Assembly (NCBI GenBank): GCA_037349105.1
Contig: JAYJMM010000037.1
Span: forward strand, 2,976,001 to 3,040,000
From: Limnomonas spitsbergensis
Taxonomy: Eukaryota; Chlorophyta; Chlorophyceae; Chlamydomonadales
Direction: 5' to 3'
DNA length: 64,000 bases
Below the pieces are notes generated by a model. That model made no database searches. It was given only the letters and a program-made list of their open reading frames with translations, and was not told where the DNA came from. A program made the position numbers and the translations under genes. Positions 1 through 64,000 of the stretch are shown here, in pieces; the stretch's first letter is position 1, and every line of letters begins with the position of its first letter.

Positions 1-2098
1 CTCTCATAATTTCACTGTTCCCCCCCCCCTCTTGCAACTGACTGTGCGGCCGAGCCTTTTGAACAGGGCCCAGAGATGTCACGCTTCAACTTGGGAGGGT
101 ACCATGAACCAGACTCTGTATCAATAAGGCAAGCAAGCTTAAGCCTTTTAAAGATCATGAACGCTCCGTTGTATACCGGTATAAGCCACTGTTTAACTGC
201 ATGCAAACTTATGTGGGGTTCTTATCTGCCTCTTGACGTGGTAGGGTGCCTGGGCACTGGTTTATCTCCCCTAGTTAATCTTATGCTCTATCCCGAGGGG
301 GGGCAAGAAAAAAGCTGGGGAGCCCATGCCCCAAAAGTATCAAGCACCCAAGCCTACCACCCACCCACCCACCCGCCTCCGGGACCCATTGAAATTCAAA
401 TATCTCAGTCAAAATTCAAAATTACAGGGCATGTAAGGGGTGTTTTTATCAGCTCGTCTAGGCGCTCCTACTGGTATATTTCAATTCGTTAGATGATGAC
501 ATGCCAACAGTCAATTTTGGTAATGGGCTCAGCCAGGCTATTGAGTACCGACTAATGCTCGTTAGCGATCACAATTCATGCCAACAGTCAATTTGGGTAC
601 TGAGCTCAGCCAGACTACTGCTCGCTATCGATCACATGTTTCCAGAAGGCAGATGGCCTGGATTGCGGTGGCAATGCGATGGCATCAGCCTTTATCTTGG
701 CCATGAGCTCCTTCACTGCCAAGGCGCAACATCTGGCGAGGGAGGCGACGCCGTTGCAACCTCATTCTCAGGTGGAGATGGAGAAGGAGAGGCTGGCGGG
801 CTCGCAGGTGTTGGCTCAGCTGGGGCAGCAGTAGGGGTAGCTAGGGGTGGAACGGGAGCAAATCCGAGCGTTCTCTGCCGCTTCGAATTGCGTGGTATCG
901 CGGAAGCTGCCATCCGTGCCATGCACTCCCTCCCATTCTGGTGGCGTCTGACGTTTGCAGGGTCAGCGGATTTGAGGACCTTGCCACACCGACCAAAAGT
1001 GATCGGTTCATTCATGATCCACCAGACCAACACAACCATGTGTTGCATATAATACAGCTCTTTCTAAGGCTGACTCAGCTGGTTTCGGGGTGTGTCCAAT
1101 GGAGCCAAACCCTCAGTGTGGGCCGGCAGTGGGGGGGCAGGGGGGCATGTGGTAACTCAAGCAACATTTTAGGATGTAAATGGACTCATCTTGGCAAGAA
1201 GAACACAGAGGTGCCGCTGCCAGCCTCAACAGACATCCAGAAAAAAGATACCAAGTTCGGAAAAAGAATCAAATATTGGATTTTTTGGGAGACCACCCAC
1301 CCCCCCCTCCCAACTTTGCCCCCATATCTCCCACCCCCCTGGGCCAAAACACATTAAAAATATCTACGCTCTCGTTAAGCTCTACAAAAAGGGGCATGGG
1401 GTCCATTTTTTCTATCCCCCCCCCCCTCGCTCTATCCTCGTTTATATGTGGGCCCCTATCCGAGACGATCACATCTGATGCTATGCTAATATAATTAGTG
1501 ACCAAATATCGTGTTCCTTGACTGGATCACCTCGATGGTCCATTGCAGTGCTCTCAGATTTCCTTGTATCAGGTTGGACTTCTGGACTACCCATCTGTTC
1601 AAGCCTAAGCCTACTCTCTCAATCATGCTTCGTGAATCGTGATCCACGCCCAGTTGTCCTTTACTCGCGATCCCCACCGCGTTTTCCATGCCTCGCGATC
1701 CACGCCCAGTGCGACCCGCGCCGTAAACAAAAATAAGCGGGATGAACAGTTTTGCAAGGACGCAATGAAGATGAAGAGTGCGAGCCCATCACGTGTTCTA
1801 CTGCTACACAAACGCCATACTCATGTATAAGGTTGTAGGTTTCCTTGCTCGTTGTCTGCAACGACCCTCTCCATGCGCCCTGTCCGTACTCTCGGGTGCT
1901 TCATAGTAACCATCACGTTGTTTAATTAGCAGATGATCCTTGTCTAAATTGACTTGCTGCACTGACACTTTGTCGGGTCCAGTTGCCAGTTTTTTTTAAT
2001 TGAGAACGGTGGGATCTGGTTATAGTGCCGTTGTCGGTGCCGATAGTCGGCATATGGCACCTTGTGGATTTCGTCTGTAAGAAGTACTGCGTTGCTTT
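1..2098. other. 5' flank of the SRFR1-like gene, no convincing gene
   Basis: This stretch has C-rich and A/T-rich tracts and no spliced gene model that I can support. A short direct duplication of roughly 70-80 bp lies at about 500-640; both copies share ATGCCAACAGTCAATTT and an AGCCAGRCTA stretch. The only ORF with some gene-like character is on the minus strand at 713-1048 and is listed separately. No clear TATA box or other promoter element for the downstream gene could be fixed. Confidence 0.5.
713..1048 (-). CDS. Possible ORF remnant, basic then Pro/Ser-rich
   Basis: An uninterrupted minus-strand ORF of 111 codons. The N-terminal half is basic (a CGKVLKSADPANVRRHQNG stretch, then KRQRTLGFAP) and the C-terminal half is rich in Pro, Ala and Ser. 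The spacing C-x(15)-H-x(4)-C is only loosely reminiscent of a zinc finger, as found in transposon-derived DNA-binding proteins, but the pattern is incomplete. No flanking splice sites or neighbouring coding exons were recognised. It may be a decayed transposase fragment or chance coding potential in GC-rich DNA. No function is assigned. Confidence 0.22.
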   Translation of the reverse strand: MQHMVVLVWWIMNEPITFGRCGKVLKSADPANVRRHQNGRECMARMAASAIPRNSKRQRTLGFAPVPPLATPTAAPAEPTPASPPASPSPSPPENEVATASPPSPDVAPWQ

Positions 2099-5000
2099 AT
2101 GAGCGCAAGCTCGGAGTTTGCCAGGGCGGTGGGCACAGGAGGATGGGCGGCTTGCATCAAGCTTCTAGACATCGAGATCAACGGAGCGACTACGACCACT
2201 GACAAAGCAGCATTGCTTTTGAACCGCGGGTACTGCCATCAAAAGCTGCAGCTTAATCGGAAGGCTTTGAAGGTGCGTGGTGGGGGGGTGGAGGTGGGGA
2301 GGGGGGAGGGGTGCGACGTCGTCGGGTCCTCCATTTCAATCAAATTCACGATGCCGCCTAAACTCGGCTACACCCTGTTCCCAGGACTATGAAGATATCC
2401 TCCTGCTGGATCCCGCCTGCGTCGAGGCCCTGTATCGGAAAGGCCAAATCATGGTGGCGCTAAAAAACCCCGAGGCAAGTCCTCTCCAGTGGCTTGGCAC
2501 ACTACCGTGCATGTGCATAGGAAGAGAAGCGATCACATCCCCATGCAAAGCTTATAACTAGTATGTCTGATCTGAAGATCTCCCGGCCCTGAGGCCCATG
2601 CATGAAAGAGGGAATTCAAATCTGCTGTGCACCATGCATGTCCATGGGTGATCAAACATTTCCCTTCCGATGGCCAACCTGACTAGCATTCACCATACAC
2701 GGTTTACAAAGCAGCATGCATGCCTTTCTTGCAATGAAAACACCTGCATTTGCATTGATTTGTGGCCTTATCCACATCCCTGCAACATCCCCTTCTCTTT
2801 CATGTGCCCCAGAACGCTGTCTCCTTGTGGGAAAGCGCGTTGGAGGCATCCCGGCCCACCACAGATGCCTATCTAATTATCGAGCTGCACGCTTCGCTGC
2901 GAGACCCCGGGAGGGTGAGTTTCCGTTTGCAGCGGCCGCTCTCGTTGCCGCCATGGGTGCGCGTGTCACGCATGTGAATGCACCTGGGGTCTCTCGGAAG
3001 CCTTCACCCAGCCTGTCCTGGGGCCTGCAGGTTTGTGGCCCCATGAATAGGCCCCGCCCAACATGCGTCTGCGTGCATGTTGGGGGATCGAATCATGCAC
3101 GCTCTGGCAGCCCTGAAAAACGTAGTGGCGTGCTCAGCCCGGCGCCCGTTAGAAAAGAGAAGCCTTACCCCCAGCTGCCGGAAAAAGCACCCTGGTGACC
3201 CTAGCTCTCCCTGCCGCTCACCCCTAGGTGCGTCGTGAGTTTGCAGCAAGCAGCCATGATGCGCTGAGCTGCCTTGACGGGCGCATTGTGTGGCCAGCCT
3301 TCAGCCTGATAGTCTTGATCGCTGCCTACCTGATCACTGATCACTCCTTTAAGGTACACTCTTCCGCACTTCGATGCATGGGACCGTGTTGGCATGGGCG
3401 CATGGACGCACGTGTGTTTGCCTGGATGCATGGGTGCATGCTGCCCTTTGTAGTTCGCGTCAGCCATGCCCTGCATGCTCGGGTCAGCTGCCTCCAGATG
3501 CATGATGCTTAGCAAGAAGAGGGTGGTGTGGTGCCCACACAGGCAATGCCGCATATGTGCCCAGGGGCGTGGATGGAGGAAACAGCAGTCATTAAGCAGT
3601 GCAGCAAGATCCTGTTACTATCGCGGCAGATGGCAAGCCTAATCATGAGCGGAAAAAGCCTCTGCATGCTACCAGTATGCTACATATGAATGGACATATA
3701 TACCCATTACCGTAGATTCATATTGCCTTTCTTCAGGTATGAATTGATTCTGTACTTAAATGCTGCCCTCAGCAAAATATTGACAAGAACTAAAAACCAC
3801 GACTGAAAACTGATGACAATATTCCTCCTGATGTATCCCTCACCCCTAAGCAACATTTTAAGCAAATCGACAGTGCTGTAGATGGGCTATACCTTCTTAC
3901 GTTATCAACGTTGTTAGGGGTGAGGAATGCATTGAAATAGTGGTGATCGAACATAAGAGTCAGTTTTCAGTCGGTGATTGAGACTTTTGTGCCCAAGGGC
4001 AGCATTATAAAATATATTTAATTAATACCTGAGGGAAGGCTATTCAAATCTACGGTATGTATATACTCGTATGTATACATATGTATCGTCTGGCAGGTGT
4101 CACAATGGGCTGTCCCTTGTCTGCTGAAGGTCTTGCTATATTGAGCCTCATCTGGCCCTCAACCCTCAGGTGGCCACCCACATCGCCATGTCCAGCAAAT
4201 CAGCGCCGGCCTCCGACTTATCTCACAGAGGCAGCGGCTCGCCCTCAGCCAGTGGCGTCACCGCGCCGTCAACCTCGCCGGTGCGTTTAGGGTTTAGGGT
4301 TTTTCCTTTGAGTTCGCCTGGCGATGGACTGAAGGCTGCACCTATGTTTTTATTTAATGTGCATTACCGGTTTAGGGTTTAGGGTTCAGTTTTTTCCCTT
4401 TGGGGGGCTGCTTGGCAGCCGTCTCTGGGCTGATGGGGACCAAACCTTGCCCGGCGTACGGCCTGTGGCGCAAGCAACAGGGCATGCTGCGCCTGGAATC
4501 CTTGATCGCAGGCAGGAGCGCAGCTGACTTGTAGCTGAAGTGCATAGGATATGAATGCTGAGCAACAAGGGCTGTAGCTCCACCTGGTGCAACTCCAGGC
4601 ACGCTTAATGTATAGAGTTTGAAACGTTGGTGAGTGAACAGTTTTTCATTAAGGTTGCTCTGGTGATGATCAAGTATTTGTGCGGTAGTTGTGCGTCACC
4701 TACTCGTGCTTCTGCCTGCTCGTGACTGACAGCCCTGTTGCTGACACCTAGGGCTTAGTGTCTGACTCGATGCTGCCGTACAATGCCTGATTGCTCCTGA
4801 CTCAACAGCCCTGTTCCTCTCTCGGTACAGTTCATCATTGGCCTCCAGCCTGCCTCCTGGTGTCGGTTCAGCGAACAGCGCTCCCGCCAAGGCCGAACCG
4901 TTAACCCTATACCCAAACCATAGTCCGTAGCCATCCCTGGACCTCATTCTAGTCAGCTGAGCCTTGTGGGTGGATCAAAGGCAGTGGCGCAACTTTGCCG

Positions 5001-8000
5001 GCCTTGCTTGCAGGCTGTGAAGAGAGCTTCGGCACCGCCTCCTTCATCAAGCAGGCCCTCTCCCGCAGCAGCGCCGCCCGCCAAGGCCGCCAGCGGTGCG
5101 AACGGGCAGCCGCAAGCACCGGCCGCATCCTCCTCCAAAGCCGCAAAGCAGCAGAAGCAGCAGGATGATGTCGAGACGCTCGACTGCGCCGCCCAACAGC
5201 AGCAGCAGTCCGGGCGGTGCGCGCCGGCAGCTGCTCCAGCTGGCGTGCGAGGCTCCGGAGCCGCTGGCGCCTCACCTGCCGCTGCCGCAAAACCAGCCCC
5301 CGCTGCTGCGCAGCAGGGCGCCGCTCCGCCTGCCATGCAGGGCTCGTCCTTCAACGCATCCCTGTCCATACAGATGGCAGTCACCCAGGTGCGTTCAATT
5401 GGGTCTCGGAGCCGATCCACAGTGTTTAGTGTTAAGTGTGCACCAGAGCTCCTTTGACAGGCGGCGGGGCAGCCGCCACCGGGCCGGCCTTGACAGGCCT
5501 GCGGCTTGTGGCCTCGACAGGCCTGCGGCTAGTGGCCCAAGCAGCATGGCCTGCTGCACTAGGCTCATGCTGCTGTAGTCCGTGATGTAGCTGAAGTGTA
5601 GCTCACAAGTGCAAAGATTTCCACTGGAGCTGGCACGGAGTGCGATCACCTCAGACTGCCTTTTTTCTCTTGCTAGACTGATGACAAGCGTCCGGAAGAG
5701 ACATGTACACAGTACCGGCACCTATTTGTGTGTGTGCGGTATATGCAGGGCAGTCTACGTGATGTATCATCCCTTGCAAATAAGTAAACAGCTCTGGACT
5801 GTGCATTGAATGTTCACAGGTTAACAACGGAATGGTGGGAGAGGCTAAGAAGCTGCTGGACCGGGTCATGCAGGGCAGGCTGCATGATACACCACCTCTT
5901 TCAAATTAGTAAACAGCCCTGGACTCATGGACTGTGCTCTTGAATGTCTTTAGATTAACAATGGGAAGGTGGACGAGGCTGAGAAGCTGCTGGACCAGGT
6001 GCTGAAGAGCAGCCCGCGTGAGCTGGGCGGGCTCATTGCAAGAGGCACGGCACGGGCGTTGAAGCGAGACCTGACAGGTGAGCTAGTTGTTTGATTCCTC
6101 CTGGGACCTGCAGGAAAATTAGCTGGGGGGGCTCAAATCACAGGGCACGGCATGGGTGCTGAAGTGGTATGTAATGGGTGAGTTTTTTTACTGTGGTATG
6201 TGATGGGTGACTTTATTTTACCGTGGTACGTGATGGATGCATTCATTTTACCTGTTGTTTAGAGTGTACGGGCTAGCATGCGGGTCCCTGATGACTCGAA
6301 ACACCCATGTACATTCGCTGTTCCCCCCCCTCCCGTCTGCCCCTGCCTGCCCATTCTTTTGAAACCGACCTCACCCTATTTGTACAGCCTACTACACTAC
6401 CCTGGCCCACCCCTCTTGCGCCAGCCCGCTTCCAGTCCACCAACCTATCCCCGGTATACAACCGACCCACCACTGCCTCCCCTCTCCCCCCGTCCACCAG
6501 CATCACAGCTTCTGTCGCCCCCCCACCCCCACCCCCCCACCCATCCACGTGTCTGCTTCCCCCCCCCCACACACCCACTACCTACCGCCCGTGTCTATTG
6601 CTTTGCCCCATACACGACCACCACATCGTCCTTCCCCCATACACCCCTTCTGCCCCCCACTTCTCCCGCTCCATCCGTCCATCCCCCCCTCGCCTCCTGT
6701 CCAACGCAACCGCCTACTCCCCCTCACACTCCCTCCTGGTGACCCTTCTCCCCCAGCTCCTCCTGCCCCTCCCCCCTGCTCCCCCCCTCCCTTACTTTAA
6801 CCTGCTCCCCCCCGCGCCCACCTGCAGGCGCCATCTCCGACTTCAGCGTCGCCATTGAAGTGGAGCCACGCTACGCCGACACTTGGAAACGGCGCGGCCA
6901 AGCCCGCAGCGCCCTCGGGGAGCAGGACTCAGCGTTGGCAGACCTGACTAAGGCCCTGGAGCTCATGCCCCTCCTGGGGCAGGACTCCAACACCTCGCGG
7001 GCCGAGTGCCTGTTGGAGAAGGCCATGATCCATCAGAAGCGGCGGGACTACCGGCGGGCTTGCACAGAGCTCCAAGCGGCGGTGAAGATCGAGACGAACA
7101 ACCATCAGATCTGGAACGTGCTGGGGCTGTGCAGCACTAGCCAGGGCGACATCAGGGACGGCGTGGCCGCTTACGAGAAAGCGGTGCAGCTCAAGCCGGA
7201 CCTTAAAGAGGCTTGGCTGAACATGGCGCAGGCGCTCAAGGAGGAGGGGCGGACCAAGGAGTCGGAGCGGGCGTTTGCCAAGGTGCTGGCGCTGGATGAG
7301 CCGGGCAACCCCAGCCTGCACGCCATGCGCGTCATGTCCCAGATGCGGCAGCAGAAGGGGGACCATACTGGCGCAATACGCATCCTGGACAAGGCAATTG
7401 AAGCGGGGAAGGACGATCTGGTGAGGGGGGGGCACGTCACACCAATCATTGATTGGGATACTGAGATTTGAATTGTCTTTACCTCAAGTATGAAATGATA
7501 TTCTCCTTTAAATGCTGTCCTCCAGGCATGATATCAGTAACTTTTGATTTTCGACTGGAAACTGGCGAGGATTGCCAATAATTGGTATCTGAATGCATGC
7601 CTCACCATTTTACTACGTAAATTATGAGGGGAGACAAAGCACATATACGGCAGCACAAGGGACGCGTGTGCCTTTGGTCTACGATGCGACCTGGGTTCGC
7701 CCCGACTGCTCTGAATCCGAGCAATGACCTTCCAGCGCCTCCCCCCTTGCTGCAGATGGTTGAGCTCCTGTACCAGCGTGCCATCTGCTACCACGCCTTG
7801 GGCTACATTCGGGACGCGGCGCGAGACTATGAGGCGTGTCTGTCCTGGAGCAAGGTAGTGTTTGGGGTTCAGAGTTGTTGGGGTTCGAGTATTAGGATAT
7901 GCCTTCCTGCAATTTGAGCAGTGGGGGAGGGGGGCGGCAATGGCGGTGACGCAGCACGAGACTATCCTGGAGTAAGGTGAGGTCTGGGCTTCAGAATTTG

Positions 8001-11000
8001 ACACAAAGTTTCTTGCAATTTTAGCAGGGGGCGGTGTCGGCGGTAACGCAAGTACGCAACCTGAGATTATAACTGTTGTTTGACCTTGTGCGAGGTTGGA
8101 CGTACAGGCAAGTGCTCACTGCCTCCGGTAGGGGTCAAGCAGGGGGTGCGGTGCGTGTGAACGTAGTCTCGGCCCAAGCTTGACAGTTGACGCTACCTCC
8201 ACACATCCCTGCGGGGTGCAGTAGTCTTTGCTTCTGTTTGAGGGGGGGGGTGTGTGCGGGGATCGGAGGATGAACCCTGACCCCCTCCACCCACTCCCTG
8301 TGCCCCTTCCTCAGTGGCACCAACGCCAGTGAGGCCACGCGGTCGCTGCAGTACATATCCTTCGTTATCCCTCCCTAAACCCTGAACCCCCTTACACCCT
8401 GAACCCCTCCACCCTCCTCCTGCTCCAGGGCACCAACATGGGCCAGAAGGCGTGGTCACTACAGTAGCTGTTCTACCGTATCCCTGAACCCCTCCACCCT
8501 CCTCCTGTTGCAGGGCACCAACGTCAGCGAGGAGACGCGGTCCCTGCAGTACCTTTCCTTCTACCAGAAGGACATGGCGCTGTACATGTACCGCAGCCTG
8601 GACCGGGGCATGCGAGACATTTGCATCGATGCAGAGATGCAGCCACTATTCAAGGTGTGGGGATGAGAGGAAGTGGAGGGGGGAGGGGGGAGGGTACATT
8701 ATAGTGCTGTTCATGTAACGCACATGCACCGGGGCATGCAGGACATTTGCATCAATGGCTTGTGGCATCAGCATTCAGCCGCTATTTAATGTGGGATGTG
8801 TGTGTGTGTGTGGGGGGGGGGAGTGTGTCCATGCATCAATGCTGAGATGCAGCCAATTTTCAGGAGGGGGGGTAATTCAAAGATGTTGGCGTTTCAAGGT
8901 GGGGAAGGGGGGAGGAGGGGCGGGTGTGCCAAGGGGCATGCGCTATGCCCGCACCCACCCATGCTCCCACTGTTGCTCGCACCCATGCCCACACTTATGT
9001 CCGCACCCACCCAGGCCCACACTTATGTCCGCACCCACCCAGGCCCACACTTATGTCGGCACCCACTCATGCCCAGACTTATGCCCGCACTCACCCAGGC
9101 CCACACTTATGCCTGCACCCAGGCCCACACTTTTGCCCACACCCACCCATTCCCACAGGAGCTCTGGTGCAAAAAGGGTGCACCCACTGCTGAGCTCGTT
9201 GCGCAGTACACGGCTCAGCAGCCAGTGCCAGCCAGCCCGCCCCTGCCGCCGCCCCGACCTGATGCCGCACTGCTCGGCCCACTCACCACGCTGGCTGGCA
9301 GGCTCGGGTCGCTGCTCCAAAACACCCACCAGGTGCGCCTTTGTGTCAAACCGCATGCGCACCGCGGTTTAATTCAGCTATGCATCAGCTACATTGCAGC
9401 TGATTAGGGGAGGGGGGTCTGGTACAACTTGCCCTGATGCTGGAGTCACCGGCTATGGACAGTCCAAGGTATGGTCCCTATTAGCCAAGTGGCGGCTTCC
9501 TGACACCTGCCTGTGCCCGGTCCCTTGACTGAGGTCGTGATTTGTAGCCGAAGCGCCCTCTAATAAGCCCAGATGCTACCTTCTGCAAGAGCACCAGTAC
9601 ATGTATATTTTCCATACCTGCTGTTTCTCTGCAGGGCATTCTGTCCAATGGCCCATCCCTGCTCTATCTATTGACCATCTGCCCATGATGCATCTGTACC
9701 TATCTATGTCTTGTTACGTCTGCGCCACCTCTACGCAGAGCTTCCTGCCCAATGCCTGCCTGCAACGCGCTTCCGGGTGTGCCACGATAGAGCTGGCCCT
9801 CACGCCCCTTTCCATGTCTCTTTTCAGGGCTTCCTGCCCAATACCCGCCTGCAACGCGCGTCCGGGTTTGCCACGTTAGAGCTGGCACAGGCTGTGAAGG
9901 GGCTGGTGGCCGCGCGGCGTGCAGGCAACACCGTCTGGGTCCGCAGCGAAGGTAGTACCGTTCAGGTAAGCTGGCTGGGTCTGGGCCAGAGTAAGGCTGA
10001 GCTGGCTTTAGGCAGGGCAGGGGGTGCTGGGGTAGGCGGGGGTGTCTGAGGGCAGGCTGTCAAGGGGTTGGTGGCCGTGCGGCAAGCAGGGAACAGTGTC
10101 TGGGTACGCAGCTAAGACAGCACTGTGCAGCTGGGCTGGCTGCAGCTGAACTGGCTAAACGCAGGGCATAGGGTACGTTGGGTAGGGCAGGCTCCTTTAT
10201 TCCTCGGGACATGCCAGGGATGTACAGCCAGGATGTACCGCCTAGGATGTATTGCCAATAAAAGACTGGCCAGAATGTACTGCCAGGTGTTGTGATAGAC
10301 ACCCTGCTGCACTAGGTGGAACACGAGCTGATCTGAGCTCATGTGAAGCAGATCTGTGCTCGCTGTGAATCGGATCCTTGGAGGATTTGTGCTTGTGCCA
10401 AGCGCCCAAACAGATACTTGCTTCTCTTTATCAGGTTTAAAGCGGATATGTGCTTGTCTTGAGCGGATTTCACATGGATCTGTGCCTAACGGCCTATCTG
10501 TGAAGGATCTGGGCTAATTTGAAGCAGGTTTGAAGTGGATTTGTCCTTCTTATCAGCAGATCTGTGGCAGATCTGTGCCTGATTAGGTACAGATCCGCCA
10601 CAGGAGGCGGATCTGAAGTGGATCTGTGGATGACCACAATACGCTGATCTACTTTGTTCTCATCTTGGCAGGCGGGGGCGTCGGGTCGACATCAGTTTGG
10701 GTGGCGTGATGCAATGGACATCGTGGTGAAGTGGCGGCAGCTCAGCGAGCCAAACGACCAGGTGGGGAGGGAGAGTGGGGGCGAGCCTTTCTCCGAAGGG
10801 GGACAGGGGGAGGGCAGCGATCAAGCATTTCTCCAAAGGGGGAAAGGAGGAGGGCAGCGATCAATCATTTTCCCAAAGGAAGAACTCTTTGGTGCAAGCC
10901 CAACTATCAAGGGAGGAGGCAGCGCAGGGGTGCGGCTAGTAAAGGGTAGGGAGGGTGTCGAGATGGGGAGAGGACATCTGGGGAGATGGCTGTTTGGCTG

Positions 11001-14000
11001 GACTTGTCATGCCTTCGTACATATCTTTACGGTCCTGCCCCTCACCTTGTTGATCCATTCAATGATACCGGTTGCTATGTCTCTTGCCTGGTGATTTTGT
11101 ACTGTTTTGCGACGAGGCAGGAGCATAGCTGTATTTGTTTTATTCTTTGCTGCAGGTGGTGTGTGTGTGTCAGGGGGGGGGGGGGGTTTTTTCTCCAACT
11201 TCATTTTAAAACTGCCAACCTGGTGTAAAATTACATACCATACGTACTGTGAATGTTCCCTGCTGCTTGTTGTGTCTGGGGCCTACTGATGTGGGACCGG
11301 TTCGCAAGTATGTGTTTCTGTCTGGCTTTGCAGGGTGTGTGTGGATAGGCCTGAACCCCACGACCTTGTCGGCATACAAAACGCTATTTATTTCAACATT
11401 TGAACTTACGTCTACATGCAAACATTTGTTTTCTTACATCGTTTGTTACAGGTGGTATTGGGTGGGCATGCTCATGCAACCAAGATGGTTTGCTAATGTA
11501 TGCGTTTCTGTTTCCTCTTCTGCTGCAGGTGGTATTGGGTGGGTATGCTCATGCAACCGAGATGGTTTGCTAATGCATGCGTTTCTGTTTCCTCTTCTGC
11601 TGCAGGTGGTATTGGGTGGGCATGCTCATGCAACCGAGATGGTTTGCTAATGCATGCGTTTCGGTTTCCTCTTCTGCTGCAGGTGGTATTGGGTGGGCAT
11701 GCTCATGCAACCGAGATGGCTTGCTAATGCATGCGTTTCTGTTTCCTCTTCTGCTGCAGGTGGTATTGGGTGGGTATGCTCATGCAACCAAGATGGTTTG
11801 CTAATGCATGCATTTCTGTTTCCTCTTCTGCTGCAGGTGGTATTGGGTGGGCATGCTCATGCAACCGAGATGGTTTGCTAATGCATGCGTTTCGGTTTCC
11901 TCTTCTGCTGCAGGTGGTATTGGGTGGGCATGCTCATGCAACCGAGATGGTTTGCTAATGCATGCGTTTCTGTTTCCTCTTCTGCTGCAGGTGGTATTGG
12001 GTGGGCCTGCTCATGCAACCAAGATGGTTTGCTAATGCATGCGTTTCTGTTTCCTCTTCTGCTGCAGGTGGTATTGGGTGGGCATGCTCATGCAACCGAG
12101 ATGGTTTGCTAATGCATGCGTTTCGGTTTCCTCTTCTGCTGCAGGTGGTATTGGGTGGGCATGCTCATGCAACCGAGATGGTTTGCTAATGCATGCGTTT
12201 CGGTTTCCTCTTCTGCTGCAGGTGGTATTGGGTGGGCATGCTCATGCAACCGAGATGGTTTGCTAATGCATGCGTTTCTGTTTCCTCTTCTGCTGCAGGT
12301 GGTATTGGGTGGGCATGCTCATGGAACCGAGATGGTTTGCTAATGCATGCGTTTCTGTTTCCTCTTCTGCTGCAGGTGGTATTGGGTGGGCATGCTCATG
12401 CAACCGAGATGGTTTGCTAATGCATGCGTTTCGGTTTCCTCTTCTGCTGCAGGTGGTATTGGGTGGGCATGCTCATGCAACCGAGATGGTTTGCTAATGT
12501 ATGTGTTTCTGTTTCCTCTTCTGCTGCAGGTGGTATTGGGTGGGCATGCTCATGCAACCGATATGGTTTGCTAATGTATGTGTTTCTGTTTCCTCTTCTG
12601 CTGCAGGTGGTATTGGGTGGGCATGCTCATGCAACCGAGATGGTTTGCTAATGTTTGTGTTTCTGTTTCCTCTTCTGCTGCAGGTGGTATTGGGTGGGCA
12701 TGCTCATGGAACCGATATGGTTTGCTCATGCATGCGTTTCTGTTTCCTCTTCTGCTGCAGGTGGTATTGGGTGGGCATGCTCATGCAACCGATATGGTTT
12801 GCTCATGCATGCGTTTCTGTTTCCTCCTCTGCTGCAGGCGGTATTGGGTGGGCATGCTCATGCAACCGAGATGGTTTGCTAATGCATGTGTTTCTGTTTC
12901 CTCTTCTGCTGCAGGTGGTATTGGGTGGGCATGCTCATGCAACCGATATGGTTTGCTAATGCATGCGTTTCTGTTTCCTCTTCTGCTGCAGGTGGTATTG
13001 GGTGGGCCTGCTCATGCAACCGAGATGGTTTGCTAATACATGCGTTTCTGTTTCCTCCTCTGCTGCAGGTGGTATTGGGTGGGCCTGCTCATGCAACCGA
13101 GATGGTTTGCTAATACATGCGTTTCTGTTTCCTCTTCTGCTGCAGGTGGTATTGGGTGGGCCTGCTCATGCAACCGAGATGGTTTGCTAATGCATGTGTT
13201 TATGTTTCCTCTTCTGCTGCAGGTGGTATTGGGAGGGCATGTTCATGCAACCGAGATGGTTTGCTCATGCATGCGTTTCTGTTTCCTCTTCTGCTGCAGG
13301 TGGTATTGGGTGGGCATGCTCATGGAACCGAGATGGTTTGCTAATGCATGCGTTTCTGTTTCCTCTTCTGCTGCAGGTGGTATTGGGTGGGCATGCTCAT
13401 GGAACCGAGATGGTTTGCTAATGCATGCGTTTCTGTTTCCTCTTCTGCTGCAGGTGGTATTGGGTGGGCCTGCTCATGCAACCAAGATGGTTTGCTAATG
13501 CATGCGTTTCTGTTTCCTCTTCTGCTGCAGGTGGTATTGGGTGGGCATGCTCATGCAACCGAGATGGTTTGCTAATGCATGCATTTCGGTTTCCTCTTCT
13601 GCTGCAGGTGGTATTGGGTGGGCATGCTCATGCAACCGAGATGGTTTGCTAATGCATGCGTTTCGGTTTCCTCTTCTGCTGCAGGTGGTATTGGGTGGGC
13701 ATGCTCATGCAACCGAGATGGTTTGCTAATGCATGCGTTTCTGTTTCCTCTTCTGCTGCAGGTGGTATTGGGTGGGCATGCTCATGGAACCGAGATGGTT
13801 TGCTAATGCATGCGTTTCTGTTTCCTCTTCTGCTGCAGGTGGTATTGGGTGGGCATGCTCATGCAACCGAGATGGTTTGCTAATGTATGTGTTTCTGTTT
13901 CCTCTTCTGCTGCAGGTGGTATTGGGTGGGCATGCTCATGCAACCGAGATGGTTTGCTAATGTTTGTGTTTCTGTTTCCTCTTCTGCTGCAGGTGGTATT

Positions 14001-17000
14001 GGGTGGGCATGCTCATGGAACCGATATGGTTTGCTCATGCATGCGTTTCTGTTTCCTCTTCTGCTGCAGGTGGTATTGGGTGGGCATGCTCATGCAACCG
14101 ATATGGTTTGCTCATGCATGCGTTTCTGTTTCCTCCTCTGCTGCAGGCGGTATTGGGTGGGCATGCTCATGCAACCGAGATGGTTTGCTAATGCATGTGT
14201 TTCTGTTTCCTCTTCTGCTGCAGGTGGTATTGGGTGGGCATGCTCATGCAACCGATATGGTTTGCTAATGCATGCGTTTCTGTTTCCTCTTCTGCTGCAG
14301 GTGGTATTGGGTGGGCCTGCTCATGCAACCGAGATGGTTTGCTAATACATGCGTTTCTGTTTCCTCCTCTGCTGCAGGTGGTATTGGGTGGGCCTGCTCA
14401 TGCAACCGAGATGGTTTGCTAATACATGCGTTTCTGTTTCCTCTTCTGCTGCAGGTGGTATTGGGTGGGCCTGCTCATGCAACCGAGATGGTTTGCTAAT
14501 GCATGTGTTTATGTTTCCTCTTCTGCTGCAGGTGGTATTGGGAGGGCATGTTCATGCAACCGAGATGGTTTGCTCATGCATGCGTTTCTGTTTCCTCTTC
14601 TGCTGCAGGTGGTATTGGGTGGGCATGCTCATGGAACCGAGATGGTTTGCTAATGCATGCGTTTCTGTTTCCTCTTCTGCTGCAGGTGGTATTGGGTGGG
14701 CATGCTCATGCAACCGATATGGTTTGCTCATGCATGCATTTCTGTTTCCTCCTCTGCTGCAGGTGGTATTGGGTGGGCATGCTCATGCAACCGAGATGGT
14801 TTGCTAATGCATGTGTTTCTGTTTCCTCTTCTGCTGCAGGTGGTATTGGGTGGGCATGCTCATGCAACCGAGATGGTTTGCTAATGTTTGTGTTTCTGTT
14901 TCCTCTTCTGCTGCAGGTGGTATTGGGTGGGCATGCTCATGGAACCGATATGGTTTGCTCATGCATGCGTTTCTGTTTCCTCTTCTGCTGCAGGTGGTAT
15001 TGGGTGGGCATGCTCATGCAACCGATATGGTTTGCTCATGCATGCGTTTCTGTTTCCTCCTCTGCTGCAGGCGGTATTGGGTGGGCATGCTCATGCAACC
15101 GAGATGGTTTGCTAATGCATGTGTTTCTGTTTCCTCTTCTGCTGCAGGTGGTATTGGGTGGGCATGCTCATGCAACCGATATGGTTTGCTAATGCATGCG
15201 TTTCTGTTTCCTCTTCTGCTGCAGGTGGTATTGGGTGGGCCTGCTCATGCAACCGAGATGGTTTGCTAATACATGCGTTTCTGTTTCCTCCTCTGCTGCA
15301 GGTGGTATTGGGTGGGCCTGCTCATGCAACCGAGATGGTTTGCTAATACATGCGTTTCTGTTTCCTCTTCTGCTGCAGGTGGTATTGGGTGGGCCTGCTC
15401 ATGCAACCGAGATGGTTTGCTAATGCATGTGTTTATGTTTCCTCTTCTGCTGCAGGTGGTATTGGGAGGGCATGTTCATGCAACCGAGATGGTTTGCTCA
15501 TGCATGCGTTTCTGTTTCCTCTTCTGCTGCAGGTGGTATTGGGTGGGCATGCTCATGGAACCGAGATGGTTTGCTAATGCATGCGTTTCTGTTTCCTCTT
15601 CTGCTGCAGGTGGTATTGGGTGGGCATGCTCATGCAACCGATATGGTTTGCTCATGCATGCATTTCTGTTTCCTCCTCTGCTGCAGGTGGTATTGGGTGG
15701 GCATGCTCATGCAACCGAGATGGTTTGCTAATGCATGTGTTTCTGTTTCCTCTTCTGCTGCAGGTGGTATTGGGTGGGCCTGCTCATGCAACCGAGATGG
15801 TTTGCTAATGCATGCGTTTCTGTTTCCTCTTCTGCTGCAGGTGGTATTGGGTGGGCCTGCTCATGCAACCGAGATGGTTTGCTAATGCATGCGTTTCTGT
15901 TTCCTCCTCTGCTGCAGGTGGTATTGGGTGGGCCTGCTCATGCAACCGAGATGGTTTGCTAATACATGCGTTTTTGTTTCCTCTTCTGCTGCAGGTGGTA
16001 TTGGGTGGGCCTGCTCATGCAACCGAGATGGTTTGCTAATGCATGTGTTTCTGTTGCCTCTTCTGCTGCAGGTGGTATTGGGTGGGCATGCTCATGCAAC
16101 CGAGATGGTTTGCTAATGCATGCATTTCGGTTTCCTCTTCTGCTGCAGGTGGTATTGGGTGGGCATGCTCATGCAACCGAGATGGTTTGCTAATACATGC
16201 GTTTCTGTTTCCTCCTCTGCTGCAGGTGGTATTGGGTGGGCCTGCTCATGCAACCGAGATGGTTTGCTCATGCATGCGTTTCTGTTTCCTCTTCTGCTGC
16301 AGGTGGTATTGGGTGGGCCTGCTCATGGAACCGAGATGGTTTGCTAATGCATGCGTTTCTGTTTCCTCTTCTGCTGCAGGTGGTATTGGGTGGGCATGCT
16401 CATGCAACCGATATGGTTTGCTCATGCATGTGTTTCTGTTTCCTCTTCTGCTGCAGGTGGTATTGGGTGGGCATGCTCATGCAACCGAGATGGTTTGCTA
16501 ATGTATGTGTTTCTGTTTCCTCTTCTGCTGCAGGTGGTATTGGGTGGGCATGCTCATGCAACCGATATGGTTTGCTAATGTATGTGTTTCTGTTTCCTCT
16601 TCTGCTGCAGGTGGTATTGGGTGGGCATGCTCATGCAACCGAGATGGTTTGCTAATGTTTGTGTTTCTGTTTCCTCTTCTGCTGCAGGTGGTATTGGGTG
16701 GGCATGCTCATGGAACCGATATGGTTTGCTCATGCATGCGTTTCTGTTTCCTCTTCTGCTGCAGGTGGTATTGGGTGGGCATGCTCATGCAACCGATATG
16801 GTTTGCTCATGCATGCGTTTCTGTTTCCTCCTCTGCTGCAGGCGGTATTGGGTGGGCATGCTCATGCAACCGAGATGGTTTGCTAATGCATGTGTTTCTG
16901 TTTCCTCTTCTGCTGCAGGTGGTATTGGGTGGGCATGCTCATGCAACCGATATGGTTTGCTAATGCATGCGTTTCTGTTTCCTCTTCTGCTGCAGGTGGT

Positions 17001-20000
17001 ATTGGGTGGGCCTGCTCATGCAACCGAGATGGTTTGCTAATACATGCGTTTCTGTTTCCTCCTCTGCTGCAGGTGGTATTGGGTGGGCCTGCTCATGCAA
17101 CCGAGATGGTTTGCTAATACATGCGTTTCTGTTTCCTCTTCTGCTGCAGGTGGTATTGGGTGGGCCTGCTCATGCAACCGAGATGGTTTGCTAATGCATG
17201 TGTTTATGTTTCCTCTTCTGCTGCAGGTGGTATTGGGAGGGCATGTTCATGCAACCGAGATGGTTTGCTCATGCATGCGTTTCTGTTTCCTCTTCTGCTG
17301 CAGGTGGTATTGGGTGGGCATGCTCATGGAACCGAGATGGTTTGCTAATGCATGCGTTTCTGTTTCCTCTTCTGCTGCAGGTGGTATTGGGTGGGCATGC
17401 TCATGCAACCGATATGGTTTGCTCATGCATGCATTTCTGTTTCCTCCTCTGCTGCAGGTGGTATTGGGTGGGCATGCTCATGCAACCGAGATGGTTTGCT
17501 AATGCATGTGTTTCTGTTTCCTCTTCTGCTGCAGGTGGTATTGGGTGGGCATGCTCATGCAACCGAGATGGTTTGCTAATGCAAGCGTTTCTGTTTCCTC
17601 TTCTGCTGCAGGTGGTATTGGGTGGGCCTGCTCATGCAACCGAGATGGTCTGCTAATGCATGCGTTTCTGTTTCCTCCTCTGCTGCAGGTGGTATTGGGT
17701 GGGCCTGCTCATGCAACCGAGATGGTTTGCTAATACATGCGTTTTTGTTTCCTCTTCTGCTGCAGGTGGTATTGGGTGGGCCTGCTCATGCAACCGAGAT
17801 GGTTTGCTAATGCATGTGTTTCTGTTGCCTCTTCTGCTGCAGGTGGTATTTGGTGGGCATGCTCATGCAACCGAGATGGTTTGCTAATGCATGCATTTCG
17901 GTTTCCTCTTCTGCTGCAGGTGGTATTGGGTGGGCATGCTCATGCAACCGAGATGGTTTGCTAATACATGCGTTTCTGTTTCCTCCTCTGCTGCAGGTGG
18001 TATTGGGTGGGCCTGCTCATGCAACCGATATGGTTTGCTCATGCATGCGTTTCTGTTTCCTCTTCTGCTGCAGGTGGTATTGGGTGGGCCTGCTCATGGA
18101 ACCGAGATGGTTTGCTAATGCATGCGTTTCTGTTTCCTCTTCTGCTGCAGGTGGTATTGGGTGGGCATGCTCATGCAACCGATATGGTTTGCTCATGCAT
18201 GTGTTTCTGTTTCCTCTTCTGCTGCAGGTGGTATTGGGTGGGCATGCTCATGCAACCGAGATGGTTTGTTAATGTATGTGTTTCTGTTTCCTCTTCTGCT
18301 GCAGGTGGTATTGGGTGGGCCTGCTCATGCAACCGAGATGGTTTGTTAATGTATGTGTTTCTGTTTCCTCTTCTGCTGCAGGTGGTATTGGGTGGGCCTG
18401 CTCATGCAACCGAGATGGTTTGCTAATGTATGCGTTTCTGTTTCCTCCTCTGCTGCAGGTGGTATGGGTGGGCCTGCTCATGCAACCGAGATGGTTTGCT
18501 AATGCATGCGTTTCTGTTTCCTCTTCTGCTGCAGGTGGTATTGGGTGGGCATGCTCATGCAACCGAGATGGTTTGCTAATACATGCGTTTCTGTTTCCTC
18601 TTCTGCTGCAGGTGGTATTGGGTGGGCATGCTCATGGAACCGATATGGTTTGCTCATGCATGCGTTTCTGTTTCCTCCTCTGCTGCAGTTGGTATGGGTG
18701 GGCCTGCTCATGCAACCGAGATGGTTTGCTAATGCATGCGTTTCTGTTTCCTCCTGCTGCAGGTGGTATTGGGTGGGCCTGCTCATGCAACCGAGATGGT
18801 TTGCTAATGTATGTGTTTCTGTTTCCTCTTCTGCTGCAGGTGGTATTGGGTGGGCATGCTCATGCAACCGATATGGTTTGCTCATGCATGCGTTTCTGTT
18901 TCCACCTCTGCTGCAGGTGGTATGGGTGGGCCTGCTCATGCAACCGAGATGGTTTGCTAATGCATGCGTTTCTGTTTCCTCTTCTGCTGCAGGTGGTATT
19001 GGGTGGGCCTGCTCATGGAACCGAGATGGTTTGCTAATGCATGCGTTTCTGTTTCCTCTTCTGCTGCAGGTGGTATTGGGTGGGCATGCTCATGCAACCG
19101 AGATGGTTTGCTCATGCATGTGTTTCTGTTTCCTCTTCTGCTGCAGGTGGTATTGGGTGGGCATGCTCATGCAACCGAGATGGTTTGTTAATGTATGTGT
19201 TTCTGTTTCCTCTTCTGCTGCAGGTGGTATTGGGTGGGCCTGCTCATGCAACCGAGATGGTTTGTTAATGTATGTGTTTCTGTTTCCTCTTCTGCTGCAG
19301 GTGGTATTGGGTGGGCCTGCTCATGCAACCGAGATGGTTTGCTAATGTATGCGTTTCTGTTTCCTCCTCTGCTGCAGGTGGTATGGGTGGGCCTGCTCAT
19401 GCAACCGAGATGGTTTGCTAATGCATGCGTTTCTGTTTCCTCTTCTGCTGCAGGTGGTATTGGGTGGGCATGCTCATGCAACCGAGATGGTTTGCTAATA
19501 CATGCGTTTCTGTTTCCTCTTCTGCTGCAGGTGGTATTGGGTGGGCATGCTCATGGAACCGATATGGTTTGCTCATGCATGCGTTTCTGTTTCCTCCTCT
19601 GCTGCAGTTGGTATGGGTGGGCCTGCTCATGCAACCGAGATGGTTTGCTAATGCATGCGTTTCTGTTTCCTCCTGCTGCAGGTGGTATTGGGTGGGCCTG
19701 CTCATGCAACCGAGATGGTTTGCTAATGTATGTGTTTCTGTTTCCTCTTCTGCTGCAGGTGGTATTGGGTGGGCATGCTCATGCAACCGATATGGTTTGC
19801 TCATGCATGCGTTTCTGTTTCCACCTCTGCTGCAGGTGGTATGGGTGGGCCTGCTCATGCAACCGAGATGGTTTGCTAATGCATGCGTTTCTGTTTCCTC
19901 TTCTGCTGCAGGTGGTATTGGGTGGGCATGCTCATGCAACCGATATGGTTTGCTCATGCATGTGTTTCTGTTTCCTCTTCTGCTGCAGGTGGTATTGGGT

Positions 20001-23000
20001 GGGCATGCTCATGCAACCGAGATGGTTTGTTAATGTATGTGTTTCTGTTTCCTCTTCTGCTGCAGGTGGTATTGGGTGGGCCTGCTCATGCAACCGAGAT
20101 GGTTTGTTAATGTATGTGTTTCTGTTTCCTCTTCTGCTGCAGGTGGTATTGGGTGGGCCTGCTCATGCAACCGAGATGGTTTGCTAATGTATGCGTTTCT
20201 GTTTCCTCCTCTGCTGCAGGTGGTATGGGTGGGCCTGCTCATGCAACCGAGATGGTTTGCTAATGCATGCGTTTCTGTTTCCTCCTCCTGCTGCAGGTGG
20301 TATTGGGTGGGCATGCTCATGCAACCGAGATGGTTTGCTAATACATGCGTTTCTGTTTCCTCTTCTGCTGCAGGTGGTATTGGGTGGGCATGCTCATGGA
20401 ACCGATATGGTTTGCTCATGCATGCGTTTCTGTTTCCTCCTCTGCTGCAGTTGGTATGGGTGGGCCTGCTCATGCAACCGAGATGGTTTGCTAATGCATG
20501 CGTTTCTGTTTCCTCCTGCTGCAGGTGGTATTGGGTGGGCCTGCTCATGCAACCGAGATGGTTTGCTAATGTATGTGTTTCTGTTTCCTCTTCTGCTGCA
20601 GGTGGTATTGGGTGGGCATGCTCATGCAACCGATATGGTTTGCTCATGCATGCGTTTCTGTTTCCACCTCTGCTGCAGGTGGTATGGGTGGGCCTGCTCA
20701 TGCAACCGAGATGGTTTGCTAATGCATGCGTTTCTGTTTCCTCTTCTGCTGCAGGTGGTATTGGGTGGGCCTGCTCATGGAACCGAGATGGTTTGCTAAT
20801 GCATGCGTTTCTGTTTCCTCTTCTGCTGCAGGTGGTATTGGGTGGGCATGCTCATGCAACCGATATGGTTTGCTCATGCATGTGTTTCTGTTTCCTCTTC
20901 TGCTGCAGGTGGTATTGGGTGGGCATGCTCATGCAACCGAGATGGTTTGTTAATGTATGTGTTTCTGTTTCCTCTTCTGCTGCAGGTGGTATTGGGTGGG
21001 CCTGCTCATGCAACCGAGATGGTTTGTTAATGTATGTGTTTCTGTTTCCTCTTCTGCTGCAGGTGGTATTGGGTGGGCCTGCTCATGCAACCGAGATGGT
21101 TTGCTAATGTATGCGTTTCTGTTTCCTCCTCTGCTGCAGGTGGTATGGGTGGGCCTGCTCATGCAACCGAGATGGTTTGCTAATGCATGCGTTTCTGTTT
21201 CCTCCTGCTGCAGGTGGTATTGGGTGGGCATGCTCATGCAACCGAGATGGTTTGCTAATACATGCGTTTCTGTTTCCTCTTCTGCTGCAGGTGGTATTGG
21301 GTGGGCATGCTCATGGAACCGATATGGTTTGCTCATGCATGCGTTTCTGTTTCCTCCTCTGCTGCAGTTGGTATGGGTGGGCCTGCTCATGCAACCGAGA
21401 TGGTTTGCTAATGCATGCGTTTCTGTTTCCTCCTGCTGCAGGTGGTATTGGGTGGGCCTGCTCATGCAACCGAGATGGTTTGCTAATGTATGTGTTTCTG
21501 TTTCCTCTTCTGCTGCAGGTGGTATTGGGTGGGCATGCTCATGCAACCGAGATGGTTTGCTAATGCATGCGTTTCTGTTTCCTCCTGCTGCAGGTGGTAT
21601 TGGGTGGGCCTGCTCATGCAACCGAGATGGTTTGCTAATGTATGTGTTTCTGTTTCCTCTTCTGCTGCAGGTGGTATTGGGTGGGCATGCTCATGCAACC
21701 GAGATGGTTTGCTAATGCATGCGTTTCTGTTTCCTCTTCTGCTGCAGGTGGTATTGGGTGGGCATGCTCATGCAACCGAGATGGTTTGCTAATGCATGCG
21801 TTTCTGTTTCCTTTTGCTGCAGGTGGTATGGGTGGACCTGCTTACCCGTCGTGAGTTTGAACAGGGCTTTGGCAGCCACACGCCCATGTACACCGGGCAG
21901 ACCAAGTGCGTACGGTACTACATGAACTTCCCGCGGGCGCTGGCGCTACAGAAGCAGGTGTGTACAAGGGGGGAGGGGGGGAGGGGGGGAGGGTGTGTGT
22001 GGGGGGGTACTTTTTAGATTTGGGATTTTAAACTGAATTCGAGTGTTTTGTTACAGGTGCTTCTGCGGGAGGGCCACGCATTTGATGCCCAGAACCGGCC
22101 CATCCCGTGTGGGAGTCCGGAGCAGGTGGATGGGATCAAGGCTGCGTCAACGGCAGAGGACATGTATCAGGTGAGGGGAGGAAAGGCGGGGGGGATCTGC
22201 TGGGTGAGAGGGGAGGGGGGGATATACCAGGTGGGAGGAGGAGAGGGGGGGTGAGAGGACATGTACTGGTTGAAAGGAGGGCAGGAGGGGGGATGGACAT
22301 GTATCAGGGTGTAGAAAGAGGCAGGGGAGTGAGAGGACATGTCATAATTTAAAGGAGGGCAGGAAGGGGGTGGACATGTATCAGGGGGAGGACGGCTGGG
22401 GGGAGGAGGATAATAGGCAGGGGGGTGGTGTAGGGGAAGGGGGGAAGCGGAGGGGGGGGGGGGGGGGGGCTGGGAGGAAGCAGGCAGGAGAGGGTGAACC
22501 GCGGTGTCTCTCATGGTCGGCTGGGTAGCTCTCTCGGTTGGGCAGTTACGGTTCTTATGCAGGCAGGCACGCAGGGACAATCAGCGTTCATTCCTCTGTG
22601 GACCATCTCCCCCAGTAATTGTGTGGTGCATTGTTTCAGATTCGATGCCGGCTGATAGTCCTTCTACATAGCAGCCTGTTGGCCTCCCTCCCCTATTAGA
22701 TCCTGACCCTTACCCTCTGACTCTGACTCTTCCTCTGACCCCTCCCCCATAACTCCCCCACCCCCCACTCTCCCCCCCTGACTCCCACCCCTGAACCTCC
22801 CTCCCGAACCTTCCCCCCCTGACCCCCCTCCCTTGAATTTCCCTATTCGACCCTCTCTTGCCTTGCCCTATCGCAGGTGATCGGCATTGATAGCTGGGTG
22901 GTGGTGCCCATCAACAGCATCCACCGGCCCGGGCAGACGATGGAGGGCACCCGGCTCACACTAGTCAAGGTGAGCTTGAGACTCAGCTGGATTTATTTGT

Positions 23001-26000
23001 CCGTGCCCAAATCACCTTGCCTTATCAAACCCTGTTCCTGCTTGTCTGTGCTGCGTCTCCATGTCGGGCCCTGAACCCTGAACTCTGAACCTGTCCGCAG
23101 CCCCCCAGCGTGTGATGTGTGGGAGTTCTGCATCCGCACTCCAGACCCTAAACCTTCCACACACCAAACCCACAACCCACAACCCAAAACCTGCAGTGCC
23201 CCAGCCAGCTGGATGCGTACACCGTCTGACTTCCAGCTTGACGATTATTGAGTTCAACATCCGCACCCTCAATCATTCACCCTCAACCTGGCCCCGCGCC
23301 CAAAACACTAGACCGCAGTCCCCCGACCAGCCGTGTCTACCCAGTTCAGCATTTGCATCCTAAGTCTTGAATCCTGAACCCGCAGCCTCACCAGTGTTTC
23401 TTTTTTCCGTGACTCAGCTATATGTCAGCTACATGTCAGCTACACGTTGGCCTCTGGCTTGAGGCCCCATTTGCCGAGAGCCCTGCTGCTTTGGTCACCG
23501 GTCAAAGGCTGGTCCTGGTTTGTTCCCAATCGGGTCTTTGCCGGACGTGGGGTGGCCTGCCCAATGTGGACTTGTAGCAAGAAAAGACACGCTGAGCCTC
23601 CCAGCTAGCCCGTGGTCAGCATCCGCATCCTAGACCTTGCACCCTTCCCTCTGCACCTGCAGTCTCCCAATCAGCCGGATGCGTACGAGTTCAGCATCCG
23701 CACCCCGGTGACTCCCCCGCGCTGGAAGGAGTTTGATGCTGAGCTTGAGGCGGCTTTTGAGGCGGTCCTGCAGGCCTTGGTGGACGGTGCGTACGTGGGT
23801 TCAATTGGAGGACGGCAGCGTTACTTGTAATATACCTGATAGCTGCGTTTCAGCTTTGGTGGACCAGTCCTGATGCAGCGTGCATCTTTTTGTCCGGCCG
23901 CCGCTATAGGCCGATCAAGGTTTGGTCCACATTGGCCCAGTAGTGGTGTGACATTCTGCTGTCCAGAAGCTGTGTTATTACTGAACTTAAGCTGAAGAAC
24001 TCTAAATCGCTCCCCCACCACCACTTTTCCCCTTCTTTGCAGACGATCTGCCCCGGGCCGCCCCCCTCATCCTCAACTATGCCTACTACTGGTACAACTT
24101 CATGCCCCTAGCGCGAGGCACAGCAGCGTGCGGCTACGCCACTCTGCTCTCACTCTTCTGGGCTGCGGGCATGCCCGTCACGGCGGCCATTCCCAAGGGG
24201 ATCCAGGTGGGACCATGTTGGGAGTGCTGCTTCCCTTTGCTGCTGGAGGCGGGGGAGGGGCGTGGGGGGCAGTGAGGAGTGAGCAGGGGGAAGTGGCCTA
24301 GTGAGAGGTGGGTGGTGGTTGGGGGATGGGCCAGGAGTTCCAGGTGGGGCTTTTGAGGAGGGGAGAAGTGTTATATTTTGCGTGGCTCCGCAACAGCTCA
24401 GCTGCAGTTCACGGAAGTATTGGCCATCTGCCGGTGGCCTCAGACAATGCCTGTCATCAGTGCTTACTTTTGTGCGCATCAGCCCACTTATGGGGAGGCG
24501 GCCACCTCTGGAACCATGGGGATCAAATCTGGATTGGCCTACGCCAAGCCACTGATCTCAGTGTACCTAGGTTGCCTGTTGTATGCCACGTTGCAGCTGA
24601 AGTAGAGTGGAAGCGGCCTTTAATTAACGGCGTCTGTCATTCTGCTTGTGTAGCCTGCCGTAGGCCGGCCCAGGTTTGGTCCCTATATGGCTTTTTGAAG
24701 CCTTGGGATGTTCTGACAAAGGTGGCCTTGTAGCCAAGAAGTCTCTGGCAGTTTCACATGGCCCCTGCCCTCTTGTCTAGCCTCTCTTGAAGCCCTGCGC
24801 CCCTCAGCAGGCACGTCCTGAAAAAGAAATTGCCTTCGTTCGTATAAGGGACAGCAGGTTATAGCAGGTTTCAAAGCTCCGGTCTGTTCCCGTTTGTCAG
24901 CCTAATTTGTCTTGCGCTGCTGTGCGGACAAGGGTCTCATATTCCTCTTAGCGCCTCCTGAGAGGTGTAGGACGAGAAAAGGTCAAAACAAAACATATAC
25001 CGTACATCCTTCCACACCCTACCAGCCCCACGCGACTGAGCGTTTAGCAGGGCCATGCGGGTCTGCACCTTAATTAATCACTAACCACGATGCGCCCTCC
25101 CACACACGCTGATTTTTTGTTCATTACAGGTGGACTGGGAGGCCATTTTGAGCCAGCACCCCGATGACTTCGCAAAGACTGTAGGCAGTTGGCTATACCC
25201 CCCTCAAGCGCGGGGACAGCCAGCTACTGAGGCATCCATGAAGGTGAGCGTGTCCGTTGAGGAGACATTTTCGAAGGAGGCCTAAAGGCACAGGCGCGTT
25301 CAAGGGGAATGGCTGGGTGAGGGCAAAGCTGATACAATAGTGTGAATGATGTGAACAGTACATGCGTAAGAGAGCGTGGCTGGGGTGAGGGTTGGGTGAG
25401 GGTGAGGGTTGGGGAGGGGGGTGCAAGGAGGCTGATCAGTAGGGCCTCGCATCACCTGTTGCTTTTGTTCGTTTTGAGAGGTGAAATGTCATTGACCTGT
25501 CGCTAAGTGTAGACTTGTCCCCATTGTTCCGCCGTACTCTGTACTGTGCTGCTGCTGAATGGCATGAGCTAGCTGCCGTATGACCCTTTTACTACCCGTC
25601 TCGGCTGCGCTTTTTGTCATCCACCCCATTTGGATCTTGCGGTGTGCTGTTGTGGTATTGGTAGACAGTCTCATGGCCAGGCTTGAGGAAGACGTGCAGG
25701 GGAAATCTGCAACTCGAACAGATGCCGGGAAACAGGGAGGGAGGATAGATGGTTTGCCTCAAAGTGTGTGTGGCTATGGTCCTTTTATTGCACACCATAT
25801 CAACTTGGCGGGGCGGCCAACACTGGCTCGATGGGGACCAAACCTTGACAGACCTATGATGGTTGGTTTAAGCAGCTGGGCCTGCAACACCAGGCCCACA
25901 GGGCCGCGGGCTGTGATGTAGCTGATTGTAGCTGAAGGACTCTAAAATAATCTGTGTGGTGTAATGGTGTATGATGCCCTGTTGTAGGACTACCTCAATC

Positions 26001-26337
26001 GTTATCCCTAAACCACATGCATTCCCAGCCCTGGGTGGACAAGGTCTTATTTTCCCACTGGACAATTGCACAACGGGTAGTAGCTGAGTTGTTGCTGGAC
26101 CACCCTTCAATAATCAGTTTAGAACCGTGCATACCCGCTGGGCCTTGCTGAACGCTCGACCGCGTGGGGCTGGTAGGGAATGACTAGGCTCAATTCCAGC
26201 CCTTCAGTAATCAGTGGTGTGTTGCTCTGTTGCAGGACTTCCCGGATGTTGATTCCATGCCCCGGGTGGACGAGCTCCTGTTCTCACTGCGCAACCGGGT
26301 GGAAGCGCTGAATGACCCCTCGGCCAGAAGGATTTAG
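2099..26337 (+). CDS. SRFR1: SRFR1/TTC13-family tetratricopeptide repeat protein
   Basis: Nineteen exons join with consistent phases to 1,018 aa: 2099-2272, 2385-2474, 2813-2914, 4170-4280, 5014-5388, 5954-6077, 6828-7420, 7756-7854, 8514-8654, 9159-9332, 9828-9965, 10672-10761, 21823-21957, 22057-22170, 22877-22969, 23663-23786, 24043-24206, 25130-25243, 26236-26337. The start is the ATG opening an N-terminal TPR region. Residues about 95-280 are a Ser/Ala/Gln-rich linker. TPR units follow in exons 6-8 (for example ADTWKRRGQARSALG and IWNVLGLCSTSQGD). The C-terminal half carries family signatures: FYQKDMALY, PLFK-ELWCKK, WRDAMDIVVKWRQLSEPND, EFEQGFGSHTPMYTGQTKC, VRYYMNFPRAL, and an EFSIRTPVTPPRW segment. 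Plant SRFR1, a TPR negative regulator of immunity and transcription, has a similar length; TTC13 is the animal relative. Intron 2 starts with GC. An optional in-frame exon at 3228-3353 would add 42 hydrophobic residues but is uncertain. Function in an alga is inferred from the family only. Confidence 0.9.
2475..2812 (+). other. GC-AG intron 2 of the SRFR1-like gene
   Basis: Exon 2 ends in GAG followed by GCAAGT, and the intron ends CCCCAG before AACGCT. A GC donor with otherwise strong consensus is the usual minor variant of U2-type introns. Joining here keeps phase 0 and TPR continuity; the nearest GT alternatives do not. Confidence 0.7.
3708..4057. mobile_element. TA-flanked inverted-repeat MITE (family A)
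   Basis: The left end TACCGTAGATTCATATTGCC and the right end, read on the opposite strand (TACCGTAGATTTGAATAGCC), form imperfect terminal inverted repeats that extend inward through a TTCAGGTAT or CTCAGGTAT stretch. A second inverted pair lies inside (CCTCACCCCTAAG and its complement, plus CAGTTTTCAGTCG and its complement), so the whole element can fold on itself. No ORF is present. The flanking TA dinucleotides fit a TA target-site duplication of the Tc1/mariner (Stowaway-like) type, which is an inference. It sits inside intron 3. Related copies lie at about 7462-7650 (decayed) and 59053-59256. Confidence 0.72.
4287..4388 (+). repeat. Interstitial plant-type telomere repeats
   Basis: GTTTAGGGTTTAGGG occurs at about 4287 and again at about 4371, matching two short runs of the TTTAGGG unit. 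Both are inside intron 4 of the SRFR1-like gene. A third run is at about 41784. They are too short to be a telomere, and suggest either repair scars or simple slippage. Confidence 0.6.
4395..4565 (+). mobile_element. Dispersed SINE/MITE-like element (family B)
   Basis: It shares the family B landmarks in order: a GC-rich start with a CTGATGGGGACCAAACCTTG core, then a GGCGTACGGCC segment, a CAAGCAACAGGGC segment, and a tail with GTAGCTGAAGTGC. No ORF is present. It lies within intron 4. Confidence 0.6.
5453..5615 (+). mobile_element. Dispersed family B element
   Basis: It contains GCGGGGCAGCCGCC, a repeated ACAGGCCTGCGGCTWGTGGCC block, AGCAGCATGGCCTGCTGCAC and a tail GATGTAGCTGAAGTGTAGCT, matching the family B order. 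The internal ACAGGCCTGCGGC block is duplicated. It lies in intron 5. Confidence 0.55.
5745..6005 (+). repeat. Tandem duplication spanning the exon 6 acceptor
   Basis: Two adjacent units, about 5745-5870 and 5871-6005, share intron sequence (GCAGGGCAG, a CAAATWAGTAAACAGC stretch), an acceptor, and the start of exon 6. The first copy would encode VNNGMVGEAKKLLDRVMQ, the real one INNGKVDEAEKLLDQVLK. The first copy is cut at the duplication junction and runs into intron sequence with a stop, so only the second is used in the model. Confidence 0.85.
6270..6827 (+). other. Long pyrimidine-rich 3' part of intron 6
   Basis: About 550 bp dominated by C and T on the plus strand leads into the exon 7 acceptor. 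Long open frames here are consequences of the base composition. It may serve simply as an extended polypyrimidine tract. Confidence 0.6.
7462..7650. mobile_element. Decayed family A MITE copy
   Basis: The internal landmarks match the 3708-4057 and 59053-59256 elements: TTTACCTCAAGTATGA, AAATGCTGTCCTCC, GACTGGAAACTGGC and ATTATGAGGGGAGACAAAG. The terminal TACCGTAGATT motif is eroded. It lies in intron 7. Confidence 0.5.
8311..8880 (+). repeat. Partial copies of exon 9 on both sides of exon 9
   Basis: Upstream acceptor-side copies are at about 8311-8365 (TGGCACCAACGCCAGTGAGG) and 8403-8466 (GGGCACCAACATGGGCCAG); the second is preceded by the same CCCTCCACCCTCCTCCTG tract as the true acceptor. 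Downstream donor-side copies are at about 8724-8795 (GGGGCATGCAGGACATTTGC) and 8828-8870 (GCTGAGATGCAGCCAATTTT). All have substitutions, indels or stops and are not expected to be used. Confidence 0.82.
8943..9158 (+). repeat. About 28-bp minisatellite before exon 10
   Basis: Around seven degenerate units contain CGCACCCACCCAGGCCC and ACACTTATG. The final unit passes directly into the exon 10 acceptor (CCCATTCCCACAG). Like other arrays in this gene it abuts a 3' splice site. Confidence 0.75.
9365..9575. mobile_element. Composite or rearranged family B element
   Basis: It begins in reverse orientation (ATTCAGCTATGCATCAGCTA) and ends with forward tail sequence (TAGCCGAAGCGCCCTCTAAT). Between them is a degenerate AAGGTATGGTCCC core, so it looks like two partial copies joined. 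It lies in intron 10. Confidence 0.45.
9619..10175 (+). repeat. Partial copies of exon 11 on both sides of exon 11
   Basis: Upstream copies are at about 9619-9660 (GCAGGGCATTCTGTCCAATG) and 9729-9800 (CTTCCTGCCCAATGCCTGCC). A downstream copy is at about 10051-10175 (CAGGCTGTCAAGGGGTTGGT, then GTCTGGGTACGCAGC). The true exon is 9828-9965. The 9729-9800 copy is close in sequence but has an in-frame TAG. Confidence 0.82.
10320..10640 (+). repeat. Degenerate GATCTGTG-rich repeats in intron 11
   Basis: Repeated short motifs (GGATCTGTG, AGATCTGTGCCT, GAAGTGGATYTGT) at irregular 30-50 bp spacing fill the intron before exon 12. No ORF or splice site is conserved between units. Confidence 0.55.
11452..21822 (+). 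repeat. 77-bp satellite of 3' splice-site modules in intron 12
   Basis: About 134 head-to-tail units of 77 bp (some 74-76 bp near the right end) fill the intron between exons 12 and 13. Each unit begins GTGGTATTGGGTGGGC. It continues through an ATGCTCATGCAACCGAGATG segment and a branch-point-like TTTGCTAATGCATG, and ends in the tract TTTCCTCTTCTGCTGCAG. The spacing from CTAAT to CAG, about 30 nt, is normal for a U2-type 3' splice site. The last unit passes into exon 13, whose first bases (GTGGTATGGGTGGACCTGCT) are near-identical to a unit start. Decayed precursor-like units lie at about 11131-11175 and 11310-11360. The many ORFs of 75 or 152 codons are products of the repeat: 77 is not a multiple of three. 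Confidence 0.95.
22155..22450 (+). repeat. Donor-edge repeats downstream of exon 14
   Basis: The exon 14 end (GAGGACATGTATCAG followed by GTGAGG) recurs in degenerate form at about 22220, 22254, 22293, 22331 and 22371 (for example TGGACATGTATCAGGGTG). The copies are separated by G-rich spacers such as AAAGGAGGGCAGGAGGGG. Some retain a GTG-type donor. Confidence 0.78.
23085..23662 (+). repeat. Acceptor-edge copies upstream of exon 16
   Basis: Degenerate copies of the exon 16 acceptor and first 40-50 bases lie at about 23085-23150, 23186-23270, 23306-23361 and 23595-23640. They share CTGCAG or CCGCAG, then CCCCARCCAGC, GGATGCGTAC, and GTTCAGCATCCGCA-like segments. The real exon begins at 23663. 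A family B element (about 23405-23590) appears to interrupt the fourth copy. Confidence 0.8.
23405..23590 (-). mobile_element. Dispersed family B element, reverse
   Basis: The reverse orientation shows GACTCAGCTATATGTCAGCT at the left, then GCCCTGCTGCTTTGG, GGTCCTGGTTTGTTCCC and a GC-rich end. It lies in intron 15. Confidence 0.55.
23838..23990 (-). mobile_element. Dispersed family B element, reverse
   Basis: It contains AGCTGCGTTTCAGCTTTGG, CGGCCGCCGCTATAGGCC and AAGGTTTGGTCCACATTGGC. It lies in intron 16. Confidence 0.5.
24385..24745. mobile_element. Two nested or adjacent family B elements
   Basis: Family B landmarks occur in both orientations: CAACAGCTCAGCTGCAGTTC at the left, ACCATGGGGATCAAATCTGG and TTGGCCTACGCCAAGCCAC in the middle, ACGTTGCAGCTGAAG near 24590, and CCAGGTTTGGTCCC near 24670. 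This suggests two insertions. It lies in intron 17. Confidence 0.45.
25795..25950 (+). mobile_element. Dispersed family B element
   Basis: A good forward copy with GGCGGGGCGGCCAACACTGG, CGATGGGGACCAAACCTTGA, TTTAAGCAGCTGGGCCTGC and the tail TGATGTAGCTGATTGTAGCT. It lies in intron 18. Confidence 0.65.
25976..26090 (+). repeat. Decayed upstream copy of the last exon
   Basis: It aligns with exon 19 at an offset of about 248 bp: TGCCCTGTTGTAG then GACTACCTCAATCGTTATCC, CCCTGGGTGGACAAGGTCTT, and TTGCACAACGGGTAG matching the exon's CTGCGCAACCGGGTG. It has stops in every plausible frame. Flanking intron sequence is also shared. Confidence 0.8.
26127..26205 (+). repeat. Dispersed repeat family C, copy 1
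   Basis: GTGCATACCCGCTGGGCCTT, then CTGAACGCTCGACCGCG, GGGGCTGGTAGGG and a CTCAATTCCAGC end. A second copy is at about 29530-29607 in the same orientation. Confidence 0.6.
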
Positions 26338-28150
26338 TGGGATAGTGACAAGCGCTATACCACTTGTAGGGTAGAACACTTGCAAGAAAATTTTGCGTTG
26401 GGAGCCACCTACGCTTCAAGGAGGGGGCCGTCAGTGGCCCCTCTGGCCTCAAGCCTAACGGCTCAAGTGATATTTCGTCAGCCCTGTAGTTTCCCCCTAC
26501 GGATAACGCCTCAAAAGAAAAAACACAATTTATGGCTCTGCATCACAAACTTATGTCTCAGGACCTCGAATGACTGCTCGTTGACGTCCTGTCCAATGGG
26601 GTATCTTTCTTTTCGGATCCATGTTGTTTTGCCTTGAACCCAGAGGGTGCGATCCAAGTCCTTGATGGTGGTGACGTGCTATTCTGGAGGTAGATCCCAC
26701 GCGCCTCCAAGTGCCCCATGGAGCAGACGCTGGAATGGCTCCCAACCTGAGATTCAAACCACTGCCTGAGTGTGAAATGTTTGACAGGGCCTCATAACAC
26801 AGGGTCTGTCGAGCAAGGGCACGTTGCAATGCTTCGATACCTGGTTATGGTATGTATGAACTGTGGACTGCTTACCATAATTCTACACCTGGGCCTCATT
26901 TGACCAGAGCTGGGTGCCGAGTGGCCAAATTAAACAGCAGACTGCACACTGACATCGAAACCAAATCATTCTGTAGCAAGCTCTTATCTTAAGCACAGTA
27001 CAAATGAATGGCATGACGCACACGTCTTGCTACCATAAGTCACGCCTTCACGGTACAGCATGTAGGACATCCACATGCTTGCTATGATTTTTAAAAAGTA
27101 ATCCTTATCTAGAAAACATTTTCTGAAGATTTTTTTTCAACCAGCGACAGTGAACCAGACAATTTATTAACTTCAGAGAAAGATGTGCACGAAAGGGACA
27201 GATACAAGTATGTATTAGTTTCAGGCTGTGCGCGTCAGGTTACAATTGGGTGGTGTGTCCTATACTCCACGTGCTGGATGGAGACGTTCATTTTATAATG
27301 GGGAGGAGCGCGAACGCTACAGCCCCCTACCAGAAATTAAACGGTGCAGTACGCCACTTGGACGCCTGCTGCTGACCCCGCCCACGAGGTGCAATGTGGG
27401 CAGAGACTACAGAGGGACAACCTTGGTGATCATTGTGCCCACCCCGTCAGGTAAGTATGATTCCTTATCGCCGAGTAGGGATTTAGTAAATGTCGTAGTT
27501 TAAAATGAACATATTTGCGATGGTGGGGTCTTTTAAAGCCACCAGACTGTGGTCAGAGATGTCAAGGAGGTCCTGCTCATAAAACGGGTTATATTCCTGA
27601 TTTTTGGTGGGATATCTATTGCATTGACACACCCCGATGGTGCTGATGCTCGACCAGTCTGGCTTGAGGGCACCGCCAACAATGTGGCGTCAGGGCGGTG
27701 CGTGAGGAGCGACCGCATCCTGACCGGCTGCAGCATCAACCCCCCTGGTAGGGGCACCGCCGATAGTGGATAGCTCGGCTCTTCGTGCGTCGATCCACGA
27801 TGATGTATAAAGCCATACGGTACCTCCCAAATTTTGATTGATTAACTGATGATCATCTCACTGGAACAGCAATCGATATACGTTTATGTCATCCGTCATG
27901 ATAAATTTCAGCATGTAGGCTGGATGCATGTGAGCAGTTCATGGACTGATGATGCGACAGGATGCCATTGTCGGTACTGGACGAGTGCCAGACCAGGTGC
28001 CCACCGAGTGTTGAGGTACCAGATTGCAAAACTGGCACAGTCCATGAGTGGTCCATGGGCATCAAAATGCGCATGGCCCATGCAGCATTGGCATGGGACC
28101 TGCTGTGCTTTTAAAATACATGTCTTGTCTACCGTATCTCACACTCTCTA
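26338..28150. other. 3' flank and intergenic DNA without a recognised gene
   Basis: This follows the stop of the SRFR1-like gene. I see no spliced or intronless gene here. Short ORFs (for example about 27228-27503) lack any recognisable family or codon character. Part is probably the 3' UTR. Confidence 0.5.
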
Positions 28151-28159
28151 ACTGTTGAC

Positions 28160-28740
28160 GCTCTTGACCTTAGCTTAAAGGAACATATACGGGCGCATTC
28201 CTTAGAAGTCCGTCACTCTTCCTCGCCCAACGCGCTCCTCCGGACCCTGAAACCCTCTAACGCGTTAGAATCTAACGCTGTCCCTTACGACACTCACCTG
28301 TTTTGTTTTTAGGGATCTCCTTTATGGGAGACTGTAAAAAAAGTGTGCCTAGAAAAAAAAAGTGACTAAAAAAAAAAAAAAAAAAAAAAAAGACGGTCAC
28401 CAAACCTACTATGCCGAAGCGACGGCTCACGACGCTCCGCAGGCACAGGCCAGGGGTGGGTTGCCACGAAGTGTTCTACCGCAAGCGCGGCCTCGATCAA
28501 AAGAAGCGCATTAGCAATGCGATTCTATTGCACCCAACGTCGGGTGTAGGCGACATGAATTCGAAAAGCTTTTGGGCCGCGCGGCGATGACATTTCTCCG
28601 CCGCCACCCACCCGACGTAATCGTCTGTGACTAATGCCGTACTGGTGTCAGTCGCTTACAGCCTAGCATCGATGATACTGTCAAGCGGAGGTCGCGAGTT
28701 CGATACCTGCCGGTGGCAGAAAAAAATGTTGCATATCGTG
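28160..28740 (+). other. tRNA-like element and poly(A) tract, possible retroposon
   Basis: A run of about 25 A lies near 28368-28392, preceded by other A-rich runs. Further on, about 28637-28711 contains a B-box-like GAGTTCGATAC inside a potential T-arm (GCGAG, TTCGATA, CCTGC). A weak A-box-like TGGTGTCAGTCGC lies about 40 bp before it, and the ends (TGCC and GGCA) can pair. No clean cloverleaf or anticodon can be fixed. A tRNA-derived SINE head or a tRNA pseudogene are the likeliest readings. Confidence 0.35.
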
Positions 28741-28944
28741 CGTTATCGCACTGACACGCCGATGGTTGTTAGCACCCGAAAGAAAACAACCCTGAAAAAG
28801 AGCGAAGGGTTCAAGAAAATAAAAGACACCAAAAGAAACCCGGGGAAGGTGCCAAAGATCCCCACGATTTTTTTTGTTTTTTTTATTCACAAGTTCACAC
28901 CCGCTCGTCTTCAAGCTACGGCGGTCCCATCACTTTTTATTTCA

Positions 28945-29098
28945 GCGTGCTTCAGCTACAGCTCAGCTACATCAGGGAGCCAGTATATGCAAGCATTACC
29001 GATCAGGCCCACAGGCCATTGTCCAATCCTGGTTTGGTCCCCATCAGCCCAGTGGTGGCCACCCAGCAGCCACATGAAATTGGTCTGGTACGCACTGA
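28945..29098 (-). mobile_element. Dispersed family B element, reverse
   Basis: The reverse orientation is clear: GCTTCAGCTACAGCTCAGCT at the left, CAGGCCCACAGGCCATTG, CTGGTTTGGTCCCCATCAGC and GTGGTGGCCACCCAGCAGCC at the right. Confidence 0.65.
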
Positions 29099-29529
29099 TA
29101 GAACACAAGATGCCCACGCGGCCAAGCTTTTTTGAGCTGGGCCCAGAGGTCTATGACGTTACATCTCTGGGCCCTGCTTAAAAAGGCAGGGCCGCTGGGC
29201 CCAGCAGTGTCACTAACTGATATAAATGCTGCAGTTTAAGAGACCTTGGAATAGGGCTTTGATGCTGCCTGGCAGACCAACCTGGATCCTAAATCCTGCT
29301 CGGCCAGCCCTTGGGCCGTGACGCATCACTGCATCTGCCTACCTACACTAAGACAACACTCCCTGTTCCTATGGCAAATCATGCCAGGACCAGAAGTGGT
29401 GATTTTGAGTTGTGCGGCAGTGGTATGGTTGACAATCTAGCCCTGGTCAGGCACCTAACCCATGCTCTTGAACTAGGATCTGCCCCTGATATTTTCTAGA
29501 TCTGCCCAGGACAACCCAGTTTAGAATGG

Positions 29530-29607
29530 TGCATACCCGCTGGTCCCTGCTGAACCCTCGACCACGGTGGGGCTGGTGGGGGACGAGCAAGCTCAAATCC
29601 AGCTACC
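29530..29607 (+). repeat. Dispersed repeat family C, copy 2
   Basis: GTGCATACCCGCTGGTCCCT, CTGAACCCTCGACCACG, GGGGCTGGTGGGG and CTCAAATCCAGC, matching the copy at 26127-26205. Confidence 0.6.
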
Positions 29608-29609
29608 AT

Positions 29610-30594
29610 GCACAGCTGGGTCCATGGTGCAACCACACCACAATCCTGTGCAATATTGAAAGAAAAATGGAAACCGGTGAGGTAGACAGCGGGAGGGAGT
29701 GGATCGTTTGGCGTGTTTGATCCTCCAACCATAGGGCCCAGGACTACCAAGTAAGCACAGCAAAAAACATGAGAGCACGTCTGGTGTCCGGATATACCGT
29801 GCTCCTCATATGGGAGGCAGTGTGGGCGGCCGTTGTTTTATATCTCTGCAGACCCGGGCGAAGTATGAAACGGTATGCCGCAGTTACAACTTCCCGATCA
29901 CGAGTTCTTCAATAATCAGCTCAAATATACCATCAAGGCGCAAGCAATCAAGGCATATTAATTTCCCAGGCCTAGTTCAGAGAACAGCCTTCTGGCTGGG
30001 AAGAAGAAACACAGTTTCAAATGCCACAAATATAACAATTTGTGGGTTTGACGGTGAGTCAATTAATGCCCAGATATACATGTCATTAGTGTTGTTATTG
30101 ACAGGCCAATGTGACATCTCTCGAGTCGAGGCAGCAAGGCATAAGAAAACATTGGTCGCTAAGCTCATGAACAATTGATCGCAGAAAAGGGGGAAATTCT
30201 ACGAAGAATGCAGATCTCGAGGCTGAATTTATTCACGCACAAAACAAGGGGAAAGCCAATGCACGGGTTGATCATGTCAGAAACAATTCAGGGCGACAGG
30301 GCGCAAGCGCAGGAACCCATGAGATGGTCATTTCCATATGTTAGAAGGCAACACACTTGTATACCGTTACCATTACAATGTGCTATATGTTACTTAGAGT
30401 GGCCGCCAAAAGGCTGGCTGGTCCAGATGGCAGGCCTCTTAAGCTGTTGCTCTGTGACTACTCCGGGAGGGCTCCACATCTTTCTGCCTGCTGCGACAAA
30501 AGTCCGGCTGGTCTCAGTGACAGCGTCCAGGGCAGTCAGTCAGAATGCTTTGGCGTGCTGGCGCTGGCAGCCGACATGCCGGTCATCCGCCTGC
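29610..30594. other. Intergenic or 3' flank, nothing recognised
   Basis: A/T-richer DNA with no gene model. It lies downstream of the stop codon of the minus-strand membrane protein gene and probably includes its 3' UTR. Confidence 0.5.
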
Positions 30595-33500
30595 CTACAC
30601 GGGCTCCTTGGCCTCAGGGGTGCCAGCAACGTTCCTGACCTCCTTGATGATGTACTCCATGTTCTCAGCCTGTCCCAACACAATGACCAGCAGGCCGTTG
30701 GCGCACGCAGTCATGATGGAGCCTGTGGGAGGGACAGGGGCGTCATTGTAAGGATATCTTAAGGACCGGATAAATCTCTGTTCCCTTGCTAGCTGATCAT
30801 GGGCTTGGAATCTAGGTGATTGGAAACTGCAGGTCGTTTACCGGTACTGCACTTCATAGTTTCAGTTTTCCGTCCCATACGACTTGGGCAATTTTTGCCA
30901 CCTCCCAATTTCTGCCATTCATATTGTTTATCTTGGCAGGCTAATGGTGCCTTGTCCCCTCTTCCAAACACAAGACGCATCGAAGGCCTAGCTGATTAAG
31001 GCCCATCGATCATTTTAAACCCTTTGGTTCTACCCAACAGTCAACAGACCAGCAGTCCTAAATATGGTGTACTCTATGAATACACGTGTCAGCCATGCCA
31101 GAAGCAAAATCTTACAAACGGCAATAGCCAGAAATCCAATGCCGATAGGAGCTTTTAAATGCTGTTATTAACAGACTCGCCTGCCACAACCGTCTTGACA
31201 GTGTGCATTTGAGGGGTCATCTGGTAGTAATCCACAGAAGTCTGCATGCAAAGCAGCAAAGGATGCATGGCAAGCAATGTTGGCAAAAGGAGGAAAAGGT
31301 GTCAGCCAAAGGAGGTGAGAGGATGCGCATGTGAGGGCATTCTTGCAGTTATTTTTAGCGGTCTGCAATGCAAAGGATTGTAAGCCATGCTCGCAATCCA
31401 AGGTACATAAAGGGTTTATTTGACGGTGACCCACAGCATTCTGCGTGCAGCGGAAGAGCTGGCAATCGTGTGCGGCTGTGGAATAATCTGGTCGCGATCC
31501 ACTTTTTTTCAATGCAAATAAAGCGAGTTTGGCTAGCAGAGGGAGGCAGAAGGAGGCAGAGGTAGGCAGAGGGTCTGCAGCTGAGGGGCTTCCGAGTGGT
31601 GATCCACAGCAGTCCACATGCAAAGGACTAGTGGAGGCCATGCTGGTAAAGGAAGCAAGGTTGGCCACTAGGCAACCAGAGGGAGATTTAGGATGTGAGG
31701 CTGAGGGGCTGCCTAATGGTACTACACAGCGGCCTGGGTACAAGGGAAGTGATATTGGCTATCGGAGGGAGGGAGATGGGGTGCAGATCGATAATAATTC
31801 ATACAGTCAGTCTAATGCTGCGCTGGGGTCGTATGGCTGAGGATGGCTGAAGGAATGATGCACACTGCTGCTGAGTCCCATGTTAGGTATGTCGGTAAAA
31901 AAAAAATTAAAGCTTGATCATTCATCGACCTACGGCCAATTCGCCCAAGAAGCAGGACTTGCTGCTAAAAGCTCCCTAGTTTATCGCTGCGGCGTGCAAG
32001 CTGGATTTCAGCTGAAGGCTGAAGCACCCTAAATTGAACAGCAAATATCTGTAAAGGGCTTTTAACTTAATTAAATCAAATGCCCCTTACCCCTATGAGT
32101 CTATGGTACCTGGACGGAGTAGAAGGCGTTGGAGGCTTCAATGAACAACATTGTGGCGATGACAGCCAAGCCCATGAATGACATCCTGAACTTCTGGAGC
32201 GTGCCGGTGGCGGCAGTGGCGGCCACGCCCATGACAACAATGAACTCGTAGGACATGATGAACCACCTGACATTGTGTGCGACCAGGCAAGGCGAGGGGT
32301 CAGAGCAGGCAGGTCAGGGGCGGGTGGGTGGGCAAATAGGTGAGGGGGCAGGCATGCAGGTAGGTGAGGCAGGTAGGCAGGCGGTCTGAAAGGCGGGCAG
32401 GCAGGAATACGGGCGGGAGGGTAGGACGGCAGGCCACCGGGCGGGCGGGTTGGCAGGCAGGCAGGCAGGCGGGTGGGTTCACCGGCGGGCAGGCAGGCAG
32501 GCAGGTGGGTTGACGGATGGGTGGGCAGGCAGGCGGGCGATTGACCACGGGCGGGCCGGTCGGCACGAGGGTGGACCGGCAGGCAGGCGGGCGGGCGGGC
32601 AAACAGGCGGGTTGATAGGCAGGCAGGCAGGAATGCGGGAGGCTTGAAGGGCGGGCAGGCAGGCGGGCGGGCGGGCGGGATAACAAGTAAGGAGGGAGGC
32701 GGGCGGGTTGACCACAGGCGGGCCGGCCGGCAGGCGGGTTGACCGGCAGGCTGACGGGCTGGCGGGCTGACAGGCAGGTTGATAGGCAGGCAGGCAGGCA
32801 GGAATGCGGGAGGCTTGAAGGGCGGGCTGACAGGCAGGCAGGCAAGCGGGATAACAGGTAAAGAGGGAGGCAGGCGGGTTGACCACGGGCAGGAAGGCAG
32901 GCCAGCGGGCCGGCCGGCAGGCAGGTTGACCGGCAAGCGGGTGGGCAGGGAGACAGGTAGGTTGATAGGCGGGCAGGCGGGAATGCGGGAGGCTTGAAAG
33001 GCGGGCAGGCAGGCAGGCAGGTGGGCGTGTTGACAGGTGGGCGGGCAGGCAGGCAGGGGGCAAGTTTTTTGTTGGTTAGGTTGGCAGGTGGGCGGGTTGA
33101 CGAGCAGGCAGGCTGGCAGGCAGACAGGTGAGTTGACGGGTGGGTAGGTAGGCAGGCCAGCGGCAGGCAGGCACGCAGGCCAGCGGTTTCACAGCGGTTT
33201 CATGAGCAAGCAGGTAGTCTGGTCACTCTGGTGTACAGGAGGCCTGCGATATATTTTTGACCAGAGCAGATACAGGGAGGCAGGGGGCAGATCCAGGCCA
33301 GGTCTCTGGAGCTGTCTCGGAGCAGCCGAGCAGGTCTCTGTAGCAGGTCTCGGAAAATACAACAATCTTGCTTAATTAGGGAGCTGCTTAGAAGCTGACT
33401 CGGCAGATCGAAACCGATCGCTGTTGCTCATGACGAAAATATCGAGCACGCCTCACCAGTAGCTATAGACGTTCATGCAGGAAGACTGTGCCGTGTTGAA

Positions 33501-33603
33501 GAAGGGGATGAAACGCAGTGCAGCGGTGCCGTCCTGCTGAGTCACCACGTCGGGCATGTCCATACAGATCCTCTGCATTGAAGCCAGGCCTCCCAAGTAG
33601 ACT
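30595..33603 (-). CDS. Multi-pass membrane protein of unknown function, partial model
   Basis: Three minus-strand exons are supported: 33457-33603, 32110-32266 and 30595-30722 (stop TAG). The first two join across a split Trp codon, giving VYSYWWFIMSYEF. They encode a loop with several Cys and Met residues, then two hydrophobic segments (FIVVMGVAATATG; FMGLAVIATMLFIEA). The last exon encodes a further one (SIMTACANGLLVIVLG) and an acidic-basic tail ending KEPV. The second and third exons do not join in phase: one ends at phase 0 and the other needs one leading base. A short exon between 30723 and 32109 is therefore missing, probably encoding a loop. The 5' end is also missing; a minus-strand segment near 34452-34493 ending in a GTGCGT donor is a weak candidate. 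I do not recognise the family. Confidence 0.62.
31195..31765. repeat. Degenerate 120-130 bp tandem repeats
   Basis: Several units share TGAGGGGCT, a GGTGATCCACAGCAGTCC or GGTAGTAATCCACAGAAGTC segment, and ATGCAAAG followed by a purine-rich AAGGAGG stretch. Recognisable units start near 31205, 31585 and 31700. They lie in the intron between the last two known exons of the membrane protein gene. The minus-strand ORF across them is a by-product. Confidence 0.5.
32280..33185. repeat. GGCA/GGCG tetranucleotide-rich array
   Basis: Nearly 900 bp of interspersed GGCAG and GGCGG units on the plus strand, with longer recurring segments (GGAATGCGGGAGGCTTGAA at about 32632, 32803 and 32982). It sits immediately before the 32110-32266 exon in its gene's direction. 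Strong strand asymmetry makes long ORFs on both strands, which are not genes. G-rich runs could form secondary structure. Confidence 0.85.
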
Positions 33604-34990
33604 CTGCAATTCGGGCAAGCAACCAAAGCCTTTATTGCGTCGATGCCTTTGAACTCAAATCTCAAAACATGTGCCGGGTGTGTGCTAGCTACCGTATTCG
33701 GACTGCGGACTACTACTGGGCCCGTCGTTCAGTCCCCGGCCCACGACGGGTACTAGGGCTGACCGCCACTTCGTGCAACAGAGTTTTGAACTTTACAGCG
33801 GTGCAGTTCAAGTGTTTCAACGACTGATTGTGCGACCTCAAATTTATAGCACTTGCGTCTACAGCGAAAGACTCACGCCCAAGTGCAAAACGCCAGCGCG
33901 GCAACAGGCAGGACGAAGCTTGCCGACATGACTGATTATGTTGACCTGAGTGAATGGACAATATCGCAGCGAATGTGTGTGAAGAATGAAAGGCAATCAG
34001 ATTAGCGTGATGTGTCAGCATAAAGGGTTTCCAAGTTCCAACGTTGCACCGAGTGCTGGTGATGACAATCATGACGTGCATTACACCGTGCGTGCGTGTT
34101 GCATTAAGCAGTGCATGATTGGTGCAACCACTTCAAGACCACCGACCTGGATCTGTAATTTCTCGATCGATGCGCTTTCGAAATGATTGTGCTGCTTGTC
34201 CGACGAATGTCATCTCTCGGCAGGGCAGTTAAGTTCGTTGGGGTTCTGACTGGGTTCTGACTAGACGATTCTTGTGATTTGTGGGCAGGATGGTTGAGGC
34301 GGGGACCGGCGCATACAAGCGTGGCATACAAGGCTGACGCGGCAGCGCTTGTGCCCAGTGAGGGGGAGCTTGTGCCCTAGAAAAAATCGTTATTTCATTG
34401 GAAGGGACAGCATGAGAAAGGATCTATGAAATGAACAGGCAAAGCACGCACCTTCTTGGAGACTTGGACCTTGGCGCCCCAGCTTGGCACCACTGTCACG
34501 ACTTATGCGTTTGGAATTTGGATGCACCGCACGAATAGGGGGCTTGTACTGTTTTTCGGTTCCGGATCCAACTTACATTCTGGTACGAAGAGAAGCCTGG
34601 CACACCAGGTATTTTTTCTCTCTTACTCGAGTATAAAGAAGCGAATCACTACCGGTATATGTCCTTGTCTACTATACTGGGATTCATCTGTGATATTTTG
34701 CCTCTTATCAAGGCCTAACCGCCTGATGACTTTGTGAAATTGTCTGCCCAGAGGCCAGATAGAGCCTTTGAGAGTTTGAGTGGGACTCGACTGTTCAGGA
34801 ATCCCTCTGCAATCTTACAATCGTCAAGAGCTCGCATCTCCATCACTTACAGTCGCCTCTTTCGCCTTGCTTAGTACCTTAGTTAGTACCTACGGTCAAA
34901 GCCGAGACTAGTACTGCTCGCCAAGCCTTTCTTTGCTGGCTATCACCTCGGATCAACTGATCAGCAATTCTTCATCACCAAGAGTCGACT
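33604..34990. other. Upstream of the membrane protein gene, no firm exon
   Basis: This should hold the 5' exons of the minus-strand membrane protein gene. Only a short candidate (about 34452-34493, minus, WGAKVQVSKK before a GTGCGT donor) was seen, and its phase does not connect directly to the next exon. Nothing else is supported. Confidence 0.4.
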
Positions 34991-34997
34991 TATCGAC

Positions 34998-36947
34998 CTG
35001 GGCACGCTGTTGGTCTGTAGGGACGGGTTTTGGCCATGAATTGGGAACGCTGTTGGTCTGTAGGGACTGGTTTTGGCCATGAACTGGGCACGCTGTTGGT
35101 CTGTAGGGACTGGTTTTGGCCATGAACTGGGCACGCTGTTGGTGTGTAGGGACTGGTTTTGGTCATGAACTGGGCACGCTGTTGGTCTGTAGGGACTGGT
35201 TTTGGCCATGAACTGGGCACGTTGTTGGTCTGTAGGGACTGGTTTTGGCCATGAACTGGGCACGCTGTTGGTCTGTAGGGACTGGTTTTGGCCATGAACT
35301 GGGCACGCTGTTGGTCTGTAGGGACTGGTTTTGGCCATGAACTGGGCACGCTGTTGGTCTGTAGGGACTGGTTTTGGTCATGAACTGGGCACGTTGTTGG
35401 TCTGTAGGGACTGGTTTTGGCCATGAACTGGGCACGTTGTTGGTCTGTAGGGACTGGTTTTGGCCATGAACTGGGCACGTTGTTGGTCTGTACTCTGTAG
35501 GGACTGGTTTTAATCATGAACTGGGCACGTTGTTGGTCTGTAGGGACTGGTTTTGGTCATGAACTGGGCACGATGTTGGTCTGTAGGGACTGGTTTTGGC
35601 CATGAACTGGGCACGCTGTTGGTCTGTAGGGACTGGTTTTGGCCATGAACTGGGCACGCTGTTGGTCTGTACTCTGTAGGGACTGGTTTTGGCCATGAAC
35701 TGGGCACGCTGTTGGTCTGTAGGGACTGGTTTTGGCCATGAATTGGGCACGCTGTTGGTCTGTAGGGACTGGTTTTGGCCATGAACTGGGCACGCTGTTG
35801 GTCTGTAGGGACTGGTTTTGGCCATGAACTGGGCACGATGTTGGTCTGTAGGGACTGGTTTTGGTCATGAACTGGGCACGCTGTTGGTCTGTAGGGACTG
35901 GTTTTGGTCATGAATTGGGCACGCTGTTGGTCTGTAGGGACTGGTTTTGGTCATGAATTGGGCACGCTGTTGGTCTGTAGGGACTGGTTTTGGCCATGAA
36001 CTGGGCACGCTGTTGGTCTGTAGGGACTGGTTTTGGCCATGAACTGGGCACGATGTTGGTCTGTAGGGACTGGTTTTGGTCATGAATTGGGCACGCTGTT
36101 GGTCTGTAGGGACTGGTTTTGGTCATGAATTGGGCACGCTGTTCGTCTGTAGGGACTGGTTTTGGCCATGAACTGGGCACGCTGTTGGTCTGTAGGGACT
36201 GGTTTTGGCCATGAACTGGGCACGATGTTGGTCTGTAGGGACTGGTTTTGGCCATGAACTGGGCACGATGTTGGTCTGTAGGGACTGGTTTTGGCCATGA
36301 ACTGGGCACGATGTTGGTCTGTAGGGACTGGTTTTGGCCATGAACTGGGCACGCTGTTGGTCTGTAGGGACTGGTTTTGGCCATGAACTGGGCACGCTGT
36401 TGGTCTGTAGGGACTGGTTTTGGTCATGAACTGGGCACGCTGTTGGTCTGTAGGGACTGGTTTTGGTCATGAATTGGGCACGCTGTTGGTCTGTAGGGAC
36501 TGGTTTTGGTCATGAATTGGGCACGCTGTTGGTCTGTAGGGACTGGTTTTGGCCATGAACTGGGCACGCTGTTGGTCTGTAGGGACTGGTTTTGGCCATG
36601 AACTGGGCACGATGTTGGTCTGTAGGGACTGGTTTTGGCCATGAACTGGGCACGATGTTGGTCTGTACGGACTGGTTTTGGCCATGAACTGGGCACGATG
36701 TTGGTCTGTAGGGACTGGTTTTGGCCATGAACTGGGCACGATGTTGGTCTGTAGGGACTGGTTTTGGCCATGAACTGGGCACGATGTTGGTCTGTAGGGA
36801 CTGGTTTTGGCCATGAACTGGGCACGATGTTGGTCTGTAGGGACTGGTTTTGGCCATGAATTGGGCACGCTCTTGGTCTGTAGGGACTGGTTTTGGTCAT
36901 GAACTTGGCACGATGTTGGTCTGTAGGGAAGTGGGCACGCTTTAGGT
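34998..36947. repeat. 43-bp minisatellite, about 45 units
   Basis: Regular head-to-tail units contain TTGGTCTGTAGGGACTGG and CCATGAACTGGGCACG. Variants are GGCCATG/GGTCATG and a CTG, TTG or ATG in the spacer. Two units carry a short ACTCTGTAG insertion (near 35491 and 35671). Because 43 is 3n+1, an ORF on the minus strand cycles through all three frames (segments like SPYRPTACPVHGQNQ and SSWPKPVPTDQQRAQ). No flanking exon or start context supports translation. Confidence 0.95.
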
Positions 36948-36949
36948 CT

Positions 36950-38556
36950 GTCCTGAATCCTTTGGGGACAGATGCTAAGGCGGTCAGCCTACAGTGAGGG
37001 CATTGTTAAGTTTTATAAGTCCAGCAGAGCATCACAATTGATGCATGGGACATGCGCCCGTAAGTCCGTAACCCGGATCAGGCACTTGATACGCTAGGAC
37101 AGAGAGCGAAAACCAGTGACCCCCTGGGCGTACAACTTACACCCACAAGAAAGCGTGTGAGCATGGGACCAGTGAGGGGGGGGGGCGATTTGGGAGCTCA
37201 ATTGCCCATGGCTTGTGTGCCAGCCTTCCTGAAAACACTGCTCTTTGCGTCTTTTTCTGTTTCAAACCAGGAGATTTCTGATAGGCGATGTAGAGCTGAG
37301 ACCCTGGAATGAGTGTTTATATTTGGTGTGCCAGACGACCTGTGGATGGGCGGCCACCACTACGCCTAAGGAGTCGAAACCTATCCAGGTCTGCGGCCGG
37401 TGGCCCAAGCAGCAGGGCTTGCTACAATAAGCCCCCTCGGCCAAAGGCTGTGATGCAGTTGAATCATAGCTGTAGCGCTTGAATAAACAGCGCCACTTAT
37501 GAAGCTCATCCAGAAGCAAGGCGTGTGCATGCACAGGTCATAAGCAACATTGAGTTTACATGGGATGCACAGTTCAGCCGCTTGGCTGCCTTCAAATAGT
37601 AGGCACATTCATAATTACGGTTTGCCTGACCTTTGTGTTCTTGTTGTTTCGTGGGTAAACTTGCTATTTTCTTTCCTCTTGTGCCTTCTCCCTTGATTTC
37701 CCTAGCTGGCTTTTGTTTGCCGAACGTGGCCGAGCCTCATTTCAGCATGGTCCAGAGGTGTTACGTCATTAACATTTACCCCGCAGTGCGACACTAAACT
37801 TATGCTAGAGGCCAAGTCACAAGCTGGTATTTGAAATCACACTGCCACCATAGCCTAGCCAGTATTTAACCTGTTTTCCATCGACGACTTCGATAAATCT
37901 AACTAGCCTTAGGACGCCGTCCCCCAAAAATTTGGAGGGGTTTACTGGGTTTTAATCACAAACTGAAAATTTGTAGAGAACTAATATTTGTAACTATTAC
38001 CGTCTTTTTTTAAAAAAGTTGCGGAATCTTATTACTCGGCAAAATATTTGTCTTACCCAAGATAAGAATCTTCTGCATTTTACGACTCAAGATCTATCGC
38101 CGGTGTTTCTTTTCAGAGCTGTACGATTTCTAGACACAAACGCCTTGGCATTCCCTCATCGCTGTCAATCAAAATAGACTGCGGCCTGAGAATGCCACAA
38201 GACCAAGACCCAGATGCCTGCCCTGCATTTGCCACCTAGGGCAGCACTGCAGGCTCGAAGAATACCTTTTTATCCTGAGAACCGAGCAAGCGTGTGACGT
38301 GCTGGCTCTCCTGATTTCGTCTGGAAAAGACCGCCAGCAGGCGCACTGGCGTGACACAACCACTATACACCAGTATCATAACACAGGCACACAGTATGCC
38401 CCCGTACAGCATGCGCAAAGCATCATTGCTGCACCTGATATTACTGGTTTTCAAGTATTACAGGATTTGAAGGTACCGTAGGTATAGTACCTCTATCAAT
38501 TAAGTCAATACACCGGTATTCCATCGTCTTGAGTGTGAGTGCTGCCGCTGTAGCCC
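36950..38556. other. Intergenic region downstream of CWC25
   Basis: No gene is recognised here. It holds a family B element (about 37330-37492) and A/T-rich DNA. The part next to 38557 is probably the CWC25 3' UTR. Confidence 0.5.
37330..37492 (+). mobile_element. Dispersed family B element
   Basis: A forward copy: GATGGGCGGCCACCACTACG, CGGCCGGTGGCCCAAGCAGC, AGGGCTTGCTAC and the tail GTGATGCAGTTGAATCATAG with AGCTGTAGCGCTTGAATAAA. Confidence 0.65.
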
Positions 38557-41500
38557 TCATTTCGCATTGAAGTGCTTTCGGCTGGAGATGCGCGCTTCCA
38601 GGGAACCGGCGTTCGCTGAAAGAGCAGCATACACGTCGCGGGACGCCGCCTTGGTGAACGCGTCCCCGTCCCGGCCGCCCACCCCGCTGGTGTTGGCAAC
38701 GAGGCGCCCCTCGGTCGCCGCGTCGGCCGCTTTAGCGCGCAGGATGCGCTCGCCGCGGTGCTGCTGGTGCTCGCTTGCGTTGGACGTCATCTCTGCCAGG
38801 CGCTTTTGGCGCTCTTCCTCTGCGCGGCGGGCAGCAGCAGGGAGCGTGCCAGTGTTTAGATGCTACGAAAACTAGGGACGCCACCTAGGGATGCAACAGT
38901 AAAGGGAGCAACGCAGCTCGTCGCCTTGCCACGTCAGCTCGACATGTACCACGCCAGTGTTGATTTTTTGGTGCGCAACGGGGAGCAAGCGGAAGCTGTA
39001 AGCGCGAGGGCATCTGGCAGTGCAGGGTCCAGGATATCAGGGCTGAGTGAGCGCAGCAGGCGGAAGTGGAAGGAGACACACACTTTATTCGATACATTTA
39101 CGGAATTTCTGCTGCCGTATCAGACAGAGAAGGGGAGCATGCCAATTTTTCTTTCAGGTCACAGCGGGGAGCGGGCTGCAGCGGGTAGCGCGATTTGCGC
39201 GAGGGCATCTGGCACTGCAGGGAGCAGAACTACAGGGCTGCAGAGGGAAGTGCAACACTTTTCCTTTTTGCAGGCGTTCCCCACACCACTTTTTGAAGGC
39301 CACGGGCTTGGGTAGAATTGAGGACCGCGCCAGAGACACTTCCAGTGAGCGCTGAGGATCGGGCCGGAGCCAGGGGTGCGGTCAGCGCAAGGGCCACAGG
39401 GCGTGCAGAGTGCATGTTCGCAAGGTGGGGGGGATAAGGGGGGCGGCAGCGGGGAGCGCAAGGCAGTGACTCGTTTTAGCGCCACTTGGGTGAGCCTGCG
39501 GGCGGCCATGGGTGGGTGAAGAGAGACCAAAGTTTGACCGGCCTACGGCCAGAAGCCTCGGCAGAAGGGCTCCCTGCACCAGGCCCCCATAACCATAGGC
39601 TGTGCTGTAGCTGAATTGTAGCCGAAGTTTCCCTAATCAATAAACAATAGTCCTCACCTGACATCTGCCCTGTCCGGTAGTCCTTCTTCTGGTGCCTCAG
39701 GCCGGCCTTAGTCCGCTCCTCCTCTTGCTTCACCTTGACTGCCTCGTCCAGCCTCGCCCGAGTCTCTGCGCCGCGCCCACTTGTGTCCGCATGCCTCAGA
39801 TGTTCTGGGGCAGACGTGCCGTGAGCCAGTCCATACCTGCAAGCAAGGGATTGTAAGGGGTTGCAAGGGATTGTAAGGGGGTTCAGGGGTTTCAAAGTTG
39901 AAGTAGGGTTTGGGCGGGGTAAGAGGGAGTTGCAAGGGATTTGGAGGAGGATTCATGGCTGACAGAAGGTTCAAATGAGCAATTGGTGACAGCAAAGGGC
40001 GGTGGCCAGGCAGAGCTACCTGAACTAACTGCGCACACGTGCACTGCATCACGGCATACGAGTATATGACCTTCCATCGGCGGACTATAACCCAATGGAA
40101 ACGATGGCCAGCGATCTCCCCCCTCACCTCTAGCCCCTCACCTCACAGCCGCCCTGCCTGGGTTGCTGTCACCCAGACCCTCCCCTGCCATCTTCCGTAC
40201 CAATACCGGTACACCGATCTATTAGTAAAGGTACCATGTACACCGTATAATACTATGCACCGCTATGTACGTGCTGTTGTTGATAGAATAAGAGCTAAAT
40301 ACCGCATATGTTAAAGATCAGCGCCTCACCGGCCACCCAGCCCCAGCCCGCCCTCGTCCAATGGCGGTCGTATTGCCGTCGCGCCCTGCTCAGAGCCGCG
40401 TCCTGCCTCCCGGGAGCCAGGCGCAGTTTCCTTGCTGGCCCCATCGCCCCGCTCTTCCCGATCCTCCCGCTGCTCACGCGATCGCCGGGGGCCCTCGTCG
40501 CCACCTCCTCCTCCTCTCCCCGTGTCTCTGCTGCTGCTGCTACCTCCGCGATGTCCGCCCCGGTCCCGGTGCTCGTCCCTCGCACGATTATCGTCGCCGT
40601 TCCGGCGCTCATCCCGCCCGGCCCGATGCTCGCCGTCACCGCTACCGCTGCGCCTGTGGTCCTGATCGTCCCCTCCGCGGCCGCGATGCTCGTCTCCCCC
40701 TCGGCTATGCCGGCGGGCCTCCTCCTCGTCGTCCCTGCCCCGGCCACCTTCCCGGCTGTGCATCCCGCGCCCCGTTCCAATCGTAGGGCCATCCCGGGAT
40801 TCAAAACGGTCCTGCGGCCGGCCGGCCCCATGACGTTCATTTTGCACGGGAGACCTAGATCTGGATCTTGCCCGCCCGCCGTATGAGGGCCTGGCGACAT
40901 CACCGCTTGAACCCCTGCCGCCATGCAAGGAGTCGGACGGGCGGGGAGGGGGGGGCATCAATCGCCTGTTGGCCTCCGCCTCAGCCGCCTCGTCGTCGCT
41001 CCCGCTCTCGCTGCTTCGGCCGTGCTTGCCTTTCTTGTCCTTCTTGCTCTTCTTTTCCTTCTTCTTTTTCTTGTCTTTGCCATGTTTGCCAGACTGGATC
41101 TGAGAGGTAGGGTGGTGCAGTAGAAAAGAGCTTTTCCCCTTCCATCTTCGATTCAGTCACAATTATATTCTCATGGCCTCCAGCTTTGATTCCTCAGGCT
41201 GTAGAGACCATTTGCATCACAGTCTATTTGCAAATGCTTCAGCAACAGGTCAGCTTCGTCCGGCCCTGGCCCTATGCCATCATGCAAACCCCTGCAGCTA
41301 TGCAAGTTTGCCAGCCCAGCATACCTCCGGTGCTATTCAATCACAAACCCCATCGTTAATTCAACACGTATTAGTCAAACCCGTGCACCAGTGGCAGCCA
41401 TCACGACAACCCGCATCAGAAAACCCGAGTTCCCCTCAGGGCCTGGCCACCATCATTGAAGCTATCACATATTTGTGTGATGGCTGGATATCCTTTGCAG

Positions 41501-44500
41501 CCATCACACAAATATGGCAGTCATGCCATACCGTACTGAATGAAGCAAAATCGATGGCTATGCAAGCCTATTTCAAGTGTACCCAATGGTCATGCCACCT
41601 CATATCATAAACCCTGAAATACCTCCTGTATAATCTGCTGCATTCGGATGGGGTTGTCACGGATGGTCTTCAGCTGGTCAGCTTGCCTCTTTTTGATCTG
41701 CATTGGAAGATGCCAGCAGTGCTAATTTCGATCTGTGCATTGGTAGAGGCCAGCATAATCAATGGTTAATTAAGCACCTCGAGTTTAGGGTTTAGGGTTA
41801 ACCACCAGAACAGGACACCTAGAGTCAGCTTGCCCCGTTTTTATCTGCATTTGGAGAGGCCAGGAAAGGAACTGTGCACATTCCAGCTGACCAGCTTGCC
41901 TCTCTTCTTAATCTGCATTGACTGATTCCAGCAGTCTTTTGATTTGATGCACATCAGGGCACTACCGGTGGCAGGCTGCCGGGCGGCAACCACTGGCAGG
42001 GGGAGCTGCCCTTGAACAGCCCATACTCTCCTGGTCGATGGGGACCGATCCTTGACCGGGCTCAACCTTGATTTGTATGAAAGGCCAAGGGAATGTTCAC
42101 GTGAGGAAAAGCTGTGAGCAATGTCTTGGTTTTGCTATATCTGCAATATGAAAACATCCTTGAGCTGCACACACAAGGAGAAGCGGGTCGTTATTGAGTG
42201 TACCCAGGCTTTGTCTAGGAATTGTTATTTATTATGCCCTTTTCCCCGGCGCCCCCCTCTCCCCCCCCTCGCGCACCCACCATGAGTAGCGGGTCGTTAT
42301 TGAGGCGCGCCCAGGCCTCGTTCTGTGACGCTGGGGTCGCCGTGTTGAGGAACGATGGCAGGTTGCTCGTCTCCTCGCACTGCAGGGTAGACATCAGGCA
42401 ATTCACATTTGGTAAATTTCAGGGTGTTTCAGCCACATCTAGGCTACCCCCCCCTCCCCCTAAAAGTTGCTCACATCCTCGCACTGCATGAGAGGAGCGG
42501 GACATCAGAGCATCTATGGTTATTTAAAAAAGGTGCTTCAGCTACATCTCATCAACAGCAAGTGTTGCGGAACGATAGCAGATTGATCGTCTTCTTTTTC
42601 GTATAAATAAATAATACACTGTCAAAGATGCGGGTTAGGGAAGCCACCCATTCGGCTGTAGCACCAAGTAGGCTACCATGGAGGTACACAAAATAGCATC
42701 ACAGTCTATTCTGGGGGGGTGATTCAGCTACATTTCAGCCGCAACCCGCGTCGAGGTAAGATAGCGGATTGCATTTCTCCGCAATGCAGGTGGGAATTTA
42801 GGGCATTTAGATCACTCATGATTGCATGGTGCTTCAGCTACATTTCAGCTGCATGCCACCTGCTCTCACCCTGCTGGTCTCTTGCGGGCCCGGCCCCGAT
42901 GGCAAGGTGGCGGCCTTGCCCAGGAGATGCTCCTGGACACAACACACGATAGCAAGGCAGCAGTGGTTCAGAGAGGAGGGAAACCAGGGGTTCTCAAAGA
43001 AACATAGAACAATTATGAAGACAACACACCACAGCAGGCAGCAGAGGTGCAGTGATAACGTCATACTGGGGGGCCTAGCCTGCTAGCACGCAGGAGAGGT
43101 GCTGTGAGAAGAGATAGGCGCACAAAGGGAGGGGCATGGAAGAGAAGAATGCATGATTGGGATCAGTGACTCTTTGTGTGTTAAAAGAATCATCCTTCAG
43201 CACTGAAATCTCCCTGATGCGAGCCACAGGCGCTTTTGGCATGTTTCTCAGGATTTTGCATGTTTGAGCAGTTGTTTGGCATGTTGTCAGCACTGAGCAA
43301 CTGCGCATACTCCCAAGTCCAAGTCTATGGTTTATTCTACACTGTGTTTCAGTACCAGTCGTACTCAGCGCTAATCATAATAACCACCGGTGGAAACGGG
43401 GGGGGAAGGAGGTAAATGCATGTGTAGACAGCAGGCCCACCAGTCTTTCCTTTCATGGCTACCAGGATTCTACCAGGCCACCTTCGGCGAGCCGCCCGCA
43501 ATCAGCAAAATTTGGATGAAACCAGGACTGGCCTACGGCCGGGAGTCTCAGCAGCCTGGAAGGCCATGCATGAGGCCTTTGGCTGGTAGGTAGCTGAGCT
43601 GTCCCTTGAAAGTTGCTGACCCACATAAAATAATTGCTAGAGGTCTTGGAGAGTAACGGACGGTGGGAGCAGAGAAAGATGCTTTGAAGCTGCATCATGC
43701 ATCGTGGTGCATCCATCACACTGTTCAAGGCTCGCCCTGCCGCCAGCAGGTTGAACAAGCAGCTGTTTCACACTTGGTTCACACTGGTCACACAATGCCT
43801 GAAATCCAGCACCGCCTCACCTCAGCCTTCTTCTCTGCATCTTCCTTGGCCGCAAGGCCACCCTGGTACATCCAGTCCAACCGATCTCTCTGCCTGCCAG
43901 CAGCAAGGGTAAATGCTTATATTTTAGGGTTGTCCAACAAGTCCAAACGGTCCTCATGCCTGCCAGCAACAAAAGTTGAGGTTATAGGACTTAGAGCTTA
44001 GGGTACGTCCAGTCTAACTGGTCTCTATGCCCGCCAGCGGCAAGGCTTAAGGGTTTAGGGCTTCCCGTACATCTAGTCCAGCCAGTCTCTCAGCATGCCA
44101 GCAACAAGGTTAATGGGTTTAAGGTTGTACAGCCCTACGGCCAGTAGGGCTTGCTGCAGCTAGTCCTGTTGCTTGAGCCTCAAGCCACCAAGGATTTGTC
44201 CCAATCCGCCCACCAGACCACAATTGGGGGGCTGCAAGGCAGCCACCCTGCAAGCCCCCAAATGTGGTCTGGCGCGCTCATAAATTAATATTATATCACT
44301 GTGGATCGGTATGTTACTCTATTCACATCAATGTGCTCTCCACAGCGGAACTTAAGATACAGCGTTTTGGCTACAAACACTGAAGTGCAGCAGCATGTTC
44401 GCTCTTGACTTTTCAAGCTCATGTGCTGAAAGCCATGCAGCATGCAACAGGAACATGCCCAAACACATGCTCTGTCTAAAAGCCAGACATGAGGCCATGC

Positions 44501-45466
44501 GAACACACATGCATTACTTAAGCAAGACATTGGGCCAGGCATCATGCAATAGTCCCATGCGTAAACACCTGCATTGCTTACGCCAGGCACTAGGCCCTGC
44601 ATCATGCAACAGTCCCATGCACCATGCAACAATTCCACATGGAAACACCTGCATTGCTGAAGCCAGGCATGTGGCCATGTAGCACACATAGTCCCATGTA
44701 AAACACAAGCTGTGCTGATGGCAGGCAATAGGCCATGCATCATGCAACATAGCCATACAAAATAAGCCGTGTTCACGCCATGCATGGGGCCATGCACCAT
44801 GCAACAGTCTCATGCGAATACACATGCAATGCCTGTTCTAGGTATTGGGCCATGCACGTTCCAACGAGACCATGCACGTTTCAACAGTCCCATGCAAAAA
44901 CACATGCAATGCTCATGCCAGGCACTTAAACATGCAGCATGCATCAGTCCCATGCGGAAAAAAACATGCCCACACATGGAAAGCTTATCAAGCCAGGCAT
45001 TTGGCCATGCCTCATCGAATGAGCATCAAAGACGGCTGAGACAGACAGGAGGTTGCAGGCAGTGGCACGCCCTGTTGAGGAGGTCCAATCACGCCCCCAT
45101 GCTGTGGTCAAGGGCTGTACAGGGGATAGCGGTCTGCCCCAGCTGAGGGTCCACCACACGGTGTCAGTGTCTCACTTTATATGACCTGCATCCTGTGCCA
45201 GCTGGTGGAACTCATCCTGCTTGCGCTCCTCTTCCAGCTGCTTCTTGAGCTCTTCGGCCTTCTTCTCCTCGGCAGCAGCAGCAGCCTGCCGCTTCCAGAC
45301 CTGATGGGGAGGAAACAATCGATTGCGGTCGTGGTTCGGAATGGCGCGGGTTACTTCTCAAGGAATCAGATCACATGCATCTCGTCCGCACCTCTTCTTG
45401 GTTGCTGAAACGGGCTGGATGCCATGGCTTCTTAGCCAGGAAGGCAAGGGGACCGCCTTTACCCAT
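38557..45466 (-). CDS. CWC25: Pre-mRNA-splicing factor CWC25
   Basis: Nine minus-strand exons join in phase to 567 aa: 45392-45466, 45186-45300, 43821-43885, 42870-42932, 42281-42379, 41623-41697, 40330-41099, 39658-39836, 38557-38819. The start MGKGGPLAFLAKKPWHPARF with VWKRQ is the Cir_N-type N-terminus of CWC25. Family landmarks follow in order: RLDWMYQGG, EHLLGK, SFLNTATPASQNEAW with NDPLLM, IKKRQADQLKTIRDNPIRM, a Lys-rich then Arg/Ser/Asp/Gly-rich low-complexity region encoded by the 770-bp exon, RYGLAHG, and a C-terminal helix ending SLEARISSRKHFNAK. CWC25 joins the spliceosome for the first catalytic step and acts in the nucleus. The low-complexity middle is longer than the yeast protein but typical of plants and animals. 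A small extra exon between exons 2 and 3 cannot be excluded; exon 3 uses the less usual acceptor GAGAG. Confidence 0.92.
39525..39655 (+). mobile_element. Dispersed family B element
   Basis: It contains GACCAAAGTTTGACCGGCC, TACGGCCAGAAGCCTCGGC, AGGCTGTGCTGTAGCTGAAT and TGTAGCCGAAGTTTCCCTAA. It lies in the last intron of CWC25. Confidence 0.6.
41727..41945 (-). repeat. Acceptor-edge copies upstream of CWC25 exon 6
   Basis: On the plus strand the exon edge reads GGTCAGCTTGCCTCTTTTTG and then ATCTGCATTGG. Degenerate copies lie at about 41727-41752 (GATCTGTGCATTGG), 41817-41860 (GTCAGCTTGCCCCGTTTTTA) and 41878-41935 (GACCAGCTTGCCTCTCTTCT). These lie upstream in the gene direction. Confidence 0.78.
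41784..41801 (+). repeat. Interstitial plant-type telomere repeat
   Basis: GTTTAGGGTTTAGGGTT, two units of TTTAGGG, inside an intron of CWC25. Confidence 0.6.
41945..42068. mobile_element. Partial family B element
   Basis: It contains ACCGGTGGCAGGCTGCC, GGCGGCAACCACTGGC and GTCGATGGGGACCGATCCTTG with a GACCGGG end. The TAGCTGAA tail is missing. Confidence 0.45.
42178..42800 (-). repeat. Copies of CWC25 exon 5 edges on both sides
   Basis: A donor-side copy lies at about 42178-42222 (GCGGGTCGTTATTGAGTGTA, compare GCGGGTCGTTATTGAGGCGC in the exon). Acceptor-side copies lie at about 42461-42510 (GTTGCTCACATCCTCGCACT), 42562-42600 (GTGTTGCGGAACGATAGCAG) and, weaker, 42757-42800. The true exon is 42281-42379. 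Confidence 0.78.
43478..43612 (+). mobile_element. Dispersed family B element
   Basis: It contains GCCACCTTCGGCGAGCCGCC, GGACTGGCCTACGGCCGGGA and a short tail GTAGGTAGCTGAGCTGTCCC. It is in an intron of CWC25. Confidence 0.5.
43931..44118 (-). repeat. Three acceptor-edge copies upstream of CWC25 exon 3
   Basis: The exon 3 edge on the plus strand is ATCCAGTCCAACCGATCTCT followed by CTGCCTGCCAGCAGCAAGG. Copies lie at about 43931-43975, 44001-44045 and 44065-44115, each ending in CCAGCRRCAARR and separated by TTAGGGTT-like spacers. The period is about 62-65 bp. They are diverged and no longer encode RLDWMY. Confidence 0.83.
44125..44280. mobile_element. Rearranged family B element with a hairpin
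   Basis: It contains CCCTACGGCCAGTAGGGCTT and ATTTGTCCCAATCCGCCC. It also holds an inverted pair: AGACCACAATTGGGGGGCTG and its near complement CAAGCCCCCAAATGTGGTCT. Confidence 0.5.
44440..45015. repeat. Degenerate 60-70 bp tandem repeats in CWC25 intron 2
   Basis: Around eight or nine units share GCCATGCA, CATGCAACAGTCCCATGC and AAACACATGCATTGC with a CCAGGCATTGGGCC spacer. They occupy most of the intron between exons 2 and 3. ORFs across them differ between units and are not supported. Confidence 0.75.
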
Positions 45467-46648
45467 TTCTTCCCAACTGAGTGTTTGATACTGACGAGCG
45501 CTAAGCGATTAACAGCAGCGACGAAAAGTACGGACTGATCGTGACTCGCGAGTCGTGAAAAGTCGTGAACTCGCGATGCTGATATCCACACTTCCACCGC
45601 TCCCAGGCGAACGGTGACAGCCTGTCACGAAGTAGAGGTCTAGACGCAGCTCCGTACGTTTGGCCCATCGTTTTATCTCCTGAACATCGCCAGATCTGTT
45701 TACGCTAGCGTAACTTTTGTCTTTCAATGAAGACGAACGTGCTGTCAAGGACCGTTAGCGGGCGGTCGCCGATGTTGCTGGCTAGGAGAACCGCAGGTAT
45801 ACTTCGCTCGCGCTGCAATTTGAAGCAAAAGTTCACACGCTAGCACACCCATTCTTCCTGTATCGCCCGAGTGTCAGCTCTTGGACATGGAGCACTGCTA
45901 AGTGCTAACTCATGTCCCTCCTTGCCCCACCCCAGTCCCAGACCCTGACACTGCCCCAGCCCTTCACTCCTGCCCCATGCCCACGCCCCAGCCCCAGGCC
46001 ATGCCCCATGTGAACTCTATTTTCAGACCCATCACCTTGGTCACAGTAATTCACCTGTCTCGTTTACAAATGTAGCAGAGCGAGATTTGAAAGAAAAAAT
46101 AGTCCTGCAGACCAAAGTCACACGGCGCGCGAGCCCCAGCCCGTGCCTTGCCCCACATGACCGCTTTACTCAGATCCATGACCTGGGGCACCGCATTCCT
46201 ATCTCCTGCTATGACACATGAAATCATTTGTGCAAGCATCATGGCAGACTGTATTGATGTGTTGGCGCAGAAGTGGCTGTCGGTTGATGGGTGTGCACAG
46301 ATGTTGACACTGTATCAGTACCCATCAGAGCCTTTCCTATGCCACTGTTTACCGTTTGTTATGGTGCTACAGCTACAATTCAGTTGCATCATGTCCTACG
46401 GCGGGGGGGCCGGGTGCAGCAGGTCCAGCTGCTTGGGCCACCGACCTTGGGCCGGCCCATCGGTTCAGTAGCAGCTGCCCAGTGGTGTGCCAATCACTTG
46501 CGACTTTGACCCAATTTCGTGGAGAGCAGGATAGGGAACCGGGTAGGTACAGCAAAGGCCCAGCCAAAGGTTACCTGGTGTGCACCAAACCGCAAACACA
46601 GGTGTGCGCCTGAGACCGTCTCGAGCTCTGTGCCCCCCTCCCTTACAG
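45467..46648. other. Divergent intergenic region between CWC25 and the small membrane gene
   Basis: This is the only divergent gene pair in the window and should contain both promoters. No TATA box was identified with confidence. A family B element lies at about 46366-46480. The missing N-terminal exon of the plus-strand gene (likely a transit peptide) probably lies here; an ATG at 46157 is one weak candidate. Confidence 0.45.
46366..46482 (-). mobile_element. Dispersed family B element, reverse
   Basis: It contains GCTACAGCTACAATTCAGTT, TCCTACGGCGG, AGCTGCTTGGGCCACCGACC and GCCCAGTGGTGTGCC. Confidence 0.55.
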
Positions 46649-49130
46649 GGTGCAGGATGGGCAGCCGGTGTCGGACATTTACTATGCGAGCCAAGAAGCA
46701 AGAAAATATCGGAAACGATTGGTACGAGGAGACAAGGAATCCCATGGGGAAAAGGACCGTTCGGGAGGAGCTTGGTGAGGGGAGGGGAGGGGGCTGCGGG
46801 GAACACTGTTTATTTCAGGGGGCTTCAACTACGATTCAGCTACATCACGGCCTACGGCTGAAGGGGCCTGGGGAGGCGATGGAAAGGATCCGTGTGAAGT
46901 CTTGTATACATCAGACCACCTTTGGAGGCCTGCCAGGCTGCCATGACTGGCCCATTAGGTATAAATCATGAGTGGCCCACGGCCGGTAGCAGGAGCGATA
47001 GGGATTGCTGCCCCAGGCCCCCCAGCCGTTAGACAAGGTGTGGCTGAAGTGCAACTGCAGAGAAGCTTAAGATAAGACTTATGTGTGGCTGAAAGTTAGC
47101 TGAAGAATAGCTAGAAGAAACTCTGAAATGTGCCATGTTGCTTTTATGCCAACGCCCAGAATCTTTCTCATGCTGCTGCCAGCTAATATATTTTGTCTAC
47201 AAGGCTATCGGCAGGCCGCTGCGGCCAAAGGCTCGATTGGGATCAAACCTAGACCAGCCTGTAGCCGGCGGCCCAATCAGCATGGCTGTCCTAGCCTCTT
47301 AGGCTGGACTGCTGGCGTGTAGCTGACATTCAGCTGAGAGACAAGCAAAGATAAACACTTGTGCCTCTGCTGAACAATGCAGAATACCGGAAGGCGGCAA
47401 ACCTGAAGGCGAACAACGGCAAGGAGAGGAAAGACCTGTATACAGACAACTGGGACGGGAGCGAGTGAGTGTTGTAGCCGAAGTGCCCTTAACTAAACGG
47501 GAGTGATTGAGTGAGGCTTGATTGCTGGATTGGGGATGGGCTGCTGGGGCCACCAGCCGTTGGCCATCCCAGTCGTGCCTTTGGCGGCTGCAGGGCGGCC
47601 TGCCGACAATGGCCGAGTAGGTAAAACACAGGAATGATTTGTGCTCAGACAACCGGGACAGGAGCGAGAGAGTGAAGCTTGCTTGCTGGATTTGGGTTTA
47701 AGGAGGTCGAGCGTTTGTTCAGAGCGCAGCAGTTTGTATGCTCAAGTTCAGACCAGACCACGTTTGGCAGACCGATGGGCAGCCGTGACTGGGACAATGG
47801 GACAATGGGACAATGGGACTGGGACGAATCTTGGTTGGCCTACGGCCAGTGGCTCAAGCAGCAGGGCTTCATGCCTCAGCCCCAGCGACCATAGGCTATG
47901 CTGTAGATGAATTGCAGCTGTAGCGCCCAAAAATGAACAGAATATAGCACATGTCTCTGCTGGGTGAGACTTCGCTGTGAGGCATGGAAGGGAGACTGGG
48001 AGGATTTCCTGTGCGCCGGGAAGCCAGCCCGACTTCTGCATTTACACGCCCTCGTTCCTTTTGTTAATGAGGTTGTCCTGCTCAGCTGCTCTGTACTTCA
48101 CTGTCACTTCTTAAAGTAGTGGCCTTCAGTGGAAGTCAGGGTTGCACTTTGACAAACCATTGGTAATTATTTGAAACAACTTTTGGAAAAAAATGATTTT
48201 GGATGGTAACTGATCTCTGCATGCCTTGATGTGACAGAGCAAAGTGATATTGACAGATCCCTGCATGTCCTGATTTGCATTTATAAAATGCTTAATCTAC
48301 GATATTTTAAGATCCCTCATGAATTCTGAATGAGCTTGATCTGCTATGTTGACGGATCCCCAAATGATTTGTGTTCAGGTGGAAGGGCAACAATTTCAAC
48401 ATATTGACACTGGTAAGGAGAAGGCTTGAACGACGCTGTTTGCATCTAGGGCGCTTCAGGCGGCCCCCATGGCCATTAGGCTACAACACGGTCAATGGCC
48501 GCGAGGGCCTGCTGCTGGGGCCGCCGGCGTTAAAAGCTGGTCAAGGGTTGGACCCCATCAGTGGTGGCCGCCCAGCACCTCCCAGGTGTACACTGTTTAA
48601 CGGATCTCTTTGCCTTGGTAATGGATTTGTGCACCTGTTGAGGATTCCTACTTTTGAGTGCTTGCAAGGATTAGCTGAGACCAATGGGGCCTTTCGTGGC
48701 TTGCGGATTGTAGCAGCGGTGTAGCTGAAGCACCCTTCTAGTGAAATACACACCAATCACCCTAGAATAAGCACTGGTCAGTATGTAATTCCTGCCATCA
48801 TGATATCACCCAGTGAAATAAATTCCTGCCAGGTATGAGGGCCCATGGACTGTTTTGGCTCTATCAATGCCGTGTAGCTACTTTGCATTTCACGCTACCA
48901 ATATATGATAGGTGTAACAGCTGAAGACTCCATCACTCATTGCCACCCATACAGGTCATATCTCATATAAGGCTGTCTGCCTTGCATTGCACACCACCCA
49001 TATGGCATGTGTGACAAACTGACAAGTTCCTCCCTGATTGTTAAACCTGCAGGTCATTGGGTTGTTTGTCTTGGTGCCCATCCTAGGGCTCTACTTTGCG
49101 TACGCAACATATGGGGAGCTTTGGGGCTGA
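46649..49130 (+). CDS. Small single-pass membrane protein, probably plastid-targeted, 5' incomplete
   Basis: Four plus-strand exons join in phase: 46649-46774, 47383-47464, 48379-48412 and 49053-49130 (stop TGA). The encoded C-terminal part, about 105 aa, is hydrophilic (ETRNPMGKRTVREELEYRK, then DLYTDNWDGSEWKG). It ends in one hydrophobic segment, VIGLFVLVPILGLYFAYATY, followed by GELWG. The motif order D-L-Y-T-D-N-W-D-G then F-N-I-L-T-L before a single membrane helix recalls small thylakoid or envelope proteins of the green lineage, but I cannot name the family. The N-terminus is missing; TMRAKK near the start of the first exon resembles a transit-peptide cleavage region. Exon and membrane assignments are from the sequence; plastid location is inferred. 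Confidence 0.75.
46805..47065. mobile_element. Two adjacent family B elements
   Basis: A reverse start (GCTTCAACTACGATTCAGCT, ACATCACGGCCTACGGC) is followed from about 46910 by a forward copy (ACCACCTTTGGAGGCCTGCC, GTGGCCCACGGCCGGTAGC, GTGTGGCTGAAGTGC). Both are in the first intron of the small membrane gene. Confidence 0.5.
47205..47345 (+). mobile_element. Dispersed family B element
   Basis: It contains GGCAGGCCGCTGCGGCC, CGATTGGGATCAAACCTAGA, TGTAGCCGGCGGCCCAATC and GTGTAGCTGACATTCAGCTG. Confidence 0.6.
47489..47705 (+). repeat. Donor-edge copy of the second exon of the small membrane gene
   Basis: The exon end CAGACAACTGGGACGGGAGC with GAG and GTGAGT is repeated at about 47646-47680 as CAGACAACCGGGACAGGAGC with GAGAGAGTG. 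Downstream sequence is also shared (GAGTGAGGCTTGATTGCTGG at about 47510 and GAGTGAAGCTTGCTTGCTGG at about 47669), so a unit of roughly 160 bp was duplicated. A partial family B element lies within. Confidence 0.75.
47750..47950 (+). mobile_element. Dispersed family B element
   Basis: It contains GACCACGTTTGGCAGACCG, a run of GGGACAATGGGACAATG, TTGGTTGGCCTACGGCCAGT, GGCTCAAGCAGCAGGGCTTC and the tail GCTGTAGATGAATTGCAGCT. Confidence 0.65.
48440..48562 (-). mobile_element. Dispersed family B element, reverse
   Basis: It contains GGCGCTTCAGGCGGCCCCCA, GGCCTGCTGCTGGGGCCGCC, GGTCAAGGGTTGGACCCCAT and GGTGGCCGCCCAGCA. It is in the third intron of the small membrane gene. Confidence 0.5.
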
Positions 49131-49300
49131 GCTGAAGGTACCAGGCAGGATGTCAGCTGAGGGGTGCAGATGATGGCTCACTGCTCTGGGGCTGAGCCAA
49201 CAGTTGCAAACAATGAAGCAGGATGCCAGCTGGCAGGTACAGCTGATGGATCACTGCTTTGGGGCAATGCAAGTCGGCAATTAGGAAGGACACCAGCTGG
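49105..49300 (+). repeat. Short tandem repeats after the small membrane gene
   Basis: Units of about 60-70 bp share GCAGGATGYCAGCTG, a GTGCAGATGATGGCTCACTG or GTACAGCTGATGGATCACTG segment, and CTGGGGCTGAGC. They begin at the stop codon region, again touching an exon edge. Confidence 0.55.
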
Positions 49301-50347
49301 CCAGTGTAGCGTGTGGCATGCTGGCGGGTGCGGCTGAAGGCCCTCTCTTGGATGCAGCTTATGTTCCGCTGCCTTAAAGCGATCATACTAAGGAGGTGAC
49401 GATGGAGAATGCAGGCAATCTGATGTGATTGGGCAGTGCAGTGAAACTGGACTTGCTCAGCAGAACAATCCAGATCGGGTGTTATCAGGCCGGGAAGAAA
49501 TGTATTTGCATGAACAGCTGACTTTATTGCTTGGAGTGGGGCATGTGTTAGCGACCGCAGCCTCCTTTAGTGGTCAGGCATGATAAATAAAATGGGCAGC
49601 TGAGGTTGCAACTGTCACCTGATGGTTGTGGGTCGATTTTGACAGTATCGACAATCATTTTTTTGTTGTTGGGCACTTGTGCATCAAAGAGGCCAGTGTA
49701 CGTTTATTGCAGCCCATCGTTTATGGCCCTTTGACCTTGGAATTTCCATCTTTGTTTGCTAGGGAGCAATGTGGAGCAATGTGGAGCATGTGGTCCGGAT
49801 TTGTGATGCATACCGGTACCTGGTTTTGGCTGTTGGATCATTTCGTGCCCCTGCAGAAAGGCCTGTCTTTTGATATGAAAATAAGGTGAATTGTGAAACA
49901 ATACCTCATGGTCATTATTGCAGAATCAGCTGCATAAGGAGTACATGCTCGAAATTATGTTTTCATTTTGCTCAGTTTGCCTGTTTGGTGAGCAACAGGC
50001 TGAGCACCCGCAGCGCACTGGCCCGCAGCGTGGACCCTGGCGTGGGCGGATATTTTGAAGCAGCTACGACCAGACCCAGCTGCGGTACACACTGCAAATT
50101 CAAACTTTGAAAGGAAGTCAAGGAGCCCATGCAAGCGCGCTGAATCCTTTCAACAGCAAAGATTGTCAATAAAATTCATGTCATCCTAAATGAGAGATTC
50201 TTGTCCGAGCCCAGTAGCTGCTAGGAGCCCTTTGCGAGCCTCGAAAGCGGATCCCAATGTACCAGGTGAACTCTCCGACCTCAACTATTCGCATCGTCTC
50301 TACTAAATAAAAAAACATTCCAAGATAATGACACTTGTGTTTGACAG
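49301..50347. other. Region before the giant low-complexity gene
   Basis: It should hold the 5' end of the next gene. A stretch at 50010-50060 looks somewhat coding on either strand, but no phase-consistent exon could be fixed. Nothing else is recognised. Confidence 0.4.
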
Positions 50348-53300
50348 GTCGATTTGGCGGGACCCCTCAAAAACTTGTGAAGACCACCCCCACGAAAGGT
50401 GGCAGTCAGGTTGGGCTATCCCCTGGAAAACTCAGCCGTGTGACACCCACCAAGTGCCCTCCTTCCGTCGCAAGGGCAAACGATGCACGTAAGCTCCCAG
50501 TGGTCGCAGTGCAGCATGCTTTCAGCTTTCCTGCCTCAACATATGGACATGGCATGGTAGAGCAATAAGCCATGGTAGCCAGAAGCCCAGAACCTGTAAC
50601 CGGCTCGTCCATGCATGGCCTGGCATGGCCCAATACGACAAAATCATTCTCATGTACCGGTACTCTGCATGTAGTATGGTTTTACCCCCTAGGTTTACCA
50701 TGGGTCCTGCCAGAAACCAGGACATATCCTAGTTTTTGCATGCTCAGTCAGAATCACATGAAAAAACGGCGTAAGCTTACACATGCAGCTATGATGCTCA
50801 CTTAGGATCACAGCACCTGCATGCATAACAAGCTGGGGCAAATCCGCAGTTCGATTTGTGCTGGAGAGCAGATAAGAAACCCAGTTGATTCCACAACACA
50901 GAAATAAAACATGCAGGGCCTCTAAGGACACGCAATTTGTTGTCACTCTGTTACTTACATGCCTTGCATGGTACTTAGGCACTTCACATGCTATTGTACC
51001 ACAGGATCCCCACGAACTGCCGCTGCATGTCCGGGTTTTGGTGCCGGCTGCGTCCCCCCAGACATGCATGCAGCTGCAACCCCATTGATGTCTCTGCCGC
51101 TTTCCGCTCTGCCGTCAGCTGTTAAGTCTCCTGCCCCAGCAGCAGCAGCGACGTGCACCACACCTTCAATGGCTATCATGCTGCCGTTTGGATCGCCAGC
51201 CTCGATAGCAGCGGATGCCACGCCCGCATCTGCTGCAGGCCGGCATGGAGCTGATCCAGAAAGTGTCTTCCGCCAAGCGATTGTTTCGCCTGATGGCATC
51301 GCCTTCCCTGGATTTGCCCCAGCCGCGGTGGATCTGGAATCTCCTGCAGGCGTGGCTCCGTCTCCATTGCCGGCTGCCAGGCTGCAGCCTCCAGCATCTC
51401 CGCTGCGGACCCGGGCTGCTGTGCATCTGACCCCCGATGCGGCAGCAGCTGCCAGCCCCGCTGTTTCAAAGAGAACAACGAGTCGTATTCCTGCAGTTGT
51501 CCTGGCTTCACCTGGCATGGCCAGGTCCCCCCTGGTGGCGGCATCACCGGAGGCAGTCAAGGTCGGGGCTGCGCTTTCTCCGCGACCATCCCCGATTCGC
51601 AGCAGAGCGGCCCGTTCGCCTTCTCCAGGTCATGCCCTGGGTGAGAATCGGTGCCTGTTTTGCAAATTGCATGCCAAAAACAAAGGGGTGGACAGATGCT
51701 GTAATGGAGGATATCTGGACAGATGCTGGAATTTTAAGGATTAATGGAAATGAATGTGGACGAGTGCTAGAAAGGCTCTGGTGCACAGGAGAGATATATG
51801 CTGTATGTGTCAGTCAGATATGGTAAACCATGATTATTTTGAATAAAACAGATGAGGAGGGACAAGGCATGAGAGAGAAACCATAGCCCATTGGTGCACA
51901 CTTTCTCACATATACATGGGATATTGGGATGCCATGTCTGCCTTCATAACATCCCACATTGCATTCTTGCAGGAGCGCTGCAATCGGCCAACGTCTCGCC
52001 CACAGATCCCTTGCACTCGTCCACACCGTTCCAGCTCAGCCCAATTCCGCCTCCCCTGGGACACCTAGCCAGCTTGGAGACCACGCCGGCTGGCACGCCC
52101 ATTGCCTCAACAGCAGCTGCTCGGCCAGCAGCCACGCTGGAAGCCTCAGCAAATACTCCTGTTTGTAAGGCTGAGGCGGCTACCCCTGCTGTCGCATCGG
52201 CAGCCACTCCTGTGTTACCCAAGACTACTCCTGGAAAGTCTGCTGTCAGCGATGCTGTGGCACCAGCAGCCACTCCCGTGATGCCCAAGACTACTCCTGG
52301 AAAACCCGTAGCCAGCTCTGCAGTGGCTTCGGAGGCTTCTCCCGTGATGCCCAAGACCACTCCTGGAAAGCCTGCAGCCAGCCCTGCTTTGGCACAAGCA
52401 GCCACACCAGTATTGTCTAGGACTTCTCTCAGAAAGCCTGCAGCCAGCCCTGCTGAGGCTCAAGCAGCCACTCCTGTGATGCCCAAGACTACTCCGGGAA
52501 AGCGTGCAGCAAGTCCTGCCGTGGCACAGGCAGCCACTCCGGTTATGCCTAGGGCCTCTTCCAAAAAGCCTGCAGCTAGCCCTGCTGTGCAAGTGGCAGC
52601 CACTCCGGTGATGCCCAAGACTTCTCCCGGAAAGCCTGCAGCCAGCCTTGCTATGCCACTGGCAGCCACTCCTGTGATGCCCAAGGCTACTCCGGGAAAG
52701 CCTGCAGCAAGCCCTGCTGTGGCATCAACAGCAACTCCGGTAATGCCTAGGGCTTCTCCCAGAAAGCCTGCAGCGGGCCCTGCTATGGCATCAGCAGCCA
52801 CTCCGGTGATGCCCAAGACTACTCCTGGAAAGCCTGCAGCCAGCCCCTCCACACAAGCAGCCACTCCGGTGATGCCCAAGACTGCTCCTGGACAGCCTGC
52901 AGCCAGCCCTGCTATAGCATCAGCAGCTACTCCGGTGATGCCCAAGACTACGCCTGGAAAGCCTGCAGCCAGCCCTGCTATGGCATCAGCAGCCACTCCG
53001 GTGATGCCCAAGACTACTCCTGGAAAGTCTGCAGCTAGCCCCTCCACAAAAGCAGCCACTCCAGTAATGCCCAGGACTTCTCCCAGAAAGCCTGCAGCCA
53101 GCCCTGCTGTGGCATCAGCGGCCGCAACCTTTTTGCCCGCTCCTTCACCTATGGTGGTCACAACTGTGACACAGACTGCCACACCTGTTGCTGCTTTGCC
53201 AGATCAGCAATCAGAACAGCAGTTATATCAGCTGCCCTGCTCCCCCGTCTTTTCAGCAGGAGCGATGCAAGCTTCTGCCTGCGCAGACTTCGCAATAGAA

Positions 53301-56300
53301 TCTTATGCATCCGTGGAGGCAGTCCCACCTGCAGAGGCTGGCGAGACTCCTGCTGCTGCCTCACCCCCTCCTGCCAGCTGGTCAGCGCTGCCAGTGGCTG
53401 GTGAGGCCCCTGCTGCTACCTCGCCCCCTCCTGCCCATTGGTCAGCGCTGCCAGTGGTTGGCGAGGCTCCTGCTGCTGCCTCACCTGCTCCTGCCAGCTG
53501 GTCAGCGCTGCCAGTGGTTGGTGAGACGCCTGCTGCTGCCTCACCCCCTCCTGCCAGCTGGTCAGCGCTGCCAGTGGTTGGTGAGACTCCTGCTGCTGCC
53601 TCACCCGCTCTTGCCAATTGGTCAGCGCTGCCAGTGGTTGGTGAGACTCCTGCTGCTGCCTCACCCGCTCCTGCCAGCTGGTTAGCGCTGCCAGTGGTTG
53701 GTGAGACTCCTGCTGCTGCCTCACCCCCTCCTGCCAGCCGGTCAGCGCTGCCAGTGGTTGGTGAGAGTCCTGATGCTGCCTCACCCGCTCTTGCCAATTG
53801 GTCAGCGCTGCCAGTGGCTGGTGCGACTCCTGCTGCTGCCTCACCTGCTCTTGCCAATTGGTCAGCGCAGCCAGTAGTTGGTGAGACTCCTGCTGCTGCC
53901 TCACCCCCTCCTGCCCGCTGGTCAGCGCTGCCAGTGGTTGGTGAGACTCCTGCTGCTGCCTCACCTGCTCTTGCCAGCTGGTCAGCGCTGCCAGTGGCTG
54001 GTGCGACTCCTGCTGCTGCCTCACCTGCTCTTGCCAATTGGTCAGCGCAGCCAGTAGTTGGTGAGACTCCTGCTGCTGCCTCTCCCCCTCCTGCCCGCTG
54101 GTCAGCGTTGCCAGTGGTTGGTGAGACTCCTGCTGCTGCCTCATCCGCTCCTGCCAGCTGGTCTGCGCTGCCAGTGGTTGGTGAGACTCCTGCTGCTGTC
54201 TCACCCGCTCTTGCCAGCTGGTCAGCGCTGCCAGTGGTTGGTGAGACTCCTGCTGCTGCCTCACCCCCTCCTGCCAGCCGGTCAGCGCTGCCAGTGGTTG
54301 GTGAGACTCCTGCTGCTGCCTCACCCGCTCCTGCCAGCTGGTCTGCGCTGCCAGTGGTTGGTGAGACTCCTGCTGCTGCCTCACCCGCTCTTGCCAATTG
54401 GTCAGCGCTGCCAGTGGTTGGTGAGACTCCTGCTGCTGCCTCACCCGCTCCTGCCAGCTGGTTAGCGCTGCCAGTGGTTGGTGAGACTCCTGCTGCTGCC
54501 TCACCCCCTCCTGCCAGCCGGTCAGCGCTGCCAGTGGTTGGTGAGAGTCCTGATGCTGCCTCATCCGCTCTTGCCAATTGGTCAGCGCTGCCAGTGGCTG
54601 GTGCGACTCCTGCTGCTGCCTCACCTGCTCTTGCCAATTGGTCAGCGCAGCCAGTAGTTGGTGAGACTCCTGCTGCTGCCTCACCCCCTCCTGCCCGCTG
54701 GTCAGCGCTGCCAGTGGTTGGTGAGACTCCTGCTGCTGCCTCACCTGCTCTTGCCAGCTGGTCAGCGCTGCCAGTGGCTGGTGCGACTCCTGCTGCTGCC
54801 TCACCTGCTCTTGCCAATTGGTCAGCGCAGCCAGTAGTTGGTGAGACTCCTGCTGCTGCCTCTCCCCCTCCTGCCCGCTGGTCAGCGTTGCCAGTGGTTG
54901 GTGAGACTCCTGCTGCTGCCTCATCCGCTCCTGCCAGCTGGTCTGCGCTGCCAGTGGTTGGTGAGACTCCTGCTGCTGTCTCACCCGCTCTTGCCAGCTG
55001 GTCAGCGCTGCCAGTGGTTGGTGAGACTCCTGCTGCTGCCTCACCCCCTCCTGCCAGCCGGTCAGCGCTGCCAGTGGTTGGTGAGACTCCTGCTGCTGCC
55101 TCACCCGCTCCTGCCAGCTGGTCTGCGCTGCCAGTGGTTGGTGAGACTCCTGCTGCTGCCTCACCCGCTCCTGCCAGCTGGTCAGCGCTGCCAGTGGTTT
55201 GTGAGACTCCTGCTGCTGCCTCACCCGCTCCTGCCAGCTGGTCAGTGCTGCCAGTGGTTGGTCAGACTCCTGCTGCTGCCTCACCCCCTCCTGTCAGCTG
55301 GTCAGCGCTGCCAGTGGTTGGTGAGACTCCTGCTGCTGCCTTACCCCCTCCTGCCAGCTTCTCAGCGCTGCCAGTGGCTGATGAGACTCCTGCTGCTGCC
55401 TCACCCCCTTTTGCCAGCTGGTCAGCGCTGCCAGTGGTTGGTGAGACTCCTGCTGCTGCCTCACCCCCTCCTGCCAGCTGGTCAGTGTTGCCAGTGGCTG
55501 GTAAAACTCCAACACTGTTTCCCGGAACAAATGCTGGGACACAGCCGCTGAGCCCGGATGGCTTGCAAGGCTTAGGCAGCCCAGTGCGGGCAGCTGGCGC
55601 TGCAGTGGGGGCTATGGGGCTGCAGGACACACCCTGTGTTGGACGCCGCACTGCGATGACTCCGCCGCCGGCCTCCCCTCCGCCTCCGTCTTTCTCAGCG
55701 GCCATGCATGGCGTCGTCGGTGACCTGCTAGCGGCATCCCCGCGGAGCGCACATGTACAGAACCCAGCAGCCGCGAACGCTGGCACGCCTGCCCGCGCTG
55801 CCCGCATCCCTCGGCCGTCCCCATGCCGCTCGCCAGTCGTCACGTCAGCCCGCTCAGCGGGTCTACTGGCCGACTCTACGGCCTTGAATGGCGACCAGCT
55901 AGCAGCACCCGTGTGCAGCGCACAGGTACAGAACCCTGCAGCCGCTGCAAACGCAAACGCTGGCACGCCTGCCTGCATCCGGCAACCGTCCCCATGCTGC
56001 TCACCACTCGTCACAGCAGCCGGCTCAGTGGGTCTATTCCCCGACTCTACAGACCTGCAAAGCGTCGTCGGGGATCCGTTGGCAGCATCCCCGCAGAGCA
56101 TTCAGCTCAAGAACCCAGGGCCCGCGGCAACCGCGGACACCAGCACCCCTGGCCGTGGTGCTCGCATCTTGCGGCCATCCCCGGGCAACTCGCCGGTCGT
56201 CACGGCGTCCCGCTCGGCGTGTCTGCTCCCCAACTCGGCTGTCCGCTCGTCGGTCCGCGTTGGCCTGCGCACCCAGCGCGCCTCCTGCCTGGCTGGCGCT

Positions 56301-59300
56301 GAGCCTCGCCTACTTGCAGCGCACCTTGAAGCCCCTCTGCAGGCAACGCCGGCAGGCTCGCAGCCACTTGGTCTCGACTCAGCCCCGCCCCCCAGTCCGA
56401 TTCTGTCCCAGCCAGAGGTGGCCCTGGTGGAAGGCGAGGCGGAGGAGGCCAGAGATGTTGGAGCCATTGCGGTCGCTGGAGAGACTGATATTGCGGTCTC
56501 TGTCCAGCACTCTGATGTGGCAGAGGCAGCCAAGGAGGGCAATATGTCTGCTGCCGATGTGACAGCTGTGGTGGGAGAGGAAGACGTGTGTTTTGCCAAT
56601 GTGGCAAATACAGCCCAGGGGGACATCATGTCTGCTGCCGATGATGCAGTAGAGGAGGACAAAGTGTCTGCTGCGGTCATGGCAGCTGCTGGGCCAGTGG
56701 CAGCAGCAAGAAACGCCAAGGAAGCAGAGCAGGCTAATAGGTCATGGGTCGCTGTCCAGCCATCTGATCTGGCAGAGGCAGCAGAGGTGGAAAAGATGTG
56801 TGTTGCTGATGTGTCAGCTCCAGCAGAGGAGGACAACGCTCCTGTTGCGGTGATGGCTGAGAAGTCATCAGGACCTGTCCAGCCATGTGACGTGGCAGAG
56901 GCAGCAGAGGAGGATAGCGTGTCTGTCGCTGATTTGGCAGCTGCAGCAGAGGAAGAAAACCTTTGTGCTGCCCATGTGGCAGCTGCAGAGCTGGTGCCGG
57001 TGGCAGTAGGAAGCACCGAGGAGGCGGAGCAGGCTGATAGGTCTTGTGAACCTGTCCAGCCATCTGTTGCGGCAGAGGCAGCAGAGGAGGAAAACGTGTC
57101 TGTTGCGGTGATGGCAGCTGTGGGGCCGGTGGCAGTAGGAAGTACCGAGGAGGCGGAACAGGCTGATAAGTCGTGTGAACCTGTCCAGCCATCTGTTGCG
57201 GCAGAAGCAGCAGAGGAGGAAAGCGTATCTGTTGCGGTCATGGCAGCTGTTGGGCCGGTGGCAGTAGGGAGCAACGAGGAGGTCGAGCAGGCTGATAAGT
57301 CGTGTGAACCTGTCCAGCCATCTGCTGCGGCAGAAGCAGCAGAGGACGAAAACGTATCTGTTGCGGTCATGGCAGCTGTCGGGCCGGTGGCAGTAGGGGG
57401 CAACAAGGAGGTGGAGCAGGCTGATAAGCCGTCCGAGCCCACGCTCAGCGGCGAGCGCGACTTGGAAGATTCTCCCGAGGCCGATGTCGTTGCCAAGGAT
57501 GCACTTCAGGTCCTTATGCAGGAGAGGCTGCTGGCAGCAGCTGGTGCCACCCCGGCCACTGGCAAGCGTGTCCGCGGCAGCCGGCCCAGCTTGAACGGCC
57601 AATGGGCGGCCGCTGCGACGCCCGCGGCCCCCCAAATGGCCCGCCTGGGAGCGGCTGATACGCCCGTCGCACCCCACACGACGGCCGCCATGCCACTTGC
57701 GGCAGCTTGGGCGTGCGGTGGTGGCGCGCAGCCCGCCTGGGCCGCCTCGGCGCCGGGCCGCATGCCCGGATCCCGTAGGGCGGACGTGGCGGCTGCAGGA
57801 GCTGGCGCCGCTGATTCTGACGGGACGGCCGCGATGACCTCTGTCAGCCGCCGCATGCAGTCAGATGTCCTGGGTCTGCTTGCACCCTCCCTGGTGAGCG
57901 CCCCTTCTTCTTTGAGCTGGCTTTCAGGGCTGAGTGTTCAAGGGGGAAATCTTGTGTGAGGTGTTGCATGGAACTGCGCATGATTCAACATTTAAGGGCT
58001 TGTTTGAATGCTTCTGAAGTACGGTAGTTTGATTTCCCCTGGGCGCCCAGGGCTCACTCAAGACCTGCTTTGCGGATGCTTCCTTGAAGGATGTGTCGAA
58101 AGGAAAAGGATGGGCAGCTGCAATGAACGTTGTCTAGGGTAAAGACTTGCAAGTTAAGAGTTGTACCCTGCTTTGCCCTAGCCCAGCTGCAATGATCCTT
58201 GCTTAGGATACAGACTTGAAATTCCTTGCTTTTGCTTCCTTCCCCTTGGCACAGCCGCCTCCGGCCCTTGTTTCATGACCAGCAGCAGTCACCTGAGTAT
58301 GGCCGCAACCTCATAGCTAGAGCAGTGCTAATTCTTGTGCGCACCAGGCCAGTGATCACCTCGACCGGCCCACAGCTGCAGGGCTAAGCAGCAGGGCTTG
58401 CTGCCCCAGGTCCCCTCGGCCATAGGGGCCGTGATGTAGCCGAGTTGCTGCTGAAGCAACCCAGATTAAACAGTGCTTGCATGAGACTCTCCCCCCCCCG
58501 CCCCACCAGGAGGGCGTGGCTGCGACACCCGCCGCCCGGACTGTGAAGCCGCTGCCACCTCCCTCGGCCGGAGCGGAGAGCACGCGGCTGGGGCACATGG
58601 GCATCCACTGCAGCGGTGCGGTCGCGCCTGGTGCCGCCGGTCCGGCTGGCGGGCTGATGGGGACCCCCAGCGTCAACAACAAAGTCTCGTTGGCGTTCCT
58701 GAACGTCGCGTCGCAGGTGAGTGCATACTTCTCCATGGTAGCCCACCTAGTGCTGCGGCCAAACGGGTGGCTCCCTGAATCCACGCCCAGGGTGTTTTGA
58801 TTTATTTATTTATCTCCTCGCTTTTCTGAGCTTCAATCTGGTTGTGGTGGCTGAGGAGTGCGGGTGGTGCCAGGCTGCATGGCGGTCCCGGAGCCCATTG
58901 GCCAGCTGGCAGCTTGGTGGCATGTCAAATTGCCAAACCTGTTAACTCAACCTGAAGTCTGGCATTTTTAAGCACTCCGATACTTCAGGCTTTGCATCAA
59001 GTCTTATAGTGTTAAGCACTCAAATACTTCACTGCTTGTGCATCAAATCTTCTATACCGTAGATTTGATTTGCCTTCCCTTGGGCAAAAATAAATGATTT
59101 CTTTCAACGCTGCCCTCAGGGCAAACTGTCGACAAAAACTCTAAATTTTTGACTGAAAACTGGCGTCGACAATAGATAATTAGTAAAATTAATGGATCCC
59201 TCAACCCCAAACCATGATTATTATGAGGGAAGGCAAAGAAAATCTACGGTAGGTATAGTCCTATGGACTTCTATACCGGTACTTCATCCTGTGCACTTAA

Positions 59301-62300
59301 CATTATTTTATTATGCACTCAATCCTGTGTAAAGTGCATAATTGGTCTTCACTAGCATTTCCAGCACCGCGTCCAATGCCCTTTGATCATGGAAAGGTTG
59401 ATCAAGGCTTTGCCCGCCTCACAGCCTGCACACAAGTCACCTACCTCCCAAACTACTGTTCCGTACCATAAATGTAAACAAGCAATTAGAGGGGCAGGAC
59501 CTTGAGGCTGGAGCAGGCGGCCTGCAGGAGGGCGAATCCTTTGCACATTATTGACTGCTACACATGCTTGACTGCTGCACATGCTTGTCCCCTGCTTCAC
59601 CCTCGTCACAGGGATGCCTGCCAGGGGGGCAGGACCCAGAGAACGGAGGAGGCGACGGCCTGCAGGAAGGCAACTCCGTTGCTGCCGGGGAGGACCATGC
59701 GGCCCAGGGGACTGACGCGTGTAGCCCAGGAATGGTGCTCAGGACAGCAGTCCGCAGGCCCCAGGGAGGTGCGTGCGCATGCAAACAGTGTTTCCTTTCC
59801 TCTAATGCGCTCTGGAGCATGCGTTCGTTTTCATGTTAGTGCACATCAGACCGCCTCTGAATGGGCCAAACTATGATCGGCCAATGGCGCAAGCAGCAGG
59901 GCCTTCTGAACCTGGCCACGTAGGCAGTGATGTAGCTGAATTTTAGCTTCAGTGCCCTAATTAAATATTGAAATGTCACAAATGTTTGGGTTCTTTACGG
60001 TAGGTTAACTTATAAATTAGCGCTTTAACCCACTTTGGGTTCAGACAGATGCAATGGTCAGGTGTATGGCTAGAGATGTCACTCTTCGTCGCCTCCCTGT
60101 ATAACATGAAAAAAATAGAATACTATACGGTACAAATGTGGTGATTTTCCATCCCTCATCCTCATGCGTATCTGCATTGACCTCCTTCCTTTGAGCCCCT
60201 ATCCTTATCCCCCCATCAGCACTGCTGCCCCTTTGCTAGCACATCTCTGTCATCATTGCTTTCTGTGTGCCTGACCGACATGACGCCTGCCCCCCGTCCA
60301 AACAGGCAGCGCCCATGCGGTGGCTCCCTGCACTGCCATCCGCAGCATGGGGTCCGCCGGGGGCCCCGACACTTGCGCACCAAAACCCCGCGGAGGCAGA
60401 GGTAGCGGAATCACTGCCTGCGAGGACGACGATTCGGGCGGGGGCGGGAACGGGAGCGGTGCCAGCTTCTCGCCTGCAACGCTGGCGCTCGCTGCCGGCC
60501 TGTCCTGCATTGCGGAGGAGGACAAGGCTGATGGCGCAAAGCGCGCGCATGCTGGCGCTCTGCTGGAGGGCGGGGCTCAGGTCCAACAGGGATCAGAGGC
60601 CAGCGGCGCGGCCAGGGACCAGGCCGCGCTTCTCGCTTCAGGCCATGAGAATACACCGATGGCAGCCCCGACTCATGCCACCAGGTACGAACAGCAGCAG
60701 ATCTTGCAGGTTTAGGTTTACCTAAACCCTGACATGCAGCGGATGTAATAGAGCTTGAGAAGGCTGCCAGTCTCGTTGAACTGTCAGAGGATTGTAATCC
60801 GCCCTTTGCGTGGGTCGCTTTTAAAATTTCCTTGAATTGCTGAGAGGCATACCGTAGCGAGGTCTCATGTCCGCAGCCAGCTAGGCATATGCCCCATACC
60901 GATATATTGAATCCGCTCTTGTCAGCCTTTTAGGTTTAGGATCTACCGGTATGCGGGATGGGTATATGCTCAAAGCTTAAGGATATGAATGCTAAGATTG
61001 ACATATTTGCCTTATCCCCCCCCATGCAGGTATCGAGCAGCTGCAGCCAGTGCTCCGGCCAAGGGTCCGCTGACCTCTGCCAGACAGGCTTGCGGGCCAG
61101 CTGCCCGTACCAGCCTCACTGCCGGCCCCGCTGCTCGCACCGCCGCAGCAGCCAGAAGTGCCCGAAGGCCCGCCTGCTCCTCCGCTGCCGCCAGCGTAGG
61201 ACGTGCGGCGCGCCCGGCTGTGTCTTCGGGCAGTGACGTAGGCAGATGCCACCCCCTGACCCATACCGAGGGCTTTGCCAACAACGCTGTGGACGATGAG
61301 CAGCGGCAGTGCGACGACGGGCCGGCCGCTCGTCCTCTGGTCGTCAGGGACGACGCTTGCGGTGCGGAACACGCAGACTCCGAAGCCGACTTGTTGACCC
61401 GCGGCGACTCAGACAGCTGCTTGGCGCTCTTGGGGAAGGATCCGCGGATGGAAGCGGCGGCACCGTGCGAGTCTGTGCAGCAGGGCTTGCATCAGGCGTG
61501 TGCAGGCGATGAGCCACAGGTGGGACCTGATTGGCGGTGTGCGTTGATCGGCCATGTAGACCAGGAAACGTAACAAGCTTTCATGATGTATACCGTATAT
61601 CATTAAACTGGACAGATCTGAAACTTCCAGCAACCGTTCAAGTAAACCTTACTTAAGGCTTTCAGCAGCCTGTATCTGTCTTGAAGCAGGAAAACATGCA
61701 CCTCTCCTTTCCTTATTTCCAGGTACGGTTAAGCTCGCAAGGACTTATTACTTGTGTTGTCTGCAGGGAACTGTGACCAAGGCCCCCGCAATGAGGCTTC
61801 ATGGCAGCGGCAGCAGCAGGCATCTCCCCAGGCAGCTTGGTCCCGCTGCCGCTACGACAACCGCCGCCGCTCACAGGCGGCCCGCAGCTCATGCACAGCC
61901 CAAAGCTGTTCATGCAGCTGACCCGGAGAGGTCTGCTCCGGTGGCGCTGGCGGGATCCTCTGAGCGCTCCCATCCAGTGCATCATGACAGCCTGTCATCC
62001 CTGGCACCCGACAAGCCCAATGGGGAAAACACAGACGACATGCCTTTGGCGCTTGGTGCCACAACCGGAGCTGCCGCGGCGTCAGCAGCCCAGTCCCTGC
62101 CTCATGCCCCTACCCAGAAGGGACCTACCAGGATGACAAGGGTCGATAGCGAGGGTGGCTCCGTGGGGATAGCTGGCCTTGGGGCAAAGCCTCCACGACA
62201 GAAGCGGAAGCCGGACCGGGAAAGTAACTGCATTCAACAAGCTGTTCAGATGGTGCAGCCAGCCGCACCGGAGAGGAGCCTGCTGTCAGCTGCTGCCGCT

Positions 62301-63668
62301 GCCGCTCCTGAGAGGCCGCACGCTGATGGAGAGGGCCGTTTGAAGAAGGCTGGCAAAGGCGCAGCAGCAAAAGCTGCGGCCAGGCCTGCTGGCAAGGCAG
62401 CCGGTGAGGGTGGCGGTGACTGCGTGGAGGCTGTGGAGCTCGTTGCAGAGGCGGAGGGCGCAGGCGAGGCTTCCACAGCGAAGGCTGCCAGGCGGCGCGC
62501 CGCTCCTCTATCTCCTGGGCAGCCTTCCCACTCATTCAACAGGGCCCGTCGCAACAAGCAGCCAGCAGCTTCTGTTAGCCTTGCCGCTGCAGCTGCATCT
62601 GATGCTGGGCGTGTAGAATCGGAGCCAGCGCCGTCTGACGGTGCGGCCACTGTCAACACAACAGCTAGGGTCGGTCGCCGCCACCACAAGGCCCCAGATG
62701 TCCAGGTGACGGAAAGTAGCCCAACAGTCACCAAGGCTGCACGTACGCCTGACGCTGCTGCCGCAAAGGGCAGGCGCCGCAGGGGCGAGGGCGTCGCGCA
62801 GCCCCCAGCGGAGGAGGCTGAAACAGCAGCTGCCCCGAGCGTTGGGACGGCCAAAAGACGCCGACGCGACGCAGCAGCTGATCAGGAGGCGCCGGCTGTT
62901 CCGACCTTGCCTTTGACTGCTGGCCAGGCAGCAAAGGGGCCCGCCGTCGCCCGCTCCGGTGTCTGCGTCTTAGAGGATGTGGCGGCGCTCCCGCAGAAGC
63001 AGACGCGAGGGAAACGGGGTCGCTCCGCACGCCAAGAGACCAGCGAGGTGGTTATGCCGGCAGCCATGGAGGCCCCCAATCCGGAGCCGCAACAACCAGC
63101 AGCATCTCCCGTTGTTGCCGTGAGACGAGGCCGTGCCAGGCCGGTCAAAGAGGTGGAAGAGGCTGGTGCATCTGCAGCAGTAGTCTCTGGGCGACATAAA
63201 AGCTCAAGGTCGGTGGTGTCAGAGTGTGCCAAGCCACAGCGGGCGCCCACAGAGCCTGTATCGTCACCCGCCCCTAGGCCTGCCCTCGAAGAGGCGGCGG
63301 CCTCGACTCAGCCGCCCACGGCAGCCAGAAGGCGTGGCAAAAAGGTAGCAGGTCCTGCCGCCGCCAATGAGGCGCTCCCAGAAGAGGAACAGCAAGTGCC
63401 TCAGCCGGTGGTCCGCAGCCGTCTGGCCATCAGAGCAGCTGAGTTGGCCGCTGAAGCTGCAAAGTCAGTTGGGGAACCGACAGGCCGGCGCCAGCGAGCG
63501 GCCCCCGCTAGCTCGACGCAGGAGGCGGAGGGCGCGGGCGGGGCCTCCGTGGCAGGCAAAGGGAAGCGGCGCCGAAGGAGGGAAGTAGAGGCAGTAGAGG
63601 AGCCTGCCCCTGCTGACTCTGCCAGCGCGGGCGGTCAACGTGGGAAGAGGCGTGGCCAGGCTAAGTGA
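50348..63668 (+). CDS. Giant disordered Ala/Pro-rich protein with TP-x-K arrays and basic C-terminus, 5' incomplete
   Basis: Eight plus-strand exons join in phase to at least 3,276 aa: 50348-50488, 51005-51640, 51973-57893 (one 5.9-kb exon), 58510-58716, 59612-59768, 60306-60684, 61030-61519, 61767-63668 (stop TGA). The N-terminal part has TPQK, TPTK, SPGK and TPTK motifs. The big exon then encodes about 14 repeats of 22 aa (MPKTTPGKPAASPAVASAAT type), about 36 repeats of 20 aa (SALPVVGETPAAASPAPASW type), an S/P-rich spacer, and an acidic segment with 40-43 aa repeats (AEAAEEENVSVAVMAAVGPV type). The last exon is rich in Ala, Lys and Arg with KRRRR, RRGRAR and RRGKK clusters, fitting nuclear location and nucleic-acid binding. 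S/T-P-x-K/R is the CDK consensus, so heavy mitotic phosphorylation is plausible. No catalytic domain is seen. A chromatin or scaffold role is inference. The start codon lies upstream and was not found. Confidence 0.82.
52205..53130 (+). repeat. 66-bp coding repeats, 22-aa TPGK/SPRK units
   Basis: About 14 in-frame units encode M-P-K-T-T-P-G-K-P-A-A-S-P-A-x-A-x-A-A-T-P-V with variants TSPRK, ASPRK, ASSKK and APGQ. Most units keep a Ser/Thr-Pro-x-Lys core. Two units are one residue shorter (STQAATPV, STKAATPV). The period is a multiple of three. Confidence 0.9.
53335..55505 (+). repeat. 60-bp coding repeats, 20-aa units, about 36 copies
   Basis: Units encode S-A-L-P-V-V-G-E-T-P-A-A-A-S-P-x-x-A-S-W with frequent variants (GATPAAA, GESPDAA, ANWSAQP, ARWSALP). 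Because the period is a multiple of three and the codons avoid stops on the complement, two long antisense ORFs (504 and 622 codons) also run through; they are treated as shadows. A 13-unit block is itself duplicated. Confidence 0.93.
56450..57440 (+). repeat. Acidic coding repeats of 40-43 aa
   Basis: At least four good and several weak in-frame units share AEAAEEE, a VSVAVMAAVGPVAVGS segment, EEAEQADKS and CEPVQPS. They give a strongly negative block that contrasts with the basic repeats before it and the basic C-terminus. Confidence 0.85.
57960..58509. other. Intron with family B element
   Basis: This is the intron after the 5.9-kb exon. It holds short repeated phrases (CAGCTGCAATGAWCSTTG and a TAGRRTAMAGACTTG stretch, twice near 58118 and 58184) and a forward family B copy at about 58335-58478. 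Confidence 0.5.
58335..58478 (+). mobile_element. Dispersed family B element
   Basis: It contains ATCACCTCGACCGGCCCACA, AAGCAGCAGGGCTTGCTGCC, CCTCGGCCATAGGGGCCGTG and the tail ATGTAGCCGAGTTGCTGCTG. Confidence 0.62.
59053..59256. mobile_element. Family A MITE, short copy
   Basis: The left end TACCGTAGATTTGATTTGCC and the right end (complement TACCGTAGATTTTCTTTGCC) form terminal inverted repeats of about 28 bp with CTTCCCT continuing on both sides. The inside shares CTGCCCTCAGGGCAAAC and TTGACTGAAAACTGGCG with the 3708-4057 element. No ORF is present. TA flanks suit a TA target duplication. It lies in an intron of the giant gene. Confidence 0.75.
59845..59962 (+). mobile_element. Dispersed family B element
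   Basis: It contains ATCAGACCGCCTCTGAATGG, CCAATGGCGCAAGCAGCAGG, GGCCTTCTGAACCTGG and the tail GTGATGTAGCTGAATTTTAG. The middle is partly deleted. Confidence 0.58.
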
Positions 63669-64000
63669 TGACTATTGTTCAGGCCCTGCTGAATTTTGTG
63701 CTTTGGCCGGTGCTAGGATCCATAGGCCATATGAAGCCCAGGAAGTGTGGAACAGGGTGTACAGTTCTGATATCGGGAGATACATTATCCGCATGCCACA
63801 TTAAATATGAATGCATTGACACTTTTGGCTTGATGCCCTTTATTTTATACGTTCACCCCAACCCCTGACCCCAACTGTACATACCGGTTTTCGCTCGCTG
63901 TCCTAGCGTATTTAGTGCCTGTACCGGTTTACGGGCACAAGTCCCATGCATCAAATGTGATGCCCCGTTGGACTGTAAAAACTTCACATACCAGTACTGT
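63669..64000 (+). other. 3' flank of the giant gene
   Basis: Non-coding DNA after the stop codon, probably the 3' UTR. A TGTAA, the usual poly(A) signal in many green algae, lies near 63972; its use here is a guess. Nothing else is recognised before the window ends. Confidence 0.45.

Follow-up and report, generated by a model that had tools for sequence, protein, structure and literature searches.

A tandem array of 135 splice-acceptor modules in one intron of an SRFR1-like algal gene resembles amphioxus mirage minisatellites

Intron 13 of an SRFR1-like gene of the green alga Limnomonas spitsbergensis contains 135 head-to-tail copies of a 3′ splice-site module, and these acceptors are predicted to be as strong as real ones. 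We assign the array, with a probability of about 0.75, to the mirage type of minisatellite, a runaway duplication of a splice junction that would be tolerated because the acceptor proximal to the exon is the one used. The term mirage comes from amphioxus, where it describes minisatellites of duplicated exon/intron boundaries (PMC3087553, PMC3902484). Our reading builds on features that can be observed directly: how the array is built, where its unit comes from, duplications of this kind at other loci, the splice-site scores and the stop codons.

The host is a TPR gene whose modelled coding span of 20 exons occupies positions 2114..26334 on the + strand of the 64,000-nt stretch of DNA analysed here (the window), with exons 3-6 less certain. 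Exon 13 (10672..10761, +; ...KWRQLSEPNDQ) ends in a donor, CAG|GTGGGGAG, of 12.7 bits (89th percentile of modelled donors). Exon 14 (21823..21957, +; VVWVDLLTRREFEQGFGSHTPM...) adjoins an acceptor of 13.1 bits that ends at 21822, and its own donor scores 10.4 bits (51st percentile). The intervening intron 13 (10762..21822, +) measures 11,061 nt, against a median of 441 nt in three well-modelled genes (n = 101). The peptide NDQVVW is unbroken across the exon 13/14 join in the homologs from C. eustigma and Chlamydomonas reinhardtii, and by this conservation the two exons are parts of one conserved gene. An earlier note on this DNA had described a satellite of 3′ splice-site modules within one intron of a conserved gene, between exons 12 and 13; the structure and the acceptor scores bear this out, as do the homologs for the single gene, while in our model the flanking exons become 13 and 14.

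The acceptor array spans 11452..21822 (+), and TRF reports it as 11449-21842 with a period of 77, 135.3 copies and 95% matches. Splitting the array at CAG|NNGGTAT yields 135 units, of which 48 are distinct. The earlier figure of about 134 units of 77 bp is thus right about the repeat and slightly low in its count, and 123 units are exactly 77 bp long (the others being 76 bp in five cases, 75 bp in two and 74 bp in five). Positions 1-24 of each unit resemble exon 14 and the remainder corresponds to the 3′ end of an intron. CAG terminates all 135 units, and CTGCAG directly precedes 135 of the 136 unit or exon starts, the sole exception being the first (TTACAG at 11451). A branch-like yUnA motif lies 30-33 nt before the end of the terminal CAG in every unit, as CTAAT in 98 (94 by direct pattern match and four assigned via column counts), CTCAT in 29 and TTAAT in eight, which confirms the order of branch-like motif and CTGCAG described previously. 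The junction reads CAG|GT at 128/136 positions, and the GT has been lost in two ways, to GC in four units and to TT in four. A 26-mer from the unit has 72 exact matches in the 260-Mb genome, all 72 inside this array, so for exact copies we rejected an introner or other dispersed element; introner elements are described as dispersed near-identical copies in many genes (PMC9860276). A coding repeat was also rejected, because the 77-bp period is not divisible by 3 and translation entering at any of the 135 points runs into a stop.

Two adjoining 12-unit (924-bp) blocks at 13916..15763 (+) match one another and a third block at 16611-17534 with 100% identity, forming a higher-order repeat. A second higher-order repeat consists of two 919-bp blocks that are 99% identical (18228..20065, +). 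These repeats suggest past exchange within the array. The perfect identity of the three 924-bp blocks would also fit an assembler that had inflated the length and blocks of an existing array, a reading we hold to be very improbable: the 48 distinct units are ordered, with exon-like ones toward exon 14, the array sits on a 4.5 Mb contig in an assembly of 124 contigs, and even a few units would be the same kind of thing. The array is real. Substitutions vary 26 of the 77 unit columns. Columns 69-77 (CTGCTGCAG) are free of them (P 0.019, one of nine column sets examined), a pattern that might reflect selection for acceptor function but is too weak to carry that conclusion.

The unit duplicates the 5′ edge of exon 14 (~24 bp) together with the end of the intron before it (~53 bp). 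The start of exon 14 and the 76-bp unit variant share 20/22 bases, so that the unit crosses the exon edge as mirage units do. Units carrying the exon-like GTATGGG are confined to the exon-proximal part of the array (18459..21822, +), where they make up 11/54 of units 82-135 against 0/81 of the earlier ones (Fisher P 2e-5, a value to be read with the caution that units are not independent and blocks have been copied). Before the array, intron 13 also holds an older copy of this junction in decayed form (TTTGCTGCAG|GTGGTG; 11131..11167, +; E 0.006), whose AG at 11155 still scores 10.3 bits. In the pre-array intron, the exon 14 edge finds its best match at an SW score of 44 (null maximum 34), a score for that stretch as a whole. 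A possible further decayed copy (TATGTGTTTCTGT...TTTGCAG|GGTGTG; 11296..11345, +) was recognised by eye from the sequence. Elsewhere in the gene, the acceptor and 5′ edge of exon 12 have a decayed copy that is 87% identical over 69 bp (9729..9797, +), and similar exon-edge copies occur at 5795-5887, 8275-8363, 8397-8474, 10053-10142 and 23069-23142. The earlier note mentioned neither the origin of the unit from exon 14, nor the decayed copies at other exons, nor the donor array elsewhere in the genome that is described below.

To score the sites we used 137 modelled acceptors, 137 modelled donors and 137 introns from this genome as a reference. The median array acceptor scores 13.6 bits (67th percentile), compared with the 13.1 bits (62nd percentile) of the authentic exon 14 acceptor. 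Among 288 AGs in the 3′ half of this gene, a set that includes real acceptors, one (0.3%) reaches the array median, and the strength of the array acceptors is not due to chance. From each of the 135 acceptors within the intron, reading on without further splicing runs into a stop before exon 14 is reached. For 133 of the 136 acceptors (those more than 330 nt before the exon 14 donor), no donor 30-330 nt downstream scores above 7.8 bits, against 10.4 for that of exon 14. This test of exon definition is partial, since for 6/17 other SRFR1 exons the donors within 30-330 nt likewise stay at or below 7.8 bits, and the two array acceptors nearest the exon (21670 and 21747) have the donor of exon 14 in common with the authentic site.

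In the explanation we favour, a local head-to-tail duplication would have captured ~53 bp from the end of intron 13 together with the adjoining ~24 bp of exon 14, and unequal exchange, 12-unit blocks included, probably raised this to 135 copies lying within the intron, ahead of the exon. Exon 13 would normally be spliced to the acceptor abutting exon 14, presumably chosen through exon definition because a complete exon with a fair donor follows this acceptor alone. Splicing to a copy farther upstream would bring in a stop codon and then probably decay of the mis-spliced RNA, and the array itself would have no function. The same acceptor scores and stop codons could be read in the opposite sense, as a regulatory device in which strong acceptors trap a sizeable share of transcripts, these run into stops and are degraded, and the output of the gene is set by how many copies there are. 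The slightly higher median score of the array, the stop reached from each of its 135 acceptors and the fact that upstream acceptors are made first in transcription all fit this idea. We nevertheless find it unlikely, as amphioxus RT-PCR data are reported to suggest that mirage arrays do not disturb splicing (PMC3087553), and nothing in our analysis shows a phenotype.

A ratchet point in recursive splicing is an acceptor directly followed by a donor (AG|GT), and its use leaves stepwise RNA intermediates. Intron 13 might accordingly be shortened step by step, each CAG|GTGGTA serving first as acceptor and then as donor, in which case the mRNA would be the same at any copy number. This is compatible with CAG|GT at 128/136 junctions, between any two of which excision leaves no residue, and tandem dual-specific sites are described as used in human UBC (PMC10809524). 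CAG|GTGGTA is a weak donor that still lies within the modelled range (12th percentile). It lacks the +5 G found in 122/137 modelled donors, where +5 T occurs in only 5/137. Moreover, the shortest of the 137 introns is 99 nt, so a 77-nt step falls below this range and a step would have to span two or more units, which may be workable (C122 and C86, weaker models outside this set, hold four gaps of 42-75 nt that are probably alignment errors). Together with the loss of GT in two ways, these features make stepwise removal doubtful; of the recursive point proposed in the earlier note, the AG|GT junction stands and recursive use looks weak. It would be a long shot to extend such removal to long arrays of good acceptors or donors in many genes. 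If true, copy number would make no difference to splicing, and satellites of junctions might grow without limit.

Junction duplication is not isolated to the SRFR1-like gene. In a cytoplasmic dynein-2 gene a 66-bp donor module is present in 86 copies, the mirror image of the acceptor array, and decayed copies of a neighbouring exon edge occur in 36/95 introns of three well-modelled genes. Across five genes, copies were found for 24/174 5′ edges and 37/172 3′ edges, and the reverse-complement control gave 0/174 and 0/172. Mid-intron windows were duplicated at least as often (33/123), so that in this comparison junctions are not preferred targets and special targeting of them is unsupported. The process looks ordinary for this genome, as the introns of the modelled genes are full of local direct duplications, exon edges included. 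A pattern search for triple TTGCAGGT arrays returned 2,441 matches over the two strands, compared with 69 when the pattern was reversed; among the matches listed, all lie on contig C4 and most are short-unit minisatellites (about 15-19 bp), and these counts say little about junction arrays.

The kind of structure is already known, and the earlier claim of novelty for a satellite of acceptor modules does not survive comparison with amphioxus mirages, which share its construction. As described there, mirages are boundary-spanning tandem minisatellites with many AG/GT copies and degenerate ones in the intron, in the genes Adh3, globins BflGb6 and BflGb9, PGBD5 and TnC (PMC3087553, PMC3902484). 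Mirages are further characterised by mRNA that is spliced normally and by lengths that are unstable between alleles or cells. Both exon edges are involved in the alga too, through the SRFR1 acceptor array, the dynein-2 donor array and decayed copies of either edge. The algal arrays reach 135 and 86 copies, whereas those described in amphioxus number 3 and 6 (BflGb6) or 2-7 (PGBD5), and the host is a green alga rather than a cephalochordate, with the algal arrays described at the sequence level. Human UBC is similar in that its units are bounded by AG|GT, a potential donor or acceptor, and it is described as having nine coding 228-nt units, in frame and of proven use (PMC10809524); the intron 13 array instead has 135 non-coding 77-nt units, out of frame, with a weak donor and putative sites. 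Tandem duplication that takes in splice signals is also described for potato RdRp, where an AGGT-bearing sequence gave rise to an intron (PMC4974935), an idea of intron gain by duplication credited to Rogers (PMC3087553). In the alga, by contrast, an old intron has been lengthened, no new one was formed, and the protein at the exon junction is unchanged. In C. reinhardtii and Volvox carteri, a survey reports that tandem repeats are statistically enriched toward the ends of introns, giving, as excerpted, densities and motifs and no whole splice-site-module arrays (PMC3887541). Our literature search found no algal mirage, none of comparable size and no further acceptor array beyond the systems cited. 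The human 6-16/IFI6 gene resembles the array in having a minisatellite that supplies many splice sites of one kind, and differs in that these are donors in a few short 12-nt units.

How the spliceosome chooses among equal sites is an old question, the candidates being the site made first, the one backed by an exon and the one reached by scanning from the branch point. In this genome, one intron confronts the spliceosome with 136 instances of the same acceptor module and another with 86 of a donor module, both in conserved genes, so ordinary long RNA reads could reveal the answer. The two arrays in a single genome thus provide a natural test of splice-site choice. The genes examined also display one route of intron growth, local head-to-tail duplication in which exon edges are copied as well.

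The array lies in a gene for an SRFR1-like protein. Green-algal proteins head the homologs of the joined exon translation, the best coming from Chlamydomonas eustigma (71% identity, 93% query coverage), and family members are partly named SRFR1 or suppressor of RPS4-RLD1; the animal relative is TTC13. These homologs mark the source as a chlamydomonadalean. A purpose-written spliced alignment, run on the window minus the array interior, gave a model of 20 exons, with exons 3–6 less certain. Exon 13 (10672–10761) ends in ...SEPNDQ and exon 14 (21823–21957) starts with VVWVDLL, and NDQVVW runs uninterrupted across this border in the C. eustigma and C. reinhardtii homologs. GTG forms the first bases of five of the 20 modelled exons (4170, 21823, 22057, 22877 and 25130), and the exons preceding the last four all end in CAG, so that the joined exons themselves read CAG/GTG.

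Within intron 13, TRF reports one array at 11449–21842 (period 77, 135.3 copies, 95% matches). Splitting at the acceptor yields 135 units, 48 of them distinct, of which 123 are exactly 77 bp and the rest 74–76 bp. Every unit ends in CAG and carries a yUnA branch-like motif 30–33 nt from its end, while 127 begin with GT. An earlier note had placed the array at 11452–21822 and described its modules, which these results bear out; its ~134 units were right in order of size, the exact number by splitting being 135. A 26-mer from the unit has 72 exact matches across the 260-Mb genome, all of them inside this array. Higher-order repeats of 12 units are 99–100% identical, pointing to recent block-wise exchange, and the 100% identity among some of them leaves room for an assembly error in the array length.

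The unit is an amplified copy of the intron 13–exon 14 junction. The start of exon 14 (GTGGTATGGGTGGACCTGCTTA) and that of a 76-bp unit variant (GTGGTATGGGTGGGCCTGCTCA) agree at 20 of 22 positions, so that ~24 bp of the unit correspond to the exon edge and ~53 bp to the intron end. The exon-like GTATGGG is confined to the part adjoining exon 14, where 11 of 54 units have it; none of the 81 other units does (Fisher P 2e-5, though units were copied in blocks). We put the probability that the array arose by junction duplication and amplification at about 0.9; unequal exchange may have driven the amplification.

Splice-site matrices were derived from 137 GT–AG introns modelled in four genes of this genome (loci C123, C75 and C34, and the SRFR1-like gene minus the array intron), with GC-donor introns dropped; the C75 and C34 models are based on paralogous proteins, and some training sites may be wrong. 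The array acceptors are strong, with a median of 13.6 bits (67th percentile of the modelled set); the gene's 3′ half contains 288 AGs, and 0.3% of them score at least as high. The authentic acceptor before exon 14 scores 13.1 bits (62nd percentile) and the first array acceptor, at 11451, 7.0 bits (18th percentile). Without further removal of sequence, the reading frame entered at any of the 135 intronic acceptors meets a stop upstream of exon 14, in 95 cases after 14 codons. The exon-proximal acceptor would be chosen because no other has a real exon behind it, and transcripts spliced to the others would decay; we lean towards this outcome, and origin and outcome together, as a rounded judgement, appear likely. 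For 133 of 136 acceptors, those lying over 330 nt upstream of the donor of exon 14 (10.4 bits), the best donor 30–330 nt downstream scores at most 7.8 bits. Exon definition is no more than a plausible basis for the choice, since 6 of 17 other exons of the gene likewise have no donor above 7.8 bits at that distance and since the donor of exon 14 is within the same range of the last two intronic acceptors too.

The earlier note also suggested that each unit could act as a weak recursive splice point. The GT after the acceptor is indeed there in most units, and the truly spliced tandem dual-specific AGGT sites of UBC (PMC10809524) are a precedent, but recursive use of the array's AG/GT sites finds little support: the donor-like CAG/GTGGTA scores 6.1 bits (12th percentile), T occupies +5 in 5 of 137 modelled donors, and the 77-nt unit compares with a minimum of 99 nt among the 137 introns. 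Given the weak donor and this minimum length, a recursive step of one unit is unlikely; steps of several units are possible. Four gaps of 42–75 nt in the weaker models C122 and C86, both outside the 137-intron set, were taken for alignment errors.

Seven genes for dynein heavy chains in this genome were extracted with 200 kb of surrounding sequence, and their exons were modelled. A mirror image of the array, built of 5′ splice-site modules, lies in the cytoplasmic dynein-2 heavy-chain gene (G000:C119:289501-319500, minus strand, L033-L035), whose product has its best homolog in Chlamydomonas sp. UWO 241, others being named cytoplasmic dynein 1b or 2. A 66-bp unit, AGCGGGTGCAG/GTGTGTGG..., is present 86 times at gene coordinates 6442–12150, its first copy being the end of exon 8 (6344–6452, ...EFIRVERVQ) with its donor. 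Exon 9 (12525–12665) starts with IIASINPP. The borders of both exons come out the same with either of two homologs, and the UWO 241 protein is continuous across them (ERVQIIASINPP). There are 79 exact recurrences of the eleven exon bases AGCGGGTGCAG. At the 92 GCAG/GTG sites in or beside the array the median score is 12.5 bits (86th percentile), which exceeds that of the authentic exon 8 donor (11.1 bits). A second array in this gene (1915–2345, 32 bp x 13.5, acceptor-like ...ACAG modules) ends 5 bp before exon 2.

Decayed exon edges with splice sites also lie in adjoining introns of the SRFR1-like gene, on both sides of exons 7, 10 and 12 and on one side only for exon 17 and others. Across five genes (SRFR1, C123, C75, C122 and C86, without introns <160 nt and the array intron), we scored local direct copies at SW ≥44. 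Such copies exist for 24 of 174 exon 5′ edges, 37 of 172 exon 3′ edges and 2 of 127 exon interiors, as well as for 33 of 123 mid-intron windows and 27 of 123 intron windows directly after the donor; the reverse-complement control gave 0 for 5′ and 0 for 3′ edges. Duplication is thus frequent, acts locally and gives direct copies, with no exemption for exon edges. The junction is spanned by 59 of 62 edge copies, with AG kept in 17 of 23 acceptor copies and GT in 27 of 36 donor copies. Edge copies are almost absent from C122 (1/29 and 0/29); this dynein gene (L030-L032), which was modelled from a paralogous protein and whose introns are short (median 181 nt), differs in this from the other loci. 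Where a model could be built on close homologs (SRFR1, C123 and C119, without the two giant-array introns and introns <160 nt), 36 of 95 introns hold an edge copy, against 1 of 190 edges in the reverse-complement control. Among eight gene models, including a first, weaker C119 model, TRF arrays enclose 24 of 582 junctions.

The novelty claimed in the earlier note falls, since amphioxus mirages, minisatellites of a duplicated exon/intron boundary, share the construction of the SRFR1-like array (PMC3087553, PMC3902484). The differences are the host lineage, a green alga here rather than amphioxus; the copy number, 135 and 86 here versus 3 and 6 in BflGb6 and 2–7 in PGBD5, with Adh3 left out of the comparison; and the abundance of junction copies across the modelled algal genes. 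A survey of C. reinhardtii and V. carteri describes tandem repeats concentrated near intron–exon junctions (PMC3887541).

Other repeats include a 43-bp x 44.6 minisatellite at 34998–36929, by eye with no obvious splice-site module, and a degenerate GGCA/GGCG-rich region at 32347–33062. A 2022-aa open frame at 51891–57959 (plus strand) crosses 66-bp x 14, 60-bp x 36 and 129-bp x 3.4 repeats and is probably a repeat-rich coding gene. Elsewhere in the genome, a ~19-bp minisatellite (G000:C4:4894647-4896421) has units of TTGCAG/GTGAGAG, a donor-like motif.
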